A stretch of 64,000 nucleotides of DNA from Pelosinus propionicus DSM 13327 (GTDB lineage Bacteria > Bacillota > Negativicutes > DSM-13327). The position numbers and the translations under genes are program-made. The notes beneath the pieces are model-generated. The model made no database searches. It worked only from the letters and a program-made list of their open reading frames with translations, and had not been told where the DNA came from. This document shows positions 1 to 64,000 of the stretch, one piece after another. Positions within the stretch are counted from its first letter, which is position 1. Each line of letters begins with the position of its first letter. The DNA is taken from the NCBI RefSeq assembly GCF_900114615.1, contig NZ_FOTS01000029.1, forward strand, positions 1-64,000, read 5' to 3'.

Positions 1-6
1 CTACAC

Positions 7-46
7 CAAGAGGCAGGTTCTTCGGAACCTGCCTCTTGTATTTTTA
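7..46 (+). terminator. Intrinsic terminator with UUCG loop
   Basis: A perfect 14-bp stem (arms 7-20 and 25-38) closed by a TTCG tetraloop is followed by a T-rich tract. It would end transcription of a gene lying left of the window. Confidence 0.85.
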
Positions 47-56
47 ATACATATAA

Positions 57-95
57 GGGACTATCTCAATTTCTTATTGAGACAGCCCCTTTTAT
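57..95 (+). terminator. Second tandem terminator hairpin
   Basis: The stem has a 7-bp core (64-70 with 76-82) and flanking GGG/CCC pairs (57-59 with 86-89), then CTTTT. It follows the first terminator by about ten bases and could act as a backup. Confidence 0.6.
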
Positions 96-118
96 CATTT
101 GTATTTTACCTGTATCTA

Positions 119-148
119 TTGGCAAAATACAGTTAATGCTGGTACAAT
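119..148 (+). promoter_or_regulatory. Sigma-A-type promoter for acpS-nnr
   Basis: TTGGCA (119-124), an 18-base spacer and TACAAT (143-148) lie 35 bases upstream of the acpS start. The elements are close to consensus. Confidence 0.55.
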
Positions 149-182
149 GAGTGATAGTAGAAGGTAATATGGAGTGAATTTT

Positions 183-560
183 GTGATTATTGGTACTGGA
201 ATTGACATTATTGAAATTAGTCGTATTAAAGATGCCATTGTACGCCAATCTTTTGTAGATAAAGTGTTCACCCTACAGGAACAGCAATATTGTGAAAGTC
301 GTGGTGTACAAAAGTCATCTTCTTATGCTGCGCGATTTGCTGGTAAGGAAGCAGTCATGAAAGCATTTGGAACAGGAATGGCAGGTGGAAGACTTAAAGA
401 TATTGAAATTATTCTTGATGATAAAGGGTGCCCGCATGTGAAGTTAAGTGGGCAATTTGGTGCTTTAGCCGAGAGTATGGGGGTTAGTATGACATATATA
501 TCATTGACACATGCACGAGAATATGCCGCTGCCCAGGTCATTTTATGGGGAGGAAAATAA
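183..560 (+). CDS. acpS: Holo-[acyl-carrier-protein] synthase AcpS
   Basis: AcpS transfers 4'-phosphopantetheine from CoA to the conserved serine of apo-ACP, activating it for fatty-acid synthesis. The N-terminal GTGIDIIEISRI matches the family signature (usually GIGIDIVEIERI), with the metal-binding Asp. A central FAGKEAVMKAFGTG motif supplies the second acidic residue. The 125 residues are normal for the family. The GTG at 183 was chosen over an upstream GTG at 174 because GGAG at 171-174 then sits 8 bases away. It is followed at once by nnr, a common pairing in Firmicutes, and they probably share the promoter at 119-148. Confidence 0.95.
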   Translation: MIIGTGIDIIEISRIKDAIVRQSFVDKVFTLQEQQYCESRGVQKSSSYAARFAGKEAVMKAFGTGMAGGRLKDIEIILDDKGCPHVKLSGQFGALAESMGVSMTYISLTHAREYAAAQVILWGGK

Positions 561-561
561 T

Positions 562-2115
562 ATGAAGGTAGTAACAGTTGCTGAAATGAAAGATATAGAA
601 AGGGCAGCAATCGAAGAGTATGGTATTCCTGGTATTGTTCTTATGGAGAATGCTGGCGTAGAAGTAGCTGGCCAAATTGAAAGTATACTAGGAATTTTAC
701 ATAATAAAAAGATTTCTATATTTGCTGGTACTGGAAATAATGGTGGTGATGGTTATGTAGTTGCTAGGCATCTTCATAACCGAGGGGCGAAAGTCAAAGT
801 TTTTTTAATCGGTAATAAAACGGCTGTAGCGGGTGATGCGTTAACGAATTTGCAGATTATTACCAATATGGGAATTGATATTTTAGAAGTGACAAATCAG
901 CACGATTGGGATAAAGTGAAAATTGCTATGACTTTTACAGATTGCCTGGTAGATGCACTGCTAGGTACTGGCTTTACTGGTAAGCTTAGAGAGCATATGA
1001 TCCAAGTTGTAGAATGTATGAATAAAATGAATAAGGTTATTATTGCCATCGATGTACCAACAGGTGTTGATGGCGATACAGGTCAGGTTCAGAGTGTGGC
1101 GGTAAAAGCAAGTTATACCATTACCTTTGCTTTGCCCAAGCAAGGACTTTTGCTATACCCTGGTGCTCTTTATGCTGGTGAGTTGTATGTAGCTGATATT
1201 GGCGTTCCTAGATTACTGGTACAAAATATTGCAATTCAGCAGAATCTTATTACCAGCGGCGACGTAACAAACATGCTTTGCAAAAGACAGCCTGATGCCC
1301 ATAAAGGGAGCTGTGGCAAAGTATTCGTAGTGGCAGGTTCTAGAGGATTAACAGGTGCTGCTGCCCTGGCAGCAAGTGCTGCTATGCGCTCAGGTGCAGG
1401 TACGGTAACTTTAGGTATTGCCGAAAGCTTACATGATATTATGGAAATGAAGGTAACAGAAGTCATGACTAGTCCGTTGGCTGAAGTGAGCCCAGGTGCT
1501 TTAGGAGAAGAAGCTTTTTCTGAAATTCAAAGGCTCTCCTTGCAGAGTGATGTAATGGTGATTGGTCCTGGATTGGGTCGTCATGAAGAAACTTTGCCTC
1601 TTGTACGTCGTGTGATTATGACAGTTGAAAGACCTTTAGTGATTGATGCAGATGCCTTATATGCACTGATTGGTCATACCTCGTTATTAACCGAGGCTAA
1701 GTCTGTGCCGATACTAACGCCGCATCCAGGCGAAATGGCGCGACTTGTCAGTTTAACTGCCGAAGAGGTTAATCAAGATCGTATATATATTGCTCGTCAG
1801 GCGGCAATTGAGTGGGGAAGTATTATTATTTTAAAAGGAGCACGTACAGTAGTCGCATTTCCAGATGGTGAAGTATATATTAATAGTAGTGGTAATGCTG
1901 GTATGGCAACTGGCGGTGCTGGTGATGTGCTAACTGGAATCATTGCAGGACTTGTTGGTCAAGGCTTGTCGAGTCACGAAGCGGCATTAGCTGGTGTGTA
2001 CATTCATGGCTTAGCTGGCGATATTGTCGCCAAAAATGGAATGATTGGTATGATTGCAAGTGATATCATAAAGGCATTGCCAGCAGCAATATTTGGTATT
2101 CAAGAAAATGATTAG
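562..2115 (+). CDS. nnr: Bifunctional NAD(P)H-hydrate repair enzyme
   Basis: This cytosolic enzyme repairs hydrated NAD(P)H. The N-terminal half (about residues 1-210) is the NAD(P)HX epimerase, with GNNGGDGYVVARHL and the AIDVPTGVDGDTG motif. The C-terminal half (about 230-517) is the ADP-dependent (S)-NAD(P)HX dehydratase of the ribokinase-like fold, with GPGLGR, TPHPGEMARL and the nucleotide-binding GNAGMATGGAGDVLTG. The ATG at 562 follows a strong GGGGAGG (547-553) inside the end of acpS. An in-frame start at 511 lies within acpS and was rejected. The 517 residues fit the fused family. Confidence 0.95.
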   Translation: MKVVTVAEMKDIERAAIEEYGIPGIVLMENAGVEVAGQIESILGILHNKKISIFAGTGNNGGDGYVVARHLHNRGAKVKVFLIGNKTAVAGDALTNLQIITNMGIDILEVTNQHDWDKVKIAMTFTDCLVDALLGTGFTGKLREHMIQVVECMNKMNKVIIAIDVPTGVDGDTGQVQSVAVKASYTITFALPKQGLLLYPGALYAGELYVADIGVPRLLVQNIAIQQNLITSGDVTNMLCKRQPDAHKGSCGKVFVVAGSRGLTGAAALAASAAMRSGAGTVTLGIAESLHDIMEMKVTEVMTSPLAEVSPGALGEEAFSEIQRLSLQSDVMVIGPGLGRHEETLPLVRRVIMTVERPLVIDADALYALIGHTSLLTEAKSVPILTPHPGEMARLVSLTAEEVNQDRIYIARQAAIEWGSIIILKGARTVVAFPDGEVYINSSGNAGMATGGAGDVLTGIIAGLVGQGLSSHEAALAGVYIHGLAGDIVAKNGMIGMIASDIIKALPAAIFGIQEND

Positions 2116-2157
2116 GCATAAAATCCTCTTATTTCATGCATACTTATGATAGTGGGG

Positions 2158-2256
2158 TTATTTAATGACAGGTCGCTCAATAGACTCCCATTTTCGATAA
2201 GCAGCGGCTTGAGCGGCTAAATTCGGTGGATAAGTGTGACTCTGATCCAGATGGAG
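2158..2256 (-). other. Gap before ndoAI, possible coding remnant
   Basis: The stretch 2116-2341 holds no intact gene. On the minus strand 33 codons stay open and end in QAAAYRKWESIERPVIK before a stop. The composition looks protein-like, but there is no start codon or ribosome site and I do not recognise the family. It may be the tail of a lost gene or chance. Confidence 0.2.
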
Positions 2257-2347
2257 TTAATACTCCAATGGAATCAAGTTGATTGTTATTTAAATATGTG
2301 CGCAGCCGATCATCATTCGCCAGATAAATAAATCGTGTATAAAAAAA

Positions 2348-2376
2348 TTGACATTTGTATATAAAGAAACTATAAT
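2348..2376 (+). promoter_or_regulatory. Consensus sigma-A promoter of ndoAI-ndoA
   Basis: TTGACA (2348-2353), exactly 17 bases, then TATAAT (2371-2376) match both consensus hexamers. The start codon lies about 40 bases downstream, which leaves room for autoregulation by the antitoxin. Confidence 0.85.
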
Positions 2377-2417
2377 CTATCTATATGAATGTTGTGTTAA
2401 CTGGCGGGGGTGAAGGC

Positions 2418-2690
2418 GTGGCAGAATTGAGGCGTATTATGATTAGTATCCCGAATAGCTTGCTTCAAGAAGTAGATGGTATTATTGCAATTGAAAAATT
2501 AAGCCGTAGTCAATTTGTGCGTGATGCCATGCGACTGTGTATTGAAGAGCGTAGACGTAAGGAAATATATGATAAAATGCGTAAGGGATATCAGGAGATG
2601 GCTGGGATTAATCTGACATTAGCAGAGGAAGGCTTGCTAGCTGATGCAGATCTATTTGAAATGCCTACCCTACTGGCGGAGCGTGAATAA
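2418..2690 (+). CDS. ndoAI: Antitoxin EndoAI, ribbon-helix-helix protein
   Basis: This is the labile antitoxin that binds and blocks the EndoA/MazF endoribonuclease and usually represses its own promoter. The N-terminal RRIMISIPNSLLQEVDGI and the LSRSQFVRDAMRLCIEERRR segment form a typical ribbon-helix-helix (CopG/MetJ) fold. The C-terminal tail is acidic and probably contacts the toxin. GTG 2418 is preferred over an ATG at 2385 because GGGGGTG sits just upstream and the protein then begins at the beta strand. It is 91 residues long and lies 3 bases before the toxin gene. Confidence 0.9.
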   Translation: MAELRRIMISIPNSLLQEVDGIIAIEKLSRSQFVRDAMRLCIEERRRKEIYDKMRKGYQEMAGINLTLAEEGLLADADLFEMPTLLAERE

Positions 2691-2693
2691 AAG

Positions 2694-3044
2694 ATGGTCG
2701 TAAAACGTGGAGATATTTATTATGCCAATTTAAGTCCGGTAGTGGGTTCGGAACAAGGAGGGCATCGTCCCGTTTTGGTCATCCAAAATGATGTTGGTAA
2801 TAAATATAGTCCGACCATTATCGTAGTAGCCATTACTTCGCAGATTTCGAAGGCTAAGCTGCCGACTCATGTGGAAATCAACTCGAAACAATCCAATTTG
2901 GAAAAGGATTCCGTGATTCTCTTAGAACAACTGCGTACCATTGATAAGCGTCGTTTAAAAGAAAAGGTCTCTCATTTGAGTGAGGATATCATGTCTATGG
3001 TTGATGAATCAATAAAAGTAAGTTTAGGATTGGTTGAGGTATAA
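2694..3044 (+). CDS. ndoA: Endoribonuclease toxin EndoA (MazF/PemK family)
   Basis: EndoA is a sequence-specific mRNA interferase. The [20 protein letters not shown] start, the [12 protein letters not shown] loop and the [13 protein letters not shown] segment are hallmarks of the Bacillus EndoA subgroup, and the 116-residue length is the same as that protein. It carries the catalytic-loop Arg of RPVLV and the Thr-rich VVAITSQ strand. Genes start 3 bases after the antitoxin stop, so the two are cotranscribed. A short terminator follows at 3098. Confidence 0.95.
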
Positions 3045-3097
3045 TTTTTTGTATCATATAAGGATACGGTTCTTTTAACATTTCGGCATGCAGCGAA

Positions 3098-3122
3098 GGC
3101 TTGGTGTAAACCAAGTCTTTTT
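3098..3122 (+). terminator. Terminator after ndoA
   Basis: An 8-bp stem with one wobble pair (98-105 with 110-117 of the 3000s) and a GTAA loop is followed by CTTTTTA. Confidence 0.7.
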
Positions 3123-3190
3123 AGTTATGAGGATAGATGAGGTTTTCCTGCTTGCAAGGAAGGAGCGGTACTATTTTAGGAGGTAAATTG

Positions 3191-4063
3191 ATGGGATGTA
3201 AATGGTTTGGGGTGTTTCTAGTAGCCCTTGTTATGCTGATAGCAGCAGGATGTGTGAAAGATAAAGCGATAAATGTCAGTCAAGGGCAGACAAATTTTCC
3301 TCTGACTGTAAAGGTGTTAGATATTGGGCAAGGAGATGCTATTTTAATTCGAGCTGTAGGACAAACAGTACTGGTTGATACAGGAGATACGGGCACGAAA
3401 GACAATTTAGTAGCGTACATAAAAAAAGAAGGAATTACAACCATCGATAAAGTGATTATTACTCATCCTCATGCGGATCATTTGGGAGGAATGTCGGCTG
3501 TTTTAGAGAATTTTAAAGTAAATCAAATTTATGACAGTGGGCAAACCACGACGACAGTGCTGTATCGTAAATATTTGTCATTGGTGCAAAGTAAGAAGAT
3601 ACCTTTTTCTGTTCTGACTGCCGGTATGGAAATTGTTATTACAAATGATATAAAGCTAAAGATCTTGGCACCGGAACAGCCTTTTATAAGAGACTCAGAG
3701 TTAAACAATAATTCTATTGTAGCAAAATTGATGTATCGTGATTTTTCCATGTTGCTAACAGGAGATGCGGAAAAGGAATCAGAAGAACGTATGCTGAAAA
3801 AATATAAAAAAGAACTGAAAAGTACAATTTTAAAATCTGGTCATCATGGCAGCAATACATCTTCCTCCCCTTCCTTTTTAAAAGCGGTATCTCCAGAGGC
3901 TGCCATTATTTCGTTAGGTGCAAATAATGATTATCATCATCCTCATCCTTCAACTTTAAAGAAATATAATGAAGCTAAAATGAAAATATATCGTACGGAT
4001 ACAGATGGAACGGTGACAATTAATAGTGATGGCGCTGCCTATACCATAACAAAGGAGAAATAA
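3191..4063 (+). CDS. ComEC-like metallo-beta-lactamase lipoprotein
   Basis: This is a predicted exported lipoprotein hydrolase of the metallo-beta-lactamase fold. Residues 1-20 form a signal peptide ending in a lipobox (LIAAGC). The catalytic domain has VLDIGQGDAILI, the metal site THPHADHLGG, LLTGDAEKESE and SGHHGSNTSSS. These match the soluble C-terminal domain of ComEC, which is thought to act on DNA or nucleotides, but no competence membrane domain is present. The ATG at 3191 follows AGGAGG. An in-frame start at 3137 lacks a ribosome site and would bury the signal peptide. The substrate is unknown. The DUF3006 gene downstream is a frequent partner. Confidence 0.85.
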   Translation: MGCKWFGVFLVALVMLIAAGCVKDKAINVSQGQTNFPLTVKVLDIGQGDAILIRAVGQTVLVDTGDTGTKDNLVAYIKKEGITTIDKVIITHPHADHLGGMSAVLENFKVNQIYDSGQTTTTVLYRKYLSLVQSKKIPFSVLTAGMEIVITNDIKLKILAPEQPFIRDSELNNNSIVAKLMYRDFSMLLTGDAEKESEERMLKKYKKELKSTILKSGHHGSNTSSSPSFLKAVSPEAAIISLGANNDYHHPHPSTLKKYNEAKMKIYRTDTDGTVTINSDGAAYTITKEK

Positions 4064-4067
4064 CAAC

Positions 4068-4295
4068 ATGAAAGTCTTAGCTGTAATTGATCGCTTTGAA
4101 GGAAAAAAAGCCGTATTAATGTTAGGGGATGAGGAATTCCAAGTCGTATGGCCCCGAGAAAGTTTGCCAAGTGAAGCTCGAGAAGGGGATTTCATAACCA
4201 TGGAGTTACAAGTAAATAACGAAGCAACTACAGCAGCTAAGGAAGAAGCGGAGCGTTTATTAAAAGAACTATTGAAAGAAAATCAGGAAAGCTAA
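4068..4295 (+). CDS. DUF3006 domain protein
   Basis: This small acidic protein of 75 residues has a beta-barrel-like N-terminus (MKVLAVIDRFEGKKAVLML) and a charged helical tail rich in Glu and Lys. It matches the DUF3006 family, which commonly sits next to ComEC-like metallo-hydrolases. It starts 4 bases after the upstream stop, so the two are one operon. The function is unknown. Its last codons form the 5' arm of the terminator. Confidence 0.8.
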   Translation: MKVLAVIDRFEGKKAVLMLGDEEFQVVWPRESLPSEAREGDFITMELQVNNEATTAAKEEAERLLKELLKENQES

Positions 4296-4317
4296 AAGCT
4301 TTCCTGATTTTCTTTTT
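4278..4317 (+). terminator. Strong terminator overlapping the DUF3006 stop
   Basis: A perfect 15-bp stem (4278-4292 with 4298-4312) with a 5-base loop that contains the stop codon is followed by TTTTT. Confidence 0.9.
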
Positions 4318-4431
4318 GCATCTGTCATTGCGAGCATAGTGAAATAAGTCATAATAAATCTCATAAATCTAAATTTTCAAATAATTTACAAAAGTAAGCA
4401 GGAGTTTTACTCTTTCAGGTAGAAAGATTGA

Positions 4432-4443
4432 GTAAACGTTTAC
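4432..4443 (+). promoter_or_regulatory. LacI-family operator (cre-like palindrome)
   Basis: GTAAACGTTTAC is a perfect 12-bp palindrome with the central CG typical of LacI/CcpA operators. It lies 23 bases before the rbsR start, so it is likely bound by RbsR itself, by CcpA, or by both. Confidence 0.7.
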
Positions 4444-4466
4444 AAGGATAGCTGATTAGGAGTTTA

Positions 4467-5507
4467 ATGATGGTATATGATAAAGAAAATTTTAAAAATA
4501 TAACAATTAAAGATGTTGCGAAAAGGGCTGAAGTTTCCATTGCAACAGTGTCACGAATTTTAAATGGTAAAGATCGAGTTTCACCATTACTAGCAGAGCG
4601 TGTTCTGCTGGCAGTCAAAGAATTGCAGTATCAGCCAAATGATGTGGCAAGAGCATTAAAGATAAAAGAATCTCGCAGCATTGGCCTTATTATTCCGGAT
4701 ATCGAAAATCCTTTTTTTCCTGCGCTGGTGAGGGGGGTTCAAGATGCAGCTAAAATACATAATTATGCTGTTATTTTGTGTAATACCGATGGGAAAACAG
4801 AAGAAGAGAAAAAATACATTCAGTTTTTGTATAGTAAACGAGTGGATGGCATAGCTTTTACTGAAAGTGTTGACAACAAAAAAAATATTGCTTTGTTAGA
4901 CTCATTAGGCATCCCTGTTGTTTTGCTGGATCGGAGAGTAGAGGGAATGAAGGCCAGTGGCGTTAGTACGGATAACCGCTTAGGAGCCTTTATGGCTACC
5001 CAGCACTTAATTGAAAAAGGTAAGCAGCGAATTGGCTTTATTAGCGGATCACCAAAACTTTCTTCGGGAGCTGATCGTGCAAGTGGCTACCAGGATGCTC
5101 TTCTTCACTATAGCATCCAGTATGACAAGAAATTAGTGTTTATTGGTGCTTTTACCTATGAGAGCGGTTATGCTGCAGTGGAGAATCTGTTATTGAGTCG
5201 TCACCAATTCGATGCTATTTTTGCAGCTAATGATATCATGGCCATCGGTGCAATTGAATGCTTGAACCGATATGGCATCCGAGTACCAGAAGATGTGGCC
5301 GTTGTTGGTTTTGATGATATACGATTGGCGACATGGTATAAACCGTTATTAACTACGATTCGACAGCCTGTATATGAGATGGGACAATATGCGATAAAGC
5401 TTTTGGTAGAGCATATTACAGGTGAACGAAGCTGTCCCTACGAAAAGATATTTGCACCTGAACTGATGATTCGTCAATCTTCAGGTGGTTTGGAGGAATC
5501 AAAATGA
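4467..5507 (+). CDS. rbsR: LacI-family ribose operon repressor
   Basis: This transcription factor has an N-terminal helix-turn-helix ([23 protein letters not shown], about residues 10-30) and a hinge ([21 protein letters not shown]). A periplasmic-binding-protein-like effector domain runs to residue 346, with [19 protein letters not shown] near the end. It opens the ribose operon and overlaps rbsK by 4 bases. The palindrome at 4432 is its probable operator. The function is assigned by context plus family; the effector is presumably ribose. Confidence 0.88.
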
Positions 5508-6433
5508 ATACGTTGACAAAACCAATATTGGTTGTGGGTAGCTTAAATATGGATTTAGTGGTAACTGTTGATGAGCTGCCCCAAAAAGGTGAAACTATTT
5601 TTGGGAAAACGTTTACAACATTTCCAGGCGGCAAGGGTGGGAACCAAGCTGTGGCTGCGGCCAAATTAGGATCGAAGGTAACAATGGTAGGAGCTGTTGG
5701 ACGGGATGAATTTGGGGAAAGGTTACGGTGCAGTCTTTTACAAAGTGGAGTAGATGCTTCCTATGTATCCTTAGCTGAAATTTCTACTGGTACAGCATTA
5801 ATTACAGTGGACCAAAAAGGAGCCAATTCTATCGTGGTAGTACCTGGAGCTAATTATGCATGTTGTCAGCAAGACATAGATTCAGCATTGGAAGAGGCAG
5901 AAGTACCTGGAATTCTTCTTGTACAGAATGAAATACCAGAAACAATCGTGGAATATACAATTAGAGAGGCCAAGGGGAAAGGATGGACTACAATTTTAAA
6001 TCCTGCACCAGCGCGTCTGCTTTCAGAAGAACTATTATCGATGATTGATATTCTGATTCCCAATGAGACCGAAGCATTGGTACTTACGGGCGGCAAAGCT
6101 GGCGCAGAAGATGAAGCAGCTAAAGTTTTATTAGATAGAGGCGCAGCCGCTGTCATTATTACATTAGGTAATAAAGGGGCCTTATGCTGTACAGTAGAGC
6201 AGAATCAGCAGATATTCCCTTATAAGGTAGACGCAGTAGATACGACCGCTGCTGGAGATGCCTATGTAGGTGCACTAGCCACTGCCTTAGCAGAGGGGAA
6301 AACAGTGTTGGAAAGTGCAAAATTTGCAGCAGCTGTAGCAGCTATAGCTGTGACGAGACCTGGAGCTCAGCCATCATTGCCTTGGCGAAATGAAGTAGAC
6401 GAATTTATTCGTAAACAGGAGGGACAGCAATGA
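5504..6433 (+). CDS. rbsK: Ribokinase
   Basis: This PfkB-family kinase phosphorylates D-ribose at O5 using ATP. It has the N-terminal GSLNMDLVVTVDELPQKGET motif, the GGKGGNQAVAAAKLG sugar-binding signature and the catalytic DTTAAGDAYVGALA with the base Asp (usually DTTGAGDAF or DTTAAGDTF). The 309 residues are normal. It overlaps rbsR and rbsD by 4 bases each, which implies translational coupling. PTNEVE-type cation residues appear here as IPNETEA. Confidence 0.95.
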   Translation: MNTLTKPILVVGSLNMDLVVTVDELPQKGETIFGKTFTTFPGGKGGNQAVAAAKLGSKVTMVGAVGRDEFGERLRCSLLQSGVDASYVSLAEISTGTALITVDQKGANSIVVVPGANYACCQQDIDSALEEAEVPGILLVQNEIPETIVEYTIREAKGKGWTTILNPAPARLLSEELLSMIDILIPNETEALVLTGGKAGAEDEAAKVLLDRGAAAVIITLGNKGALCCTVEQNQQIFPYKVDAVDTTAAGDAYVGALATALAEGKTVLESAKFAAAVAAIAVTRPGAQPSLPWRNEVDEFIRKQEGQQ

Positions 6434-6825
6434 AGAAATTTGGAGTATTAAATCAAGGAATCAGCGAAGTCATTGCTGGTATGGGACATGGAGATCAACT
6501 AGTCATTGGAGATTGTGGTCTGCCAATACCACAAGGAATACGGCGGATTGATATCGCCTTGACTCCTGGTGTCCCAGGATTTTTAGAAACGCTGTGTGTA
6601 ATATTGCAAGAGCTAGAAGTGGAGAGTGCGGTGATCGCCAATGAGATGGAAGATGTCAGCCTAAAGATGTATGAGGGTGTGAGGGAACTGTTAGGGGCTG
6701 TACCGATTCAGCGGTGCAGTCATGAAGAGTTTAAGAAAATGAATCAGAAGGCAGTTGCTGTGATTCGCACTGGTGAGTGTACACCTTACGCCAACATTAT
6801 ATTAAATTCAGGTGTCAATTTTTAA
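6430..6825 (+). CDS. rbsD: D-ribose pyranase
   Basis: RbsD interconverts the beta-pyranose and beta-furanose forms of ribose so that ribokinase receives the furanose. The catalytic His is in VIAGMGHGDQLVIGDCGLPIP and the C-terminal TGECTPYANIIL is a family signature. The 131 residues match RbsD. It lies between rbsK and the ABC transporter genes. Confidence 0.95.
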   Translation: MKKFGVLNQGISEVIAGMGHGDQLVIGDCGLPIPQGIRRIDIALTPGVPGFLETLCVILQELEVESAVIANEMEDVSLKMYEGVRELLGAVPIQRCSHEEFKKMNQKAVAVIRTGECTPYANIILNSGVNF

Positions 6826-6841
6826 CTGGGAGTGATACGGT

Positions 6842-8353
6842 ATGGACCATGAAGTTATTTTACGTATGCAGAATATCAATAAAGCTTTTCCTGGAGTCCA
6901 GGCCTTGAATGATATTAACTTCGAACTCCGTAAAGGAGAAGTTCATTGTTTGTTAGGAGAAAATGGCGCAGGTAAATCGACTTTGATTAAAATTATGAGT
7001 GGTGCCCATCAAAAAGATAGCGGTATCGTTTTATTGCACGGTAAAGAAGTAGACATTAAAGATGCTCACATTTCTCGTGATCTTGGCATTAGCACGATTT
7101 ATCAGGAAATGAGTTTGATCCCGGGAATGAGCGTTGCAGAAAACATTTTCTTAGGAGAAGAAATTGTTAAAGCTTCCTTTAATATAGTTGATAAAGAAAA
7201 AATGGAAAAGCAGGCAAAAGAAATCTTTCGTGAAATGAATATCGATATTAATCCCAAAAGTCTGGTTAAGGAAATGAGTACAGCCCAGCAGCAGATGATA
7301 GAAATTGCCCGGTCATTAGTAAAAAAACGTCAAATTATTATCATGGATGAGCCCACTTCCTCAATTAGTGACAAAGATACCCATGAGTTATTTCGGATCA
7401 TTCGCAAGCTGAAAAGCCAAGGCGTAGCGATTATTTACATTTCTCATCGCCTGCAGGAGCTTAGTGAAATTGTAGATCGCATCACTGTTATGCGAGATGG
7501 TCAAGATATAGGAACTGTTAATATGAAAGATGTGACAATAGATCAACTGATTGCGATGATGGTGGGGCGGACATTAGAAAAAACGGATAAACCAGTTAGG
7601 GACCATATTGGTGAGGTGTTACTGGAAGTGAAAAATATTAGCTGGGGTAATATTGTACAAAACGCCAGCTTTATTTTAAGAAAAGGTGAAATTTTGGGAT
7701 TTGCAGGTCTGGTTGGTGCTGGCAGGAGTGAGTTGATGAGGCTGCTTTTTGGTGCAGAAAAAATGGATGCGGGCAGAATATTGCTTCATGGAGTCCAAGT
7801 GGAAATTCACTCTCCAATGCAGGCCATTGCTCATGGTATAGGCTATCTCAGTGAAGACCGAAAGAGAGATGGCTTAGTACTTGGCATGGGAATTGATCAA
7901 AATATTACCATGGCAAATTTGCCCAAAGTGTGCAATGGCTTTTTCCTTAGTCGCAAGAAAGAAGAGCTGGAGGCTAAAAATAGTGTGCAAGCTTTAAATG
8001 TAGCTACTAATTCTATTCATAAGCTGGTAAAGTTTTTAAGCGGGGGAAATCAGCAAAAGGTGATTATCGGAAAGTGGCTTTTGACAGATTGTCAAGTCTT
8101 AATTTTTGATGAACCAACTCGGGGGATTGATGTAGGGGCAAGGGCTGAAATTTATAAATTGATGAATGGGTTAGTTCAGTTAGGCAAGAGCATTATTATG
8201 GTATCCTCCGACTTACCAGAAATTATTAGAGCCAGTAATCGGGTTATCATAATGAATCAGGGAAGGATTGCTGGTGAATTTGAAAATGATGGTACGATTA
8301 CTCAGGAGGGAATTATGCCATTGATGTTAGGGGGAGTTGGAAATGTTTCATAA
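6842..8353 (+). CDS. rbsA: Ribose ABC transporter, ATP-binding protein
   Basis: This is a double ATPase of the carbohydrate CUT2 family that drives ribose import. The first domain has GENGAGKSTLIK (Walker A) and IIMDEPTSS (Walker B). The second has the divergent GLVGAGRSELMRLLFG, LSGGNQQKV and LIFDEPTRGIDVG. The 503 residues are standard. It starts 16 bases after rbsD and its end overlaps the start of rbsC. Confidence 0.96.
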   Translation: MDHEVILRMQNINKAFPGVQALNDINFELRKGEVHCLLGENGAGKSTLIKIMSGAHQKDSGIVLLHGKEVDIKDAHISRDLGISTIYQEMSLIPGMSVAENIFLGEEIVKASFNIVDKEKMEKQAKEIFREMNIDINPKSLVKEMSTAQQQMIEIARSLVKKRQIIIMDEPTSSISDKDTHELFRIIRKLKSQGVAIIYISHRLQELSEIVDRITVMRDGQDIGTVNMKDVTIDQLIAMMVGRTLEKTDKPVRDHIGEVLLEVKNISWGNIVQNASFILRKGEILGFAGLVGAGRSELMRLLFGAEKMDAGRILLHGVQVEIHSPMQAIAHGIGYLSEDRKRDGLVLGMGIDQNITMANLPKVCNGFFLSRKKEELEAKNSVQALNVATNSIHKLVKFLSGGNQQKVIIGKWLLTDCQVLIFDEPTRGIDVGARAEIYKLMNGLVQLGKSIIMVSSDLPEIIRASNRVIIMNQGRIAGEFENDGTITQEGIMPLMLGGVGNVS

Positions 8354-9335
8354 GATTGCAGATCGATTTGGAATCGGAATTGCAATTGTTGCTTTATTTA
8401 TATTTTTGTCCATTAGCAGTCCTCATTTCTTGGATATTGCCAATCTACTCAATATTTTGCTGCAAGTTGCGATTTCAACAATTATTGCTGTAGGCATGAC
8501 CTTTGTTATTCTTACCTCTGGTATTGATTTATCCGTAGGACCACTGACCGCATTTTCCAGTGTAATAATCGGCTTAACGTTACATTTAGATATTGGCATT
8601 GGCATACCGATACTGAGTGGAGTTTTAGTCGGTGGTTTATTGGGTCTTATAAATGGAATATTGATTGCCAAGCTTAAAATTCCAGCCTTTATTGCAACCC
8701 TTGGAATGATGAGTGTAGCAAGGGGAGCTGCCTTATTTATTACAAACGGACAGACGATACATATGTTTCCTACTGAATTTCGTTTTATAAGTGCTGGAAA
8801 CATAATGAGTATTCCGATTCCTGTCATTTATGCGCTTATTGTTGTAATGATCGCGATCTTTATTTTAAATTATACTAAATTTGGTCGTTACATTTATGCT
8901 ATTGGAGGTAATAAGGAAGCTGCGCGTTTATCGGGAATTAATGTGAAATTTGTAGAAACATGGGCTTATATCATTTGCGGCATAACATGTGGTATTGGTG
9001 CTGTTATTTTGACAGGCCGCTTGAATGCTGCTCAGCCTATTGCAGGAATTGGCTATGAGTTAGATGCCATTGCTGCTGTTATTATTGGTGGGACCAGTTT
9101 AAATGGTGGTGAGGGATCTATTGGCGGTACGCTTATGGGGGCGATTCTGATCGGGATGCTGCGAAATGGATTAAATCTTCTGAATGTTTCGCCTTTTTTG
9201 CAGCAAATTGTAATTGGTGCCGTTATTGTTAGTGCTGTGTTTTTTGATCAATATAGGCGGTCAAAAAAAGACAGCAGTGCGGTCAAGGGACTGAATCGAC
9301 CAGCCGAAGCAATGGGGTCGACAAAGTCATATTAA
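8343..9335 (+). CDS. rbsC: Ribose ABC transporter permease
   Basis: This CUT2-family permease has 8-10 predicted membrane helices. The motif VGMTFVILTSGIDLSVG and the cytoplasmic loop YAIGGNKEAARLSGINV are typical of RbsC. ATG 8343 is preferred to the TTG at 8337 because GGGGGAG lies just upstream at a workable distance. It overlaps the end of rbsA by 11 bases. The binding protein gene rbsB follows after an unusually long 293-base gap. Confidence 0.93.
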   Translation: MFHKIADRFGIGIAIVALFIFLSISSPHFLDIANLLNILLQVAISTIIAVGMTFVILTSGIDLSVGPLTAFSSVIIGLTLHLDIGIGIPILSGVLVGGLLGLINGILIAKLKIPAFIATLGMMSVARGAALFITNGQTIHMFPTEFRFISAGNIMSIPIPVIYALIVVMIAIFILNYTKFGRYIYAIGGNKEAARLSGINVKFVETWAYIICGITCGIGAVILTGRLNAAQPIAGIGYELDAIAAVIIGGTSLNGGEGSIGGTLMGAILIGMLRNGLNLLNVSPFLQQIVIGAVIVSAVFFDQYRRSKKDSSAVKGLNRPAEAMGSTKSY

Positions 9336-9425
9336 TGCGGCAGATATGATTCATTTGTGAAGACCTTATTGGTAAACAATCTTATGCATTTTTTTCGTAA
9401 GGTTGTTAGATACACCAAAGGCCAG

Positions 9426-9461
9426 GACTAGAATGATGCCTGGCATCATTTTAGCCTAGTC
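9426..9461 (+). promoter_or_regulatory. Stem-loop between rbsC and rbsB
   Basis: The 293-base gap contains a two-part hairpin: an outer GACTAG/CTAGTC pair (9426-9431 with 9456-9461) and an inner AATGATGCC/GGCATCATT stem. No T-tract follows. A weaker A/T-rich hairpin precedes it near 9375-9410. It could stabilise mRNA ends or set the rbsB level relative to rbsAC; no known riboswitch was recognised. Confidence 0.5.
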
Positions 9462-9628
9462 GATCTTGAATCATCAGGCTAAGATGTGCTTAGACTTTCC
9501 TGTGGGAGGTGACAGTCTTTTAACGAATTCGCCTTGAGGATTCAAAAGAATTGTAAGCGGCAAAAGATTCCTTACTGCTTGCAAGTACAGGTAGCTCAGT
9601 GAGTTTAAAATGAGAGGAGAATCAACTT

Positions 9629-10585
9629 ATGTACAAAAAAACATTAGCGATTCTGGTGGGAGTGGGCTTAATGGCATCTTTCGTAACTGGATGCGGCAGT
9701 TCTGGCAGCGATAAACCTGCTGCGAAGGCGGACAAAAAAGAATTAAAAATTGGCTTTGTTATGAAAACATTAAGTAATCCGTTTTTCATTAGTATGGAGA
9801 AAGGTGCTCAAAAGGCTGGGAAAGAATTAGGCGTGAAATTGGAAGTTCAAGTAGGGCAAGAAGAAACTTCAATTGAGCAGCAAATCGCCATTGTAGAAAA
9901 TATGGTTGCGACAAAAGTGGATGCAATCTGCATTGCTCCAGGCGGTTCAAAAGAAATTGTGCCTGTTTTGAAAAAAGCGCAGGATGCGGGAATTCCAATT
10001 ATTAATATTGATAATCGTATTGATGGGGATGCAGCGAAAGCAGCTGGACTTAAACCTATTCCGTATGTTGGTGCCAGTAATATTGATGGTGGTTATCTTG
10101 CAGGTAAATATTTGGCTGAGCAGTTGAAAGGAAAAGGGAAAGTAGCCATTATAGAAGGCATACAAGGAGTGGATAATGCAGAGGGAAGAAAGAATGGAGC
10201 TAAAAAAGCATTTGCTGAGTATAAAGATATTCAAATCGTTGCTTCTCAGTCTGCAAATTGGAAGACGGAAGAAGGCCTCAATGTAATGACAAACATTCTG
10301 CAGGCAAATCCGGATCTTAATGGAGTATTTTGTGCTAATGATATGATGGCTTTTGGCGCGATTCAAGCCATTGATGGGGCTGGCAAATCTGGGAAGATAA
10401 TAGTAACAGCATATGATGCTTTGGACCAAGCGAAAGTCTATATAAAAGAAGGGAAAATGGCATCAACTGTGGATCAAAAGCCTGATGATCAAGGTTACTA
10501 TGGTGTAAAATATGCTGTTGACTTGATTAATAAGAAAGAGGTACCTATGGAGTATATGGTTAAATTAGAAAATATCACGAAATAA
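9629..10585 (+). CDS. rbsB: Ribose ABC transporter substrate-binding lipoprotein
   Basis: This lipid-anchored binding protein delivers ribose to RbsAC. The signal peptide ends in a lipobox (FVTGC), followed by a short Ser/Lys-rich linker. The two-lobed periplasmic-binding domain has VMKTLSNPFFISMEKGAQKAG, a central IEGIQGVDNAEGRKNGAKKA and FCANDMMAFGAIQAI. The 318 residues are normal. It starts after AGAGGAG and ends at a strong terminator, so it is the last gene of the ribose operon. Confidence 0.95.
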   Translation: MYKKTLAILVGVGLMASFVTGCGSSGSDKPAAKADKKELKIGFVMKTLSNPFFISMEKGAQKAGKELGVKLEVQVGQEETSIEQQIAIVENMVATKVDAICIAPGGSKEIVPVLKKAQDAGIPIINIDNRIDGDAAKAAGLKPIPYVGASNIDGGYLAGKYLAEQLKGKGKVAIIEGIQGVDNAEGRKNGAKKAFAEYKDIQIVASQSANWKTEEGLNVMTNILQANPDLNGVFCANDMMAFGAIQAIDGAGKSGKIIVTAYDALDQAKVYIKEGKMASTVDQKPDDQGYYGVKYAVDLINKKEVPMEYMVKLENITK

Positions 10586-10632
10586 TAAAATAGACTTGTA
10601 CGTGTAGTAAGGTACTAAAATGCCTGCATTAC

Positions 10633-10675
10633 AAAGAGGGCCGTAGCTGTGGTTTGTTGCAGCTAGGCCCTCTTT
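10633..10675 (+). terminator. Terminator of the ribose operon
   Basis: A 10-bp outer stem (10633-10642 with 10666-10675) and a 6-bp inner stem surround a T/G-rich loop. The T-run is short (CTCTTTAAAAT). Confidence 0.8.
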
Positions 10676-10861
10676 AAAATCAGCAAAGTAAATTTTTTCT
10701 TCTTTTTTATCTTTATGCCTGAAAGTCCTGCAGGATTTTTGTCAATAGGCACGAATTGTAAAACAATATATCAGCATATGCATTTTTTTGAAATATTATG
10801 ATGATAGGCTGATTTGCCTATGAAATAATAAACTTGTGGTGACAAACGGAGGTGTTATAAA

Positions 10862-12016
10862 TTGCGTCGATTTCGTTCTACTTTCTTAAGTCTGCTATTC
10901 TTGATGCTATTTTTGGTGCCTCAGGCTGGTATGGCGGCGTTAAATGATAATAAATCAGGGACTAGTCCTGCACCAGCTATCGCTTCATTGAAAACAACTG
11001 CTCTAGCGCAGACAAAACTTTCTGGTAGCAATCAGTTAATCAATGTTCGATGGTTAGTACATAAAGATGCTGTGGAAGGTACTAGTAAATTACGTTTAGT
11101 TATTGATACTAAGGATGCAGTGAAAGTTAGCAGTAAGCTGGATGGGACAACAGGCTCTCAGTTAGTTGTTGACATTAATGGTGCAGCAGTGGGGAATGTT
11201 AATAACTTAGTAAACTTAGATGGAAAAATCGCCGATAAGGTTCGATTTATCAAAAAAGATAATAGCAACAGTCAAGTCATAGTAGATTTATCTACTATGA
11301 TTGAAGATAGCGACTACAAAGTATTTACTTTGAAAAGTGATGCAATTAATAATAAGACCTTTCGTGTGGTAATTGATGTGAATCAAGTCGTACCTAAAGT
11401 CGAATATAATTTTACTGCTGGTTTAAGAAATAAGGTGATTGCCATTGACCCTGGGCATGGCGGCAGCGATCCCGGTGCTATTGGTCCTAATAAATTGCAG
11501 GAGAAGACTGTGACCTTGGCAGTTGCTCAAAGGGTACAAGCTTTGTTGGAGAAAGCAGGCGCTAAAGTATTAATGACCAGAAAGACTGATGTAGATGTCT
11601 TTGGACCAAACGCTAGTGCCGTTGATGAATTAAATGCTAGAACTTTGGGGGCAAATAACAATAAAGCAGACGTATTTGTCAGCCTGCACATTAATGCCTT
11701 CACCAGCCCCAGTGTAGGCGGTACAGCTACTTATTATTATCAGAAGAGTAATTATGATATCTTGTTGGCAAATTGCATTCAAGACAATTTGGTTAAAACC
11801 GGGGGACTGCAAGATCGTGGAATTAATGCCGCAGGATTTTACGTAATCAAAAAAACCAAAATGCCTTCTGTTTTGGCTGAGTTAGGTTTTATTTCTAATC
11901 CTGATGAAGAAAAGTTGTTAAGTACTCCACAATTCCAGCAGAAACTAGCTCAAGGAATCGTGCAGGGATTGGATGACTTTTTTGTTCAAGCCGCTAAAAG
12001 GGGAGGTGGCTTATAG
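10862..12016 (+). CDS. N-acetylmuramoyl-L-alanine amidase with AMIN domain
   Basis: This exported peptidoglycan hydrolase cuts the bond between muramic acid and L-alanine. A signal peptide (residues 1-25) precedes an AMIN-type beta domain (about 45-170) that would locate it on the wall. The Amidase_3 catalytic domain (about 190-375) has the zinc ligands in AIDPGHGGSDPGA, the Glu after the loop (LQEKTVTLAVA), VFVSLHINAF and the final SVLAELGFISN. The start is TTG at 10862, 7 bases after GGAGGTG. The gene abuts the GerMN lipoprotein gene. Confidence 0.92.
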   Translation: MRRFRSTFLSLLFLMLFLVPQAGMAALNDNKSGTSPAPAIASLKTTALAQTKLSGSNQLINVRWLVHKDAVEGTSKLRLVIDTKDAVKVSSKLDGTTGSQLVVDINGAAVGNVNNLVNLDGKIADKVRFIKKDNSNSQVIVDLSTMIEDSDYKVFTLKSDAINNKTFRVVIDVNQVVPKVEYNFTAGLRNKVIAIDPGHGGSDPGAIGPNKLQEKTVTLAVAQRVQALLEKAGAKVLMTRKTDVDVFGPNASAVDELNARTLGANNNKADVFVSLHINAFTSPSVGGTATYYYQKSNYDILLANCIQDNLVKTGGLQDRGINAAGFYVIKKTKMPSVLAELGFISNPDEEKLLSTPQFQQKLAQGIVQGLDDFFVQAAKRGGGL

Positions 12017-12597
12017 TGTTTGGTAAAAAAATCGCTTTAATAAGCATGTTGCTCGTGCTGTCCTTAATGCTGGGGGGGTGCGATACTGCCGCTCCACAAA
12101 CGCCAGCCGTGCCGAATGTGCAGAATGAAAATTCTCAAACAGGAACAGAACCGGGAAAAACAGTGAACCCAGGGCAAGATACGATGACTATGACAGTATA
12201 TTTTGCAACAAAAGATGCAGCGAATTTAGTAAGTGAGAAATATGTGGTTCCAAAGAATAGCCATCCAGCGCAAACTGCCATGGAGTTATTAATAGCAGGA
12301 ACCAAGAACCCTGATTTAGTTGCTGTATTTCCGGCAGGAACTAAGCTGCGGAATATTTCGGTTAAGGATCATATTGCCTATGTTGATTTTAATGATAGTT
12401 TAGTAAAGAACAATAAAGGTGGCTCAGCCTTAGAAATATTGCTGGTAGGTGCCATTGTCAATACATTAACCGAGTTTCATGATATACAAAAAGTGCAAAT
12501 TCTAGTAGAGGGTAAAAAGATTGATACGATATCAGGTCACATGGATATCGGAGAGCCGTTAAGCAGATCTGAAAAAATAATAAAAAAAAGTAAATAA
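12016..12597 (+). CDS. GerMN-domain lipoprotein
   Basis: The signal peptide ends with a lipobox (LMLGGC) and is followed by a Pro/Gln-rich linker. The rest (about residues 60-180) is a GerMN domain: VYFATKDAANLVSEKYVVP, HPAQTAMELLIAGT and VAYVDFND-like strands. B. subtilis GerM needs such domains for spore cortex formation and germination. The GTG start overlaps the last base of the amidase stop, so the two are coupled and probably act together on spore or cell-wall peptidoglycan. Confidence 0.85.
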   Translation: MFGKKIALISMLLVLSLMLGGCDTAAPQTPAVPNVQNENSQTGTEPGKTVNPGQDTMTMTVYFATKDAANLVSEKYVVPKNSHPAQTAMELLIAGTKNPDLVAVFPAGTKLRNISVKDHIAYVDFNDSLVKNNKGGSALEILLVGAIVNTLTEFHDIQKVQILVEGKKIDTISGHMDIGEPLSRSEKIIKKSK

Positions 12598-12604
12598 TAC
12601 TTTT

Positions 12605-12637
12605 ATAAGCAGCAATCTAACTTGGATTGCTGCTTAT
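12605..12637 (+). terminator. Terminator after GerMN gene
   Basis: A perfect 13-bp stem (12605-12617 with 12625-12637) is followed by ATGTATTTT. Confidence 0.85.
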
Positions 12638-12783
12638 ATGTATTTTAGCAGATCAATACGGAGAATAATAAGGCAAATGACTATAAAAATATTTTCTATA
12701 AGATTGTTGTATTGCAGGATTTCAAACTTGCAAAACAGAATTTTAATATATTTATAGTGTTTGGTGATATAGGTAGGTGCAAT

Positions 12784-13782
12784 ATGGACTTTAAACAATT
12801 GGGAGAGTTTGCTTTAATTGATCTGATCAAGGTCGATGCGATTCATAACAAGGATAATGTAGTAATTGGCATTGGGGACGATGCTGCAGCGCTGATACCA
12901 GCCCCTCATCAATTGCAACTGGTTACCACTGACATGCTGGTAGAGATGGTACATTTTGATCTATCTACTACCAGTGCCTGGCAGCTAGGTTATAAATCGA
13001 TTGCAGTAAACCTAAGTGATATTGCCGCAATGGGAGGAAAGCCAACCCATGTTGTTATATCTATTGCTTTGCCCAGCTACTTGTCTGTAGATTTTGTTGT
13101 ATCCTTGTATGAAGGTATGAAAGAAATTTGCCATGAGTTTGGTGTTAATATAGTTGGCGGAGATACCGTAGCAAGTCCTAATGGATTGGTAATTAATGTA
13201 ACGGCAATGGGGGAAGTCGATCCAAAGAACCTTCAGCGGCGTTCGGGAGCTAGTGTGGGAGACTTAGTGGTGGTAACGGGTGCATTAGGTGACTCGGGAT
13301 GCGGGTTGGAGCTCTTGCAGCAGGGAACTTGGACGGAGCATGAATTCTTTCAGCCCTTAGTGTTAAGACATGTAACACCGAGACCGCAAGTTGCAGCAGG
13401 AGCGATGCTTGCGTCTTTTGGTTCAACAAGTATGAATGATATTAGTGATGGTTTAGCAAGTGAAGTGAATGAGATTGCCGCGGCGAGTCAAGTAGGAATA
13501 CGAATTTATGCTAAGATGATTCCCCTGTCGGCAGAAGTTTGTGCTGCTGCCGGTGCTTTAGGTAAAGATGGTCTAGAGTATGCACTATATGGAGGCGAAG
13601 ATTATCAATTGGTCTTTACAATTCCATCGCAGCAATTATCATTGATATCCCAAGCAGACCTTGGTATTAAACTGACAGTCATTGGTGAAGTGATTGAGCA
13701 AAGACATGGTGTGTTACTGGTGGATGAAGAAGGAGTGGAATTACAGTTAGAACCTAAAGGGTATGATCATTTTCGCCAGTAG
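12784..13782 (+). CDS. thiL: Thiamine-monophosphate kinase
   Basis: ThiL makes thiamine diphosphate from thiamine phosphate and ATP. It belongs to the AIR synthase-like fold. The GIGDDAAALIP metal motif, TTDMLVEMVHFDL, VNLSDIAAMGG and GGDTVASP are all present, with NDISDGLASEV in the C-terminal half. ATG 12784 gives 332 residues starting FKQLGEFALID, as in other ThiL proteins; a longer frame from 12712 is unlikely. It heads the tsaE-tsaB-rimI-tsaD group, a frequent arrangement in Firmicutes. Confidence 0.94.
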   Translation: MDFKQLGEFALIDLIKVDAIHNKDNVVIGIGDDAAALIPAPHQLQLVTTDMLVEMVHFDLSTTSAWQLGYKSIAVNLSDIAAMGGKPTHVVISIALPSYLSVDFVVSLYEGMKEICHEFGVNIVGGDTVASPNGLVINVTAMGEVDPKNLQRRSGASVGDLVVVTGALGDSGCGLELLQQGTWTEHEFFQPLVLRHVTPRPQVAAGAMLASFGSTSMNDISDGLASEVNEIAAASQVGIRIYAKMIPLSAEVCAAAGALGKDGLEYALYGGEDYQLVFTIPSQQLSLISQADLGIKLTVIGEVIEQRHGVLLVDEEGVELQLEPKGYDHFRQ

Positions 13783-13814
13783 GTTGACTGGGTAATTAGG
13801 AGGAATTTTTTTGT

Positions 13815-14306
13815 ATGCTGGAAATTAAAACAACTTCTCCAGAAGAAACATCTGCCTTTGGCAAATGTTTAGCTAAGATACTATCGGCAGGGAAGGTAGT
13901 ATGTTTGGTTGGAGATTTAGGGGCTGGGAAAACCTTATTAGTACAGGGACTAGCAGAAGGATTGGGCATAGCAGATAGTGTACATAGTCCCACTTTTACT
14001 ATTTTGAATGTATATGAAGGCGGCTTTCCTGTATATCATTTCGATTTATACCGATTAGAAAATGCTGACGAATTATTTGATATTGGTTTTTATGAATATA
14101 CGGAAGCCGATGGGCTAGCGATAATTGAGTGGGCAGACAAGTTTCCGAAAGAGCTGCCTGATGAATATTTATGGATTGAGATACGTTCGAATGTTGAGAA
14201 AAATGAAGGTAGCGTAGAGGACAGAGTCTTACAGGTACGGGCACTTGGAGCTACTTATGAGCAACTTTGTGAGGAGCTGAAACAGACATGCCAATTCTTG
14301 CGATAG
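13815..14306 (+). CDS. tsaE: tRNA t6A biosynthesis ATPase TsaE
   Basis: TsaE is the ATPase that drives turnover of the TsaB-TsaD complex making N6-threonylcarbamoyladenosine at position 37 of ANN-decoding tRNAs. The P-loop LVGDLGAGKTLLVQGLA, the SPTFTILNVY switch and YHFDLYRLENADELFDIGF are family signatures. The 163 residues are usual. The start follows AGGAGG, and the end overlaps tsaB by 19 bases. Confidence 0.95.
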   Translation: MLEIKTTSPEETSAFGKCLAKILSAGKVVCLVGDLGAGKTLLVQGLAEGLGIADSVHSPTFTILNVYEGGFPVYHFDLYRLENADELFDIGFYEYTEADGLAIIEWADKFPKELPDEYLWIEIRSNVEKNEGSVEDRVLQVRALGATYEQLCEELKQTCQFLR

Positions 14307-14995
14307 ATACAGCTACATTGGTATCCAGTGTTGCTTTAGCAACTGAGGATACTTTATTGGCTGAGATTACATTACAGACAAAAAAAACACATTCTGAATT
14401 ATTAATGCCGCATATTGCTAAACTACTGGATATGGCTCAGGTGGCTAAAACGGATCTTAAGGGAGTAGCTGTCAGCATTGGACCTGGTTCCTTTACAGGT
14501 CTTAGAATTGGTTTATCTACAGCTAAAACCTTAGCCTATGCTTTACAAATTCCTCTGGCTGGCGTACCCACTTTAGCAGCCATGGCTTATGGCTGTCCGG
14601 TTCCCGGAGTGATTCTGGCTCCTATGTTGGATGCACAAAAGGGAAATGTCTATCAGGCATTATTTGAATGGCATCAGGGGGAATTAAAAGAGATACAGCC
14701 AGCGGTTGTGACAGAAGTTACTGCTGCTTTAGAAAGTTTGAGTCAGCAGGAAAGACCTGTATTAGTAATGGGTGAATCTGCGGTCATGTATTGTGACAAA
14801 ATAAAACAGATAGGTAAAAATCTAATACTGGCTGCACCTCATGTGGTTATTCAGCGAGCCAGCAGTGTTGCCGGTTTAGGGTATAAGCTGATCAAGCAAG
14901 GAGTACGACATGATGTAATGGGTTTAGAACCTTTATATATTAGACGTTCAGAAGCGGAGGTTTTATGGGAGTGTCGTCATGGAGTTGCCAAATGA
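14288..14995 (+). CDS. tsaB: tRNA t6A biosynthesis protein TsaB
   Basis: TsaB is an inactive ASKHA-fold homologue of TsaD that scaffolds the t6A complex. The N-terminal ILAIDTATLVSSVAL and SIGPGSFTGLRIGLSTAKTLAYAL motifs are diagnostic, and the metal-binding His motif of TsaD is absent. The 235 residues are typical. It overlaps tsaE by 19 bases and rimI by 4 bases. Confidence 0.95.
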   Translation: MPILAIDTATLVSSVALATEDTLLAEITLQTKKTHSELLMPHIAKLLDMAQVAKTDLKGVAVSIGPGSFTGLRIGLSTAKTLAYALQIPLAGVPTLAAMAYGCPVPGVILAPMLDAQKGNVYQALFEWHQGELKEIQPAVVTEVTAALESLSQQERPVLVMGESAVMYCDKIKQIGKNLILAAPHVVIQRASSVAGLGYKLIKQGVRHDVMGLEPLYIRRSEAEVLWECRHGVAK

Positions 14996-15438
14996 CCGTT
15001 GTGATGGTACGACGAATGAATACACTTGATATAGATGGTGTTCTTGCAGTAGAGCAGCAATCCTTTATGACTCCCTGGTCTCGCGAGGGATTTGTCAATG
15101 AAATGAACAATGAGTTGTCCTATTATCTGGTAATGGTAGAAGATGGTAAAATCATTGGTTATGCAGGTATGTGGCTTATTGTAGATGAAGCACATGTTAC
15201 GAACGTTGCGGTTTTACCTGAGTATAGAGGGAAAAGATTAGGCGAAAAATTAATGTCCTCTCTTCTTGAACATGCCAAGAAGAGAGGAGCGATTAGAATG
15301 ACCCTGGAAGTGCGAGCTTCTAATACAGTTGCCCAAGGTTTATATAATAAATTTGGTTTTACTTCCCAAGGAAGACGACGTAATTATTATACGGATACTA
15401 AAGAAGATGCACTCATTATGTGGTGTGAGAATTTATAA
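14992..15438 (+). CDS. rimI: Ribosomal protein S18-alanine N-acetyltransferase
   Basis: This GNAT-fold acetyltransferase is predicted to acetylate the N-terminus of ribosomal protein S18. The acetyl-CoA site VAVLPEYRGKRLGEKLMSSL and the EVRASNTVAQGLYNKFGF motif are RimI hallmarks. ATG 14992 overlaps the tsaB stop as ATGA, with GGAG upstream, giving 148 residues. Its place between tsaB and tsaD is common in Firmicutes. Confidence 0.93.
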   Translation: MTVVMVRRMNTLDIDGVLAVEQQSFMTPWSREGFVNEMNNELSYYLVMVEDGKIIGYAGMWLIVDEAHVTNVAVLPEYRGKRLGEKLMSSLLEHAKKRGAIRMTLEVRASNTVAQGLYNKFGFTSQGRRRNYYTDTKEDALIMWCENL

Positions 15439-15571
15439 GGACTGATCAATAAAAAAAGAGCCACTTTCGTGGCTTATAGGGTGATTGATGATACTTACAA
15501 TATGTCATAGTAGGTAAAAATGTGACTATTATTGTATCGATTGTAAAGATAGAAAGATGGAGGCCTTTGTT

Positions 15572-16627
15572 TTGGAAAATACGCAGCAAGAAACCAGAAA
15601 ACCGTGTTTAACACTGGCTCTAGAAACCAGTTGTGATGAAACCTCTGCAGCAGTGGTGGCTGATGGACGCATTGTTTTATCGAATATTATTTCTTCCCAG
15701 ATTCCAGTGCACCAAAAATATGGTGGAGTTGTGCCTGAGATTGCTTCTCGTAAACATATTGAAAATGTACTTCCAGTGATTGATCAGGCACTACAGGCTG
15801 CTGGGGCATCATTAACCGATATTTCTGCGATTGGAGTTACCTACGGACCAGGTTTAGTGGGAGCATTATTAGTTGGCGTATCAGTTGCAAAAGCTTTATC
15901 TTTTGCTTCAGGGATACCTCTTGTTGGTGTGAATCATCTAGAGGGGCATATTTTTGCTAATTTTTTGGCTCATCCGAAATTAGAGCCTCCCTTTATGGCA
16001 TTAGTAGTATCGGGAGGTCATACTTCATTAGTACATGTGAAGGGGTATAATGAATTTGCATTACTAGGTCAAACGCGAGATGATGCGGCAGGGGAGGCTT
16101 TTGATAAAGTTGCAAGGGTGATGAAACTACCTTACCCTGGTGGTCCCTATATTGATGCGTTAGCTGCTAAAGGCAATCCGGAAGCCATTGCTTTTCCTAG
16201 AGCGCTATCAGGAAAAAATAGCTTTGAGTTTAGCTTTAGCGGATTGAAATCGGCCGTATTAAATTATTTAAATAGTGCAGCGCAAAAGCAAGAAGACATA
16301 AATACAGCAGATGTAGCGGCTAGTTTTCAAGCAGCTGTAATTGATGTTCTGGTTAATAAAAGTCTTCAAGCTGCTGCGATATGTGGTGTAGAGCAGATTG
16401 TTCTTGCTGGAGGTGTGGCTGCCAATAGTGGTCTTAAAGCTAAATTAGGGTATGAATGCCAACAAGCAGGGATATCTTTCTTCTATCCAGATCCTATACT
16501 GTGTACTGATAATGCTGCCATGATTGCTTGTAGGGCTTATTATCAGCATCAGATAGGTGATTATGCTGACTTACACCTGAATGCAAAACCTTCTTTGAAG
16601 CTGGGTGCAAGGAAAGTAGGGACTTAA
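15572..16627 (+). CDS. tsaD: tRNA threonylcarbamoyltransferase TsaD
   Basis: TsaD transfers the threonylcarbamoyl group to A37 of t[32 protein letters not shown] and the metal-binding [11 protein letters not shown] (two His) identify it, with [10 protein letters not shown] and [11 protein letters not shown] in the ATP site. TTG 15572 is preferred to ATG 15557 because GGAGG at 15559-15563 is then 8 bases upstream, giving 351 residues. A 6-bp hairpin at 15459-15474 separates it from rimI but has no T-tract in this direction. Confidence 0.95.
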
Positions 16628-16659
16628 CATATGGAGAAGGATGTAAAATAAAAAGTTTG

Positions 16660-16687
16660 AAAATTCCATGACAAGGAATTTTTATAT
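16660..16687 (+). terminator. Terminator after tsaD
   Basis: An 8-bp A/T-rich stem (16660-16667 with 16675-16682) with a 7-base loop runs into TTTTTAT. Confidence 0.6.
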
Positions 16688-16767
16688 GCCAAGTGGAATA
16701 AATATAAACAAAGTAATAGAGATAGCAGGTATTCGCAATTATTTTTAAGTAATAGTTGGAGGTACAA

Positions 16768-18189
16768 ATGGGAGTGGCTGGAGATATTTGTCGAAAAGTA
16801 ACTACATTAGCCCCAGCGCAAATTGCAGTGCTAGACACAATTTGCACCGTATTGGGATTAGCAAGTGACTTGGCGCACGCCCAAGTTACCTTATATACGA
16901 AAGCGCGTATGGAGAACTTCTTGGTTATTGCAGCGCAAATAAAACCTAATACTAGCTATGTACAGCATAAGCCCAACTTGTTGGGTACAACTGTTTATGC
17001 CTTAGAAGAGCCTCTTATTTGGAGAAGTATTTCCATGGGAGAAGCGATTCATGGACAACGAGAATGGGCCTTGGGCATGTGGATGGAAATGCAGGTCTAT
17101 CCAGTGCGAGATGCTAGCGGTAATATAATTGCTGCTGTTAGTTTTGAATCTAGCATGGAAGAAGCTCACGTACATGGGCATCAGCTTTTGGTAGAAACTG
17201 CACAACTTCTTTTATCTACAGTGAGAATACCAAGCAGCAGTAAGCAATATCGTTCTTTGTCTGCTAGTGATGGGATTCTCATTGTGAATGAGCATGGTAA
17301 AATCATTTTTGCTAATTCAACTGCTGATAGTATATATAAAGTATTAGCTGTAGGAAATATTGTAGGACGTCGTATTTATGAGCGTCAGGCCAATATGAGC
17401 TTAGCCCAAAAGGCTATGACCATTCAAGAGCCTTGTGAAGCAGAATTATCTGCAGGCAATATGGTACTGGTACAAAGGGCAATTCCCATTGTTGTAAATC
17501 AAGTTACAGCTTGTACTGTCGTCATTTTAACTGATGTTACAGAAGTAAAAAAGAAAGAAAAAGAACTATTAATAAAATCAGCAGTCATTCAGGAGATACA
17601 CCATCGGGTAAAAAATAATTTGCAGACGATTGCAAGTTTACTGCGACTGCAATCTAGACGCACAAAATCCCAAGAAGTAAAAGCTGCTCTGCGAGAAAGT
17701 GTGAATCGGATTTCGAGCATTTCTGTTGTACATGAATTTTTATCACAGCAGGATGCAGAATTTATTGATGTTGCAGAAGTCGCCAGAAATATTCTAGACT
17801 TAGTTATTCAAAATATGCTGGAACCAGACTTTAATTTACAAACTATTTTTAACGGTGAGACAGTGGTGTTTCCCTCAGAGCAGGCTAGCAGCTTGGCTTT
17901 GGTTATTAATGAGCTGATCCAAAACTCTATCGAACATGGCTTTGTAGGTCGACATGAAGGCGTCATTGGGGTTGATATTAGCACCCTTGAAGATGAATAT
18001 AAAATCGAAATCTATGATAACGGCATAGGCATGCCACCGAGCTTTAATCCCCAATTATCGAATAGTTTGGGATTGCAAATTGTGCGAACCTTAATTGAGA
18101 GCGATGTTGGCGGCAGTTTTGCATTATACACGGATAATGGTACTCATGCTTGTATTACCATTCCCCGTAAGGCGAAGGGAGGAGTTTAG
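16768..18189 (+). CDS. HisKA_2 sensor histidine kinase
   Basis: This soluble sensor kinase has no membrane segment. Residues 1-150 form a GAF/PAS-like N-terminal sensor of the type found in EutW-like kinases. A PAS domain follows (about 165-270, ILIVNEHGKIIFANSTAD). The HisKA_2 dimerisation domain carries the phosphorylated His in QEIHHRVKNNLQTIASLLRL, and a HATPase_c domain ends the protein (NELIQNSIEHGF, YDNGIGMPP). ATG 16768 follows GGAGG; a TTG at 16756 overlaps that site. It is paired with the ANTAR regulator downstream. The stimulus is unknown. Confidence 0.9.
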   Translation: MGVAGDICRKVTTLAPAQIAVLDTICTVLGLASDLAHAQVTLYTKARMENFLVIAAQIKPNTSYVQHKPNLLGTTVYALEEPLIWRSISMGEAIHGQREWALGMWMEMQVYPVRDASGNIIAAVSFESSMEEAHVHGHQLLVETAQLLLSTVRIPSSSKQYRSLSASDGILIVNEHGKIIFANSTADSIYKVLAVGNIVGRRIYERQANMSLAQKAMTIQEPCEAELSAGNMVLVQRAIPIVVNQVTACTVVILTDVTEVKKKEKELLIKSAVIQEIHHRVKNNLQTIASLLRLQSRRTKSQEVKAALRESVNRISSISVVHEFLSQQDAEFIDVAEVARNILDLVIQNMLEPDFNLQTIFNGETVVFPSEQASSLALVINELIQNSIEHGFVGRHEGVIGVDISTLEDEYKIEIYDNGIGMPPSFNPQLSNSLGLQIVRTLIESDVGGSFALYTDNGTHACITIPRKAKGGV

Positions 18190-18190
18190 A

Positions 18191-18772
18191 ATGGAATCAT
18201 TGCGAATTGTTATAGCTGATAATGAATCGATTATTCGAATGGATTTAAAAGAGCTTTTGGAAGAGGCAGGACATACTGTTGTAGCAGAAGCTTCTGACGG
18301 ATCAAGGGCTGTTGATTTAGTTCGTCAATATCGTCCTGACTTGGTTATTATGGACATTAAGATGCCTGAGATGGATGGAATTACAGCAGCAAAGATAATT
18401 TCCAATGAGAAGCTTGCTCCTGTTCTGTTGTTGACAGCGTTTAGTCAAAAGGATATCGTGGAGAAAGCGAAGGATTCAGGTGTACTGGCTTATTTAGTGA
18501 AGCCTGTTAAAGAAGTGAATTTATTTCCTGCTATCGAAATCGCTTTGTCTCGTTTTCAAGAGTTTGCTGAGTTAGAACAGGAACTCGAGAATGTGAAACA
18601 ATCCTTAGAGACTCGAAAAATTCTTGACCGTGCGAAAGGAATTTTGATGGATGCTTATAATCTTAGTGAAACAGAAGCCTATCGCCGCATTCAGCAATAT
18701 AGTATGAGTAAGCGTAAATCGATTAAAGATGTTGCGGAATCCATTGTGGAAGCAGCAACAAAGAGAACATAG
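18191..18772 (+). CDS. ANTAR-domain response regulator (antiterminator)
   Basis: The receiver domain (1-120) has the acidic pocket (ADNESI), the phosphoacceptor Asp in LVIMDIKMPEMDG, the Thr of LLTAFS and the Lys of LVKPVK. After a coiled linker comes an ANTAR domain (about 135-190, KILDRAKGILMDAYNLSETEAYRRIQ-type), which binds paired RNA hairpins and prevents termination. It therefore probably acts on nascent transcripts rather than on DNA. It starts 1 base after the kinase stop. No target hairpin pair was identified in this window. Confidence 0.92.
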   Translation: MESLRIVIADNESIIRMDLKELLEEAGHTVVAEASDGSRAVDLVRQYRPDLVIMDIKMPEMDGITAAKIISNEKLAPVLLLTAFSQKDIVEKAKDSGVLAYLVKPVKEVNLFPAIEIALSRFQEFAELEQELENVKQSLETRKILDRAKGILMDAYNLSETEAYRRIQQYSMSKRKSIKDVAESIVEAATKRT

Positions 18773-18779
18773 TCTGTCC

Positions 18780-18804
18780 AAAGTGCCTGACTGGGCACTT
18801 TTCT
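18780..18804 (+). terminator. Terminator after the kinase-ANTAR operon
   Basis: An 8-bp stem AAAGTGCC/GGCACTTT (18780-18787 with 18794-18801) leads into TTC. Confidence 0.75.
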
Positions 18805-18911
18805 ACTTAGAAGCAGAAAATAGGACTGTTTGTCTTTTGCGCGTATTATACGTTGTGACAAGTGAATCTAAAATTTTTTTGAAAAAAATATAGATTTTTC
18901 CTATTAAACAC

Positions 18912-18940
18912 TTGCTTTTTCTTGCTGAATTTTATATCAT
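18912..18940 (+). promoter_or_regulatory. groESL promoter
   Basis: TTGCTT (18912-18917), 17 bases, then TATCAT (18935-18940). Its position just ahead of the CIRCE operator is the usual one. Confidence 0.55.
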
Positions 18941-18951
18941 AAATTATGTGA

Positions 18952-18978
18952 TTAGCACTCGCTAACATTGAGTGCTAA
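18952..18978 (+). promoter_or_regulatory. CIRCE operator for HrcA
   Basis: TTAGCACTC, 9 bases and GAGTGCTAA match the CIRCE consensus perfectly. HrcA would bind here and repress groESL until heat or unfolded protein relieves it. The hrcA gene is not in the window. Confidence 0.97.
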
Positions 18979-18986
18979 CAAGATGA

Positions 18987-19304
<318 letters not shown>

Positions 19305-19307
19305 TAA

Positions 19308-20981
<1,674 letters not shown>

Positions 20982-21063
20982 AAAACGACTAACAGCCCCT
21001 TTGCAGGGAGGGACTGCAGCCGTTGAAAGTGCCGATTGATACCATATTAGATTTAAAAATTAA

Positions 21064-21107
21064 AGGTTGTCTACAAGTCTATCAAACTTGTAGGCAGCCT
21101 TTTTTTA
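21064..21107 (+). terminator. groESL terminator
   Basis: A 15-bp stem with two wobble pairs (21064-21078 with 21086-21100) and a 7-base loop is followed by a run of seven T. The stretch 21108-21340 after it holds no gene that I can support. Confidence 0.92.
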
Positions 21108-21344
21108 TTTTCTCCTGCCCTCCGCAGTCTATGGTATGCGGAGAATCTTGCATTCGTGATTGGAAAAAGAAAGAGGCAGCAGTAATTATGTATCTATCTT
21201 ATATAAGGATTCAGTAGTAGTGATGATAAAAGAATGAAATGATATTCTATCTATGAAAATTACTTAGATCTTTAAAAAAGATATAGTTCTTTGAAATAGA
21301 AAAAAGGAAAATGGAGAAAAATGTCGAAACGTAGAAGACATAAA

Positions 21345-21434
21345 AGCATAGATAAACATAGCAAACCATCTGAAAGGATGGGACGCAAAGCCTTGGATCT
21401 AACGACATTGTTCTATGACTGCCAGGTTGCATCA
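21345..21434 (+). ncRNA. Cyclic di-GMP-I (GEMM-I) riboswitch aptamer
   Basis: The conserved GEMM-I core is present in order: GCAAACCATCTGAAAGGATG (21361-21380), GGACGCAAAGCC (21381-21392), a variable P3 arm, and GACTGCCAGGTTGC (21417-21430). The GAAA tetraloop in P2 and the GGACGCAAAGCC motif, which docks with it, are diagnostic. It lies in the 5' leader of a diguanylate-cyclase response regulator, so the cell's own signal probably feeds back on this gene. Confidence 0.93.
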
Positions 21435-21470
21435 TTTTATTTTCATGATGTTACAAGGCGGTTTTTTTGT
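21421..21470 (+). terminator. Expression-platform terminator of the riboswitch
   Basis: GCATCAT/ATGATGT with outer GCC...TTG / CAA..GGC pairing ends in a run of seven T (about 21462-21468). Its 5' arm reuses the last bases of the aptamer, so ligand binding and termination look mutually exclusive, suggesting that c-di-GMP turns expression on. Confidence 0.65.
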
Positions 21471-21577
21471 TTGTTGAACAATGACTTTGGAGTAATTGGA
21501 TAAGTGGTAATACAGAAGAGAAAATGTAAATATTATGACCCTATATCAATCGTATTTTTGCTAAAAAGGATGATGTT

Positions 21578-22477
21578 GTGGAAACGGTAAAGCAAACAGT
21601 CTTAATTGTTGATGATTCACCTGTAAATATCAGCATTATACGCCGCATGTTAGAAAGTGACTATGAAATACAATATGCAACTTCCGGTGAAGAAGCTTTA
21701 TCCCTTGTTATGGTGAATCATGTGGATCTTATTTTATTAGACGTAATGATGCCAGGACTTGATGGATTTGAAGTGTGTAAAAAGCTTAAGAGTCAGCCCT
21801 TTACGAAAAATATTCCAATTATCTTTGTTTCTGGAATGTGTGATGTGGAAGATGAAAAGAAAGGGCTGGAAGCGGGGGCTATTGATTATATATTTAAACC
21901 ATTTCACACTACGATAGTTAAAATGCGCGTCAAGAATCATTTAGAGCTAAAAAAGTATAGAGACCTTCTGGAAAATTTGTCATTAAGAGACGGGCTAACG
22001 GGTATCGCTAATCGACGATACTTTGATGAGGTTTATTCTAAAGCATGGCAGCGAGCTTTATGTAAGGGTGAGGCGTTAGGAGTTTTGCTGCTCGATATTG
22101 ATTTTTTTAAGCATTACAATGATTATTATGGGCATTTACAAGGCGATGATTGTCTTCGCCTTGTCGCAGGTGCATTATCGAATTCGATAAAAGGCAGCAA
22201 AGGCCTCGTTGCACGTTATGGAGGAGAGGAATTTGTCGTGCTGTTACCTTCTACAACTCTAGAAGAGGCACTTGATATTGGAGAAAAAATGCGCAAAAAT
22301 GTTCAATCTCTGAAAATTTTTCATGAAGCATCTGGAGTCTGTGAATATGTGACTTTAAGTATAGGGGTGGCAGTCATGAAACCGGATAAAGACCTGGCTG
22401 CTCGTTCGTTGCTTGAGAAAGCAGATCATGGATTGTATCAAGCAAAAAATAAAGGAAGAAATCAAATCCATTGTTAA
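21578..22477 (+). CDS. Response regulator with GGDEF diguanylate cyclase domain
   Basis: The receiver domain (1-125) has VDDSPVNISII, the phosphoacceptor in LILLDVMMPGLDG and the Lys of YIFKPF. The GGDEF domain (about 130-299) has DGLTGIANRRYFDE, DIDFFKHYNDYYGH and an active-site ARYGGEEFVV (GGEEF), so it should make c-di-GMP. No RxxD inhibitory site is obvious before GGEEF. The start is GTG 21578 after AAAAGGA. It sits 110 bases downstream of a c-di-GMP riboswitch terminator. No partner kinase is adjacent. Confidence 0.93.
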   Translation: METVKQTVLIVDDSPVNISIIRRMLESDYEIQYATSGEEALSLVMVNHVDLILLDVMMPGLDGFEVCKKLKSQPFTKNIPIIFVSGMCDVEDEKKGLEAGAIDYIFKPFHTTIVKMRVKNHLELKKYRDLLENLSLRDGLTGIANRRYFDEVYSKAWQRALCKGEALGVLLLDIDFFKHYNDYYGHLQGDDCLRLVAGALSNSIKGSKGLVARYGGEEFVVLLPSTTLEEALDIGEKMRKNVQSLKIFHEASGVCEYVTLSIGVAVMKPDKDLAARSLLEKADHGLYQAKNKGRNQIHC

Positions 22478-22606
22478 TGAAAAGGGTGCTTGATGTATGG
22501 TAAAAATGTTTCTAAAATTGTAATTACAAAGCGATTTTTTACTTTTTCTTCATAATTTTCACTTTGCATGCATACATACTATTGTATGGGTGGGAGGGGG
22601 AAAATT

Positions 22607-23347
22607 ATGGTTCTTAATTTGCGGCGATTCTTTCATCATCGGCATTTGTTTTATGGTATGGTAGGGCTCTTTGCCATTGGTGTTGTTTATGTACAAGTGG
22701 CAGAATTGATTTCTGGTGGACCAATAGCGATTGCTGGTACGCGAACAGAACGAAAGGTTGTAGCGTTAACCTTCGATCATTCTTGGGGTAATAAATTTAC
22801 ACCGTCTATATTGGACACCTTAAAGCAGCATAATCAGAAGGCGACATTTTTTATCATGGGACCATGGGCGCAAAAATATCCAGATGTAGCAAAGCGTATG
22901 GTAGCAGATGGGCATGAGATTGCCAGCCATGGATATCGACATGAGAATTATGGTGATCGGACGAGAGAATGGGTAACTGAGGACATTGAAAAATCACATA
23001 AATTAATTAAAGAAGTAACCGGGGTGGATGCTACCCTGATTCGGCCTCCAAATGGTCATTATAATCAACAGTCACTAAAGGCTACCGAAGATCTGGGATA
23101 CAAGACTATTATATGGAATATAGACTCGTTGGATTGGAAAAATCCTGGCAGAGATGTTATTATAGAGAGGGTAATGAAACGTTTAAAACCCGGTGGAATC
23201 ATTCTGATGCATGCATCTGATACTCCTGTGCAGACAGCAGATGCTCTACCTATCTTATTAGACAAAATAAAAGCAGAAGGCTATGAAATTGTTACTGTGG
23301 GGCAGCTATTAAATGAGCATGCCGAAAATGGAATACTACGACATTAA
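22607..23347 (+). CDS. Polysaccharide deacetylase, PdaB-like
   Basis: An N-terminal membrane anchor (about residues 10-30) precedes a NodB-homology domain. Motifs are ALTFDHSWG, ASHGYRHENYG (metal His pair), IRPPNGHYNQ and ILMHASDTP. The usual TFDDG has become TFDHSWG; PdaB-type proteins, which keep spores intact, also lack the second Asp there. ATG 22607 follows GGGAGGGGG, giving 246 residues; an ATG at 22568 was rejected. It is probably a cell-wall or spore-associated deacetylase or a non-catalytic relative. Confidence 0.85.
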   Translation: MVLNLRRFFHHRHLFYGMVGLFAIGVVYVQVAELISGGPIAIAGTRTERKVVALTFDHSWGNKFTPSILDTLKQHNQKATFFIMGPWAQKYPDVAKRMVADGHEIASHGYRHENYGDRTREWVTEDIEKSHKLIKEVTGVDATLIRPPNGHYNQQSLKATEDLGYKTIIWNIDSLDWKNPGRDVIIERVMKRLKPGGIILMHASDTPVQTADALPILLDKIKAEGYEIVTVGQLLNEHAENGILRH

Positions 23348-23349
23348 TA

Positions 23350-23377
23350 GATTGCTTACGGGCAATCTTATTTTTTT
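23350..23377 (+). terminator. Terminator after the deacetylase gene
   Basis: GATTGC/GCAATC stem (23350-23355 with 23362-23367) with a 6-base loop, then TTATTTTTTT. Confidence 0.75.
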
Positions 23378-23495
23378 GCATTTTGGGGCAGGGAAAAGGT
23401 TATAATATCGCGAAGATATATAAGTTTAATAAACCAATAAGAAGTGGATTGTATCATTACGTCTTCTTTATGAGATAAATGAGGTGACAGAAAAA

Positions 23496-24599
23496 ATGAA
23501 TACGGTCGAGATCGCCTCGAAAAAAATAGATAATGGTGAGCGTTTAAATTTCGCAGAGGCACTGGCACTATACCAGCACAATGATATTATCGGGTTAGCT
23601 GCTTTAGCGCGCAGGGTTAAAGAGCGTAAATCAGGTCAATATGTGTATTACAATGTGAATCGGCATATTAACTTAACTAATATATGTGTATCAGGCTGTC
23701 CATTATGTGCTTTTGGCTGTAAAGCAGAAGATGACAAAGCTTATATAATGCAAAAATCAGAAGTAGCTGAAATTGTAAGCCAGACGATGAAAGAAACGCC
23801 GGACCTTAGTGAAATACATATGGTAAGTGCATTGCACCCTGATAAACCATTTTCTTATTATCTGGATATTGTTGCGGCAGTAAAAAGGGCAGCTCCTAAA
23901 GTACATTTAAAAGCATTTACTCCTGTAGAAGTTGTTCATTTTTCTAACATCTCCAAATTAGGGATAAGGACAGTGTTGGAACAGCTAAAAGCAGCAGGGC
24001 TCGATTCTCTGCCGGGAGGTGGGGCGGAAATTCTGGATGATAGCGTGCGTAATATTATTTGCCCTAATAAAGCTACAACGGCTGAGTGGATTGATGTCAT
24101 TACAACGGCCCATCGCCTTGGACTGCCTACAAATGCCACGATGCTTTATGGGCATGTGGAAACCATCGAACAGCGAATACAGCATTTGATTACTTTGCGG
24201 GATATTCAGGATCAAACAGGAGGGTTTCAAGCTTTTATTGCTTTCCCTTTTCACCCTGCAAATACTGGATTTACTAACTTGCGGAGAGTCAGTTCATGGG
24301 AAGATTTGAAGATGATTTCCTTAGCGCGATTGGTGTTAGATAATTTTGATCATATAAAGGCATTCTGGATGATGCTGACATTGCCAATTGCTCAGCTGGC
24401 ATTAACTTTTGGTGCAGATGATCTAGATGGAACAGTTGTGGAAGAAAAGATCATTCATGCGGCTGGTGCTACCACAAAAAAAGGGATTACTAAAAAAGAG
24501 ATTGTCAGTTTTATTGAAGAGACAGGTTACCTTGCAGTAGAAAGAGATACTTTTTACCGCCCATTGAAAATCTCAAGTGGAGTGAAATCATATGAATAG
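23496..24599 (+). CDS. mqnE: Aminodeoxyfutalosine synthase MqnE
   Basis: This radical SAM enzyme joins SAM to 3-[(1-carboxyvinyl)oxy]benzoate to give 6-amino-6-deoxyfutalosine in menaquinone synthesis. The cluster motif is C64-x3-C68-x2-C71 (NICVSGCPLCAFGC), and DSLPGGGAEIL is a family signature. ATG 23496 follows GAGGTG, giving 367 residues; the upstream GTG overlaps that site. The gene overlaps mqnA by 8 bases. Confidence 0.94.
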   Translation: MNTVEIASKKIDNGERLNFAEALALYQHNDIIGLAALARRVKERKSGQYVYYNVNRHINLTNICVSGCPLCAFGCKAEDDKAYIMQKSEVAEIVSQTMKETPDLSEIHMVSALHPDKPFSYYLDIVAAVKRAAPKVHLKAFTPVEVVHFSNISKLGIRTVLEQLKAAGLDSLPGGGAEILDDSVRNIICPNKATTAEWIDVITTAHRLGLPTNATMLYGHVETIEQRIQHLITLRDIQDQTGGFQAFIAFPFHPANTGFTNLRRVSSWEDLKMISLARLVLDNFDHIKAFWMMLTLPIAQLALTFGADDLDGTVVEEKIIHAAGATTKKGITKKEIVSFIEETGYLAVERDTFYRPLKISSGVKSYE

Positions 24600-25431
24600 T
24601 CAAAGCTTAGGAAATATTAAATTTATTAATTGTCTGCCATTGCACTTTGGGCTATCTCATGGGGGTTTTGGAGAACGTCTTCCCATCTATTCGGCAACTC
24701 CGGCAGAACTTAATCAATTGATTGTCACGGAACAATTAAATATCAGTCCTGTATCTTCAATTATTTACGCACAGAATAGCGAAAAATTAGTGGTCTTACC
24801 AAATGTGTCAATCAGTGCAGAGAAAGCATTGGAAAGTATTATCTTAGTATCGAAGTATCCCATTGAGCAGTTAAAACAGGCTCGTATTGCGCTGACATCA
24901 AAATCAGCGACTTCTCATGGATTGTTAAAAATCATTATGCATCATGCATATCAAGCTTCCCCTGAATACTTTGTCAGCCCCTTGTCTCTTGGTGAAGGGG
25001 TATTGGATAATGCGGAGGCAGTATTATTTATTGGCGATGATGCTCTTATGGCTTATCACCATCAAGTAGCTGGCTACTATTATTATGATCTGGGGGGAGA
25101 GTGGAAGAAACTCACCGGACTCCCTATGGTATATGCAGTATGGGTGGTGAATCGTAAGTTTGCTGAGATGAATAAGGAATATGTACAAATGGTATATGAG
25201 AAAGTGACAGGCGGATTTCGATATGGTCTAACACATATTGCAGATGCGGCTCATACCTTGCAAGATAAGTTCTCTTTAACTTCAGAACAAATTATTCACT
25301 ATATTGGTTTGCTTAACTATCAATTTAGCCCTGCTCATGAAGAGGCTTTATTGAGATATTATAAAATGGCTCATGGTTTAGGGTTAAGTCCTAAGATTAC
25401 AGAGATTGAGTTTGCAAAGGTGGTAAAATGA
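24592..25431 (+). CDS. mqnA: Chorismate dehydratase MqnA
   Basis: MqnA dehydrates chorismate to 3-[(1-carboxyvinyl)oxy]benzoate, the first futalosine-pathway step. It has a periplasmic-binding-protein-like fold with the family's GNIKFINCLPLHFGL start, the ISPVSSIIYAQN strand and SKSATSHGLLKI (usually SxTS). LGLPMVYAVWVV appears here as LTGLPMVYAVWVV. The 279 residues are normal. It overlaps mqnE by 8 and mqnC by 4 bases. Confidence 0.94.
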   Translation: MNSQSLGNIKFINCLPLHFGLSHGGFGERLPIYSATPAELNQLIVTEQLNISPVSSIIYAQNSEKLVVLPNVSISAEKALESIILVSKYPIEQLKQARIALTSKSATSHGLLKIIMHHAYQASPEYFVSPLSLGEGVLDNAEAVLFIGDDALMAYHHQVAGYYYYDLGGEWKKLTGLPMVYAVWVVNRKFAEMNKEYVQMVYEKVTGGFRYGLTHIADAAHTLQDKFSLTSEQIIHYIGLLNYQFSPAHEEALLRYYKMAHGLGLSPKITEIEFAKVVK

Positions 25432-26462
25432 GTAGGATATTAACAACAAACCAAGCTGTTGAAATGTTACGCGCTGGAGATATTTTAGAACTTGGACAGG
25501 CTGCAAATGAAATGCGGCAGGAGATGCATCCGGGAAATCTAGTTACCTTTATTATTGATCGTAATATCAACTACACAAATATCTGTACAAGTGAATGCCG
25601 ATTTTGTGCTTTTTATCGCAAGCAGGGACATCCTGATGGCTATATCTTATCACAAGCTGCTATCTTTAATAAGCTGAAAGAAACGATTGAAGCAGGTGGT
25701 ACTCAGGTTATGCTTCAAGGCGGCCTAAATCCGGATTTAGGATTAGATTATTATGTTGACTTACTTACTTATATCAAAAAGAATTTTAATATTGCCATTC
25801 ATTCTTTTTCTCCGGCCGAAATCGTTCATATTGCGAAAAAAGAAGGACGATCGGTAATTGAAATACTAGAAGCGCTAAAAGCGGCGGGTTTAGATTCTTT
25901 GCCAGGTGGAGGTGCTGAAATTTTGGTGGATGAAGTGCGGCAAAGAGTCAGCCCTAAAAAAATTAGCGCTGGGGATTGGTTGGCAGTTATGGAAGCGGCC
26001 CACAAGGTAGGACTTGAGACAACAGCAACAATGGTGATTGGTATGGGAGAATCCTATGCCCAGCGTATGGAGCATATGGAGAAGATAAGAAATTTGCAGG
26101 AGAAAACAGGAGGATTCCGAGCCTTTATTATTTGGTCTTATCAGCCTGGTAATACAGAGATGGGGGGAGAGAAAGTCTCTACTTGGGACTACCTGAAGAC
26201 ATTATCTGTAGCTAGATTGTATTTTCACAATATTAATCATATTCAAGGCTCCTGGGTAACCCAAGGGCAGAATATTGGGCAATTGACGTTAGCTTTTGGT
26301 GCTAATGATTTGGGCAGTATTATGCTGGAAGAAAATGTGGTCAAGGCTGCAGGGACATCGTTTCAAATGTCAATTGAAAAGATGATAACTCTTATTAGAG
26401 AAACTGGTAAACAGCCAGCGCAGCGTGATACGCAGTATAATATAATACGAACCTTTGAGTAA
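25428..26462 (+). CDS. mqnC: Cyclic dehypoxanthinyl futalosine synthase MqnC
   Basis: This radical SAM enzyme cyclises dehypoxanthine futalosine. The cluster motif is C53-x3-C57-x2-C60 (NICTSECRFCAFYR). It shares DSLPGGGAEIL with MqnE but has the MqnC-specific GHPDGYILS and FRAFIIWSYQPGNTE. The 344 residues are typical. It overlaps mqnA by 4 bases. Confidence 0.94.
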   Translation: MSRILTTNQAVEMLRAGDILELGQAANEMRQEMHPGNLVTFIIDRNINYTNICTSECRFCAFYRKQGHPDGYILSQAAIFNKLKETIEAGGTQVMLQGGLNPDLGLDYYVDLLTYIKKNFNIAIHSFSPAEIVHIAKKEGRSVIEILEALKAAGLDSLPGGGAEILVDEVRQRVSPKKISAGDWLAVMEAAHKVGLETTATMVIGMGESYAQRMEHMEKIRNLQEKTGGFRAFIIWSYQPGNTEMGGEKVSTWDYLKTLSVARLYFHNINHIQGSWVTQGQNIGQLTLAFGANDLGSIMLEENVVKAAGTSFQMSIEKMITLIRETGKQPAQRDTQYNIIRTFE

Positions 26463-26538
26463 GATGTTTTAGGGTAATAATAAAAATCTATATGTATTGG
26501 TAATGCAGAAATGTCAATACATAGTAAGGATGGTTAGT

Positions 26539-27360
26539 GTGGATATACAGGCGGACTATGCAGTAATTGGCGGCTCAGGAACCTTATCGAGCAATTTTCC
26601 TTTAGGGTGCAGCGATCAAGGTGTAGTAATGATCGATGATCATGTACAGTTTGCTACGCCCTATGGACTCAGTCCTATTTTTTCCTTATTTAGCGTGGAT
26701 AATTGCCAAGTGATCACCTGCAAAATGCATGGCTGGCGCAGCGGGGTAAGCCGGGCAGATGCCTCACGGCAAATCTTCTGGGTATTTCGTAAAGTAGGTG
26801 TAAAGCGGATCATCAGCGAAGGTGGCGTAGGTACTGCAAATCACCTGTTAGATCCTCGAGATTTTGTAATACCAGATGATTATCTTGATTTATCCGTGCG
26901 TAAAGATGTGGAGCTAGATGGAAAATACCTGCTTATCATGCGAGAAGCATTGTGTGCTGAAGTACGCGGCACGTTAGTGGAAGCTACTCGCAAACATTAT
27001 GACGGTCGTATATTTACTCGAGGTATTTATGCAAATACCGATGGACGTCACTTTGAAAGTCCGGCAGAAGTTGCAATGATGAAAGGGCATGCTGATATTA
27101 TTGGTCAGAGTATCTGCCCAGAGGTGTATTTGGCAAGGGAAATTGGGGCATGTTATGCAGGGCTTTATTTTGTTGTTAATTATGGTGAAGGATTGGTCAA
27201 AGAGTGGTCACATCAAGATTTAAAAGATATTTTTTATGATGATGCTCCACTGATTAGCAGGATCATTATCGATACGATTCGAAATTTGCCGGCAACAGGA
27301 AAATGTGTTTGCCGCGATTTACGTAAGGAAACTTTACTGAAGGGCATTTACAATAAGTAG
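26539..27360 (+). CDS. MTA/purine nucleoside phosphorylase family protein
   Basis: This belongs to the methylthioadenosine/purine nucleoside phosphorylase family, with the phosphate-binding YAVIGGSGTLSS at the start, SEGGVGTANHLLDP and VAMMKGHADIIGQSICPE (active-site Met and Asp). It directly follows mqnC. No MqnB nucleosidase is present, so it is likely the enzyme that removes adenine from aminodeoxyfutalosine, although it may also act on MTA. GTG 26539 is favoured, with AAGG nine bases upstream, over ATG 26530. It ends shortly before guaA. Confidence 0.8.
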   Translation: MDIQADYAVIGGSGTLSSNFPLGCSDQGVVMIDDHVQFATPYGLSPIFSLFSVDNCQVITCKMHGWRSGVSRADASRQIFWVFRKVGVKRIISEGGVGTANHLLDPRDFVIPDDYLDLSVRKDVELDGKYLLIMREALCAEVRGTLVEATRKHYDGRIFTRGIYANTDGRHFESPAEVAMMKGHADIIGQSICPEVYLAREIGACYAGLYFVVNYGEGLVKEWSHQDLKDIFYDDAPLISRIIIDTIRNLPATGKCVCRDLRKETLLKGIYNK

Positions 27361-27415
27361 CATTGTATGCTATATTTTGATTTAATATCTACATGTAGGA
27401 GGAATTTTTTTTACT

Positions 27416-28957
27416 ATGCAAAATAAGCAAAATCAATTAATTTTAATTATGGACTTCGGTGGTCAGTATAGCCAGTTGATTGCCAGACGTATTCGTGAGT
27501 GCGGCGTGTACTGTGAAATTGTGTCATTTAAGACATCAATTGAAAAAATAAAATCTATGAGTCCAATTGGTATTGTTTTTTCTGGTGGCCCATCTAGTGT
27601 GTATGCAGATAAAGCGCCCAAGTGCGATCCAGAAATATTTACTTTAAACATTCCTATTTTTGGTATTTGTTATGGCATGCAGTTGACTGCGCATACTCTA
27701 GGAGGCGTAGTTTCTCATTCCGAATCGCGTGAGTATGGTAATACTCATTTGATTATTGACAAGAATACGGATATTTTTACTGAATTAGGCGCAGAAACAC
27801 CAGTATGGATGAGTCACGGAGATTATATCGAAACACCTCCAGCTAATTTTGTGGTTACAGCACATACTGCAAATACCCCAGTAGCAGCAATGGCGAATGC
27901 AGAGCGTAATATCTATGGAGTGCAATTCCATCCAGAAGTAGTACATACACCAGAAGGAATGAAAATGCTTCGCAACTTCTTGTTTGATATTTGTCAATGC
28001 CGTGGCGATTGGAATATGGGCTCTTTTGTTGATCAGGCAATTGAAGCCATCCGTAAGCAGGTTGGTAATAAACGTGTGCTTTGTGCCTTAAGTGGTGGTA
28101 TTGATTCTTCGGTAGCTGCTGTATTAGTGCATAGGGCTGTTGGTGATCAATTGACTTGTGTGTATGTTAACCATGGTTTTATGCGTAAAAATGAATCAGA
28201 ACAGGTAGTTAAAACTTTCCGCGATGGATTTAATATGAATTTGGTATATGCCAATGTTCCTGAGCGTTTTATGAATCGTATTGCCGGAGTCACGGAGCCG
28301 GAAGCAAAACGTAAAATAATTGGTGATGAATTTATTCGCGTATTTGAAACGGAAGCCAATAAATTAGGAGACATAGACTTTTTAGTACAGGGGACTTTGT
28401 ATCCTGATGTAATAGAAAGTGGTACGGATACAGCTGCTGTTATTAAAAGCCATCATAATGTAGGTGGCTTGCCGGAAGATATGAAGTTTGCCTTGGTGGA
28501 ACCATTACGTGATTTATTTAAAGATGAAGTTCGATCATTGGCTAGAGAATTGAATTTGCCAGAAGAAATTGTATGGCGTCAGCCTTTCCCTGGTCCTGGT
28601 CTTGCGATTCGGATTATCGGCGAGATTACAGAAGAACGGTTGGAAATCTTGCGGGACGCAGATGCAATTGTTCAAGAAGAGATTAAAAAGGCTGACATGT
28701 ATCGCAAGGTATGGCAATCCTTTGCTGTTTTGCCTGCCATGAAGAGTGTAGGTGTTATGGGGGATGAGCGTACCTATGCTTATACAGTCGGATTGCGCAT
28801 CGTGTCCAGTGAGGATGGTATGACAGCTGATTGGGTAAGAATGCCATATGAAGTATTAGATCAAATCTCTCGTCGTATTGTAAATGAAGTAAAAGGTGTA
28901 AATCGCATTGTGTATGATGTTACATCAAAACCGCCTTCTACAATTGAGTGGGAATAA
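27416..28957 (+). CDS. guaA: GMP synthase (glutamine-hydrolysing)
   Basis: GuaA aminates XMP to GMP with glutamine and ATP. The N-terminal class I amidotransferase domain has the nucleophile Cys in [10 protein letters not shown] and the His/Glu in [11 protein letters not shown]. The ATP pyrophosphatase domain has [16 protein letters not shown]. The C-terminal dimerisation domain ends with [17 protein letters not shown]. The 513 residues are standard. AGGAGG precedes the start. A Tn7-like element begins 6 bases after its stop, so its conserved 3' end is the likely attachment gene. Confidence 0.97.
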
Positions 28958-28963
28958 ATAATA

Positions 28964-29215
28964 TGTCGTGGGGCACTGCCATTTATTCGCCAAAGGGCCA
29001 AAGTGGCTAACCCGCCGACATAGACAAAAAGACCTTGCATAAAAGCTTTTAACGAAGCTAATGCAGGGTCTTTTTTTATCCTCAACCCGCGTAAATACAG
29101 GGATTTCTGCTTGCTGAAAGAGAGCGTTCACCATGGAGTGGCGGGCATAACTGGCAAAGCCAGAGAGAATAAAGAAAAATGCCCTTTGCAGAATAAACGG
29201 CAGTGCCCCGCGACA
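28964..29215. repeat. 35-bp imperfect inverted repeats bounding 252 bp
   Basis: Positions 28964-28998 (starting TGTCGTGGGGCACTGCC) match the reverse complement of 29181-29215 at 31 of 35 bases. No target duplication is visible at the edges. They may be transposase-binding sites of the Tn7-like end or the termini of a small non-autonomous element. Confidence 0.8.
29028..29077 (+). terminator. Terminator downstream of guaA, inside the repeat pair
   Basis: A 13-bp stem (29028-29040 with 29061-29073) has a second small stem in the loop and is followed by TTTTTTT. It lies inside the 252-bp segment, so it may be supplied by the mobile DNA. Confidence 0.85.
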
Positions 29216-29444
29216 TGGTGATATTTTCTTTTATGCTTTTTGGGAAAAAGCATAACGCTATGACTTTCATGAACATTGGCTTGAAACGCCCGTAACATGG
29301 GGTGGGAGAGCATATTCATGATTTTCTATTTCCCCAAAAATCTAATCTCAAATTCTCCTAAAATCGTCCATTTTCATTTTGGGAAGCGTTTTTGGGAAAA
29401 TGGAGTCAAGCAGCAGAGCGTTCTACACAAGGAGGTTTTGCAAG

Positions 29445-29792
29445 GTGAGGAAGAAAAATTTCAAGGGTCGTTGTGAGAAGCGTGTCATTGCCAAGTGCAG
29501 TGATGTATGCAGGACATACGATGCGATCCAGTACGCTTATGCGGATATTTTGCAAGCGAGTGCTGAAGTAAAGGAAATTAGATGCAATGTCCCGCTTGAT
29601 GGGCGGGACATTAGCGAATACACATCGGATTTTGTCTGCGTCAAGTCTGACAATGATTTGATGGTGCGTGAATGTGTATTTCGTAAGTTTCTGATGAAGC
29701 CGCTTACGGTCAAGCTGCTGGATGCTTCAAGGGAATACTGGTTAAAGCATGGGGTTACAGATTGGGGGCTAGTCATTGATGAAGAAAAATGA
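29445..29792 (+). CDS. tnsA: TnsA-like endonuclease subunit
   Basis: In Tn7, TnsA cuts the 5' strands at the transposon ends. This protein is only 115 residues, the N-terminal catalytic part. It keeps the family pattern AYADILQASAEVKEIRCNV, YTSDFVCVK (Asp) and RECVFRKFL (Glu and Lys), then LLDASREYWLKHGVTDWGLV. The Glu of the first helix and the Lys of the usual ExK are not in the canonical places. GTG 29445 follows AAGGAGG; an in-frame TTG at 29379 lacks a site. It overlaps tnsB by 14 bases. Confidence 0.7.
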   Translation: MRKKNFKGRCEKRVIAKCSDVCRTYDAIQYAYADILQASAEVKEIRCNVPLDGRDISEYTSDFVCVKSDNDLMVRECVFRKFLMKPLTVKLLDASREYWLKHGVTDWGLVIDEEK

Positions 29793-31605
29793 TTTGTTGA
29801 AGGACGATAATAATATTATTAGGGTTTTAGAGATACAGCCTGATAAAATCCTCATTATCGACTGCATCAAAAAGACTATGCCTGTATGGGTGGAATCTTC
29901 TGCTTTGGATTCCTTCTCCGGATGCACTGGTGAAGTGCTGAACGAGGCTACGAATTTTGCAGTTACTGTCATTGATGCTTTGGATGCTGACCAGAGAAAA
30001 GCAATGTATGACCGTTACACGTTGATTGCACCAATTCTCCCTTTTATCGCGGATGAAAGAATGCGTTCTAAAGTTATCGGTTCCACAGCTATAGAAAACA
30101 ACATATCAAAGCAAACCATTAGGATCTACTTATGCCTGTATCTGACCTATATGAATATAACCGTTCTTGCCTCAAGGAAGCGTCTGGATGGTGATGCAGA
30201 GCTCACACAAGATGAAAAAAACATACGATGGGCTTTGAATAAATTCTTCTATACCACGAAAAAGCAATCACTTATGACTGCTTATACCATGATGCTGAAA
30301 GAAAAATATTGTGACAGTATGGATGTTCTGGTAAATGGATACCCGTCTTTTTATCAATTTCGTTACTTCTACCGTAAAACAAAAAAGATGCAGAATTTCT
30401 ATATTTCCAGAGACGGATTGAAGAGTTACCAGAGAAACAACAGGCCTCTTATTGGCGAGGGAGTGCAGGAGTTTGCCCCTGCTATTGGCGTTGGTATGCT
30501 GGATTCTACTGTATGCGATATTTACCTCATTAATGATGCTGGCAATCTTGTGGGCAGGCCAATTTTGACTGCCTGTGTTGACGCTTATAGCGGCTTATGT
30601 TGTGGGTATATTTTATCATGGGTGGGCGGAGTATACAGTCTTAGAGGGTTGATGTTAAACATTATTGCGGATAAAGCTGCTTGGTGCAAAAAGTTTGGTA
30701 TTTTTATTAATACTGAGGATTGGTCTTGTGATAAAATTCCTGCTACTTTGGTCACGGATATGGGAAGTGAATACAAATCTGAAAACTTCGAGCAAATTGC
30801 AGAGCTGGGTGTTAAAGTAATCAATCTCCCTGCATATAGACCTGAATTGAAAGGTTTGGTGGAGAAATTCTTTGATGTGGTTCAGTCAACCTATAAAAAG
30901 CACCTGAAAGGCAAGGGTGTGATTGAGCTTGATTATCAGGAGCGGGGAGCGCATGATTACAGGAAAGATGCCTGCTTGACCATGGCGGACTTTGAGAAAA
31001 TTATCCTTCATTGTATCATTTATTACAACGCTCAACGGATAGTTGAGAATTTTCCCTATACCGAAATCCTGATTGCCGAGACTGTAAAACCCTATGCAAG
31101 CTGTATCTGGAATTGGGGTAAATCCCAAATGGGAGCCAATTTGATTGAAGTAGGTGCTGAAGAACTTATACTTACTCTATTGCCAAGAGCTATAGGGAGA
31201 TTCAGCAGGTTTGGTCTGAAAGTGAATAAAATGCGTTACCATCGTGACGGGTATACAGAGCAATATCTTAAAGGCGGTGAGGTTACAGTTGCTTATAATC
31301 CAGAGGACGTTACTTCTGTATGGCTGTTGGAAAATGGAATATATACCAAGTTTGCCATTATTGAATCCAGATTTGAGGGTAAAGATTTGACTGCTGTACA
31401 GAGTTTACAGACAGCTCAGAGAGACATTGTAAAAGGAGCCAACCAGGAAAATCTACAAGCTCAGATTAATCTTGTGCGGCATATTGAGGCAATCGCTGGC
31501 AGCGTCAGGAACAGTGCCGATGTAAGCGTTAAGAATATTCGAGATAACCGCAAGCGTGAACAGCTTAAACACCATAGAAATTATATGAAAGGAGTCAAGC
31601 CATGA
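29779..31605 (+). CDS. tnsB: TnsB-like DDE transposase
   Basis: This is the rve-family transposase that cuts and joins 3' ends. By eye the catalytic triad is D242 (VGMLDSTVCD), D327 (LVTDMGSEY) and E362 (KGLVEKFFD), with the usual 35-residue D-E spacing. N-terminal residues 75-230 carry DNA-binding helices (GSTAIENNISKQTIRIYL is a helix-turn-helix). The basic C-terminal tail probably contacts TnsC. The 608 residues are in the Tn7 TnsB range. It overlaps tnsA and tnsC (ATGA). Confidence 0.92.
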   Translation: MKKNDLLKDDNNIIRVLEIQPDKILIIDCIKKTMPVWVESSALDSFSGCTGEVLNEATNFAVTVIDALDADQRKAMYDRYTLIAPILPFIADERMRSKVIGSTAIENNISKQTIRIYLCLYLTYMNITVLASRKRLDGDAELTQDEKNIRWALNKFFYTTKKQSLMTAYTMMLKEKYCDSMDVLVNGYPSFYQFRYFYRKTKKMQNFYISRDGLKSYQRNNRPLIGEGVQEFAPAIGVGMLDSTVCDIYLINDAGNLVGRPILTACVDAYSGLCCGYILSWVGGVYSLRGLMLNIIADKAAWCKKFGIFINTEDWSCDKIPATLVTDMGSEYKSENFEQIAELGVKVINLPAYRPELKGLVEKFFDVVQSTYKKHLKGKGVIELDYQERGAHDYRKDACLTMADFEKIILHCIIYYNAQRIVENFPYTEILIAETVKPYASCIWNWGKSQMGANLIEVGAEELILTLLPRAIGRFSRFGLKVNKMRYHRDGYTEQYLKGGEVTVAYNPEDVTSVWLLENGIYTKFAIIESRFEGKDLTAVQSLQTAQRDIVKGANQENLQAQINLVRHIEAIAGSVRNSADVSVKNIRDNRKREQLKHHRNYMKGVKP

Positions 31606-32843
31606 AAAATCTTTCAGATATCATCAATGTTCTGCCTCGCATGAAGTCAGGGGATGATTTGATAGCCGCATTGGAAGTATTGCCGGAGTACAATCCTGAA
31701 ATCTGCAATACGGATGCTTCTGTAAGGCTTATGGCATTATCGGACTTATATAGGGTATATATCCCCTCGCAAATGTCGCTGGAGATTTATAGCAAATTGT
31801 ACTTGGCTCTTTTGCGTTCTATGCAGAAGAAGGGAACAAAGCTGGCAGTACAACAACAGAATCAAAACTACAGAGTTATCATGCAACAGGAATACAACGG
31901 CATCATGGGTGGATCGGATAGTTTTACCATTATCGGTGCATCTGGAATAGGTAAGAGTTCGGCTATTAGCAGAGCCATTAATTTGATTACGGAGAATCGG
32001 GTAATTGAAGCTGAGAATCCGTATACCAATGTTGTACCATGTGTGATTGTGCAATGCCCATTTGATTCGTCAGTAAAGGGCCTGTTACTGGAGATTTTGC
32101 GTAAAGTTGATGAGGTTTTAGACAGCAAATATTATCAAAATGCTTTAAGAGCAAGGGCTACAACAGATATGCTTATTGGTTCTGTCAGTCAGGTTGCTCT
32201 TAACCATATTGGTATGTTGGTGGTAGATGAAATCCAGAACGTAGCCAATAGTAAAAACGGTAAAAGCTTAATTGGGGCTTTGACACAGCTTATCAATAAT
32301 AGCGGAATTAGCATCTGTATGGTTGGCACTCCTGAAAGCAGCAGATTCTTTGAATCGGCGATGCAACTGGCACGACGTTCCGTGGGATTGCAGTATACGA
32401 CTATGAGCAACGACAAATATTTTCAAGAGTTCTGCAAGGTCATGTTCAGATATCAGTACGTGAAGCAAAAAACAGAAATTACGGATGGAATCCTTGCATG
32501 GCTTTATGAGCATAGCGCAGGAATTACATCGGTTGTGGTAGCGTTGATTCACGATGCACAGGAAATTGCAATTTTGAATGGCAAAGAAATTTTGAATCTG
32601 GAATCTTTAAACGAAGCATATCAGAAACGTTTATCGCTACTTCATGGCTATATTCAACCGTCTGTTTCACTAGGTAAGCAGACTTCTAAAATCAAGAGAA
32701 AAGCGATTGTCCATACTGCTGAGAATGAAACTTTAGATGATTGTGTTAGTATTGCTGATTTTGTTACTAAAGCCAAGAATGAAAATATAGATATTGTGCA
32801 GCTTTTAAAGTCGAATATGCCTGTTGTGGAGGTAGCTGTATGA
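31602..32843 (+). CDS. tnsC: TnsC-like AAA+ ATPase
   Basis: TnsC is the ATP-dependent regulator that links the target selector to the transposase. Walker A is GASGIGKS (112-119), Walker B is MLVVDEIQNV (D209, E210), and a sensor segment reads ICMVGTPESSRFF. The 413 residues are shorter than Tn7 TnsC, as in many Tn7-like elements. It overlaps both neighbours by 4 bases, so all four proteins are probably made in coupled fashion. Confidence 0.9.
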   Translation: MKNLSDIINVLPRMKSGDDLIAALEVLPEYNPEICNTDASVRLMALSDLYRVYIPSQMSLEIYSKLYLALLRSMQKKGTKLAVQQQNQNYRVIMQQEYNGIMGGSDSFTIIGASGIGKSSAISRAINLITENRVIEAENPYTNVVPCVIVQCPFDSSVKGLLLEILRKVDEVLDSKYYQNALRARATTDMLIGSVSQVALNHIGMLVVDEIQNVANSKNGKSLIGALTQLINNSGISICMVGTPESSRFFESAMQLARRSVGLQYTTMSNDKYFQEFCKVMFRYQYVKQKTEITDGILAWLYEHSAGITSVVVALIHDAQEIAILNGKEILNLESLNEAYQKRLSLLHGYIQPSVSLGKQTSKIKRKAIVHTAENETLDDCVSIADFVTKAKNENIDIVQLLKSNMPVVEVAV

Positions 32844-34303
32844 TCGCTTATTTCCCTACAGCATATCCAGATGAGTTGCTTTATAGCCAGCTGGCACGAT
32901 ATTATACGAAGTCAGGATATATGGCTTACAGCTTTGCGGCGGAAGACCTGTTTGCATCAAAGACGGTGCGCCCTGATATGGATTTTATTAATACTTACAC
33001 TCCTGCCGCACTACAGGCCATAACAAGAAATATGCCTATGGAAGCAGTCGTTGAAAAGCATACCATGTTTCCTTGCTATGGGCGTTTTTTGCCGAAAGAA
33101 CGCAGACAAAAAGCATTTCAATCATTGGTATCTATGATGGGAAATTACTATAATCTCTTGCCGATACCTCAAAGCAAGAATGGCAAAGTTCGCTGTTTGC
33201 GCTACTGTCCAGCTTGCGCAGCTAATGATAGAGAACAATATGGAGAAGCATATTGGCATCGGATTCATCAGCTAATAGGGATTCATGTTTGCCCAGTTCA
33301 TCGGTGTTACTTGATGGATAGCAGTGTGATAATTAGTGGGAAAGCTACGCCCTCTTTAAAAACAGCCGAGGAAATGATACCACAATCGGAATCATGCGCA
33401 TTTGCGGATAACGAAATTGAAATCCGCGTAGCCGTTTATTTGGCAGAGGTTTTTCAGGCTGATGTTGACATGGATTCATGTGTTACGGTTGGTGATTTTC
33501 TTCATTCCCAAATGGCTAATACCCAATATCGGTCTGTACGTGGAGAGCAGCGTAATATTGCACTCTTTCATGCAGATTTTACAGAGTATTATAGGAATTT
33601 GTCCCAAAACTGGTTTACGGAGTTATGGCAGACACAGAAGGTGTTGACGAATGATAGAGTGAACTTCTATGAAATCTGTCTCATGGCTATATTTCTTGGT
33701 ATTACTACTGATGAACTGGTACATATGGAACTGCCGGAGAAAACACAACAACAGCTTTTTGATGAAGAGGTTTACAGACTTCATGAACAGGGTTTAAAGT
33801 ATCCGGCTATTGCGAAAGCTCTCAGTGCCCCATATGCGACTGTTAAGGCTATCGGTGAACGGAGGTATGGAACTTATCATAAGCCAACTAAAGCGTCACT
33901 TAAAAGCGGCGTAAAACCTCAAAACTGGAATCAGATTGATGAAGATACACTATCATTTGTAAAGGCAACTATCAGCCAGCTACAGGGTGATGGAACAACC
34001 AGACCTAAAAAGGTTACTACTTTTGCTGTTGAGAAAATCTTGCATCTTTCTAGTAAGAAAATATCTTTGTATTTGCCCAAATGCCTTGCTGAAATACAGC
34101 GGCATAAGGAATCACGAGAGCAATATTGGGCTAGAGAAGTAGCTTGGGCTGCGCGTCAGATAAAAGATAGTGGTATCACTTTGACATGGCGCAAGGTACG
34201 GGATTTAACGAATATGCGCCGTAGAGATTTTGAAGCTTGTCTGCCGTATATCCCTGATTATGCAGATAGTGAGCTTGCTGAACAGATAATACACCTGCTA
34301 TAA
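32840..34303 (+). CDS. tniQ: TniQ/TnsD-family target selector
   Basis: This protein recognises the attachment site in Tn7-like elements. The N-terminal TniQ domain has YPDELLYSQLARYY and the zinc finger C123-x2-C126 with C151-P-x-H154 (RYCPACA, VCPVHRC). The C-terminal half (about 300-487) has helix-turn-helix-like segments (GLKYPAIAKALSAPYATVKAI) that would read target DNA, as in TnsD. At 487 residues it is TnsD-sized rather than a short CRISPR-type TniQ. Its probable target is the end of guaA. Confidence 0.88.
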   Translation: MIAYFPTAYPDELLYSQLARYYTKSGYMAYSFAAEDLFASKTVRPDMDFINTYTPAALQAITRNMPMEAVVEKHTMFPCYGRFLPKERRQKAFQSLVSMMGNYYNLLPIPQSKNGKVRCLRYCPACAANDREQYGEAYWHRIHQLIGIHVCPVHRCYLMDSSVIISGKATPSLKTAEEMIPQSESCAFADNEIEIRVAVYLAEVFQADVDMDSCVTVGDFLHSQMANTQYRSVRGEQRNIALFHADFTEYYRNLSQNWFTELWQTQKVLTNDRVNFYEICLMAIFLGITTDELVHMELPEKTQQQLFDEEVYRLHEQGLKYPAIAKALSAPYATVKAIGERRYGTYHKPTKASLKSGVKPQNWNQIDEDTLSFVKATISQLQGDGTTRPKKVTTFAVEKILHLSSKKISLYLPKCLAEIQRHKESREQYWAREVAWAARQIKDSGITLTWRKVRDLTNMRRRDFEACLPYIPDYADSELAEQIIHLL

Positions 34304-34418
34304 ATTAGTCAATGATTGTATAAGAATGGTGAACGTATTAAAAATTTCTTATTGAATAGATGGTAAAAATAAGCCGTACAAACGGAGCATTCACGTAAGC
34401 CCCATTATCAAAATAATA

Positions 34419-34462
34419 AAAATGCCTTTAGTCATTACTGAAGTAACGACCAAAGGCGTTTT
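34419..34462. terminator. Bidirectional terminator after tniQ
   Basis: A 20-bp stem with a few wobbles (34419-34438 with 34443-34462) and a TGAA loop is flanked by A- and T-rich tracts, so it could stop transcription both ways. The rest of 34304-34472 is featureless. Confidence 0.85.
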
Positions 34463-34472
34463 AATTTATATA

Positions 34473-35205
34473 CTACAAAGGCATAATTAAATTCTGGCTG
34501 CCTATCAGTAGAATGAAGCACAGTCTTCCAAATTTACGCTCAAGACCACATATGCAGCTTTCGTAATAATTTGGTGGTTTTCTCGGTTTTTTATAGTGTA
34601 TGGCATCCAAAAAGATAAAGGGGTATACTGCTTCCGTTAAGCTGAGGCATGATTTTTTCACTGATTTTCTTACTAACTATGGCGAGATTTCCACGTCATA
34701 CAAGCTCTTTATCTGATCTGATATATCCCGAATACTAAGTCCCGTTGCATACAGGAATAAAATTTTTTCTTCCATGCCATCGGTATTTCGGCTATATTTA
34801 TCGATGATTTTAGGCTCAAACTCACCATTACGATCATGGGGAACAGCTATTTCTGCTTCATCCAACTGTGTTTTAACTGCCTTTTTTGAGTAGCCATTCC
34901 GGTAATTTTTCGACACAGGTAAATTGACATCTTCCGACTGTCGTTCTTGTTTTTCGTATCCCAGCTCAGCATCTAATTCTGCCTCCATGATCTCCTGAAG
35001 CACATCCCGGAACATGTCTTTGATTGCATTATAACTTCCGTAGTATTGCTTAACCTTTCCTCTTTGCCTGGCTCTCTGATGACTTCATTAGGGATTGTTT
35101 TCATAAACAATCTTCCTTACTGGCTCAAATAGTTTTATTCCTATTCTTGCCAGTAAGGAAGTTGCTTCAAACCTATTTACACAAAATTTTCTGCACCCTC
35201 CAAGA
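34473..35205 (-). mobile_element. Decayed IS256-family insertion sequence
   Basis: On the minus strand, 35072-34677 encodes an IS256-type transposase N-terminus (LQEIMEAELDAELGYEKQ, SKNYRNGYSKKAV, GLSIRDISDQIK). Frame is lost after EISP. The piece VYPFIFLDAIHYK (34661-34473), which holds a catalytic Asp, continues in another frame with a deletion, and the rest is gone. A terminal-repeat-like sequence typical of the family (rc of 35176-35205, GGTGCAGAAAATTTTGTGTA) marks the 5' end; the other end is missing. A GCCAGTAAGGAAG hairpin near 35110-35162 may block incoming transcription. Confidence 0.8.
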
Positions 35206-35218
35206 TACAGAGATTTCT

Positions 35219-35983
35219 TCACACACTCACCAGGGGATTGATTCTTCCAGTAGACTCAGACGGAACCGTCTCATCCGATTCTCTAATTGCATTTTCTACA
35301 GCCTGAATATGATCACGCATGCTTGATGATGCCAAATCTGCATTTTTCCCCTTTATCGCATTGAATATTCTCCTATGATATTCATTGACAAGCTCAGGCA
35401 TATTGTTGACAACCGAGGATTTATTCTGATGTACGGCTAGCGCATTTCGAATTGAAGCTATAAACGCAAGAACAATTTTATTATTAGATGCCTTGGCAAT
35501 GCATACATGGAATTTATAATCCAGATGATTTAATTCATCCCGTATATCGTTAGAAAAAACCTTGTTCTCAGACACTATCCTTTCTCTTTCCATGAGGATA
35601 CTATCCATTTCTATCAGATCTTTATCAGAAGCTACGAGAGATGCTAATTTTGCAGCTTCTGCTTCCAATACCTTTCTGACCTGTATCAGGTCATATATAA
35701 GTTCTTCATTTATAACCATAAGATATTGCAAAATAGAACTCAAAAATTCGTCATCATAATTGTTTACATAAGTTCCGCCGCCATGCTTTATAGTTAAGAG
35801 GCCAAGATGTGAAAGGGATTTAAGGGCTTCTCTTAAAGGTGGTCTGCTTACGCCCAGTGTTTCGGAAAGCTGCCTTTCATTCGGGAGTTTATCCCCAGGT
35901 ATTAATTTTCGATCCTTTATTTCATTAAAAAGATAATCAAATATTTGTTGACTGACATATTTTTTCTCTATCATATAAATCAT
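35219..35983 (-). CDS. FadR-type GntR transcriptional regulator
   Basis: An N-terminal winged helix (about residues 5-75, GDKLPNERQLSETLGVSRPPLREALKSL) precedes an all-helical FCD effector domain (about 90-235) with metal-ligand residues in ELNHLDYKFHVCIAKASNN and HRRIFNAIKGKN...HI. FCD regulators usually sense sugar acids or small organic acids. It is read divergently from the ulaG-type gene, so it likely controls the catabolic cluster through the inverted repeat at 36210. The 254 residues are typical. Confidence 0.9.
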   Translation of the reverse strand: MIYMIEKKYVSQQIFDYLFNEIKDRKLIPGDKLPNERQLSETLGVSRPPLREALKSLSHLGLLTIKHGGGTYVNNYDDEFLSSILQYLMVINEELIYDLIQVRKVLEAEAAKLASLVASDKDLIEMDSILMERERIVSENKVFSNDIRDELNHLDYKFHVCIAKASNNKIVLAFIASIRNALAVHQNKSSVVNNMPELVNEYHRRIFNAIKGKNADLASSSMRDHIQAVENAIRESDETVPSESTGRINPLVSV

Positions 35984-36185
35984 CCTGTTTTTATAGTAAG
36001 AATATCATAAATTTAGGAAAGGTGCAAATTGAATAGAACTTATTTTTGCGGTATAAAAAAATTCTACTGCGAAACACATTGCTAGGCCTTACTTGTACTT
36101 AAACAGACGAGTTTATCTGTCACCATTTTGCCGTGGATTATACTACAAAATAATAAAACAGAATTATAAATCAATTCAAAAAAAA

Positions 36186-36250
36186 TTGACAAATTGACGA
36201 AAATATTATACCATAGTGGCAAATAGGTATTACCAATTTGCCACTATGGT
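36186..36250 (+). promoter_or_regulatory. Promoter with overlapping 15-bp inverted repeat
   Basis: TTGACA (36186-36191), 17 bases, then TACCAT (36209-36214). A perfect inverted repeat, ACCATAGTGGCAAAT and its complement (36210-36224, 36236-36250) with an 11-base gap, covers the -10 region. It looks like the operator of the divergent FadR-type regulator. A T-rich run follows, so an attenuator is also possible. Confidence 0.65.
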
Positions 36251-36329
36251 TTTGTGTTTAATGGTTTTCAATGTTTTATCTGGTTCTTCCATAAAGAACT
36301 AGTGTATAAAAAATAAGGAGATGATTATC

Positions 36330-37412
36330 ATGATTAACGATGTAAACATCAAGGATCTAGACAGACAGAAATGGATTAACAATGTATTTCCGGAATGGGG
36401 CACGTTCTTAAATGAAGAAATTGACAATACGGTTGTCGAAGAAAACAAGTTTAAAATGTGGTGGCTGGGCTGTACAGGAATCTGGGTAAAAACGCCAGCT
36501 GACTGCAATATTATTATAGACCTCTGGCTTGATACAGGGAAACAGACCAGAAAATTCCCAGCTCCACCTGCATGGGGCCAGGGGAAAGATTTTCAAATGG
36601 CCAGAATGATGGGGAGTAAGCAGTGGCAGCCAAATGCCCGGTCTGCTCCGATGGTCATTGATCCTTTTGCAATTACTAAAATGGATGCCGTCTTATCAAC
36701 TCATTTCCACCGCGACCATATCGATCCTTATGTAGCAGCGGCAATTGTAGCCAATACTGATGCACCCTTTATCGGTCCCAAATACAGTGCCGATATGTGG
36801 AGAAAGTGGGGGGTTCCCGAAGAAAGAATTACAGTAGTCAAACCTGGTGACAGTGTAAAAATCAAAGATGTTGAAATTGTTGCTGTAGATTCCTTTGACA
36901 GGACGGCGTTGATTACGGCACCTCCTGCAGGAGATATTCGGGGAATATGCCCAAGCGATATGGACGACAGGGCTGTTAATTTTATTATCAAGACACCAGG
37001 CGGCAATTTATATCATAGCGGTGACTCGCATTTCTCAAATTACTTTGTAAAGCATGGTAAAGAATACGACATTGACGTAGTTTTAGTGTCATATGGCGAA
37101 AATCCAATTGGCTGTTCTGACAAGGTTACGTCAGTTGACTGCTGTAGAATTGCAGAAAATCTCAGAGCCAAAGTTTTGATTCCCTTCCACTATGATATTT
37201 GGTCAAATATGCTGGCTGATCCAAAGGAAATTGAATTAGTTTATAACTATAGAAAAGACAGACTGAACTATAAATTTAACGTGTTCCTGTGGGAAGTTGG
37301 AGGGGGATATTTATTCCCGGACGACAAGGGCAAGAAAAGATTTATGTTTGAACGTGGCTTTTCGGATGCATTTGAAGAAGAACCGAATATTCCGTTCAAA
37401 TCATTTTTATAA
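36330..37412 (+). CDS. ulaG: UlaG-type L-ascorbate-6-phosphate lactonase
   Basis: This metallo-beta-lactamase-fold hydrolase opens L-ascorbate 6-phosphate or a related lactone. It is highly similar to E. coli UlaG along its length: FPEWGTFLNEEI, MWWLGCTGIWVKT, GPKYSADMWRKWGVP, DSFDRTALIT, PGGNLYHSGDSHFSNY and the C-terminal PFKSFL. Metal ligands H125, H127, D129 and H130 (STHFHRDHID) are present. ATG 36330 lies 10 bases after AAGGAG; ATG 36321 is too close. The 360 residues match. It is the first gene of the cluster. The true substrate is uncertain because no ascorbate PTS is here. Confidence 0.88.
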   Translation: MINDVNIKDLDRQKWINNVFPEWGTFLNEEIDNTVVEENKFKMWWLGCTGIWVKTPADCNIIIDLWLDTGKQTRKFPAPPAWGQGKDFQMARMMGSKQWQPNARSAPMVIDPFAITKMDAVLSTHFHRDHIDPYVAAAIVANTDAPFIGPKYSADMWRKWGVPEERITVVKPGDSVKIKDVEIVAVDSFDRTALITAPPAGDIRGICPSDMDDRAVNFIIKTPGGNLYHSGDSHFSNYFVKHGKEYDIDVVLVSYGENPIGCSDKVTSVDCCRIAENLRAKVLIPFHYDIWSNMLADPKEIELVYNYRKDRLNYKFNVFLWEVGGGYLFPDDKGKKRFMFERGFSDAFEEEPNIPFKSFL

Positions 37413-37473
37413 AATAGCCTATTAATTAACATTCCTCATGGGTATGGGGCGGTCTGACTCGGCTGCGCAAGGG

Positions 37474-37510
37474 ATTTTGAGTGAGAAGACAATTCACTGG
37501 ATTGAATTGT
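37474..37510 (+). terminator. Hairpin between ulaG and the MFS gene
   Basis: AAGACAATTCA pairs with TGAATTGTCTT around a 6-base loop, with flanking GAG/CTC pairs. The T-run is broken (TTTCTTGCTC), so it may weaken rather than stop readthrough. Confidence 0.5.
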
Positions 37511-37690
37511 CTTTCTTGCTCAGTCCTGCAAAGGCGTCATGATTTTGTTACAAGCGAACTTCAAGGAGAATCACTGAATCCCGCTGTCTGTACGAAACTT
37601 ATTGTATCCTATGCCTTTTTCGACGAGAAGATTTATGTGGTTATTTGTCGAGCTAAGCGAAAATTTATTGGCGAGGGAGAATATATATAT

Positions 37691-39055
37691 ATGTCGGCAA
37701 TTGGTAATGAGATGAAAATAAAGAATAATTATTTTGATGGCTTAGAGGTTACCAAGAAACAGATTTGTTTATTTATTGTTGTTATTGCATCTTATTTTTT
37801 TGAAAACTTAGATAATAATAGCTTTAATTTTTGTGCTCCAGCTATTATGGCTTCGATGAATATCGGTACCGCTGGTTTAGCCCAAATAACTTCAGCTTAC
37901 TATTTGGGCAATACATTTGGAGCTATTTTTGGTGGGATAATCTCCGATATTATCGGAAGACGTAAAACTTTATTAATTAGTACTTTCTTATTCACGACCG
38001 GCACTATAGTAGATGCTGCAACTACGGATTTTACGACATTTCTCGTTGCGAGAGCCCTAACGGGTTTTGGAATTCTTTGTATGATGGTTGTGACTATTAC
38101 GTATATGGCTGAAATGTCCCCCAAGGAAAGCAGAGGCAAATGGGAAGGGTATATAGGCGGGTTCGGATATTTAGCTGCTCCTGCAATTGGATTTATATCT
38201 GGAGCTATAGTGCCATTGCACCCGGAAGCTTGGCGAAATGTTTTTTATATAGGCGGCATTGGTTATATATTATTAATAGTAAGTTATTTTACAATAAAAG
38301 AATCGCCGCGTTGGCTTATGAGTAGAGGAAGACAAGCAGAGGCAGAGGACGTTGTCTCTAGTCTTGTCGGAATGCCTATAGATCTCAGTGATGCAGTTAT
38401 TGTTAAAAAATCTCGTAGTAATTTAGCTAAAGACGTTCAAAAGATGTTTTCCCCATTATACTTAAAGAGGACAATTGTTCTTTTCCTCATTTTATGTGGA
38501 GGTGTTGTCAGCTTTAATTCAACCCAACCGTGGATGACAACACTGCTTAAGATGAACGGATTTAGTATGCAAGATAGTATCTTTATTTCAACAATATTTA
38601 CTTTTGGTTTTCCGCTTGGACAGTTTGTTGCAGCTTATTTTGCCGACAGGGGCGGAAGAAAAATTCCTATTGCTGTCTTTGGAATTCTATACTGTGTTGT
38701 AACGATACCATTTGTATTATTTATTAAAGACAACGTCATTTTGGCGGCTATATTAGGCCTTTTAGTTATTGCTATTGGGATAGCTAGAAATTTTATTATT
38801 CATCCTTATGTTGCGGAATCGTTACCGACTAGTCAAAGAAATTCAGTAACGGGGATATTAAATGGAGCTTCACGTTTTGCGTCTACCGGAGCTCAGCCTT
38901 TAGTTCCGATACTTTTTGCAGCATATGGAACTATGGGGGTTTTCGGCTTTGCCATGGGTTTTTCTATCTTAACTTCTATTATAGCGATTTTCTTCGGTTG
39001 GCGGACTGCATGTAAATCTTTGGAGGAATTGAACGAAAATATCTCCCAAGAGTAG
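37691..39055 (+). CDS. MFS sugar-porter-type transporter
   Basis: This membrane protein of 454 residues has 12 predicted helices. The cytoplasmic loop motif DIIGRRKT, the ARALTGFGILCM helix and the central ESPRWLMSRGR are typical of the sugar porter/organic-acid branch of the major facilitator superfamily. ATG 37691 follows GGCGAGGGAG; a longer frame from 37481 has no membrane character and covers a hairpin. It probably imports the cluster's substrate or an intermediate by proton symport. The specificity cannot be read from sequence. Confidence 0.85.
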   Translation: MSAIGNEMKIKNNYFDGLEVTKKQICLFIVVIASYFFENLDNNSFNFCAPAIMASMNIGTAGLAQITSAYYLGNTFGAIFGGIISDIIGRRKTLLISTFLFTTGTIVDAATTDFTTFLVARALTGFGILCMMVVTITYMAEMSPKESRGKWEGYIGGFGYLAAPAIGFISGAIVPLHPEAWRNVFYIGGIGYILLIVSYFTIKESPRWLMSRGRQAEAEDVVSSLVGMPIDLSDAVIVKKSRSNLAKDVQKMFSPLYLKRTIVLFLILCGGVVSFNSTQPWMTTLLKMNGFSMQDSIFISTIFTFGFPLGQFVAAYFADRGGRKIPIAVFGILYCVVTIPFVLFIKDNVILAAILGLLVIAIGIARNFIIHPYVAESLPTSQRNSVTGILNGASRFASTGAQPLVPILFAAYGTMGVFGFAMGFSILTSIIAIFFGWRTACKSLEELNENISQE

Positions 39056-39162
39056 TTTGATAAATAGAGACCTTAGTATTGTAATATGGATAATGGAGGG
39101 AAATGTTACTTTTAGTCTTTTTGTATAAGTAAAGTACAAAACTGGAAAGGTTGTGTGATAAA

Positions 39163-39861
39163 TTGACTTTGAAAGCGATTAAAAAGGAAGTTTATGAAGC
39201 CAATTTGGAGCTTGTAAACAGAAAACTAGTAATCTACACTTGGGGAAATGTCAGTGCTATCGACAGAGTGAACAATCTGGTGGTCATCAAGCCCAGAGGG
39301 ATTGAGTACGAGGATCTCTGCGCCGAAGATATGTCGGTTGTGGACATGGAAGGAAATCTGGTTGAGGGCAGACTATTACCTTCGGTTGATCTGGACATTC
39401 ACCTTGAGATATATAAAAATTTAGAGTCGGTAGGGGGTATCGCCCATACTCATTCAACCTGGGCAACCGCATGGTGCCAATGTGGAAGGGGGATTCCCGT
39501 TTACGGAACCACTCATGCAGATCATTTCTATGGTGAAATTCCATGCACCCGCCAGCTAACTAAAGAAGAAGTCAAGGGCGAATATGAAAGAAATCTGGGG
39601 CGTATCATCTGCGATTTATTTAAAGGACGCGATCCTCTTGCAATGGGAGCTGTTCTGACGGCTGGTCATGGTCCGTTTACCTGGGGCAAGGATGCAAAGG
39701 CTGCCGTTGAGCACAGCGTGATACTTGAGGAACTTGCAAAAATGGCTAAGCTTTCTCTTGATATTGCCGGAGGTAATTGCCCGCTTTTACCGGATTTTAT
39801 GACAGAGAAACATTACACCAGGAAATACGGCGCAAATTCGTATTTCTATCAGAGTAAGTAG
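39163..39861 (+). CDS. ulaF: L-ribulose-5-phosphate 4-epimerase (UlaF/AraD type)
   Basis: This class II aldolase-fold, zinc-dependent epimerase converts L-ribulose 5-phosphate to D-xylulose 5-phosphate. TWGNVSAIDR, VIKPRGIEY, the zinc ligands in IAHTHSTWATAW and THADHFYGEIPCTR, and LTAGHGPFTWG match AraD/UlaF/SgbE closely. TTG 39163 is preferred (12 bases after GGAAAGG); a TTG at 39151 is immediately next to the site. Its product would be a transketolase substrate, which links it to the split transketolase downstream. Confidence 0.9.
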   Translation: MTLKAIKKEVYEANLELVNRKLVIYTWGNVSAIDRVNNLVVIKPRGIEYEDLCAEDMSVVDMEGNLVEGRLLPSVDLDIHLEIYKNLESVGGIAHTHSTWATAWCQCGRGIPVYGTTHADHFYGEIPCTRQLTKEEVKGEYERNLGRIICDLFKGRDPLAMGAVLTAGHGPFTWGKDAKAAVEHSVILEELAKMAKLSLDIAGGNCPLLPDFMTEKHYTRKYGANSYFYQSK

Positions 39862-39872
39862 GAGGAATTTAT

Positions 39873-40685
39873 ATGAAGACCTCCGTTTCGCTTTCACTGT
39901 TTAATGCTGACAAAACCGCTCCTGTGCTCTTTTCGGGGGATATTGAAACAAATATTCCCTATATCAGCTCAATCGGTTATGCTGGTGTGGATTTGTTTGT
40001 TTTAGACCCTCTAGCAGACATTAGCAAAAGGGCATTGAGGCTTCTGGCTGACAATAATCTAGGTGTAGGTGTCGTTATGCCGGCTGCACTGGCAAAAAAG
40101 CAATTGTTTATGGGTGACGTTGATAGCGGTGTTAGAAAGGAAATTATTAGAAGACTGAAGGAAATTATTGCGTTTTCAGCAGAAGCGGGGGCTATGGTTT
40201 CTTTAGGCCTTGTGCGGGGAAGCGTTAAGGGTAACGATAGCTATGAAGCATTCTTTCAACGTTTTGCCGATACTTGTGAAAAATTAATTCCTTTTGCAGA
40301 GCAACACGGTGTCAAACTTCTGATTGAACCCATCAACCGTTATGAAATAAATACACTAAATTCTAGCCAAGAGGCCTTTGAGTTCATACAGAAATTCAAT
40401 CTTCCTTTATTTTTGATGCTGGATACTTTTCATATGAATATTGAAGATGTGTCCATAGAGGAAAGCTTTGTCCATTGTCAACAGCTTGTCAGACATATAC
40501 ATTTTCTTGATTCGAACAGAAGGGCACCCGGGATGGGACATCTAGAAATGACAAAAATATATGAATTGCTCAAACAACTAAATTATGACGGCTATCTGTG
40601 TCTTGAAGCACTTTCGTTGCCGGACAGCAAAACCTGTGCATTAAAGGGTATAGAGTTTTTTGCAAAAATAGGATTATGTGGGTGA
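39873..40685 (+). CDS. Sugar-phosphate isomerase/epimerase, UlaE-like
   Basis: This is an AP-endonuclease-2/xylose-isomerase-like TIM barrel of 270 residues. Metal-site residues are visible in LLIEPINRYE (Glu), MLDTFHMNIED (Asp, His), HIHFLDSNRRAPGMGH and CLEALSLPD (final Glu). UlaE-type enzymes epimerise L-xylulose 5-phosphate at C3; relatives include tagatose epimerases, hydroxypyruvate isomerases and oxo-isoapionate decarboxylases. Context beside ulaF favours an UlaE role, but not firmly. It starts 11 bases after ulaF. Confidence 0.8.
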   Translation: MKTSVSLSLFNADKTAPVLFSGDIETNIPYISSIGYAGVDLFVLDPLADISKRALRLLADNNLGVGVVMPAALAKKQLFMGDVDSGVRKEIIRRLKEIIAFSAEAGAMVSLGLVRGSVKGNDSYEAFFQRFADTCEKLIPFAEQHGVKLLIEPINRYEINTLNSSQEAFEFIQKFNLPLFLMLDTFHMNIEDVSIEESFVHCQQLVRHIHFLDSNRRAPGMGHLEMTKIYELLKQLNYDGYLCLEALSLPDSKTCALKGIEFFAKIGLCG

Positions 40686-40715
40686 AGTTATGAATACAAG
40701 GAGTTGGATAAAGGA

Positions 40716-41735
40716 ATGAAAATAAAAAAAGATATTCTCTGTCAAATTGATAAAGTGTATGCGACATGCATTAGCGAGCATAATGAAGAGCTTATCCTAA
40801 TCGGCGCTTCGGAAGGTGAAGGTGAAAGCCGAGCCTTTATTGGTGACAAAAATACTGTCATGTGGGAAAAGCCTGGCGGGACAATGAATGTGGTGCCTGT
40901 ACCGGGTAAAGAAAATGAGTTCTTTGCAACTTTGAAATTCCTGCCGGTATTTGCAGCCCAGGATTGTACGCTAAATTACGTTCGATTAAAGGACGGCAAC
41001 TGGCAAGTAACAGAAATAATGAAGTTTCCATATCTCCACAGGTTTGATTTGTTCGAAAAAAATGGCCGGATATATTTAGTGGGAGCGACTCTGTGTGAAT
41101 TAAAAGAGTTCCAGCAAGACTGGAGCAAACCTGGGGCTGTATTTGTCGGAGAGCTCGAAAGCGATTTAACTCTTCCAATTAATATAAAAACAATATATAA
41201 GGGTATAACAAAGAATCACGGATTATGCCGTGTGAAAAACTGGCATGAGGGAGATGCTTATCTGGTGACTGGTGTTGAAGGTGTATTTTCTTTGCGTATT
41301 CCTGAAAATCCCTTTACAGACAAGTGGGAGATTAATAGGCTAATGGATAATGAAGTAAGTGACATTGCCGCTGTGGATATAGACAATGATGGAGTTCTGG
41401 AACTGGCAACAATTGAACCCTTTCATGGGAACAAGTGTGTAATCTACAAAAAGGAAGAACATGGATATAAGCCCATAAAAGACTATGATATCGAGTTCGG
41501 ACATGTGATTTGGGGCGGCGATGTTGCAGGGATGCCAGTTTTTCTGCTGGGATACAGGAAAGAGAAGATGGAGCTTTTGGCAATCGGAAAGGACGGTAAT
41601 GATTTTAAGACTACATTAATAGATCAGAATGTCGGACCGAGTCAAATATCTGTATTGAATAAGGATCAGAAAACATATATTTTGTCAGCCAACAGACAAA
41701 TAGACGAACTGGCCTTATATACTGTCAGCAAATAA
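40716..41735 (+). CDS. Unassigned beta-propeller-like protein with FG-GAP/VCBS motif
   Basis: This protein of 340 residues has no signal peptide or membrane segment. It is built of repeating beta-rich units, each about 45-50 residues (for example GRIYLVGATL and DAYLVTGVEGVFSL). One calcium-type loop, AAVDIDNDGVLELATIEP, resembles FG-GAP/VCBS propeller blades. I do not recognise a named family. It sits between sugar isomerase and transporter genes, so a lactonase-like, mutarotase-like or sensory role is possible but unproved. ATG 40716 lies after AAGGAG and was chosen over TTG 40704. Confidence 0.65.
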   Translation: MKIKKDILCQIDKVYATCISEHNEELILIGASEGEGESRAFIGDKNTVMWEKPGGTMNVVPVPGKENEFFATLKFLPVFAAQDCTLNYVRLKDGNWQVTEIMKFPYLHRFDLFEKNGRIYLVGATLCELKEFQQDWSKPGAVFVGELESDLTLPINIKTIYKGITKNHGLCRVKNWHEGDAYLVTGVEGVFSLRIPENPFTDKWEINRLMDNEVSDIAAVDIDNDGVLELATIEPFHGNKCVIYKKEEHGYKPIKDYDIEFGHVIWGGDVAGMPVFLLGYRKEKMELLAIGKDGNDFKTTLIDQNVGPSQISVLNKDQKTYILSANRQIDELALYTVSK

Positions 41736-41882
41736 ATAATTGATTGGGAAGCTTTCATAGTTGTGCTGAATACACAACACTTATTTTGAGTTGAAGGAAA
41801 AATCGAGTAATCAAAAAAACGATGCTGAAGTTACTGCTAATTTTAAGATAGGGTGGCAAATGAAAGATGGGAGAGGATTTAA

Positions 41883-43193
41883 TTGACGACAAGTACTACT
41901 GACGCTATGTTGACAAAACGATCGACCAAGCAAAGATGGATAATCGCCGGAATTTTGATGATTATAATGTTTTTTTCTTTTATTGACCGTGTAAATATTT
42001 CTATTTTGATAGCTGACAAAGAATTTATTAAGGCCATGGGGATTCAGGGGCAGGCAATACAAATGGGGATGCTGATGAGCTCCTTTTTGTTGGCATATGG
42101 CATCGGAAATATTATTCTAAGTCCGTTAGGGGATATAATCGGTCCACGTAAGTCAATGTTAATTGCTGTAGTATTTTGGGCGGCTGCGATGAGCCTTGGG
42201 GGGATAGCGCAGACTTTTGCAATGATGATTGTCGCGCGGGTAACACTTGGGATATTTGAAGGACTGCACTTTCCCATGCAGAGTACGTTTGTAAAAAATT
42301 GGTTTCCTCCGAAGGAAAGAGGAAGGGCCAATGCTATTGTTGTGTTAGGTATATCTGTCGCTCCGGCTGTTGCTATGCCATTTCTTGCCTGGCTTGTCCA
42401 TTTTGCAGGTTGGCGCGATAGTTTCTTCGTATTAACTGTACTAGGGTTGATTCCCCTACTTTTATTATGGTTTTGGACTACTGACAGGCCAAGCCAAAAT
42501 AAGAGAGTAAACGAACTGGAACTGAAACATATTGAAGATGGGATTGCGGAAGAGGCGAAGGTGCAATCACCGGAAAGCACGCAAAGTACAGAAAAGGAAA
42601 CGTTTTGGATTAGGTTTCAATCGTTTTCGTCCGATTACCGGTTTTGGATTATGGTAGTCTATTTTTCAGTGCACAGTTCGGTATTTTGGGGATCAATGAC
42701 CTGGTTGCCGAGCTATCTTAAAGACGCGCGAGGTTTTTCATGGGAGGCCATGGGGATATTGTCGTCTTTGCCGTGGATTGTATCGATTCTCTCAAAGATT
42801 TTTTCAGGGGTTCTTTGCGATAAGTTAGGGCCTGGCCGCAGAGCGCGCGTTCTTGTCATTGCGATGACCTTCATGTCACTTGGAACGTATTTTGGCGCTA
42901 AGGCCACTGAACCACTTGTGGCAGCAATTCTCCTAGGGATAGGGATGGGGGCGATAGGCATGAGCGGGCCTGCTTCATGGACGATACTGCAGGATATCGT
43001 TCCTAGTAAAGGAGTTTCTACTGCAAGCGGGATAGTGAACGGTATCTCCAATGGAGTGGCTGCCTTGGCTCCATTGATGGTGGGATGGTTTATCAGTAAT
43101 ACGGGTAGCTATGACGGTGGCCTGTTTTTCTTAGTAGCCACCAGTATAGTAGGTGGATTGCTCGCACTGGTTTTGTCAGTGAAGAAAAATTGA
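41883..43193 (+). CDS. MFS transporter, anion:cation symporter family
   Basis: This second transporter has 12 predicted helices. FFSFIDRVNISILI at helix 1, SPLGDIIGPRKSML between helices 2 and 3, and GRANAIVVLGISVAPAVAMP are typical of the ACS family (GudP, DgoT, phthalate permease), which imports sugar acids and other organic anions with H+ or Na+. The start is TTG 41883, after GAGAGG. The 436 residues are usual. It suggests that the cluster's substrate is a hexonate-like acid. Confidence 0.85.
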   Translation: MTTSTTDAMLTKRSTKQRWIIAGILMIIMFFSFIDRVNISILIADKEFIKAMGIQGQAIQMGMLMSSFLLAYGIGNIILSPLGDIIGPRKSMLIAVVFWAAAMSLGGIAQTFAMMIVARVTLGIFEGLHFPMQSTFVKNWFPPKERGRANAIVVLGISVAPAVAMPFLAWLVHFAGWRDSFFVLTVLGLIPLLLLWFWTTDRPSQNKRVNELELKHIEDGIAEEAKVQSPESTQSTEKETFWIRFQSFSSDYRFWIMVVYFSVHSSVFWGSMTWLPSYLKDARGFSWEAMGILSSLPWIVSILSKIFSGVLCDKLGPGRRARVLVIAMTFMSLGTYFGAKATEPLVAAILLGIGMGAIGMSGPASWTILQDIVPSKGVSTASGIVNGISNGVAALAPLMVGWFISNTGSYDGGLFFLVATSIVGGLLALVLSVKKN

Positions 43194-43291
43194 CTTTATT
43201 GGCCAATAAATCCTACCACTATGTGGGAATTTCATTGGTGAAAAACTTGTCTGATGTATTCAACTTTAAAAAAATTTGGAGGTATATCAAA

Positions 43292-44263
43292 ATGGTTAAA
43301 CCGAAAGTTTATGTTACAAGGCTATTACTTGAAGACTCTCTAGCTTTGCTGAAGGAACGCTGCGAAGTTGAAATGAATCCTGGCTTTAAAATTTTGCCAA
43401 AAAAGGAATTCCTAGAAAAAGTCCGCGACAAAGATGCTATTCTAGTGTCGCATACTCCTATTGATGCTGAAATCTGTGAGGCCATCAAATCACACTGCAA
43501 AATATTGGCTACTAATGGTGTCGGCTACAATAATGTTGATGTAGAGGCTGCCACAAAATGTGGGATTTGGGTCACCAACAATCCGGAGGCCGTGAAGGGT
43601 TCAACGGCTGATTTCACTTGGGCGCTTATCCTTTCTACGGCCAGGCGTATTGTTGAGTGTGACCAATTCGTACGCGCGGGACGAAAAGACTGGGGGCCGC
43701 TAAATCTGCTCGGAGCGCAAGTTAGCGAGAAAACGATTGGAATCATTGGTGCCGGGCGTGTAGGGACGGCGGTCGGGAAAAGGGCTGTGGGGTTTGATGT
43801 GGAGATTTTATATACTGATGTAGCGCCTAGTGCTACTTTTGAAGCGGCCACAAATGGGCGGTATGTAGATATGGAAACTCTGCTAAAGAATGCTGATTTC
43901 GTCACACTGCATGTCCCCTCGCTTCCTTCTACCCATCATCTTATTGGGCGCGAAGAGCTAAATATGATGAAACCAACAGCTATCTTGATAAACGTTGCAA
44001 GAGGCGATGTTGTTGATGAAGCAGCATTGCTTGAGGCTCTACGTGATGGTACTATAGCAGGGGCTGGCCTCGATGTCTTTGAAAGGGAACCGGAAATTAC
44101 ACCAGGATTAGCGGAACTTCCTAATGTCGTGCTGGCCCCACACGTGGCGACAGCAACAAAGTATACCAGGATAAAACAGGGTGAGGCTAGTGCACGAAAT
44201 ATCTTTGCTGCGTTGGACGGCAAGATACCGGCCAATTGTCTGAATCCCGAGGCTAAAGGCTAA
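43292..44263 (+). CDS. D-2-hydroxyacid dehydrogenase (glyoxylate/hydroxypyruvate reductase type)
   Basis: This NAD(P)-dependent dehydrogenase of 323 residues has the Rossmann motif IGIIGAGRVGTAVGKRA, the catalytic Arg in LINVARGDVVDE, Glu in GLDVFEREPEI and His in VLAPHVATAT. It resembles GhrB/TkrA 2-keto-gluconate and hydroxypyruvate reductases. ATG 43292 follows GGAGG; an ATG-less longer frame from 43190 was rejected. Next to an ACS-type transporter it may reduce a 2-keto sugar acid. The direction and substrate are inferred. Confidence 0.87.
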   Translation: MVKPKVYVTRLLLEDSLALLKERCEVEMNPGFKILPKKEFLEKVRDKDAILVSHTPIDAEICEAIKSHCKILATNGVGYNNVDVEAATKCGIWVTNNPEAVKGSTADFTWALILSTARRIVECDQFVRAGRKDWGPLNLLGAQVSEKTIGIIGAGRVGTAVGKRAVGFDVEILYTDVAPSATFEAATNGRYVDMETLLKNADFVTLHVPSLPSTHHLIGREELNMMKPTAILINVARGDVVDEAALLEALRDGTIAGAGLDVFEREPEITPGLAELPNVVLAPHVATATKYTRIKQGEASARNIFAALDGKIPANCLNPEAKG

Positions 44264-44381
44264 TTGCTCCGGTGAGTATTTGCAGTCGCAAATGGAAATA
44301 GGAAAAATAGCTTGCATGGCTATTGCTAATACAGGAGGATCAAATAAACTGAATTTAAGCTATAAAAGGAGTAAACGTGAA

Positions 44382-45230
44382 ATGGATAAACAAGAAATAC
44401 AGGAATTAGAAAAAATAGCAGCTAAGATACGATGGCACACGGTACATTCCATATTTAGCGCCGGATCAGGACATCCCGGCGGAGCGTTATCGATAGCTGA
44501 TATTCTTGCCACATTATATTTCGATATTATGAAAATAAATCCGCTGCAGCCCAAATGGTCGGAACGAGATCGATTGGTTCTATCAAAGGGACATGCGGCA
44601 CCTTCCTATTACGCAGCACTTGCACTAAGGGGATACTTTCCAGTAGATGACATGGTTACTTTGAGAAATTTTGATAGTTACCTTCAAGGGCATCCTGATA
44701 TGAAAAAAATTCCGGGTGTAGATATGTCAACAGGTTCATTAGGACAAGGGTTGTCAGTTGCAAATGGGATGGCTCTTGTAAGTAAATTTGATGGCAGTGG
44801 ATTTCGGGTTTTTGCTATGTTAGGCGATGGAGAAATTGAAGAGGGACAGATTTGGGAAGCAGCTATGACGGCTTCGCATTATAAATTAGGAAATTTGACA
44901 GCATTTCTTGATTGCAATGGTTTACAAATTGATGGCAAAGTGACCGACGTCATGTCGCCGTTGCCGCTGAAAGAAAAATTTCAAGCGTTCGGCTGGGCAG
45001 TAACTGAAATTGATGGTCACTCGATTGAGGCTATTAAAAATGCTGCTGATTGGGCACAGACGATACCAGAACAACCAAAGCTAATTATTTGCCGGACAAT
45101 AAAGGGGAAAGGCGTATCCTTTATGGAGAATCAGGCAGGTTGGCATGGGGCTGCTCCGAACCAGGAACAATGGCAAGTCGCTCAAAATGAATTGAATCAA
45201 GTTCTTTTGTCGTTGGGGGTGAAACAGTAA
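44382..45230 (+). CDS. Transketolase, N-terminal subunit
   Basis: This is the thiamine-diphosphate-binding half of a split transketolase (282 residues). SAGSGHPGGALSIAD, LSKGHAAPSYYAAL, MSTGSLGQGLSVANG and the metal/ThDP motif GDGEIEEGQIWEA are present. ATG 44382 follows AAAGGAG; the longer frame from 44280 was rejected. Split transketolases are frequent in carbohydrate clusters, for instance in apiose or sulfosugar use, and act on specialised ketose phosphates. It shares one base with the C-terminal subunit gene. Confidence 0.92.
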   Translation: MDKQEIQELEKIAAKIRWHTVHSIFSAGSGHPGGALSIADILATLYFDIMKINPLQPKWSERDRLVLSKGHAAPSYYAALALRGYFPVDDMVTLRNFDSYLQGHPDMKKIPGVDMSTGSLGQGLSVANGMALVSKFDGSGFRVFAMLGDGEIEEGQIWEAAMTASHYKLGNLTAFLDCNGLQIDGKVTDVMSPLPLKEKFQAFGWAVTEIDGHSIEAIKNAADWAQTIPEQPKLIICRTIKGKGVSFMENQAGWHGAAPNQEQWQVAQNELNQVLLSLGVKQ

Positions 45231-46162
45231 TGAAAAAAATGTCTACGAGAGAGGCATATGGGCGTGCCATCACAGAATTCGGCGCAACAAATCAATTCTT
45301 TGTACTAGATGCAGATTTATCTAAAGCAACCCGTACAGATATATTTGCAAAACAGTTTCCTAGTCGTTTTTTTAATATGGGTATTGCAGAATGCGATATG
45401 ATGTCTACAGCAGCCGGAATGGCCACGTGTGGAAAAAAAGTTTTTGCCAGCACTTTTGCAATGTTTGCGACAGGTCGCGCGTATGAACAAATTCGTAACT
45501 CAATAGCATATCCCAAATTAAATGTTAAGATTGCAGCTACCCATGGTGGTGTACTTATAGGTCCGGATGGCGGTTCCCATCAGTGTATCGAAGATATTTC
45601 TTTAATGCGGACAATACCAGGAATGGTGGTACTGGCACCAGCAGATGCTGTTGAGGCAAGGGCTGTAGTTGAGGCTGCAATCGAGTATGATGGACCTGTT
45701 TATATGAGATTTGGGCGAAGTGATGTGCCGATTATTTATGATACAGAAAATTTTGAATTTAAGATAGGTAAAGGTAAAACAGTACTGGAGGGCAATGACC
45801 TTACTATTATTGCCATTGGCGATATGGTATATGAAGCAATGGAGGCTGCTAAACACTTAAAAGAAGAAGGAATTGAAGCAAGGGTAATCGATATGTGCTC
45901 AGTGAAACCGATTGATATTGACTTGATCATCAAGGCGGCAAACGAAACTGGTAGAATAGTCACGGTAGAAGATCATAATATTATTGGTGGACTTGGAAGT
46001 GCAGTATCCGAAGTATTAGCTGAGAATTGTCCGGTATCGCTAAAAAGAATTGGTATTATGGATGTATTTGGTAGGTCCGGACAAGTGAAGGAACTTGCTG
46101 AATATTTCGGTATAAATGCTAAGGCTATCATTGACGGGGTAAAAGAACTTTTAGTGAAATAA
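45230..46162 (+). CDS. Transketolase, C-terminal subunit
   Basis: This is the partner half (310 residues) with the pyrimidine-binding domain (MGIAECDMMSTAAGMA supplies the catalytic Glu; TFAMFATGRAYEQIRNSI) and the C-terminal transketolase domain (VEDHNIIGGLGSAVSEVLAE). It starts within the stop codon of the N-terminal gene (TAATG), so the subunits are made together. Confidence 0.92.
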   Translation: MKKMSTREAYGRAITEFGATNQFFVLDADLSKATRTDIFAKQFPSRFFNMGIAECDMMSTAAGMATCGKKVFASTFAMFATGRAYEQIRNSIAYPKLNVKIAATHGGVLIGPDGGSHQCIEDISLMRTIPGMVVLAPADAVEARAVVEAAIEYDGPVYMRFGRSDVPIIYDTENFEFKIGKGKTVLEGNDLTIIAIGDMVYEAMEAAKHLKEEGIEARVIDMCSVKPIDIDLIIKAANETGRIVTVEDHNIIGGLGSAVSEVLAENCPVSLKRIGIMDVFGRSGQVKELAEYFGINAKAIIDGVKELLVK

Positions 46163-46217
46163 TCCAAGTGAGAACATAATTAAGTGAAGAATGCTACAAA
46201 TAAAAAGAGGAGAGAAT

Positions 46218-47147
46218 ATGAAAAAGATATTTGTCAATCTTAAAAGGTTTGATGTTCCTAAAGATATGGGAGGTATATGTACTAAGGACAATCCTAAACA
46301 GTGGATTGAATGGATTGTTGAGGAAAGCGTAAAAAATGGTTTAGGTAAACTTAATGATATTGAGGTTATCTTCCTACTTCCGGAAGGTCTTGCAATTTCA
46401 GCAATAGAAAAGCTAGCGACATACTCTGCTAGTGCGATTGGTTCCATTAATATTGGAATACAGGGGGTATTTAGAGAGGATGTGGAGAAGGGCGTTAATT
46501 TTGGCGCTTTTACTACCAATCTTCCTGCAGCGGCAGCAAAAAATATGGGCTGTACCTGGTCCATAATAGGACATTCTGAAGAGAGAAAAGACAAGCTCGG
46601 AATAATTGCAAAGTATGATTCCGAGGTGCTCATTGATATGAATAAATCTGCAGCTGCTAAACAAACCGTAAATGCTATCATAAACCAAGAAGTCCACTGT
46701 GCGCTTAATGCTGGGTTGAAGGTATTGGTATGCCTTGGCGAAACAGCAGAAGAAAAGGGGGAAGGTGAATTTGAGGTACAAAAGCCCCGTATAAAATCCG
46801 TCTTGAAAAAACAGCTGGAGCAAAGTCTTCGAGGAGTTGAAGCGGAAAATCTTACGGAGAGCATTGCTATTGGATATGAGCCTATATGGGCCATTGGACC
46901 GGGGAAAATTCCTCCAGGGGCAGAATATATCGATTTTGTATCATCTTTTATTAAGGAAATTGTCTATGAAATTCTTGGATTTGATCCTGTAGTAGTTTAT
47001 GGTGGAGGATTAAAAGAAGAAAATGCCAAGATGATTTCGAAAATAGGTTCACTCGGTGGCGGCCTAGTGGCCTTGACACGTTTCAGCGGCGACATTGGTT
47101 TTTACCCGGAAGAGTTGGCAAAGATTATAGAACAATATAAGGAATAA
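46218..47147 (+). CDS. Triosephosphate-isomerase-like enzyme
   Basis: A TIM-fold enzyme of 309 residues, about 55 longer than usual TpiA. The catalytic Lys appears as FVNLKRFDVP, the His in WSIIGHSEERKD and the Glu in IGYEPIWAIGPGK; the phosphate loop reads VVYGGGLKEENA. The NLKRFDVP start differs from the canonical NWKMN. Relatives of this kind include L-erythrulose-phosphate isomerases (LerI/EryH), so a tetrulose- or pentulose-phosphate role is possible besides triose phosphate. ATG 46218 follows AGAGGAGAG. Confidence 0.8.
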   Translation: MKKIFVNLKRFDVPKDMGGICTKDNPKQWIEWIVEESVKNGLGKLNDIEVIFLLPEGLAISAIEKLATYSASAIGSINIGIQGVFREDVEKGVNFGAFTTNLPAAAAKNMGCTWSIIGHSEERKDKLGIIAKYDSEVLIDMNKSAAAKQTVNAIINQEVHCALNAGLKVLVCLGETAEEKGEGEFEVQKPRIKSVLKKQLEQSLRGVEAENLTESIAIGYEPIWAIGPGKIPPGAEYIDFVSSFIKEIVYEILGFDPVVVYGGGLKEENAKMISKIGSLGGGLVALTRFSGDIGFYPEELAKIIEQYKE

Positions 47148-47185
47148 TGAGAGCACATTATATAAGTAGGAGAGGAGTACAAAAA

Positions 47186-48616
47186 ATGAAAAAAATTGCC
47201 TTTGAATATGGACATGGAACAATGGATGCTTTACTACCCGATAATACAGATGTATTCGTTCCAGGGGAAACGGTAGCTGATCCCCCTTATCTTACTAGTA
47301 TAGTAGAAGCTACGCGTCAATCTATACTTAATCCTATAGGTGTTTTACCAATTTCACAGCAAGTAAAAAAAGGGTCAAAAGTAGCCATTGTCTTCCCTGA
47401 TCGGGTAAAAGGCGGCACACAAGAAGATTCTCACCGAAAAGTTGCCATTCCTATTATCATAGAGGAATGTTTGAAGGCTGGCGTTGAAAAAAAGGACATT
47501 ACCTTAATTTGCAGTAACGGTCTGCATCGTAAAAATACGAAAGCGGAAATTAGATCATTACTGGGTTGTAAGGTTTTTGAAGAATTTTGGTATTCCAATC
47601 AAATTATTAATCATGACAGTGAAGATTGGGATAATCTTGTTGATCTAGGATATAACGATCATCACGACCATGTAATTATGAATAAAACAGTATATGAAGC
47701 GGATTTAGCCGTGCTGATTGGACATACTCTTGGTAATCCGTATGGCGGTTATTCCGGCGGCTACAAGCACTGTGCTACAGGTATTACACACTGGAAGTGT
47801 ATTTCCGCCCATCATGTGCCGCATGTAATGCATGGTAAGGACTTTACTCCGGTTAGCAATCATAGTTTGATGCGGCAGAAGTTTGATCAAATTGGGCAGT
47901 ATATGGAAGAGCGCATGGGGAAAAGGTTTTTTGTCTGCGATGCTGTACTAGATACTTATCAGCGGCAGATTGCTATATTTACTGGTTACGCCAAAGAAAT
48001 CCAGACGCTTTCCTGGGAAGTCGCTGATAAGAGAACTTATGTGCCCTTTGCTGAGAAAAAGTATGATGTAGTGGTTTTTGGCATGCCGCAGTCTTTTCAT
48101 TATGGAAATGGTATGGGGACCAATCCCATCCTTATGATGCAGGCTATTTCTGCTAATATTATTCGGCATAAAAGAATTTTAAAAGACAACTGCGTGGTAA
48201 TTTGCTCCTCAACTTGTAACGGTTTCTTTCATGATGAAGAATTTCCGGCTTATCGCGAAGCGTACGAAATCTTCCAAAAGGATTATCATAATACCCTGCC
48301 AGATCTTGAAAAAGACTCTCAGTATATTGCTACAAGACCAGAATATATTGATAAATATCGTTATAATTATGGTTATCATCCTTACCATACTTTCTCGATG
48401 ATTTCCTGCGGGCATATTGCCGAAATGAATTGCGCGGCTATTTATATTGTTGGCGCTGAAATGCCTGGTTATGCGAGGTCAATGGGTATGAAGACACGGG
48501 CGACATTTGAGGAAGCTTTAAAAGATTCCGCTAAATATGTTGGTGATAGCCCTAATATCTTAGCGTTGCCGAAAACATTTAAGGTTGCTGCAGTACATTT
48601 AACTATGAAGGAATAA
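47186..48616 (+). CDS. larA: LarA-family nickel-pincer racemase/epimerase
   Basis: LarA proteins invert 2-hydroxy-acid carbons using a pincer nickel nucleotide bound to a Lys. Here the pincer Lys is K194 in GGYSGGYKHCATG, with nickel/catalytic His H114 (SNGLHRKNTK) and H209/H210 (ISAHHVPH). PDRVKGGTQ is the substrate-Arg loop. The position of the second catalytic His of lactate racemase (PH before SGG) reads N184. The 476 residues exceed the roughly 425 of lactate racemase. It closes the sugar-acid cluster, so a sugar-acid epimerase is likelier than lactate racemase. ATG 47186 follows GGAGAGG. Confidence 0.85.
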   Translation: MKKIAFEYGHGTMDALLPDNTDVFVPGETVADPPYLTSIVEATRQSILNPIGVLPISQQVKKGSKVAIVFPDRVKGGTQEDSHRKVAIPIIIEECLKAGVEKKDITLICSNGLHRKNTKAEIRSLLGCKVFEEFWYSNQIINHDSEDWDNLVDLGYNDHHDHVIMNKTVYEADLAVLIGHTLGNPYGGYSGGYKHCATGITHWKCISAHHVPHVMHGKDFTPVSNHSLMRQKFDQIGQYMEERMGKRFFVCDAVLDTYQRQIAIFTGYAKEIQTLSWEVADKRTYVPFAEKKYDVVVFGMPQSFHYGNGMGTNPILMMQAISANIIRHKRILKDNCVVICSSTCNGFFHDEEFPAYREAYEIFQKDYHNTLPDLEKDSQYIATRPEYIDKYRYNYGYHPYHTFSMISCGHIAEMNCAAIYIVGAEMPGYARSMGMKTRATFEEALKDSAKYVGDSPNILALPKTFKVAAVHLTMKE

Positions 48617-48716
48617 TTGTTTTAAGTGGATTAACATGTCATTAGTGTCGTAATAGGATTTATTAAAGGGCGGGAATGAACGAGGCGCAGTGGGTTCATA
48701 TGGTAGGCTTTCATAG

Positions 48717-48857
48717 GCTTTCGGACGAACCGTATCAAGTGAAGACTGTCCTGATAGTTTTATCAATGATCGTGGAAATGATGTTACACAGGAGTTTTTA
48801 GAATATTGCCGACCGCTTATTGGCGAGGCACTGCCGTGTTTTACGGATTTTTCATAA
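48717..48857 (+). pseudogene. C-terminal remnant of a phosphofructokinase (PFP type)
   Basis: The frame reads FINDRGNDVTQEFLEYCRPL then IGEALPCFTDFS and stops. It is similar to the end of the PFK-like gene at 57651-58866 (FINEAGNHVTEAFKAYARPL). No start, ribosome site or catalytic part remains, so this is a relic of a second copy. Confidence 0.75.
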
Positions 48858-48967
48858 TAGAATAGTACATAGAGGGGCTACTTTAGTAGCCTCTCGCTAT
48901 ATTTATTATTAGCTAGTGCGTGCTAGGAAGCTGTTAGCGCTATTATTTTGGGAAATGAGGAGTTATG

Positions 48968-49561
48968 ATGCCTAAAAATAAAGATAAGGCAGTCAATACA
49001 GTTAGCTTGCTAGAACTATTTACAACTTTCTTTAAAATCGGAGCATTTTCTTTTGGCGGCGGATATGCCATGTTGCCAGTGATTGCCCGTGAGATTTCAG
49101 AACAGCGCAGTTGGGTCAAGAAAGAGGAATTACAGGATGTCTTTGCAATTACCGGCTGCTTGCCTGGGGCCATTGCTTTAAACGCAGCGGCGTTTACCGG
49201 TTATATAACGCGAGGCGTTGGCGGTATGATTATAGCTGTTTGCGGTAATTTGCTGCCGTCTGTTGTGGTTGTAATCGCTCTTTGTACGGCAGTTGCACTT
49301 GTCAGGGATAATCCGGTAGTGGAAGCTGCTTTCTTAGGGATTAGGCCGGCAGTGGTAGCTCTTATTGCGTATGCCGCTTTTAATATGGCTAAGGGCTCGC
49401 TTAAGGATGGTTTTGCCTTTACGCTCTGTTTAGTCGCTTTGGCTGTGGCTATTTTTGTCCCTGCTGTGGGCGTTGTGCCAATTGTATTATTAGGGGGACT
49501 GGCCGGGCTGGCAGGTCAGAAGGTTAAAAGAATGAAGCTAAAAGGGAGATCAGAGGCATGA
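48968..49561 (+). CDS. Chromate transporter family protein, half 1
   Basis: This short-chain CHR protein of 197 residues has about six helices. The signature FKIGAFSFGGGYAMLPVI, then QDVFAITGCLPGAIALNAAAFTGY, is typical. Short-chain members work as heterodimers of two paired genes. The family exports chromate in some bacteria, but many members have no known substrate. ATG 48968 is better spaced than 48965 after GAGGAG. It overlaps the second half by 4 bases. Confidence 0.85.
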   Translation: MPKNKDKAVNTVSLLELFTTFFKIGAFSFGGGYAMLPVIAREISEQRSWVKKEELQDVFAITGCLPGAIALNAAAFTGYITRGVGGMIIAVCGNLLPSVVVVIALCTAVALVRDNPVVEAAFLGIRPAVVALIAYAAFNMAKGSLKDGFAFTLCLVALAVAIFVPAVGVVPIVLLGGLAGLAGQKVKRMKLKGRSEA

Positions 49562-50130
49562 GTTTTGAACTGCTAATGGTTTTTTTAAAGCTTTCACTGC
49601 TGGGCTTTGGCGGGGGATATGCGATTATTCCGCTCGTTATGGACGAGGTTGAAGCGCATAACTGGGCCTCGGCAGATAAAATGGCCGATACGGTAGCTAT
49701 TGCCGCTATGTCGCCAGGACCGGTTGCGGCAAATGTAGCGATTGGTCTTGGCCTGCTCTTAAATGGATTGCCAGGCATTATCGCAGCGTTTGCCGGGACG
49801 ACAATACCTTGCGTTGTTGTTGTCTGGGCCGTGGCGGCATTTTTTAAAAAGGCCAGCAGCCATCCGGTAGTGCAGGATATTTTATATGGACTAAAGTCGG
49901 TAATTCCCGGTATAATATTTTTTGCTGCTTTGAAAATGGGTATGCAAAATAATATGTTCTTAGCGTCCAAGCCTATTACTACCGGCTGGGATGTAATAAT
50001 AGGTTCTAGTCATTTTGATGGTAAGAGTGTAATCATTATTGGTATTATAATGGTAATGCTAACTAAAACAAAAGTACATCCCATCCTGCTGATCATTGCG
50101 TCAGCAGTCGCAGGCATATTGATGTTCTAG
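49558..50130 (+). CDS. Chromate transporter family protein, half 2
   Basis: The partner short-chain CHR protein (190 residues, about six helices) has FLKLSLLGFGGGYAIIPLVMDE and AAMSPGPVAANVAIGLG. It overlaps the first half by 4 bases (ATGA). The pair lies between larA and larC, and transport of an acid anion of this pathway is as plausible as chromate. Confidence 0.85.
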   Translation: MSFELLMVFLKLSLLGFGGGYAIIPLVMDEVEAHNWASADKMADTVAIAAMSPGPVAANVAIGLGLLLNGLPGIIAAFAGTTIPCVVVVWAVAAFFKKASSHPVVQDILYGLKSVIPGIIFFAALKMGMQNNMFLASKPITTGWDVIIGSSHFDGKSVIIIGIIMVMLTKTKVHPILLIIASAVAGILMF

Positions 50131-50168
50131 CGTAACGAATAGAAAAAAGCTGACTAGGAGAGGTAAGT

Positions 50169-50933
50169 ATGAAAGTATTATATTATGATTGTTTTTGCGG
50201 CATTAGCGGCGACATGAATTTAGGCGCGCTAGTAGACTTGGGCGTAGATGCTGAATATCTAACCCAAGAACTCTTAAAACTGCAACTGGAGGATGAATAT
50301 CAACTACAAATTGCCAAAGGCAGTAAAAATGGGATAAGCGGCACAAGGGTAGATGTGATGCTGCATGAGCATCATCATCATGAGCACGCTCCTCATCAGC
50401 ATAGGAATTTGCAAGATATAAAAACAATAATAGGCGATAGTTCTTTAGCAGAAAAGGTAAAAGAACTAAGTATAGATATGTTTATGAAGGTGGCTGAGGC
50501 AGAAGCTAAGGTTCATGGTAAAACTGTAGAGGAAGTTCATTTTCATGAAGTGGGAGCAACCGATTCGATCATCGATTTTGTGGGGGCGGCGGTGGCCTTA
50601 GATTATTTAGCCGTCGATCAGATTTTAGCATCTTCGGTGGAAGTGGGCGGCGGATTTGTAAAGTGCGCCCATGGAGTTATCCCTGTACCGGCGCCAGCAA
50701 TAGCTGAAATTTTAAAAGGCGTGCCCATAAAGTTCGGGCTTGTTCCTTTTGAAACAACTACACCTACCGGTGCGGCAATTTTAAAAACCAATGTCAAAGC
50801 ATTTACCGATAGTATTAATTTTTCCATAGAGAAAATCGGCTATGGCATAGGTCAGCGCGATTTATCTGTTCCCAATGTTTTAAGGGTTTATTTAGGAAAT
50901 ATGGCAGAAGCAAGAGGTCATAAACATGATTAA
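50169..50933 (+). CDS. larC: LarC-type nickel insertion protein, N-terminal part only
   Basis: LarC inserts nickel into the pyridinium-dithiodicarboxylate nucleotide in a CTP-dependent way. The DCFCGISGDMNLGALVDLG start, the His-rich nickel stretch (HEHHHHEHAPHQH), EVHFHEVGATDSIIDFVG and VPFETTTPTGAAIL are diagnostic. The protein stops at 254 residues, where L. plantarum LarC1 ends. The LarC2 part, made there by frameshifting, is absent: larE starts 8 bases before this stop. Either it is truncated or LarC2 is encoded elsewhere. Confidence 0.88.
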   Translation: MKVLYYDCFCGISGDMNLGALVDLGVDAEYLTQELLKLQLEDEYQLQIAKGSKNGISGTRVDVMLHEHHHHEHAPHQHRNLQDIKTIIGDSSLAEKVKELSIDMFMKVAEAEAKVHGKTVEEVHFHEVGATDSIIDFVGAAVALDYLAVDQILASSVEVGGGFVKCAHGVIPVPAPAIAEILKGVPIKFGLVPFETTTPTGAAILKTNVKAFTDSINFSIEKIGYGIGQRDLSVPNVLRVYLGNMAEARGHKHD

Positions 50934-51744
50934 CAATGATAAGTATCTAGAACTACTTACTTATCTCACAAAAATGGAGAAAGCGGTTTTAGCCTTTTCT
51001 GGAGGTGTTGACAGTACCTTTTTGCTCATGGCCGCCAAAGAGGCCTTAGGGAATAAACTTAAGGCTGTAACAATGCAAACGCCGTATATACCAAAGTGGG
51101 AAATTAATGAGGCCAAAGAATTAGCACGTAAGTTAGGAGTTTGCCATGAAGTTATTGCTGCGCCAATTATTGCGGAAATAAAGAATAATCCGCAAAACAG
51201 ATGCTATTTTTGTAAAAAGGCAATATTCAGGATGATTACAAAGATTGCCGCAGATGAGGGTTATCCTTATATTATCGAAGGCACCAATTTTGATGATCTC
51301 GGGGATTATCGGCCAGGACTGCAGGCTTTATCTGAATTAGCGGTGAAAAGTCCGCTGCTTGATTGTAAACTGACGAAGGACGAAATAAGAAATCTATCCC
51401 ATGAGTTAGGACTTAGTACTTGGAATAAACCGCCCTATGCTTGTCTTTTGACGAGAATTCCGTATGGCAGTGAGTTAAAGCCAGAGGATTTTGAGAAAAT
51501 TGAACAAGCTGAAATATATCTAATGAAACTGGCTTTTCGGGGCGCTCGCGTGCGTTGTCATAATAATTTGGCGAGAATTGAAATAAATAGACAAGACAGA
51601 AATAAGTTGTTTGACGAAAAAAGGCTTGACGAGATTGCCGGTGCGCTTAAGGAGATTGGGTTTGACTATGTAACTTTAGACTTAGAGGGGTACCGGATGG
51701 GAAGTTTTAATGAAACAATCAGGGGGACAAAAAATGGACAGTGA
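50926..51744 (+). CDS. larE: LarE-type sulfur transferase
   Basis: LarE adenylates the pyridinium biscarboxylate mononucleotide and adds sulfur to make the nickel-pincer precursor. The PP-loop is FSGGVDSTFLL, with RCYFCKKAIF and EGTNFDDLGDYRPG. The Cys in KPPYACLLTRIPYG matches the sacrificial-sulfur Cys of L. plantarum LarE (C176). The 272 residues are normal. It overlaps larC by 8 and larB by 11 bases. Confidence 0.92.
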   Translation: MINNDKYLELLTYLTKMEKAVLAFSGGVDSTFLLMAAKEALGNKLKAVTMQTPYIPKWEINEAKELARKLGVCHEVIAAPIIAEIKNNPQNRCYFCKKAIFRMITKIAADEGYPYIIEGTNFDDLGDYRPGLQALSELAVKSPLLDCKLTKDEIRNLSHELGLSTWNKPPYACLLTRIPYGSELKPEDFEKIEQAEIYLMKLAFRGARVRCHNNLARIEINRQDRNKLFDEKRLDEIAGALKEIGFDYVTLDLEGYRMGSFNETIRGTKNGQ

Positions 51745-52483
51745 GGACGTAAGAAAGCTTTTGGCGGCAATGAAAAATGATGAAATACAAATCGACACGG
51801 CAATAGAAAAAATTAAAGAGTTGCCGTTTACAGATTTGGGCTTTGCGATGATTGATAATCATCGTGAAATACGGGTGGGATATCCTGAGGCCATTTATTG
51901 TGAGGGCAAGACAGTGGAGCAGGTAAGAGATATTGTAAAATTTATGCTGACCAAGGGAAATAATATTTTGGCGACTAGAGCGAATGGTGCAATGTATGAT
52001 GCTGTCAGGGAGCTTTGCAGTGAGGCTAAATATAATCAGCTTGGTCGTGTAATCACGATAAGAAAAAAAGAGCAGGCATTGACAGATACCTACATTGTGA
52101 TTGTTTGTGCAGGAACTTCGGATTTGCCTGTCGTAGAAGAAGCGGCTGAAGTGGCAAGCATTCTCGGCAATCGGGTAGAAAAAGTTACCGATGTAGGCGT
52201 GGCTGGCATTCACCGGCTGTTTGCCAAAATGGATGTTATCCGCGGGGCCAAGGCAGTTATCGTTGTTGCGGGTATGGAGGGAGCGCTGGCCAGTGTGATT
52301 GCCGGTCTGGTAGATAAGCCTGTTATCGCAGTGCCGACAAGTGTTGGCTATGGGGCTAATTTTGGCGGGGTGTCAGCCTTATTATGTATGCTTAACAGCT
52401 GCGCCAGCGGCGTTAGTGTGGTCAATATTGATAATGGATTCGGCGCGGCGTATACGGCCAGTATGATTAATAAAATCAAGTAG
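51734..52483 (+). CDS. larB: LarB-type NaAD carboxylase/hydrolase
   Basis: LarB carboxylates and hydrolyses nicotinic acid adenine dinucleotide, the first step to the pincer cofactor. Its C-terminal half is an AIR-carboxylase-like (PurE) domain: CAGTSDLPVVEEAAEVA, GVAGIHRLF, VVAGMEGALASVIAGL and SVGYGANFGG. ATG 51734 follows GGGGGA, giving 249 residues; an ATG at 51710 lies inside larE. The gene order larC-larE-larB places all maturation steps in one operon. Confidence 0.92.
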   Translation: MDSEDVRKLLAAMKNDEIQIDTAIEKIKELPFTDLGFAMIDNHREIRVGYPEAIYCEGKTVEQVRDIVKFMLTKGNNILATRANGAMYDAVRELCSEAKYNQLGRVITIRKKEQALTDTYIVIVCAGTSDLPVVEEAAEVASILGNRVEKVTDVGVAGIHRLFAKMDVIRGAKAVIVVAGMEGALASVIAGLVDKPVIAVPTSVGYGANFGGVSALLCMLNSCASGVSVVNIDNGFGAAYTASMINKIK

Positions 52484-52498
52484 CAAGGGAAGTTTAGC

Positions 52499-52592
52499 AT
52501 GGTACTAGCGTATTTTTGTAGTGGTATTTATGGCGGGGCTGTTACAAGTATTAACCGGCTTTGGGTATGCCTTAGTTAGTTTTATTAAGTAG
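52499..52592 (+). pseudogene. N-terminal stub of a TSUP-type (TauE/SafE) permease
   Basis: After larB an ATG frame begins MVLAYF. The next frame continues VVVFMAGLLQVLTGFGYALV, then stops. The GLLQVLTGFGYALV segment matches the first repeat of TSUP anion permeases. A frameshift and loss of the rest leave only about 30 codons. Confidence 0.5.
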
Positions 52593-52628
52593 TATTACGC
52601 GGAAAACGATTTGCAAGAGGGTGTAGAA

Positions 52629-52951
52629 ATGAAAGAGCATAAGCATATAGCAGAAGACGGAACGATTTTTACCCATGCACATTCGCATACGCAAACCAAG
52701 AATGTTTTAAATAGAATGTCGAGACTTATCGGCCATATGGAATCTATAAAAAAATGGTTGAAGGCGGGCGCGATTGCAGTGAGGTCTTGATACAATTGTC
52801 AGCAGTAAACTCGGCACTGTAAGGTGTTAGCCGGGTGATTTTAAAAGATCATATTGAGCACTGTATTGTAGATGCAGTTAAAGAAGATGACAAAGAAGCG
52901 ATAGAAAGCCTTAATAAAGCCATTGATCGATTTATAAAAGGATATATTTAA
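52629..52951 (+). pseudogene. CsoR/RcnR-family metal-sensing repressor, frameshifted
   Basis: The start MKEHKHIAEDGTIFTHAHSH is His-rich, as in nickel/cobalt sensors, and continues with NRMSRLIGHMESIKK. A one-base loss in an A run near 52750 shifts the frame to VEGGRDCSEVLIQLSAVNSA; an in-frame TAA interrupts where an Asn is normal, and GVSRVILKDHIEHCIVDAV follows to the end. The Cys and HIEHC metal ligands are still readable. It would have controlled nickel genes such as the transporters nearby. Confidence 0.85.
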
Positions 52952-53003
52952 TAAGCCCTTTCGGCTTAAGGCAGTTTGATTTGAAGAGAGAGGTTGATCG
53001 ATT

Positions 53004-53065
53004 ATGCATATTCCAGACGATATTTAAGCCCTGTAACTTGTATAGCGTTACTCCCCCAATTATAC
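53004..53065 (+). pseudogene. CbiM-like nickel/cobalt ECF component, start fragment
   Basis: ATGCATATTCCAGAC encodes MHIPD. After restoring one lost base the frame reads GYLSPVTCIALLPQL. MHIPDGYLSP is the metal-binding N-terminus of CbiM/LarM proteins. Nothing of the remaining 180 or so residues is left. Confidence 0.7.
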
Positions 53066-53114
53066 TAGATAGTCAGGAGATATTGTTGGCTGCGAATTTT
53101 AATTGACCCACTTT

Positions 53115-53340
53115 ATCATGTGCATTTCCATTCGCTATCAGGAACGAGTGCTAGCAGATAAGATTTACCGCAGTTCAAAGCTTGGTTTATTTTTAATGCT
53201 AAGTCTTGGCTTTTTTCTAAAACAAGTTGAACTGCATGATCTTGAGGCGCTTCTTTGCTAATTGTTGTGTTTTTGGTCGAATATATTTTAACAAAGTTGA
53301 GGCTCTTTTTGTACCTTTTTTATCTTCACTTACTGGGTGA
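53115..53340 (-). other. Gap before the chemoreceptor, possible decayed minus-strand gene
   Basis: The stretch 53066-53431 has no intact gene. On the minus strand two overlapping frames read protein-like text (KKGTKRASTLLKYIRP, then SKEAPQDHAVQLVLEKSQDL and NQALNCGKSYLLALVPDSEW). I cannot name the family. It may be a frameshifted relic. Confidence 0.25.
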
Positions 53341-53431
53341 AAAGTGATAACTCGTGTGATACTGGATTTTTTGCAGTATTAAGTGAAAATTTCCGAAAAA
53401 TAAGAAAAATTTATCAGGGGAGGCGGTTGGC

Positions 53432-55129
53432 ATGTTGAGTGGTAAGCGCTTTAGTATTGGCAAACAGATTTTATTGGCAGTAATAATTATTGTAGTGGGT
53501 TTTTCTAGTGTTAATATTTTCAATTATATCCAGTCTCTAAGAATGCAGCAGGGCTATGATGAAGTAACCTCTACGGCACCAGTAATCAATCATATAAAAG
53601 ATATTAGCACGGAATTATGGCTGCAGAATGCTCAGGTCAGGGGTTATGCCCTTACCGGTGATCCCAAGTATCTACAACCGTTCGAGGCTTCGCGCAAACG
53701 AGTTGAAGTTATTTATGGAAAACTGGATCAGATGTTATTTACGGAAAATATGAAAAAAGGCAGTCGCTTACTACGAGTGGTAATCAATGAATTCAACAAG
53801 CAGCAAGATAATGCCATCAGTGCACGAAATAAACTTGGTAGCGAACAAGTGGTAAAATTTATTGATGCCACTGACGAAAGGACGGTTAGCATTGATATCG
53901 TGCTGCAATCCTTTGGAGATTCTATTGCTAAAAGTATGGATAAAAAAATAGAGGATAACAAGATCAAAGCGAATCGCTCTCAACAAATCGTTATGGTTAT
54001 TAGTATTGTGATATTTATTGTTGCTTTAAGCGCTGGCATATGGTTAGCCCGTCGTATATCTAGGCCCCTAGAGGCGGTGGCGGAGGAAGCCAGACTTGTG
54101 TCTGCAGGCGATTTGCATCGGCGAATGCCCCATTATACTGGAAATGATGAAATTTTCGACTTAGTGCAGGCTTTTTCAATAATGATTGCCAGCCTAAAGT
54201 CAATGGTTAGTCAAGTGAGTACCGCAGCGGAGCAAGTTGCCTCTTCTAGTGAGGAACTTAGAATGAGCTCTGAACAGTCAGCACAAGCAGCTGGCAGTGT
54301 GGCTCAGACGGTTACAGAAGTTGCAAGTGGAGCGTCAAGCCAGCTAACTGCGATTGATAAAGCTGTTTCTATAAGCCAGCAAATGGCAGATGCTATTGCA
54401 CATATCGCCCAGAGTGCTAGTGAAGTATCAGCTAGATCTAGCGAGACTGCAGTTATTGCTGAAGAGGGAGGTAAATCAGTAGCGGCAGCTGTTGGGCAAA
54501 TGGCAACGATCAATAATGCTGTCAGCCAGTCTGCAGCTGTTATAGACAGATTGGGAGAAAGTTCGCGGCAAATTGGCGAGATTGTTGATGTTATTCGAAA
54601 TATTGCCGGACAGACCAATTTACTGGCACTCAATGCAGCTATTGAAGCGGCTCGTGCTGGCGAGGCGGGCCGAGGCTTTGCTGTAGTGGCAGATGAAGTC
54701 AGAAAATTAGCTGAACAGTCGCAGATGGCGGCACAAAAAATTGCTCAGATTATAGGCTGTATTCAACAAGAAACTTCTACTGCCGTTCAGGCCATGAATG
54801 CTGGTTCTGTGGAAGTAAACCGGGGTACGGAAACCATAACTAGTAGTGGTAAACAGTTCCAAGATATTATTGAACTAGTTCAAAACCTTAATAGGCAGAT
54901 TATAAATATTAGTGCAGCAACACAGCAGTTATCTGTATCGAGTGACTCTGTAGTGGGTTCTGTAAGCGATATTAAAACCATTGCGGTAGAAACAAGCGCA
55001 GGGGCAGAGGGGATTTCCGCAGCTACTGAAGAACAATCAGCATCCATGCAGCAAATCGCTGCTGCTAGTCAAGCCATGTCCTCTATGGCTGAGAAACTAA
55101 AAACTGAGGTAAACAAATTTCAATTATAG
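53432..55129 (+). CDS. Methyl-accepting chemotaxis protein
   Basis: This chemoreceptor of 565 residues has a first membrane helix (about 12-32), an extracytoplasmic four-helix/CHASE3-like sensor, a second helix (about 188-208) and a HAMP domain (RRISRPLEAVAEEARLVSAGDL). The cytoplasmic signalling hairpin has its tip at IRNIAGQTNLLALNAAIEAARAGEAGRGFAVVADEVRKLAE. It is followed 14 bases later by a TRAP-type binding protein, which suggests that the liganded binding protein may signal through it. Confidence 0.92.
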   Translation: MLSGKRFSIGKQILLAVIIIVVGFSSVNIFNYIQSLRMQQGYDEVTSTAPVINHIKDISTELWLQNAQVRGYALTGDPKYLQPFEASRKRVEVIYGKLDQMLFTENMKKGSRLLRVVINEFNKQQDNAISARNKLGSEQVVKFIDATDERTVSIDIVLQSFGDSIAKSMDKKIEDNKIKANRSQQIVMVISIVIFIVALSAGIWLARRISRPLEAVAEEARLVSAGDLHRRMPHYTGNDEIFDLVQAFSIMIASLKSMVSQVSTAAEQVASSSEELRMSSEQSAQAAGSVAQTVTEVASGASSQLTAIDKAVSISQQMADAIAHIAQSASEVSARSSETAVIAEEGGKSVAAAVGQMATINNAVSQSAAVIDRLGESSRQIGEIVDVIRNIAGQTNLLALNAAIEAARAGEAGRGFAVVADEVRKLAEQSQMAAQKIAQIIGCIQQETSTAVQAMNAGSVEVNRGTETITSSGKQFQDIIELVQNLNRQIINISAATQQLSVSSDSVVGSVSDIKTIAVETSAGAEGISAATEEQSASMQQIAAASQAMSSMAEKLKTEVNKFQL

Positions 55130-55143
55130 CGGAGGAATGAACA

Positions 55144-56160
55144 ATGAAGAAATCTTGGCTAATGTCTTTCATCGCAGTTGTGGTTATTTCATTGGTTGCT
55201 GCCTGGTGGCTAGGCGGGGATAAGAAAACAGTGAAATCTTATGATAGCAAGGAAGAAATAATCCTGCGGCTTGGACATTCAACAAATACTGAAACTCCAC
55301 GTCACTTAGTAGCACTGCAATTTGCGCAGTGGGTAGCAGAACAGTCTAATGGCAGGGTTAAGGTGGAAATATTCCCTGTTTCGCTTCTTGGTACGGACAA
55401 ACAAATGCTAGAGTTAGTAAAGGAAGGAAGTTTGGATATGACGCTTGTCTTCCTAGGTCTCTTGGCCAACGATGCTCCCAAGATTAATGTTATAGAATTA
55501 CCTTTCCTATTTAGCAATATGGATAAAGTCACGACTGTGCTGGATGGCTCTATCGGTGAAGAACTATTGCAAGATTTGCCGAAAAGTGGTTTACGTTCCT
55601 TGGCTTACTGGGACAATGGCCTGCGGCAGATATCCAATAACAGACAGCCAATTGAAAAGCCAGAGGATATGAAAGGACTTAAAATACGGACGACGGAGAG
55701 CAAAATGTCCATCAGTATACTTAAGAAACTAGGTTCTAATCCTGCGCCACTGGCATGGGGCGAAGTATATCTTGCTTTAGCTCAGGGAACTTTCGATGGA
55801 CAGGAAAACCCTATTGCTAACATCCATGCAGCAAAGCTCTACGACGTTCAAAAATATATATCAGTTATCAATTATAAGTATGAGAGTAGTCCTTTAGTAA
55901 TTAATGAACAAACTTGGCAGAAATTGCCGCCTGATATCCAGAAAATCTTGAAAGAAGGTGCTGTGAAGTTTGCCAAGGAAACTCGTCGTCTTAACCAGGA
56001 AGCAGAAGGAAAACTGCTGGCTGATTTGGAGGCTAGAGGAGTAAAAGTTAGCCGTCCAGACGTTACACCCTTTCGTGAAGCTACCAAGCCGGTCTATGAT
56101 GAGTTGGTACCTGTTGTTGGCAAGGAGTTAATGGATAAAGTACTTACTACAGTTAAATAA
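55144..56160 (+). CDS. dctP: TRAP-type C4-dicarboxylate/sugar-acid binding protein (DctP family)
   Basis: This extracytoplasmic solute receptor of 338 residues has an uncleaved-looking signal anchor (residues 5-24). RLGHSTNTETPRHLVALQFA, the substrate-carboxylate Arg region GLKIRTTESKMS and EVYLALAQGTFDGQENPIANI are DctP motifs. No DctQ or DctM membrane genes are adjacent, so it either serves a transporter elsewhere or works as a sensor with the chemoreceptor just upstream. Family ligands include dicarboxylates and hexuronates. Confidence 0.88.
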   Translation: MKKSWLMSFIAVVVISLVAAWWLGGDKKTVKSYDSKEEIILRLGHSTNTETPRHLVALQFAQWVAEQSNGRVKVEIFPVSLLGTDKQMLELVKEGSLDMTLVFLGLLANDAPKINVIELPFLFSNMDKVTTVLDGSIGEELLQDLPKSGLRSLAYWDNGLRQISNNRQPIEKPEDMKGLKIRTTESKMSISILKKLGSNPAPLAWGEVYLALAQGTFDGQENPIANIHAAKLYDVQKYISVINYKYESSPLVINEQTWQKLPPDIQKILKEGAVKFAKETRRLNQEAEGKLLADLEARGVKVSRPDVTPFREATKPVYDELVPVVGKELMDKVLTTVK

Positions 56161-56247
56161 AAATGTAAGGGCGAGCCTTTTACTTAGAATTAGCTATCTA
56201 AAAATAGGCCTCGCAGATTCCAGCTAACTATAAGGTGAATTTAGTAG

Positions 56248-56437
56248 ATGGATGCAGCATTCTATGATGTGATTTTTATCGGCACACCAATTTGGTGGTA
56301 CACCATGGCCCTGCCAGTAAGGATCTTCTCTAAGAACCATAATTTATCCCAATGCTAATGTATTGAATGGGTTCGCTGTCTGATATGACAGTGCTAAGAG
56401 CGAAAGAGCAAATATAGCTGGCTGGTTGAAAAATTAA
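56248..56437 (+). pseudogene. Flavodoxin remnant
   Basis: MDAAFYDVIFIGTPIWWYTM then ALPVRIFSKNHNLS is the flavin-ring loop of a flavodoxin. After a stop, LNGFAV and YDSAKSERANIAGWLKN resemble its C-terminal helix. The FMN-phosphate loop and about half of the protein are missing. Confidence 0.7.
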
Positions 56438-56535
56438 AATTTAAGAAAAAGAAACGGTCAAAATTAATATGAGGTCGAATTGATGAGGTAGCAGTGGGTA
56501 TAAGGATAAACTAAACAACTTGAATTTGTATTAAA

Positions 56536-56586
56536 TCCAATGAGCTTGGCGTAGCTTATAATGCCAGTATCATTAATAAATTATGA
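56536..56586 (+). pseudogene. Tail of a second larB copy
   Basis: SNELGVAYNASIINKL and a stop parallel the end of larB (DNGFGAAYTASMINKIK at 52430-52480). It lies 17 bases before the NiCoT pseudogene. The rest of the copy is gone. Confidence 0.55.
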
Positions 56587-56603
56587 CAGTAGGAGAGTAA
56601 TGT

Positions 56604-57565
56604 ATGAATACTAACCAATATAAAGGATTTAGGGGAATAAGGTTTGGCGTATATGTAGGAATATTGCATCTAATTGGTTTCAACTGTCTCTTTGCTTCAA
56701 CTGCCGACTCCACTCTGCTTGGCTTAGGTTTTCTGGCTTATACCCTAGGAATGCGCCATGCTTTCGATGCGGATCACATTGTAGCGATTGACAATACCAT
56801 ACGAAAGTTGGTACAGCAAAAAGAAGATGCTGTCGGTGTCGGCTTTTGACGCTTGCTATGGCTTTTGTTACTAAGTGGACAGAAGATTCAGTGCCGGAAC
56901 TAAAAGAGATGTGTAGTATAGTAGGAACAAGCATTTCCAGGTTGTTCTTGATTTTTATTGGAATATTGAACTTCATTGTCGCTATTAATATTTATAAGGT
57001 ATTTATCAATATGCGGCATAAATCTTATGACGAAAAGGAAATGGAAGAATTGCTGCAGAGCAGAGGTTTTATGTCGCGGGTATTAAATCCTCTATTAAAT
57101 CTGGCCAATAAAAGCTGGCATGTGTATCCTATCGGTTTTTTATTTGGCTTGGGATTTGATACGGCGAGTGAAGTGGCGTTGATGGCGATATCAGCAGGAG
57201 CTGCGAAAAGTGATATCGGTATCACCGGTATTATGGCTCTTCCCATATTATTTGCAGCAGGTATGAGTCTATTTGACACTGCTGATGGCGTGATTATGAC
57301 AAATGCCTATAAGTGGGCTTTTAACACACCGCTCCGTAAGGTATATTACAATCTTACGATGACTAGTATGTCAGTGATTGCAGCCCTGGTTATCGGCACG
57401 CTTGAGCTTGCGCAAGTCATATCTTCTAAAATGGAGTTAACGGGTTGGGGCTGGAAGCTGGTGAATAGTCTGGATGTGGGAGCAGTAGGATATATTTTAG
57501 TCGGATTATTTGTGATGATTTGGATAGCTTCTTATGGAATATGGAAGTTTAATAGAATAGAATAG
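56604..57565 (+). pseudogene. NiCoT-family nickel/cobalt permease with internal deletion
   Basis: The N-terminal part (helix 1 to RHAFDADHIVAIDNTIRKLV) contains the HX4DH nickel signature. The frame then stops after KEDAVGVGF. The rest resumes in another frame as LTLAMAFVTKW and runs to the end with GFLFGLGFDTASEVALM and LFDTADGVIM. Comparison with intact NiCoTs suggests that about 37 bases encoding the conserved FFSLGHSTVV segment are missing. Unless the gap is an assembly fault, it cannot transport nickel. Confidence 0.85.
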
Positions 57566-57650
57566 AAGAAAGCCAAGTATGTTAAATGATGTAGATAAAC
57601 TGAATTAGAAAAAGCCAATGGTAATTGGTTGCAATAATGGAGGAATATAA

Positions 57651-58866
57651 ATGAAACAAGGCGGTAAAGTATTAATTGCGCAAGGCGGGGGACCTACTGC
57701 GGTCATTAACCAAACATTAGTAGGTATTGCGCTAGAAGCGCGAAAGTATCCTCAGGTTTCTAAAGTATACGGGGCACTGCAAGGTGTAGCGGGGATTGTC
57801 AATGAAAATTTTGTTGATTTGACCTTGGAGACAGCTTATAACTTAGAACAAGTTGCGTTGACGCCGGCAGCAGCATTATTAAGTACACGGGTTAAACCGG
57901 ATGAAGCGTATTGTGAGAAGATTTTTTCCGTGCTTAAGGCACATGATATACGGTATTTTTTCTACATAGGCGGTAATGATTCTTCGGATACCGTACGCAT
58001 TGTTAATGAGCAGGCCAATGCTACTAATTATGAATTGTATGCCATTCATGTACCAAAAACCATTGATAATGACCTTATGGTGACAGACCATACTCCGGGT
58101 TATGGCTCGGCAGCCCGCTTTGTCGCACAGGCGTTTGCCGGTGTGGATTGTGATGTAAGAGCGTTAGGCGGAGTTTATATCGGGGTACTTATGGGCAGAC
58201 ATGCAGGCTTTCTTACGGCGTCTGCCGGTTTGGCATCGAATTATCCGGATGGTGGACCGCATCTTATTTATTTACCTGAACGGGAGTTTAAAGTACCGCA
58301 GTTTATTGAAGATGTAAAAGAAGTCTATAGTCGATATGGCCGGTGTACTGTTGCAGTTTCAGAAGGGATTAGCGATGCATCGGGACAACCTATTCTTACT
58401 ACTATGGGTAAAAATTGGATAAGGATGCTCATGGTAATATAACTTTATCAGGAACCGGAGCTTTAGGTGATTTGCTGTCGGAGTGCATTAAGACAATGTA
58501 AAAGGTCTGCGGGTGCGCAGCGATACTTTTGGATTCCTTCAAAGATCCTTTTTGGGGTGTGTGTCAGATTCAGACCAACAAGAGGCACGGGAGGCCGGGG
58601 AAAAGGCAGTGCAGTTTGCTCTTGGACTGGGCTGCAGCGAAGGCTCAGTGACTATACATCGCACAGGTAATTATGCGGTGGATTATAAGTTGACGCCGAT
58701 TGGTAAAGTAGCTGGAAAAACAAAAGTAATGCCGGCCGAATTTATTAATGAAGCAGGAAATCATGTGACAGAGGCGTTTAAGGCGTATGCCAGACCGCTT
58801 ATTGGCAGTAGTTTTCCGAATGTTGCCCGGCTTAGAGTACCTATGGTGGCAAAATTAGCCAAGTGA
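57651..58866 (+). pseudogene. pfp: 6-phosphofructokinase (PFP type) with two frameshifts
   Basis: The protein starts KVLIAQGGGPTAVINQTLVG. It has the substrate motif YIGGNDSSDT, HVPKTIDNDLMVTDHTPGYG and LMGRHAGFLTA, so it is a PFK of the pyrophosphate-type subgroup (GGND and PKTIDND). A missing G near 58414 shifts the frame after GKNW, and a missing A near 58497 shifts it again after SECIKT. The third part runs KGLRVRSDTFGFLQR to the end. With both repaired it would be about 405 residues. Two independent lesions suggest decay. Confidence 0.85.
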
Positions 58867-58911
58867 TTTATGCATTATAACTTAGAAATCGATTTTTAGG
58901 AGGTAGTGTGG

Positions 58912-59847
58912 ATGCCATTAGTTACCACAAAAGAAATGTTCAAAAAAGCTTATGAAGGTGGATATGCAATTGGTGCCTTCAATGTAAACAACATGGAAAT
59001 TGTTCAAGGGATTACAGAAGCAGCCAAAGAAGAAAATGCTCCGCTTATATTGCAAGTTTCTGCTGGAGCAAGAAAATATGCAAAACATAGTTACTTAGTC
59101 CATTTGGTACAAGCGGCGATTGAAGATACCGAGCTTCCGATTGCGCTTCATTTGGATCATGGTGCTGATTTTGAAGTTTGCAAATCCTGTATTGATGGTG
59201 GTTTTACTTCTGTTATGATTGATGGTTCACATCATAGCTTCAAAGACAACATGGAACTAACCAAACGAGTTGTTGACTATGCACATAGCAAAGGCGTGGT
59301 GGTTGAAGGGGAACTCGGACAACTTGCCGGCATTGAAGATAACGTTAATGTATCGGCTGAAAATGCTTCTTATACGCAGCCTGAGCAAGTTGAAGAGTTT
59401 GTAAAAAGCACAGGTGTTGATTCTTTGGCAATTGCTATCGGCACAAGTCATGGCGCTTTCAAATTTAAACCAGGTCAAAAAACACAATTGCGTTTTGACA
59501 TTTTAGAAGAAGTTGAAAGAAGACTGCCTAATTTCCCCATCGTTTTGCATGGCGCTTCTTCTGTTATTCCAAAATATGTCGAAACTATCAATAAAAATGG
59601 CGGCAATATAGCAGATGCTATTGGCATTCCCGAAGATATGCTGCGGGAAGCTGCTAAATCAGCTGTTTGCAAAATTAATATTGACTCTGACTTACGTCTT
59701 GCTTTAACAGCTGGTATCAGAGAACATTTTGTTGCTCATCCTGACCACTTTGACCCAAGACAATACTTAACACCTGCTAGAGCAAACATTAAAGAATTAG
59801 TTAAACATAAATTAGTTTATGTTCTTGGTTGTAACGGCAAAGCTTAG
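58912..59847 (+). CDS. fba: Class II fructose-bisphosphate aldolase
   Basis: This zinc-dependent aldolase of 311 residues has ALHLDHGADFEVCKSCIDGG (catalytic Asp and zinc His), SVMIDGSHHSF, VVEGELGQLAGIED, IAIGTSHGAFKF and VLHGASSV, and ends in NIDSDLRLALT and LTPARANIKEL. It starts MPLVTTKEMFKKAYEGGYA, typical of Fba; ATG 58912 follows AGGAGG, and the GTG at 58906 overlaps that site. It follows the PFK pseudogene, suggesting a former glycolytic pair. Tagatose-bisphosphate activity cannot be ruled out. Confidence 0.92.
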   Translation: MPLVTTKEMFKKAYEGGYAIGAFNVNNMEIVQGITEAAKEENAPLILQVSAGARKYAKHSYLVHLVQAAIEDTELPIALHLDHGADFEVCKSCIDGGFTSVMIDGSHHSFKDNMELTKRVVDYAHSKGVVVEGELGQLAGIEDNVNVSAENASYTQPEQVEEFVKSTGVDSLAIAIGTSHGAFKFKPGQKTQLRFDILEEVERRLPNFPIVLHGASSVIPKYVETINKNGGNIADAIGIPEDMLREAAKSAVCKINIDSDLRLALTAGIREHFVAHPDHFDPRQYLTPARANIKELVKHKLVYVLGCNGKA

Positions 59848-59877
59848 TTTTATATAACTCAATTTGTCAATAATAAA

Positions 59878-60258
59878 ATAAAAAAAGTACCACCATCCAT
59901 TGATGAATGGCTCAGAGAAGCAAAAGCTAATCCATCGGCTTTACAAGAAGGCATGTTTTTAATCCATAATGGCGTTGTTCGCCAGCCACCTAAAGCTTTG
60001 GTTCGTCAGGGGCTTGATGACGGCTCACGGGTTACTGGAATGGAATTCGGATATGATGCCGCAATTGCTGAAACATACAAAATGGAGGGCATCTTCTATA
60101 TTAAGGTTTGGCTGAATGAAGGACAGCTTACCCTAGGCGATGATATAATGTATGTATTAATTGGTGGCGATATCAGACCGCATGTTGTAGATGCCTTGCA
60201 ATTTTTGGTTGGTAAGATCAAAAATGAATGTGTTACAGAAATCGAACAAAAGCAGTAA
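59878..60258 (+). pseudogene. MoaE-like molybdopterin-synthase family gene without a start codon
   Basis: The readable frame begins KKVPPSIDEWLREAKANP and continues EGMFLIHNGVVRQPPKALVR, AIAETYKMEGIFYIKVW, DDIMYVLIGGDIRPHVVDAL. That is a MoaE-type protein. At the expected start the codon is ATA, no ribosome site is visible, and the YDAAIAETYK junction looks a few residues short. An internal ATG at 59953 would remove the first 25 residues. It is probably inactive. Confidence 0.6.
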
Positions 60259-60265
60259 ATTAAAA

Positions 60266-60297
60266 CGACCCCCTTGAATTTAGGAGGTCGAACTTTT
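60266..60297 (+). terminator. Terminator after the MoaE-like gene
   Basis: CGACC...CCT pairs with AGGAGGTCG (one mismatch), followed by AACTTTT. Confidence 0.5.
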
Positions 60298-60370
60298 ACA
60301 CGAAACGTAGATTTACGTGTATTAAGTATCACCTAGCTATCGCAACACAGTACGTATACGGAAACATATT

Positions 60371-60408
60371 AATAGCGATATCCTTGACTTTCAAAGGATA
60401 TCGCTATT
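60371..60408. terminator. Perfect 15-bp hairpin, bidirectional terminator
   Basis: AATAGCGATATCCTT and its exact complement (60371-60385, 60394-60408) flank an 8-base loop, with TGTTTATTTT on one side. It would end the XRE-type remnant on the minus strand and the plus-strand genes upstream. Confidence 0.75.
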
Positions 60409-60634
60409 GTTTATTTTCTTCAATAGGTATAAAAAACTTAATAGCATCAATGTCAAGACCATCTGCAATACCAAACAAGATATCGAGTGAATACGCTTTA
60501 GTAGAATTCGGTGCTTCTATCTTGGACAAATAGGATTTGCTGATAGCGATTTTATCTGCTAGTTCATCTTGGGGTAAACCGCGTTTTATATGGTAATAGG
60601 CAATCCACTCGCGAGGTTTAATACCACCGCCTTG
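60404..60634 (-). pseudogene. XRE-family helix-turn-helix remnant
   Basis: The minus-strand frame reads KPREWIAYYHIKRGLPQDEL, ADKIAISKSYLSKIEAPNST, KAYSLDILFGIADGLDIDAI and ends FFIPIEENKQ. This is a lambda-repressor-like helix-turn-helix. No ATG/GTG/TTG start is visible before an upstream in-frame stop, so it is either truncated or starts unusually. An ACCGCC...GGCGGT repeat lies directly upstream. Confidence 0.6.
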
Positions 60635-61068
60635 TTAGACGGTTACCTTTAGGCGGTATACGCCCCGAGGGGGCAATGGACTAAATCGTTATAAACTGGC
60701 TGACCGTTGAGGAAGTAGAAGGCTTGCGTGACACGATTTAGACTGGTGGTAGCCTCAATGAAAAATAGGGTCAAGATTGATCAAATTCTATGCGTAATGA
60801 TGAAAAAGGAGGCATTCCTAACATAAACGCATGTTTTATGAGGTTATGTTTAAGGTATTAGTGACGTTTCCACCCTCTCAGGAAAAATTTAAAAAAAATC
60901 ATCTCCGCTCCCGTATGTGAACTGCTTTACCGAAGGGCGGGCTTGTTTATTACAGTATAAAAATAAATGTTTACTAAGAGCGAACTTCAGTGATTTAATC
61001 GTTTGACTCAATATGGTCTATCGAATGAGCTGTATCTGAAATGATATATTATTTACCTGACACCATAA
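60635..61068. other. Intergenic stretch without a supported gene
   Basis: It contains an ACCGCC/GGCGGT inverted pair (about 60624-60657) and a GCCCCGAGGGGGC palindrome (60662-60674). No open frame, tRNA or clear promoter was found. Short reading frames here lack ribosome sites. Confidence 0.5.
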
Positions 61069-61108
61069 GAATCCCCATGCCAATCGCGGCATGGGGATTC
61101 ATTTTATA
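61069..61108 (+). terminator. Perfect 13-bp terminator hairpin
   Basis: GAATCCCCATGCC and its complement (61069-61081, 61088-61100) flank a 6-base loop and lead into ATTTTATATT. It sits just upstream of the next gene's ribosome site and insulates it. Confidence 0.75.
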
Positions 61109-61124
61109 TTGGGAGGTTTTAAAA

Positions 61125-61722
61125 ATGGTAATAGTAGGACGGCACATCAACAGAATAACTATCAATCCGCTGTTGGAATATCTGCTCAACGACAAGGGCG
61201 ACACGATGGAGTTTATCAATGAAGATGCAGCTAAGGTGTTTCTGAAAACAAAAGGCTTTATGGATGATGAGCTTTCCTGGTTTGTTTTTGAGAAGGTCGG
61301 TAGGCACTATTTGAAAGTCAGCCAGTATATACCAGCCACAGCTGAAGCCAAAGCAATCATAGGTCGGGAGTTCCACGGACAGGGCTTATATCTTCAAGGA
61401 TGAGGAAGCTTACGAAACCAGCCTTGATAAAATCTGTTATATCCCCGAACTCAGCGATACTGCTTATACCCATCGAAGCTTTCTGGGCATGATGGACGGA
61501 CAGGAGGCATTGGCACGAGATTTATTTTATCATGTAGACTGGCAGCACCCGGAAACCTTGCTTGCAGAAGATTATGCCAACGGCGAGTATGACGATTGCC
61601 CGGTGTGCGGCAGGATGTTCGTCTGTTATGGGAAAGCAGCATGCCCAAATTGTCATGCTCCGTATAGTAGGGAACTTATAAAAACAAATAAAGACACCAA
61701 CTCAAAACCCTTTCCCGATTAA
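61125..61722 (+). pseudogene. Accessory zinc-finger protein gene with a frameshift
   Basis: The first part (MVIVGRHINRITINPLLEYL, LKTKGFMDDELSWFVFEK) loses frame in a GGG run near 61381. Removing one G restores AYIFKDEEAYETSLDKICYI, which runs into FLGMMDGQEALARDLFYHVD and a CPVCGRMFVC...ACPNCH zinc-binding end. The repaired protein would be about 198 residues. I know no function; similar proteins occur on plasmids and conjugative elements. The start follows GGGAGG. Confidence 0.65.
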
Positions 61723-61903
61723 ATGGGAGAGGGTTTTTCCTCATTGTCAGTAACAAAGGTTCCGTTTTCAGGAGAATAAACAGCTCCCTATTCCGGTCCT
61801 AAAAAGGGAACGTTTTATGGAGCTTAAAAAAACCTATTCGGGATTGGACTGGAGATTTTTCATGTTGATATAATTTTAGCAATCAGAAGGAAGGGCGGGT
61901 GAT

Positions 61904-62236
61904 ATGTTGATTAACATTGACTTTGACAATATCAGCGACGAGTTGATATATAAAGCCTTCGGCGTTGATGGTAACGAAGCGGATGCCCTAAACGACAGTT
62001 ATTTGGAATTATTTGAGCTTATCGGACGTGATGCAATGCTCAAATTGTTTAAACATTTTCATGGGGATAAAATAGATTGTCCAATGCGCCTATATCGCCC
62101 GGAATTCATTGCCGATCTTGCAAAGCCAGTGACAGACAGGCGTGAACGGGCCAAGATTGCCAGAGCCGGAGGCTATTCAGCTAAAGTCATAGAAAGTATG
62201 CTGAACAAACGCAGAAAAGAAAACGAGTCTGAGTAA
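61904..62236 (+). CDS. Small helical protein, Mor-like regulator
   Basis: This protein of 110 residues has an acidic N-terminal half (DFDNISDELIYKAFGVDGNE, FELIGRDAMLKLF) and a basic C-terminal half (RRERAKIARAGGYSAKVIES). The layout resembles the Mor/C family of phage-type activators, with an acidic dimerisation part and a C-terminal DNA-binding helix-turn-helix. The match is loose. GTG-like spacing is fine: GGGCGGGTG precedes ATG 61904. Confidence 0.6.
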   Translation: MLINIDFDNISDELIYKAFGVDGNEADALNDSYLELFELIGRDAMLKLFKHFHGDKIDCPMRLYRPEFIADLAKPVTDRRERAKIARAGGYSAKVIESMLNKRRKENESE

Positions 62237-62309
62237 TAAAGGATATAAATTATACGAAGTAACGAGAGAAAAGAATAAGCTAATAATCAAAATTGAGGAG
62301 GTTTTAAAT

Positions 62310-62504
62310 ATGGGAAACATAGCAGCATGGATTGCATTTATCATTTGGATGGTGTCGGCATTTTTAGTATGGCGTCTTTACCACAAGATCTTCCGTGTTC
62401 ATTACTTTAACTTAGGCCAGGCCTTGGCCAAAGAAGCGTTTTTTAGCTTGCTGATAGGTGGAATTATTGCCGGTATAATAGTTAAAATTTTGCGTATAGG
62501 GTGA
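62310..62504 (+). CDS. Small two-helix membrane protein
   Basis: This protein of 64 residues has two hydrophobic segments (AAWIAFIIWMVSAFLVWRLY and EAFFSLLIGGIIAGIIVKIL) joined by a basic loop. GAGGAGG precedes the ATG. I do not recognise a family or a function. Confidence 0.65.
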   Translation: MGNIAAWIAFIIWMVSAFLVWRLYHKIFRVHYFNLGQALAKEAFFSLLIGGIIAGIIVKILRIG

Positions 62505-62768
62505 GGAGCGGACAGGCTTCTTTTAGCATCATAGGGTATGATAGCTCTGGAAACTATAAGAGAGTCGCATTTGTTAAGAAGAAAAGTTGAGATTTCATTT
62601 GCGAGGAAGGATATAATGACTTTACTAAATTTTCTAATTAAGCAAATGGCCCCTAAAAAATTTAAGCAGACGATAGGCAGGGGGTGTATATGCCTTGTCT
62701 ATAATTGTTGCTAAATTCTTATGATGGCACCTATGTGATTATGAAAAAATATTAGGGGGAGTAAAACC

Positions 62769-63908
62769 ATGTTTTGCCATAAATGCGGTAACATAATAAC
62801 CGAAAATGCGGCTTTCTGCCAAAAATGCGGCACGAAGTTGATGGACAACAATATTGTGTCGCAAGCTACGGATGTTCCTGTGTCAGTAGTGGCACAGGGA
62901 GACGCTGGCATATCAAGAGGAGGTAATGAACTGCTCAAAGCTTTAATAGGTAAAAATTCAGATTACTACTTGAAGCAGTTTGACAAAATAGATCGAGGCG
63001 AAAAAAGCTTCAACTGGTACGCTTTCTTCTTTGCCCCGATCCTGTTACTATATCGGAAGCAGTTTGCTTACTTTGCAAAAATGCTCCTTCCCGGGTATGC
63101 GTTATTATTCATACAGATGTTACTTGCAGGGTATGCAACCGCCACATTTAGTTTAGAGTTAATGGGCATAATCCCTTTTACCGGCCTAATCATAGTCGTA
63201 TATACCATAGTAATGTCAATCCTATGCGGGAAAGGCTTCAATAAGCATTATAAAACTCAGTTACAAGCTGCTATCGCCGGGAAACAGTTAAAAATTGCCG
63301 ATGAGAGCGCTATTAAAAAGCTTAAGCCATCCGTACTTATTCCCATATTGTTCGTAACACTATCTTTCGTTCTTTCCTCTGCATTGAACGTATTGGTCGT
63401 CAATATTGCTACGGAATCCTTACTCAGCGGTTACAAGGAAGCTGTGCCTGAGCAAGCAACAACTGCAGTTCCTTCACAAGCAAATAAAACTCCGAGAGAA
63501 GTTCTTTATAAAGGTAAAACAATAACAAATTGGATTGGTGCCCGGCCAAGACAGAAATCTTTGCAGGATGAGTTTGGCGCTCTCGTAGCTACTGGTAAAG
63601 CCAGGGGCGGTGATTATCGTAGATATGATGGCATTACGTTTTTTATAAATGTTCAAAGAGATGAAATAGTTTCCATTGGGGGAACAAATCTAGAACTGTT
63701 TACGGTAAACGGAGTTTCGTTGGATAAAGATCGGGCCGGGCTCATTCGCATATTCGGCAATCCCCAAAAAGAAGGCCAGGTAATGGGGGGAGATGATGAA
63801 GGCTCTTATTATATGGCATATGATTATATGGGATACTCACTTGCATTTTATAGGTCTAGCCGTAACGGAAAAGTAGAATGGTTTGAGATTTCTAACAAGA
63901 AAGAGTAA
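62769..63908 (+). CDS. Zinc-ribbon membrane protein
   Basis: An N-terminal zinc ribbon (MFCHKCGNII...AFCQKCGTKL, two CxxC pairs) is followed by a linker and a membrane region with four or so helices (about residues 85-215; SFNWYAFFFAPILLLYRKQF resembles DUF2628 proteins). A C-terminal soluble domain (about 240-379) ends with DYMGYSLAFYRSSRNGKVEW. The modular plan is common in Firmicutes, and the function is unknown. GGGGGAG precedes the ATG. Confidence 0.75.
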   Translation: MFCHKCGNIITENAAFCQKCGTKLMDNNIVSQATDVPVSVVAQGDAGISRGGNELLKALIGKNSDYYLKQFDKIDRGEKSFNWYAFFFAPILLLYRKQFAYFAKMLLPGYALLFIQMLLAGYATATFSLELMGIIPFTGLIIVVYTIVMSILCGKGFNKHYKTQLQAAIAGKQLKIADESAIKKLKPSVLIPILFVTLSFVLSSALNVLVVNIATESLLSGYKEAVPEQATTAVPSQANKTPREVLYKGKTITNWIGARPRQKSLQDEFGALVATGKARGGDYRRYDGITFFINVQRDEIVSIGGTNLELFTVNGVSLDKDRAGLIRIFGNPQKEGQVMGGDDEGSYYMAYDYMGYSLAFYRSSRNGKVEWFEISNKKE

Positions 63909-64000
63909 TGGAGAGAAAGTGAGTAACTGAATTTACGATATTCTTGTAGATCCGAAAACCAGAGAATTATTTGTGCATGACACCGGTAAGCGTGAAGCAT

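Follow-up and report, generated by a model that had tools for sequence, protein, structure and literature searches.

A Tn7-like element behind guaA with directly repeated 252-bp ends and its possible integration by cointegrate formation

Several described systems are close to the locus considered here. Tn7 (tnsABCD) inserts at attTn7/glmS and has unequal L and R ends. IS26-type translocatable units, also called pseudo-compound transposons, integrate as a circle with one short transposon, and the ends of the inserted DNA are then flanked by direct copies of that transposon. The short unit of IS26 itself encodes the transposase, and a target selector is absent. In Tn7-like elements, transposition becomes replicative and yields cointegrates when TnsA does not cut (PMC8649781); a statement in PMC11406308, which cites May and Craig 1996, also connects this lack of cutting with cointegrates. 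The gene guaA is a known site of integrase-type islands (PMC8239412).

In the current work we describe a Tn7-like element of Pelosinus propionicus DSM 13327. The window, i.e., the whole stretch of DNA that was analyzed, comprises 64,000 nucleotides of contig NZ_FOTS01000029.1, designated C47 below.

The tns operon, the terminal modules, and the cargo

The gene guaA (GMP synthase; 27416..28957, forward strand; NCBIfam PRK00074, E 1.7e-248) is followed at its 3' side by an intact tnsA-tnsB-tnsC-tniQ operon on the same strand, with head-to-tail overlaps. The gene tnsA (29445..29792) has a GTG start codon preceded by AAGGAGG and encodes a protein of 115 aa with an N-terminal endonuclease domain only. 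It is followed by tnsB (29776..31605), encoding a DDE transposase, tnsC (31602..32843), encoding an AAA+ ATPase (Pfam TniB, 9e-15), and tniQ (32840..34303), encoding a TnsD-like target selector of the guaA type (Pfam TniQ, 1.7e-21). The gene calls and the Pfam and NCBIfam matches bear out the initial annotation, which had proposed such an operon adjoining guaA. It had also regarded TniQ as TnsD-like, and the predicted fold of TniQ indeed matches Tn7 TnsD(1-318) (8glu; Z 17.0, rmsd 3.6, 261 residues); the best rows other than TnsD/TniQ reached only Z 7-8. The catalytic D-D-E residues of TnsB align with D273, D361, and E396 of Tn7 and are invariant across the family. The element has a D-D-E TnsB, a TnsC/TniB, and a TniQ/TnsD together with a 5-bp target duplication, TGT...ACA ends, and insertion at a fixed distance, all of which are characteristic of Tn7-like elements. 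The window proteins that were scanned include no Cas effector.

The element starts at 28964, as had been annotated initially, 6 bp past the guaA stop codon and directly after the left copy of the target duplication TAATA (28959..28963). Its left end is a module of 252 bp (28964..29215, forward strand) that has the structure of a complete mini-transposon, TGTCG...CGACA, with 36-bp inverted arms of 89% complementarity. The outer arm (28964..28998, forward strand), which begins with TGTCGTGGGGCACTGCC, is the terminus of the element. The inner inverted arm (29181..29215, reverse strand), which closes with GGCAGTGCCCCGCGACA, faces the element interior. The module contains a strong terminator-like hairpin, AAAAAGACCTTGCAT...ATGCAGGGTCTTTTTTT (29026..29078), and folds far better than shuffled sequences (z -7.7); a search of Rfam gave no RNA family in the module region. 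The conserved start of the backbone, TGGTGATATTTTC (29216..29228, forward strand), adjoins the left module without a target duplication.

The right boundary had been placed at the end of tniQ (34303); this has to be corrected, because the true right end is at position 13783 of another contig of the same genome, C32, on the minus strand. A terminator-like sequence at about 34.4 kb had also been considered as the right flank and was dropped when the duplication and the terminator were found on C32. The only other module copy in the genome (C32:13783-14034) is identical to the left one at 252 of 252 positions and directly oriented with respect to it. On the element strand, the right end reads GGATACTA, the module, the right copy of TAATA, and the guaA terminator. 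The region that lies 3' of guaA in the related genome G007 is found on C32 as well, at least 1.5 kb beyond the right end. C47 and C32 are physically separate in the assembly, and we infer that they are joined, which would give the element a length of no less than 40 kb.

Downstream of tniQ, a short stretch (34304..34344, forward strand) is conserved in most guaA elements, and the cargo diverges beyond it. A fragment of an IS256-family transposase gene (34677..35015, reverse strand) lies within the island. The presumed cargo (35219..63908) includes genes for a GntR regulator, an UlaG-like lactonase, aldolases, a split transketolase, a Lar-like protein, MFS transporters, a chromate transporter pair, and DctP, among others. 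Judging by the flanks, the whole region of 35-65 kb would be element cargo. Its stretch at 52.5-56.2 kb matches same-genus genomes through repeated chemoreceptor-type sequence only. A 29-nt inverted repeat with 83% complementarity (36201-36259), located 5' of the lactonase gene, may be the operator for the divergently encoded GntR regulator. Just inside the right end on C32 (L074:14121-17072), there are a DEAD/ResIII helicase gene and then a nuclease-like gene, possibly defense cargo; the contig breaks at the start of an IS21-like istA.

The direct-repeat module design recurs in Negativicutes and Clostridia, down to about 50% TnsB identity, in elements of, e.g., 47 kb (S. ovata), 33 kb (G332), and 17 kb (G070). 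Matching 5-bp outer duplications were found in these three (AAAGA, ATAAG, and TTAAA, respectively), in G074 (CAAAT), and in the distant G396 (CGTAG), where the right module is identical over the 77 bases present; in G067 the duplications match in 4 of 5 bases. The left inner border is constant, TGGTGATA, and so is the right one, ATACTA or ATACCA and mostly GGATACTA; neither has a duplication. In each of the seven simple elements, the two modules match one another best (92-100%) over loops as well as arms, in the manner of LTRs. The exceptions are G332, G071, G025, and G329; G025 and G329 have extra modules and look like arrays.

In G329 the order is guaA-AAAGA-[module]-AAAGA-[module]-TTAAAT-[element]-AAAGA, i.e., solo modules flanked by AAAGA are located at guaA, and a partial solo module was found in G044. 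An intact element at guaA is accompanied in G004 by the right end of a second, decayed element, with CAATA at both outer borders, and G068 has two tandem elements separated by 4 bp. These arrays and solo modules are consistent with recurrent insertion at a single site and with loss via recombination between modules.

Integration of a single-module circle and alternative explanations

The TnsA protein alone has no Pfam match at 1e-3; its family matches PF08722 (best E 2.3e-5). A profile search against PDB sequences gave chance matches only, and therefore a fold search was used. The predicted fold is similar to the N-terminal domain of Tn7 TnsA (1t0f; Z 13.2, rmsd 2.5, 113 residues), and there is no C-terminal domain. 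Active Tn7 TnsA is characterized by E63, D114, Q130, and K132. In the alignment with the Tn7 TnsA of plasmid R721, an Asp that is invariant in the family occupies the position of D114, and a Gln that of E63. In this low-identity alignment, the counterpart of K132 is Arg or Val, depending on where the gaps are placed, and none of the 11 members aligned has a Lys there. Judging by the alignment, TnsA appears to be devoid of the catalytic lysine and one glutamate, and its invariant D62 and E76 could provide some activity. The dN/dS of tnsA is 0.06-0.14 in the intact elements compared, which indicates purifying selection; therefore, the gene is maintained.

We consider it probable that the element integrates as a circle with a single module, through replicative (cointegrate) transposition. 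The transposing unit would be the 252-bp module, with the tns genes and the cargo as the backbone of the donor circle. TniQ would bind the guaA 3' end and act with TnsC to guide TnsB, so that the module enters 6-7 bp beyond the stop codon of guaA and 5 bp of the target are duplicated. With a TnsA presumably devoid of the residues for the second-strand cut, the donor would not be released, and replication through 252 bp would fuse the whole circle into the chromosome as guaA-TSD-[module]-tnsABC-tniQ-cargo-[module]-TSD. The circle could then leave again by recombination between the identical modules, with a solo module remaining as the scar. If a circle donates a short module by replicative transposition, the backbone is expected to come to lie between two direct copies that are identical at birth, with the duplication outside only. 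This would account for the direct repeat, the LTR-like identity of modules, the solo modules, and the decay of TnsA.

Some observations weigh against this explanation. The left and right modules of G332 and G071 are not sisters, which may be due to arrays and recombination. Every insertion into a site-specific array gives the same duplication, and matching duplications are thus compatible with more than one event. Neither a single-module circle in the plasmid or phage records searched for the module nor its junction in the element loci examined was found. The search of viral contigs gave a 35-kb contig, IMGVR 2891278109_000005, that starts and ends inside the module, as a circle and an assembly break alike would.

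In general terms, we lean slightly towards a Tn7-like family that lives by cointegration, with an impaired TnsA, a replicative non-coding module of about 250 bp, a circle integrated at guaA or ppdK, and recombinational release. By a similarly narrow preference, the life cycle of such a cointegrating family would be integrase-like and would depend on a DDE transposase directed to its target by TniQ.

The main rival explanation is cut-and-paste transposition combined with gene conversion. A conventional Tn7-like transposon at guaA, with the outermost arms as its true ends, seems to us unlikely. We are just as doubtful of a regulatory role for the inner arms and loops (TnsB autoregulation, transcription insulation), with the modules equalized by gene conversion, a process that could keep modules alike. 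The presence of tnsA and the purifying selection on it are what such a transposon predicts; the strong hairpin with a terminator suits a regulatory module, and the outer arms are mutual inverted repeats, as in Tn7. However, cut-and-paste transposition has no need for direct-repeat ends with their loops, TnsA is apparently without two catalytic residues, and there are solo modules flanked by duplications. Distinct L and R ends are expected of a cut-and-paste Tn7, whereas the two ends in the genome under study are 100% identical direct repeats.

Quite improbable, in our view, is a MITE-like module that inserts itself at guaA via TnsABCQ acting in trans, with islands formed, like composite transposons, where its copies came to lie on both sides of unrelated DNA. 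The solo modules behind guaA in G329, together with the partial one in G044, and the presence of both ends in each module agree with this possibility, but the inner borders (TGGTGATA and ATACYA) are constant across genera and have no target duplication. For this reason we treat the modules as belonging to the element itself; on the same grounds we rejected a separate MITE that had inserted next to an otherwise normal element.

guaA and ppdK as attachment genes

The left ends of 15 out of 16 guaA-linked elements are located 6-7 bp beyond the guaA stop codon. This count comprises 12 of 13 elements measured together and three (G332, L016, and G178, the last with its end at 7 bp) read from flanks; it leaves out L020, L024, L028, L032, L117, and L154, where TGTC positions are due to chance (contigs cut in the module, or a neighboring match). 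The exception is G071 (L088, L077, L150), with a left end 109 bp past guaA, beyond the native terminator. The native terminator occurs again after the right end of this element, which is on another contig, probably as a result of an array or a rearrangement. In two distant Clostridia (L049, L051) the ends are about 7-8 bp past the stop codon. The hosts of guaA elements include Sporomusa, Pelosinus, Pectinatus, Propionispira, and Megamonas.

Genomes of the same genus that have no element have an empty guaA site. When both flanks of the element under study are joined with one TAATA, they align through the guaA terminator with the empty sites of G001 and G003, which confirms that the element ends beside guaA. 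Further insertions at the same distance are present as the arrays of G004 and G329. Just upstream of guaA in the window (23484-27360) there are mqnE-mqnA-mqnC-like menaquinone futalosine genes and a futalosine hydrolase-like gene.

A sister clade of elements is located at the 3' end of ppdK, with TnsB about 74% and TniQ about 30% identical to those of the window. There are 35-37 bp between the conserved 3'-terminal codons of ppdK and the ends of these elements. A natural hybrid, L021, has a TnsB 91.6% identical to that of a ppdK element and is located at guaA; its TniQ shares 67.7% identity with that of the window but only 33% with that of the same ppdK element. Thus the type of TniQ correlates with the target gene. 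TniQ of the guaA type has an additional helix-turn-helix stretch (approximately residues 303-343, with a weak HTH match), which is absent from the ppdK type.

Several details of these loci may be mentioned. About 1.2 kb of extra sequence, possibly an intron or an insertion sequence, separates tnsB and tnsC in L021 (11813-12984). In L036 (5440-5492) and L045 (3580-3624) elements of the ppdK type adjoin an orphan ppdK 3' end of about 35-40 bp, the rest of the gene being absent; such copies may mark the minimal attachment site. Tandem ppdK-type elements have only TGGT between modules (L033:8955-9482 / L107:343-870).

The fixed 6-7 bp spacing, the empty sites in relatives, and the correlation of TniQ with the target support the earlier proposal that guaA is the attachment gene, and from sequence comparison the guaA 3' end is a probable recognition site of TniQ. 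As for relatives of the operon at unrelated sites, elements with the same TniQ type are located at guaA, and those located at ppdK carry another TniQ (about 30% identity). Vertical inheritance or chance, in place of TniQ-directed targeting, is hardly credible as the cause of the location next to guaA: the operon is at guaA in many related Negativicutes, but the empty sites within the genus contradict this explanation. The fixed spacing, the ppdK clade, and the TniQ hybrid at guaA also speak against it, as does the window TnsB, which is 90% identical to that of S. ovata (GuaA 80%) and 89% to that of a same-genus genome (GuaA 96-99%). Such equal closeness of TnsB to both suggests horizontal spread.

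The initial annotation suggested that guaA may be a new target. In the main text of the open-access papers searched, neither guaA nor ppdK is named as the site of a Tn7-like element. A term search of two broad surveys gave no guaA target and no such terminal direct repeats, and the text of the one survey searched for dikinase gave no mention of a dikinase target. Provisionally, therefore, guaA and ppdK are novel target genes of Tn7-like elements.

Comparison with described systems

Relative to the literature searched, guaA and ppdK are two attachment genes added for Tn7-like elements, and a natural series of TniQ swaps is available for the study of target recognition. If the cointegrate reading is true, a fusion product usually regarded as harmful would be a regular route of integration, and large circular DNA would be placed at a defined site by a cis element of 250 bp.

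The locus had been described as arranged exactly as Tn7. This holds for the gene order tnsA-tnsB-tnsC-tniQ and for tnsA being nearest to the 3' end of the conserved gene, as well as for the 5-bp duplication, the TGT...ACA ends, the TnsD-like fold of TniQ, and the fold of the TnsA N-domain. It does not hold for the ends, which are directly repeated 252-bp mini-transposons, unlike the unequal L and R ends of Tn7. The target is guaA, and TnsA has no C-terminal domain and apparently not the two catalytic residues.

The element probably resembles Tn5053/Tn402 and type V-K CASTs in that TnsA activity is absent or predicted to be absent and a cointegrate is expected. Unlike in those systems, the cointegrate-like structure is the standing genomic form here, the tns genes are outside the presumed transposing unit, and tnsA is kept. 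The proposed integration of a circle with one short unit would be like that of IS26-type units, but the unit described here has no coding sequence and a constant target site. Finally, the Tn6591/GIsul2 islands share the same chromosomal gene as the site of integration, but they were described with int, attL, and attR, and not with TnsABC/TniQ and 5-bp duplications (PMC8239412).
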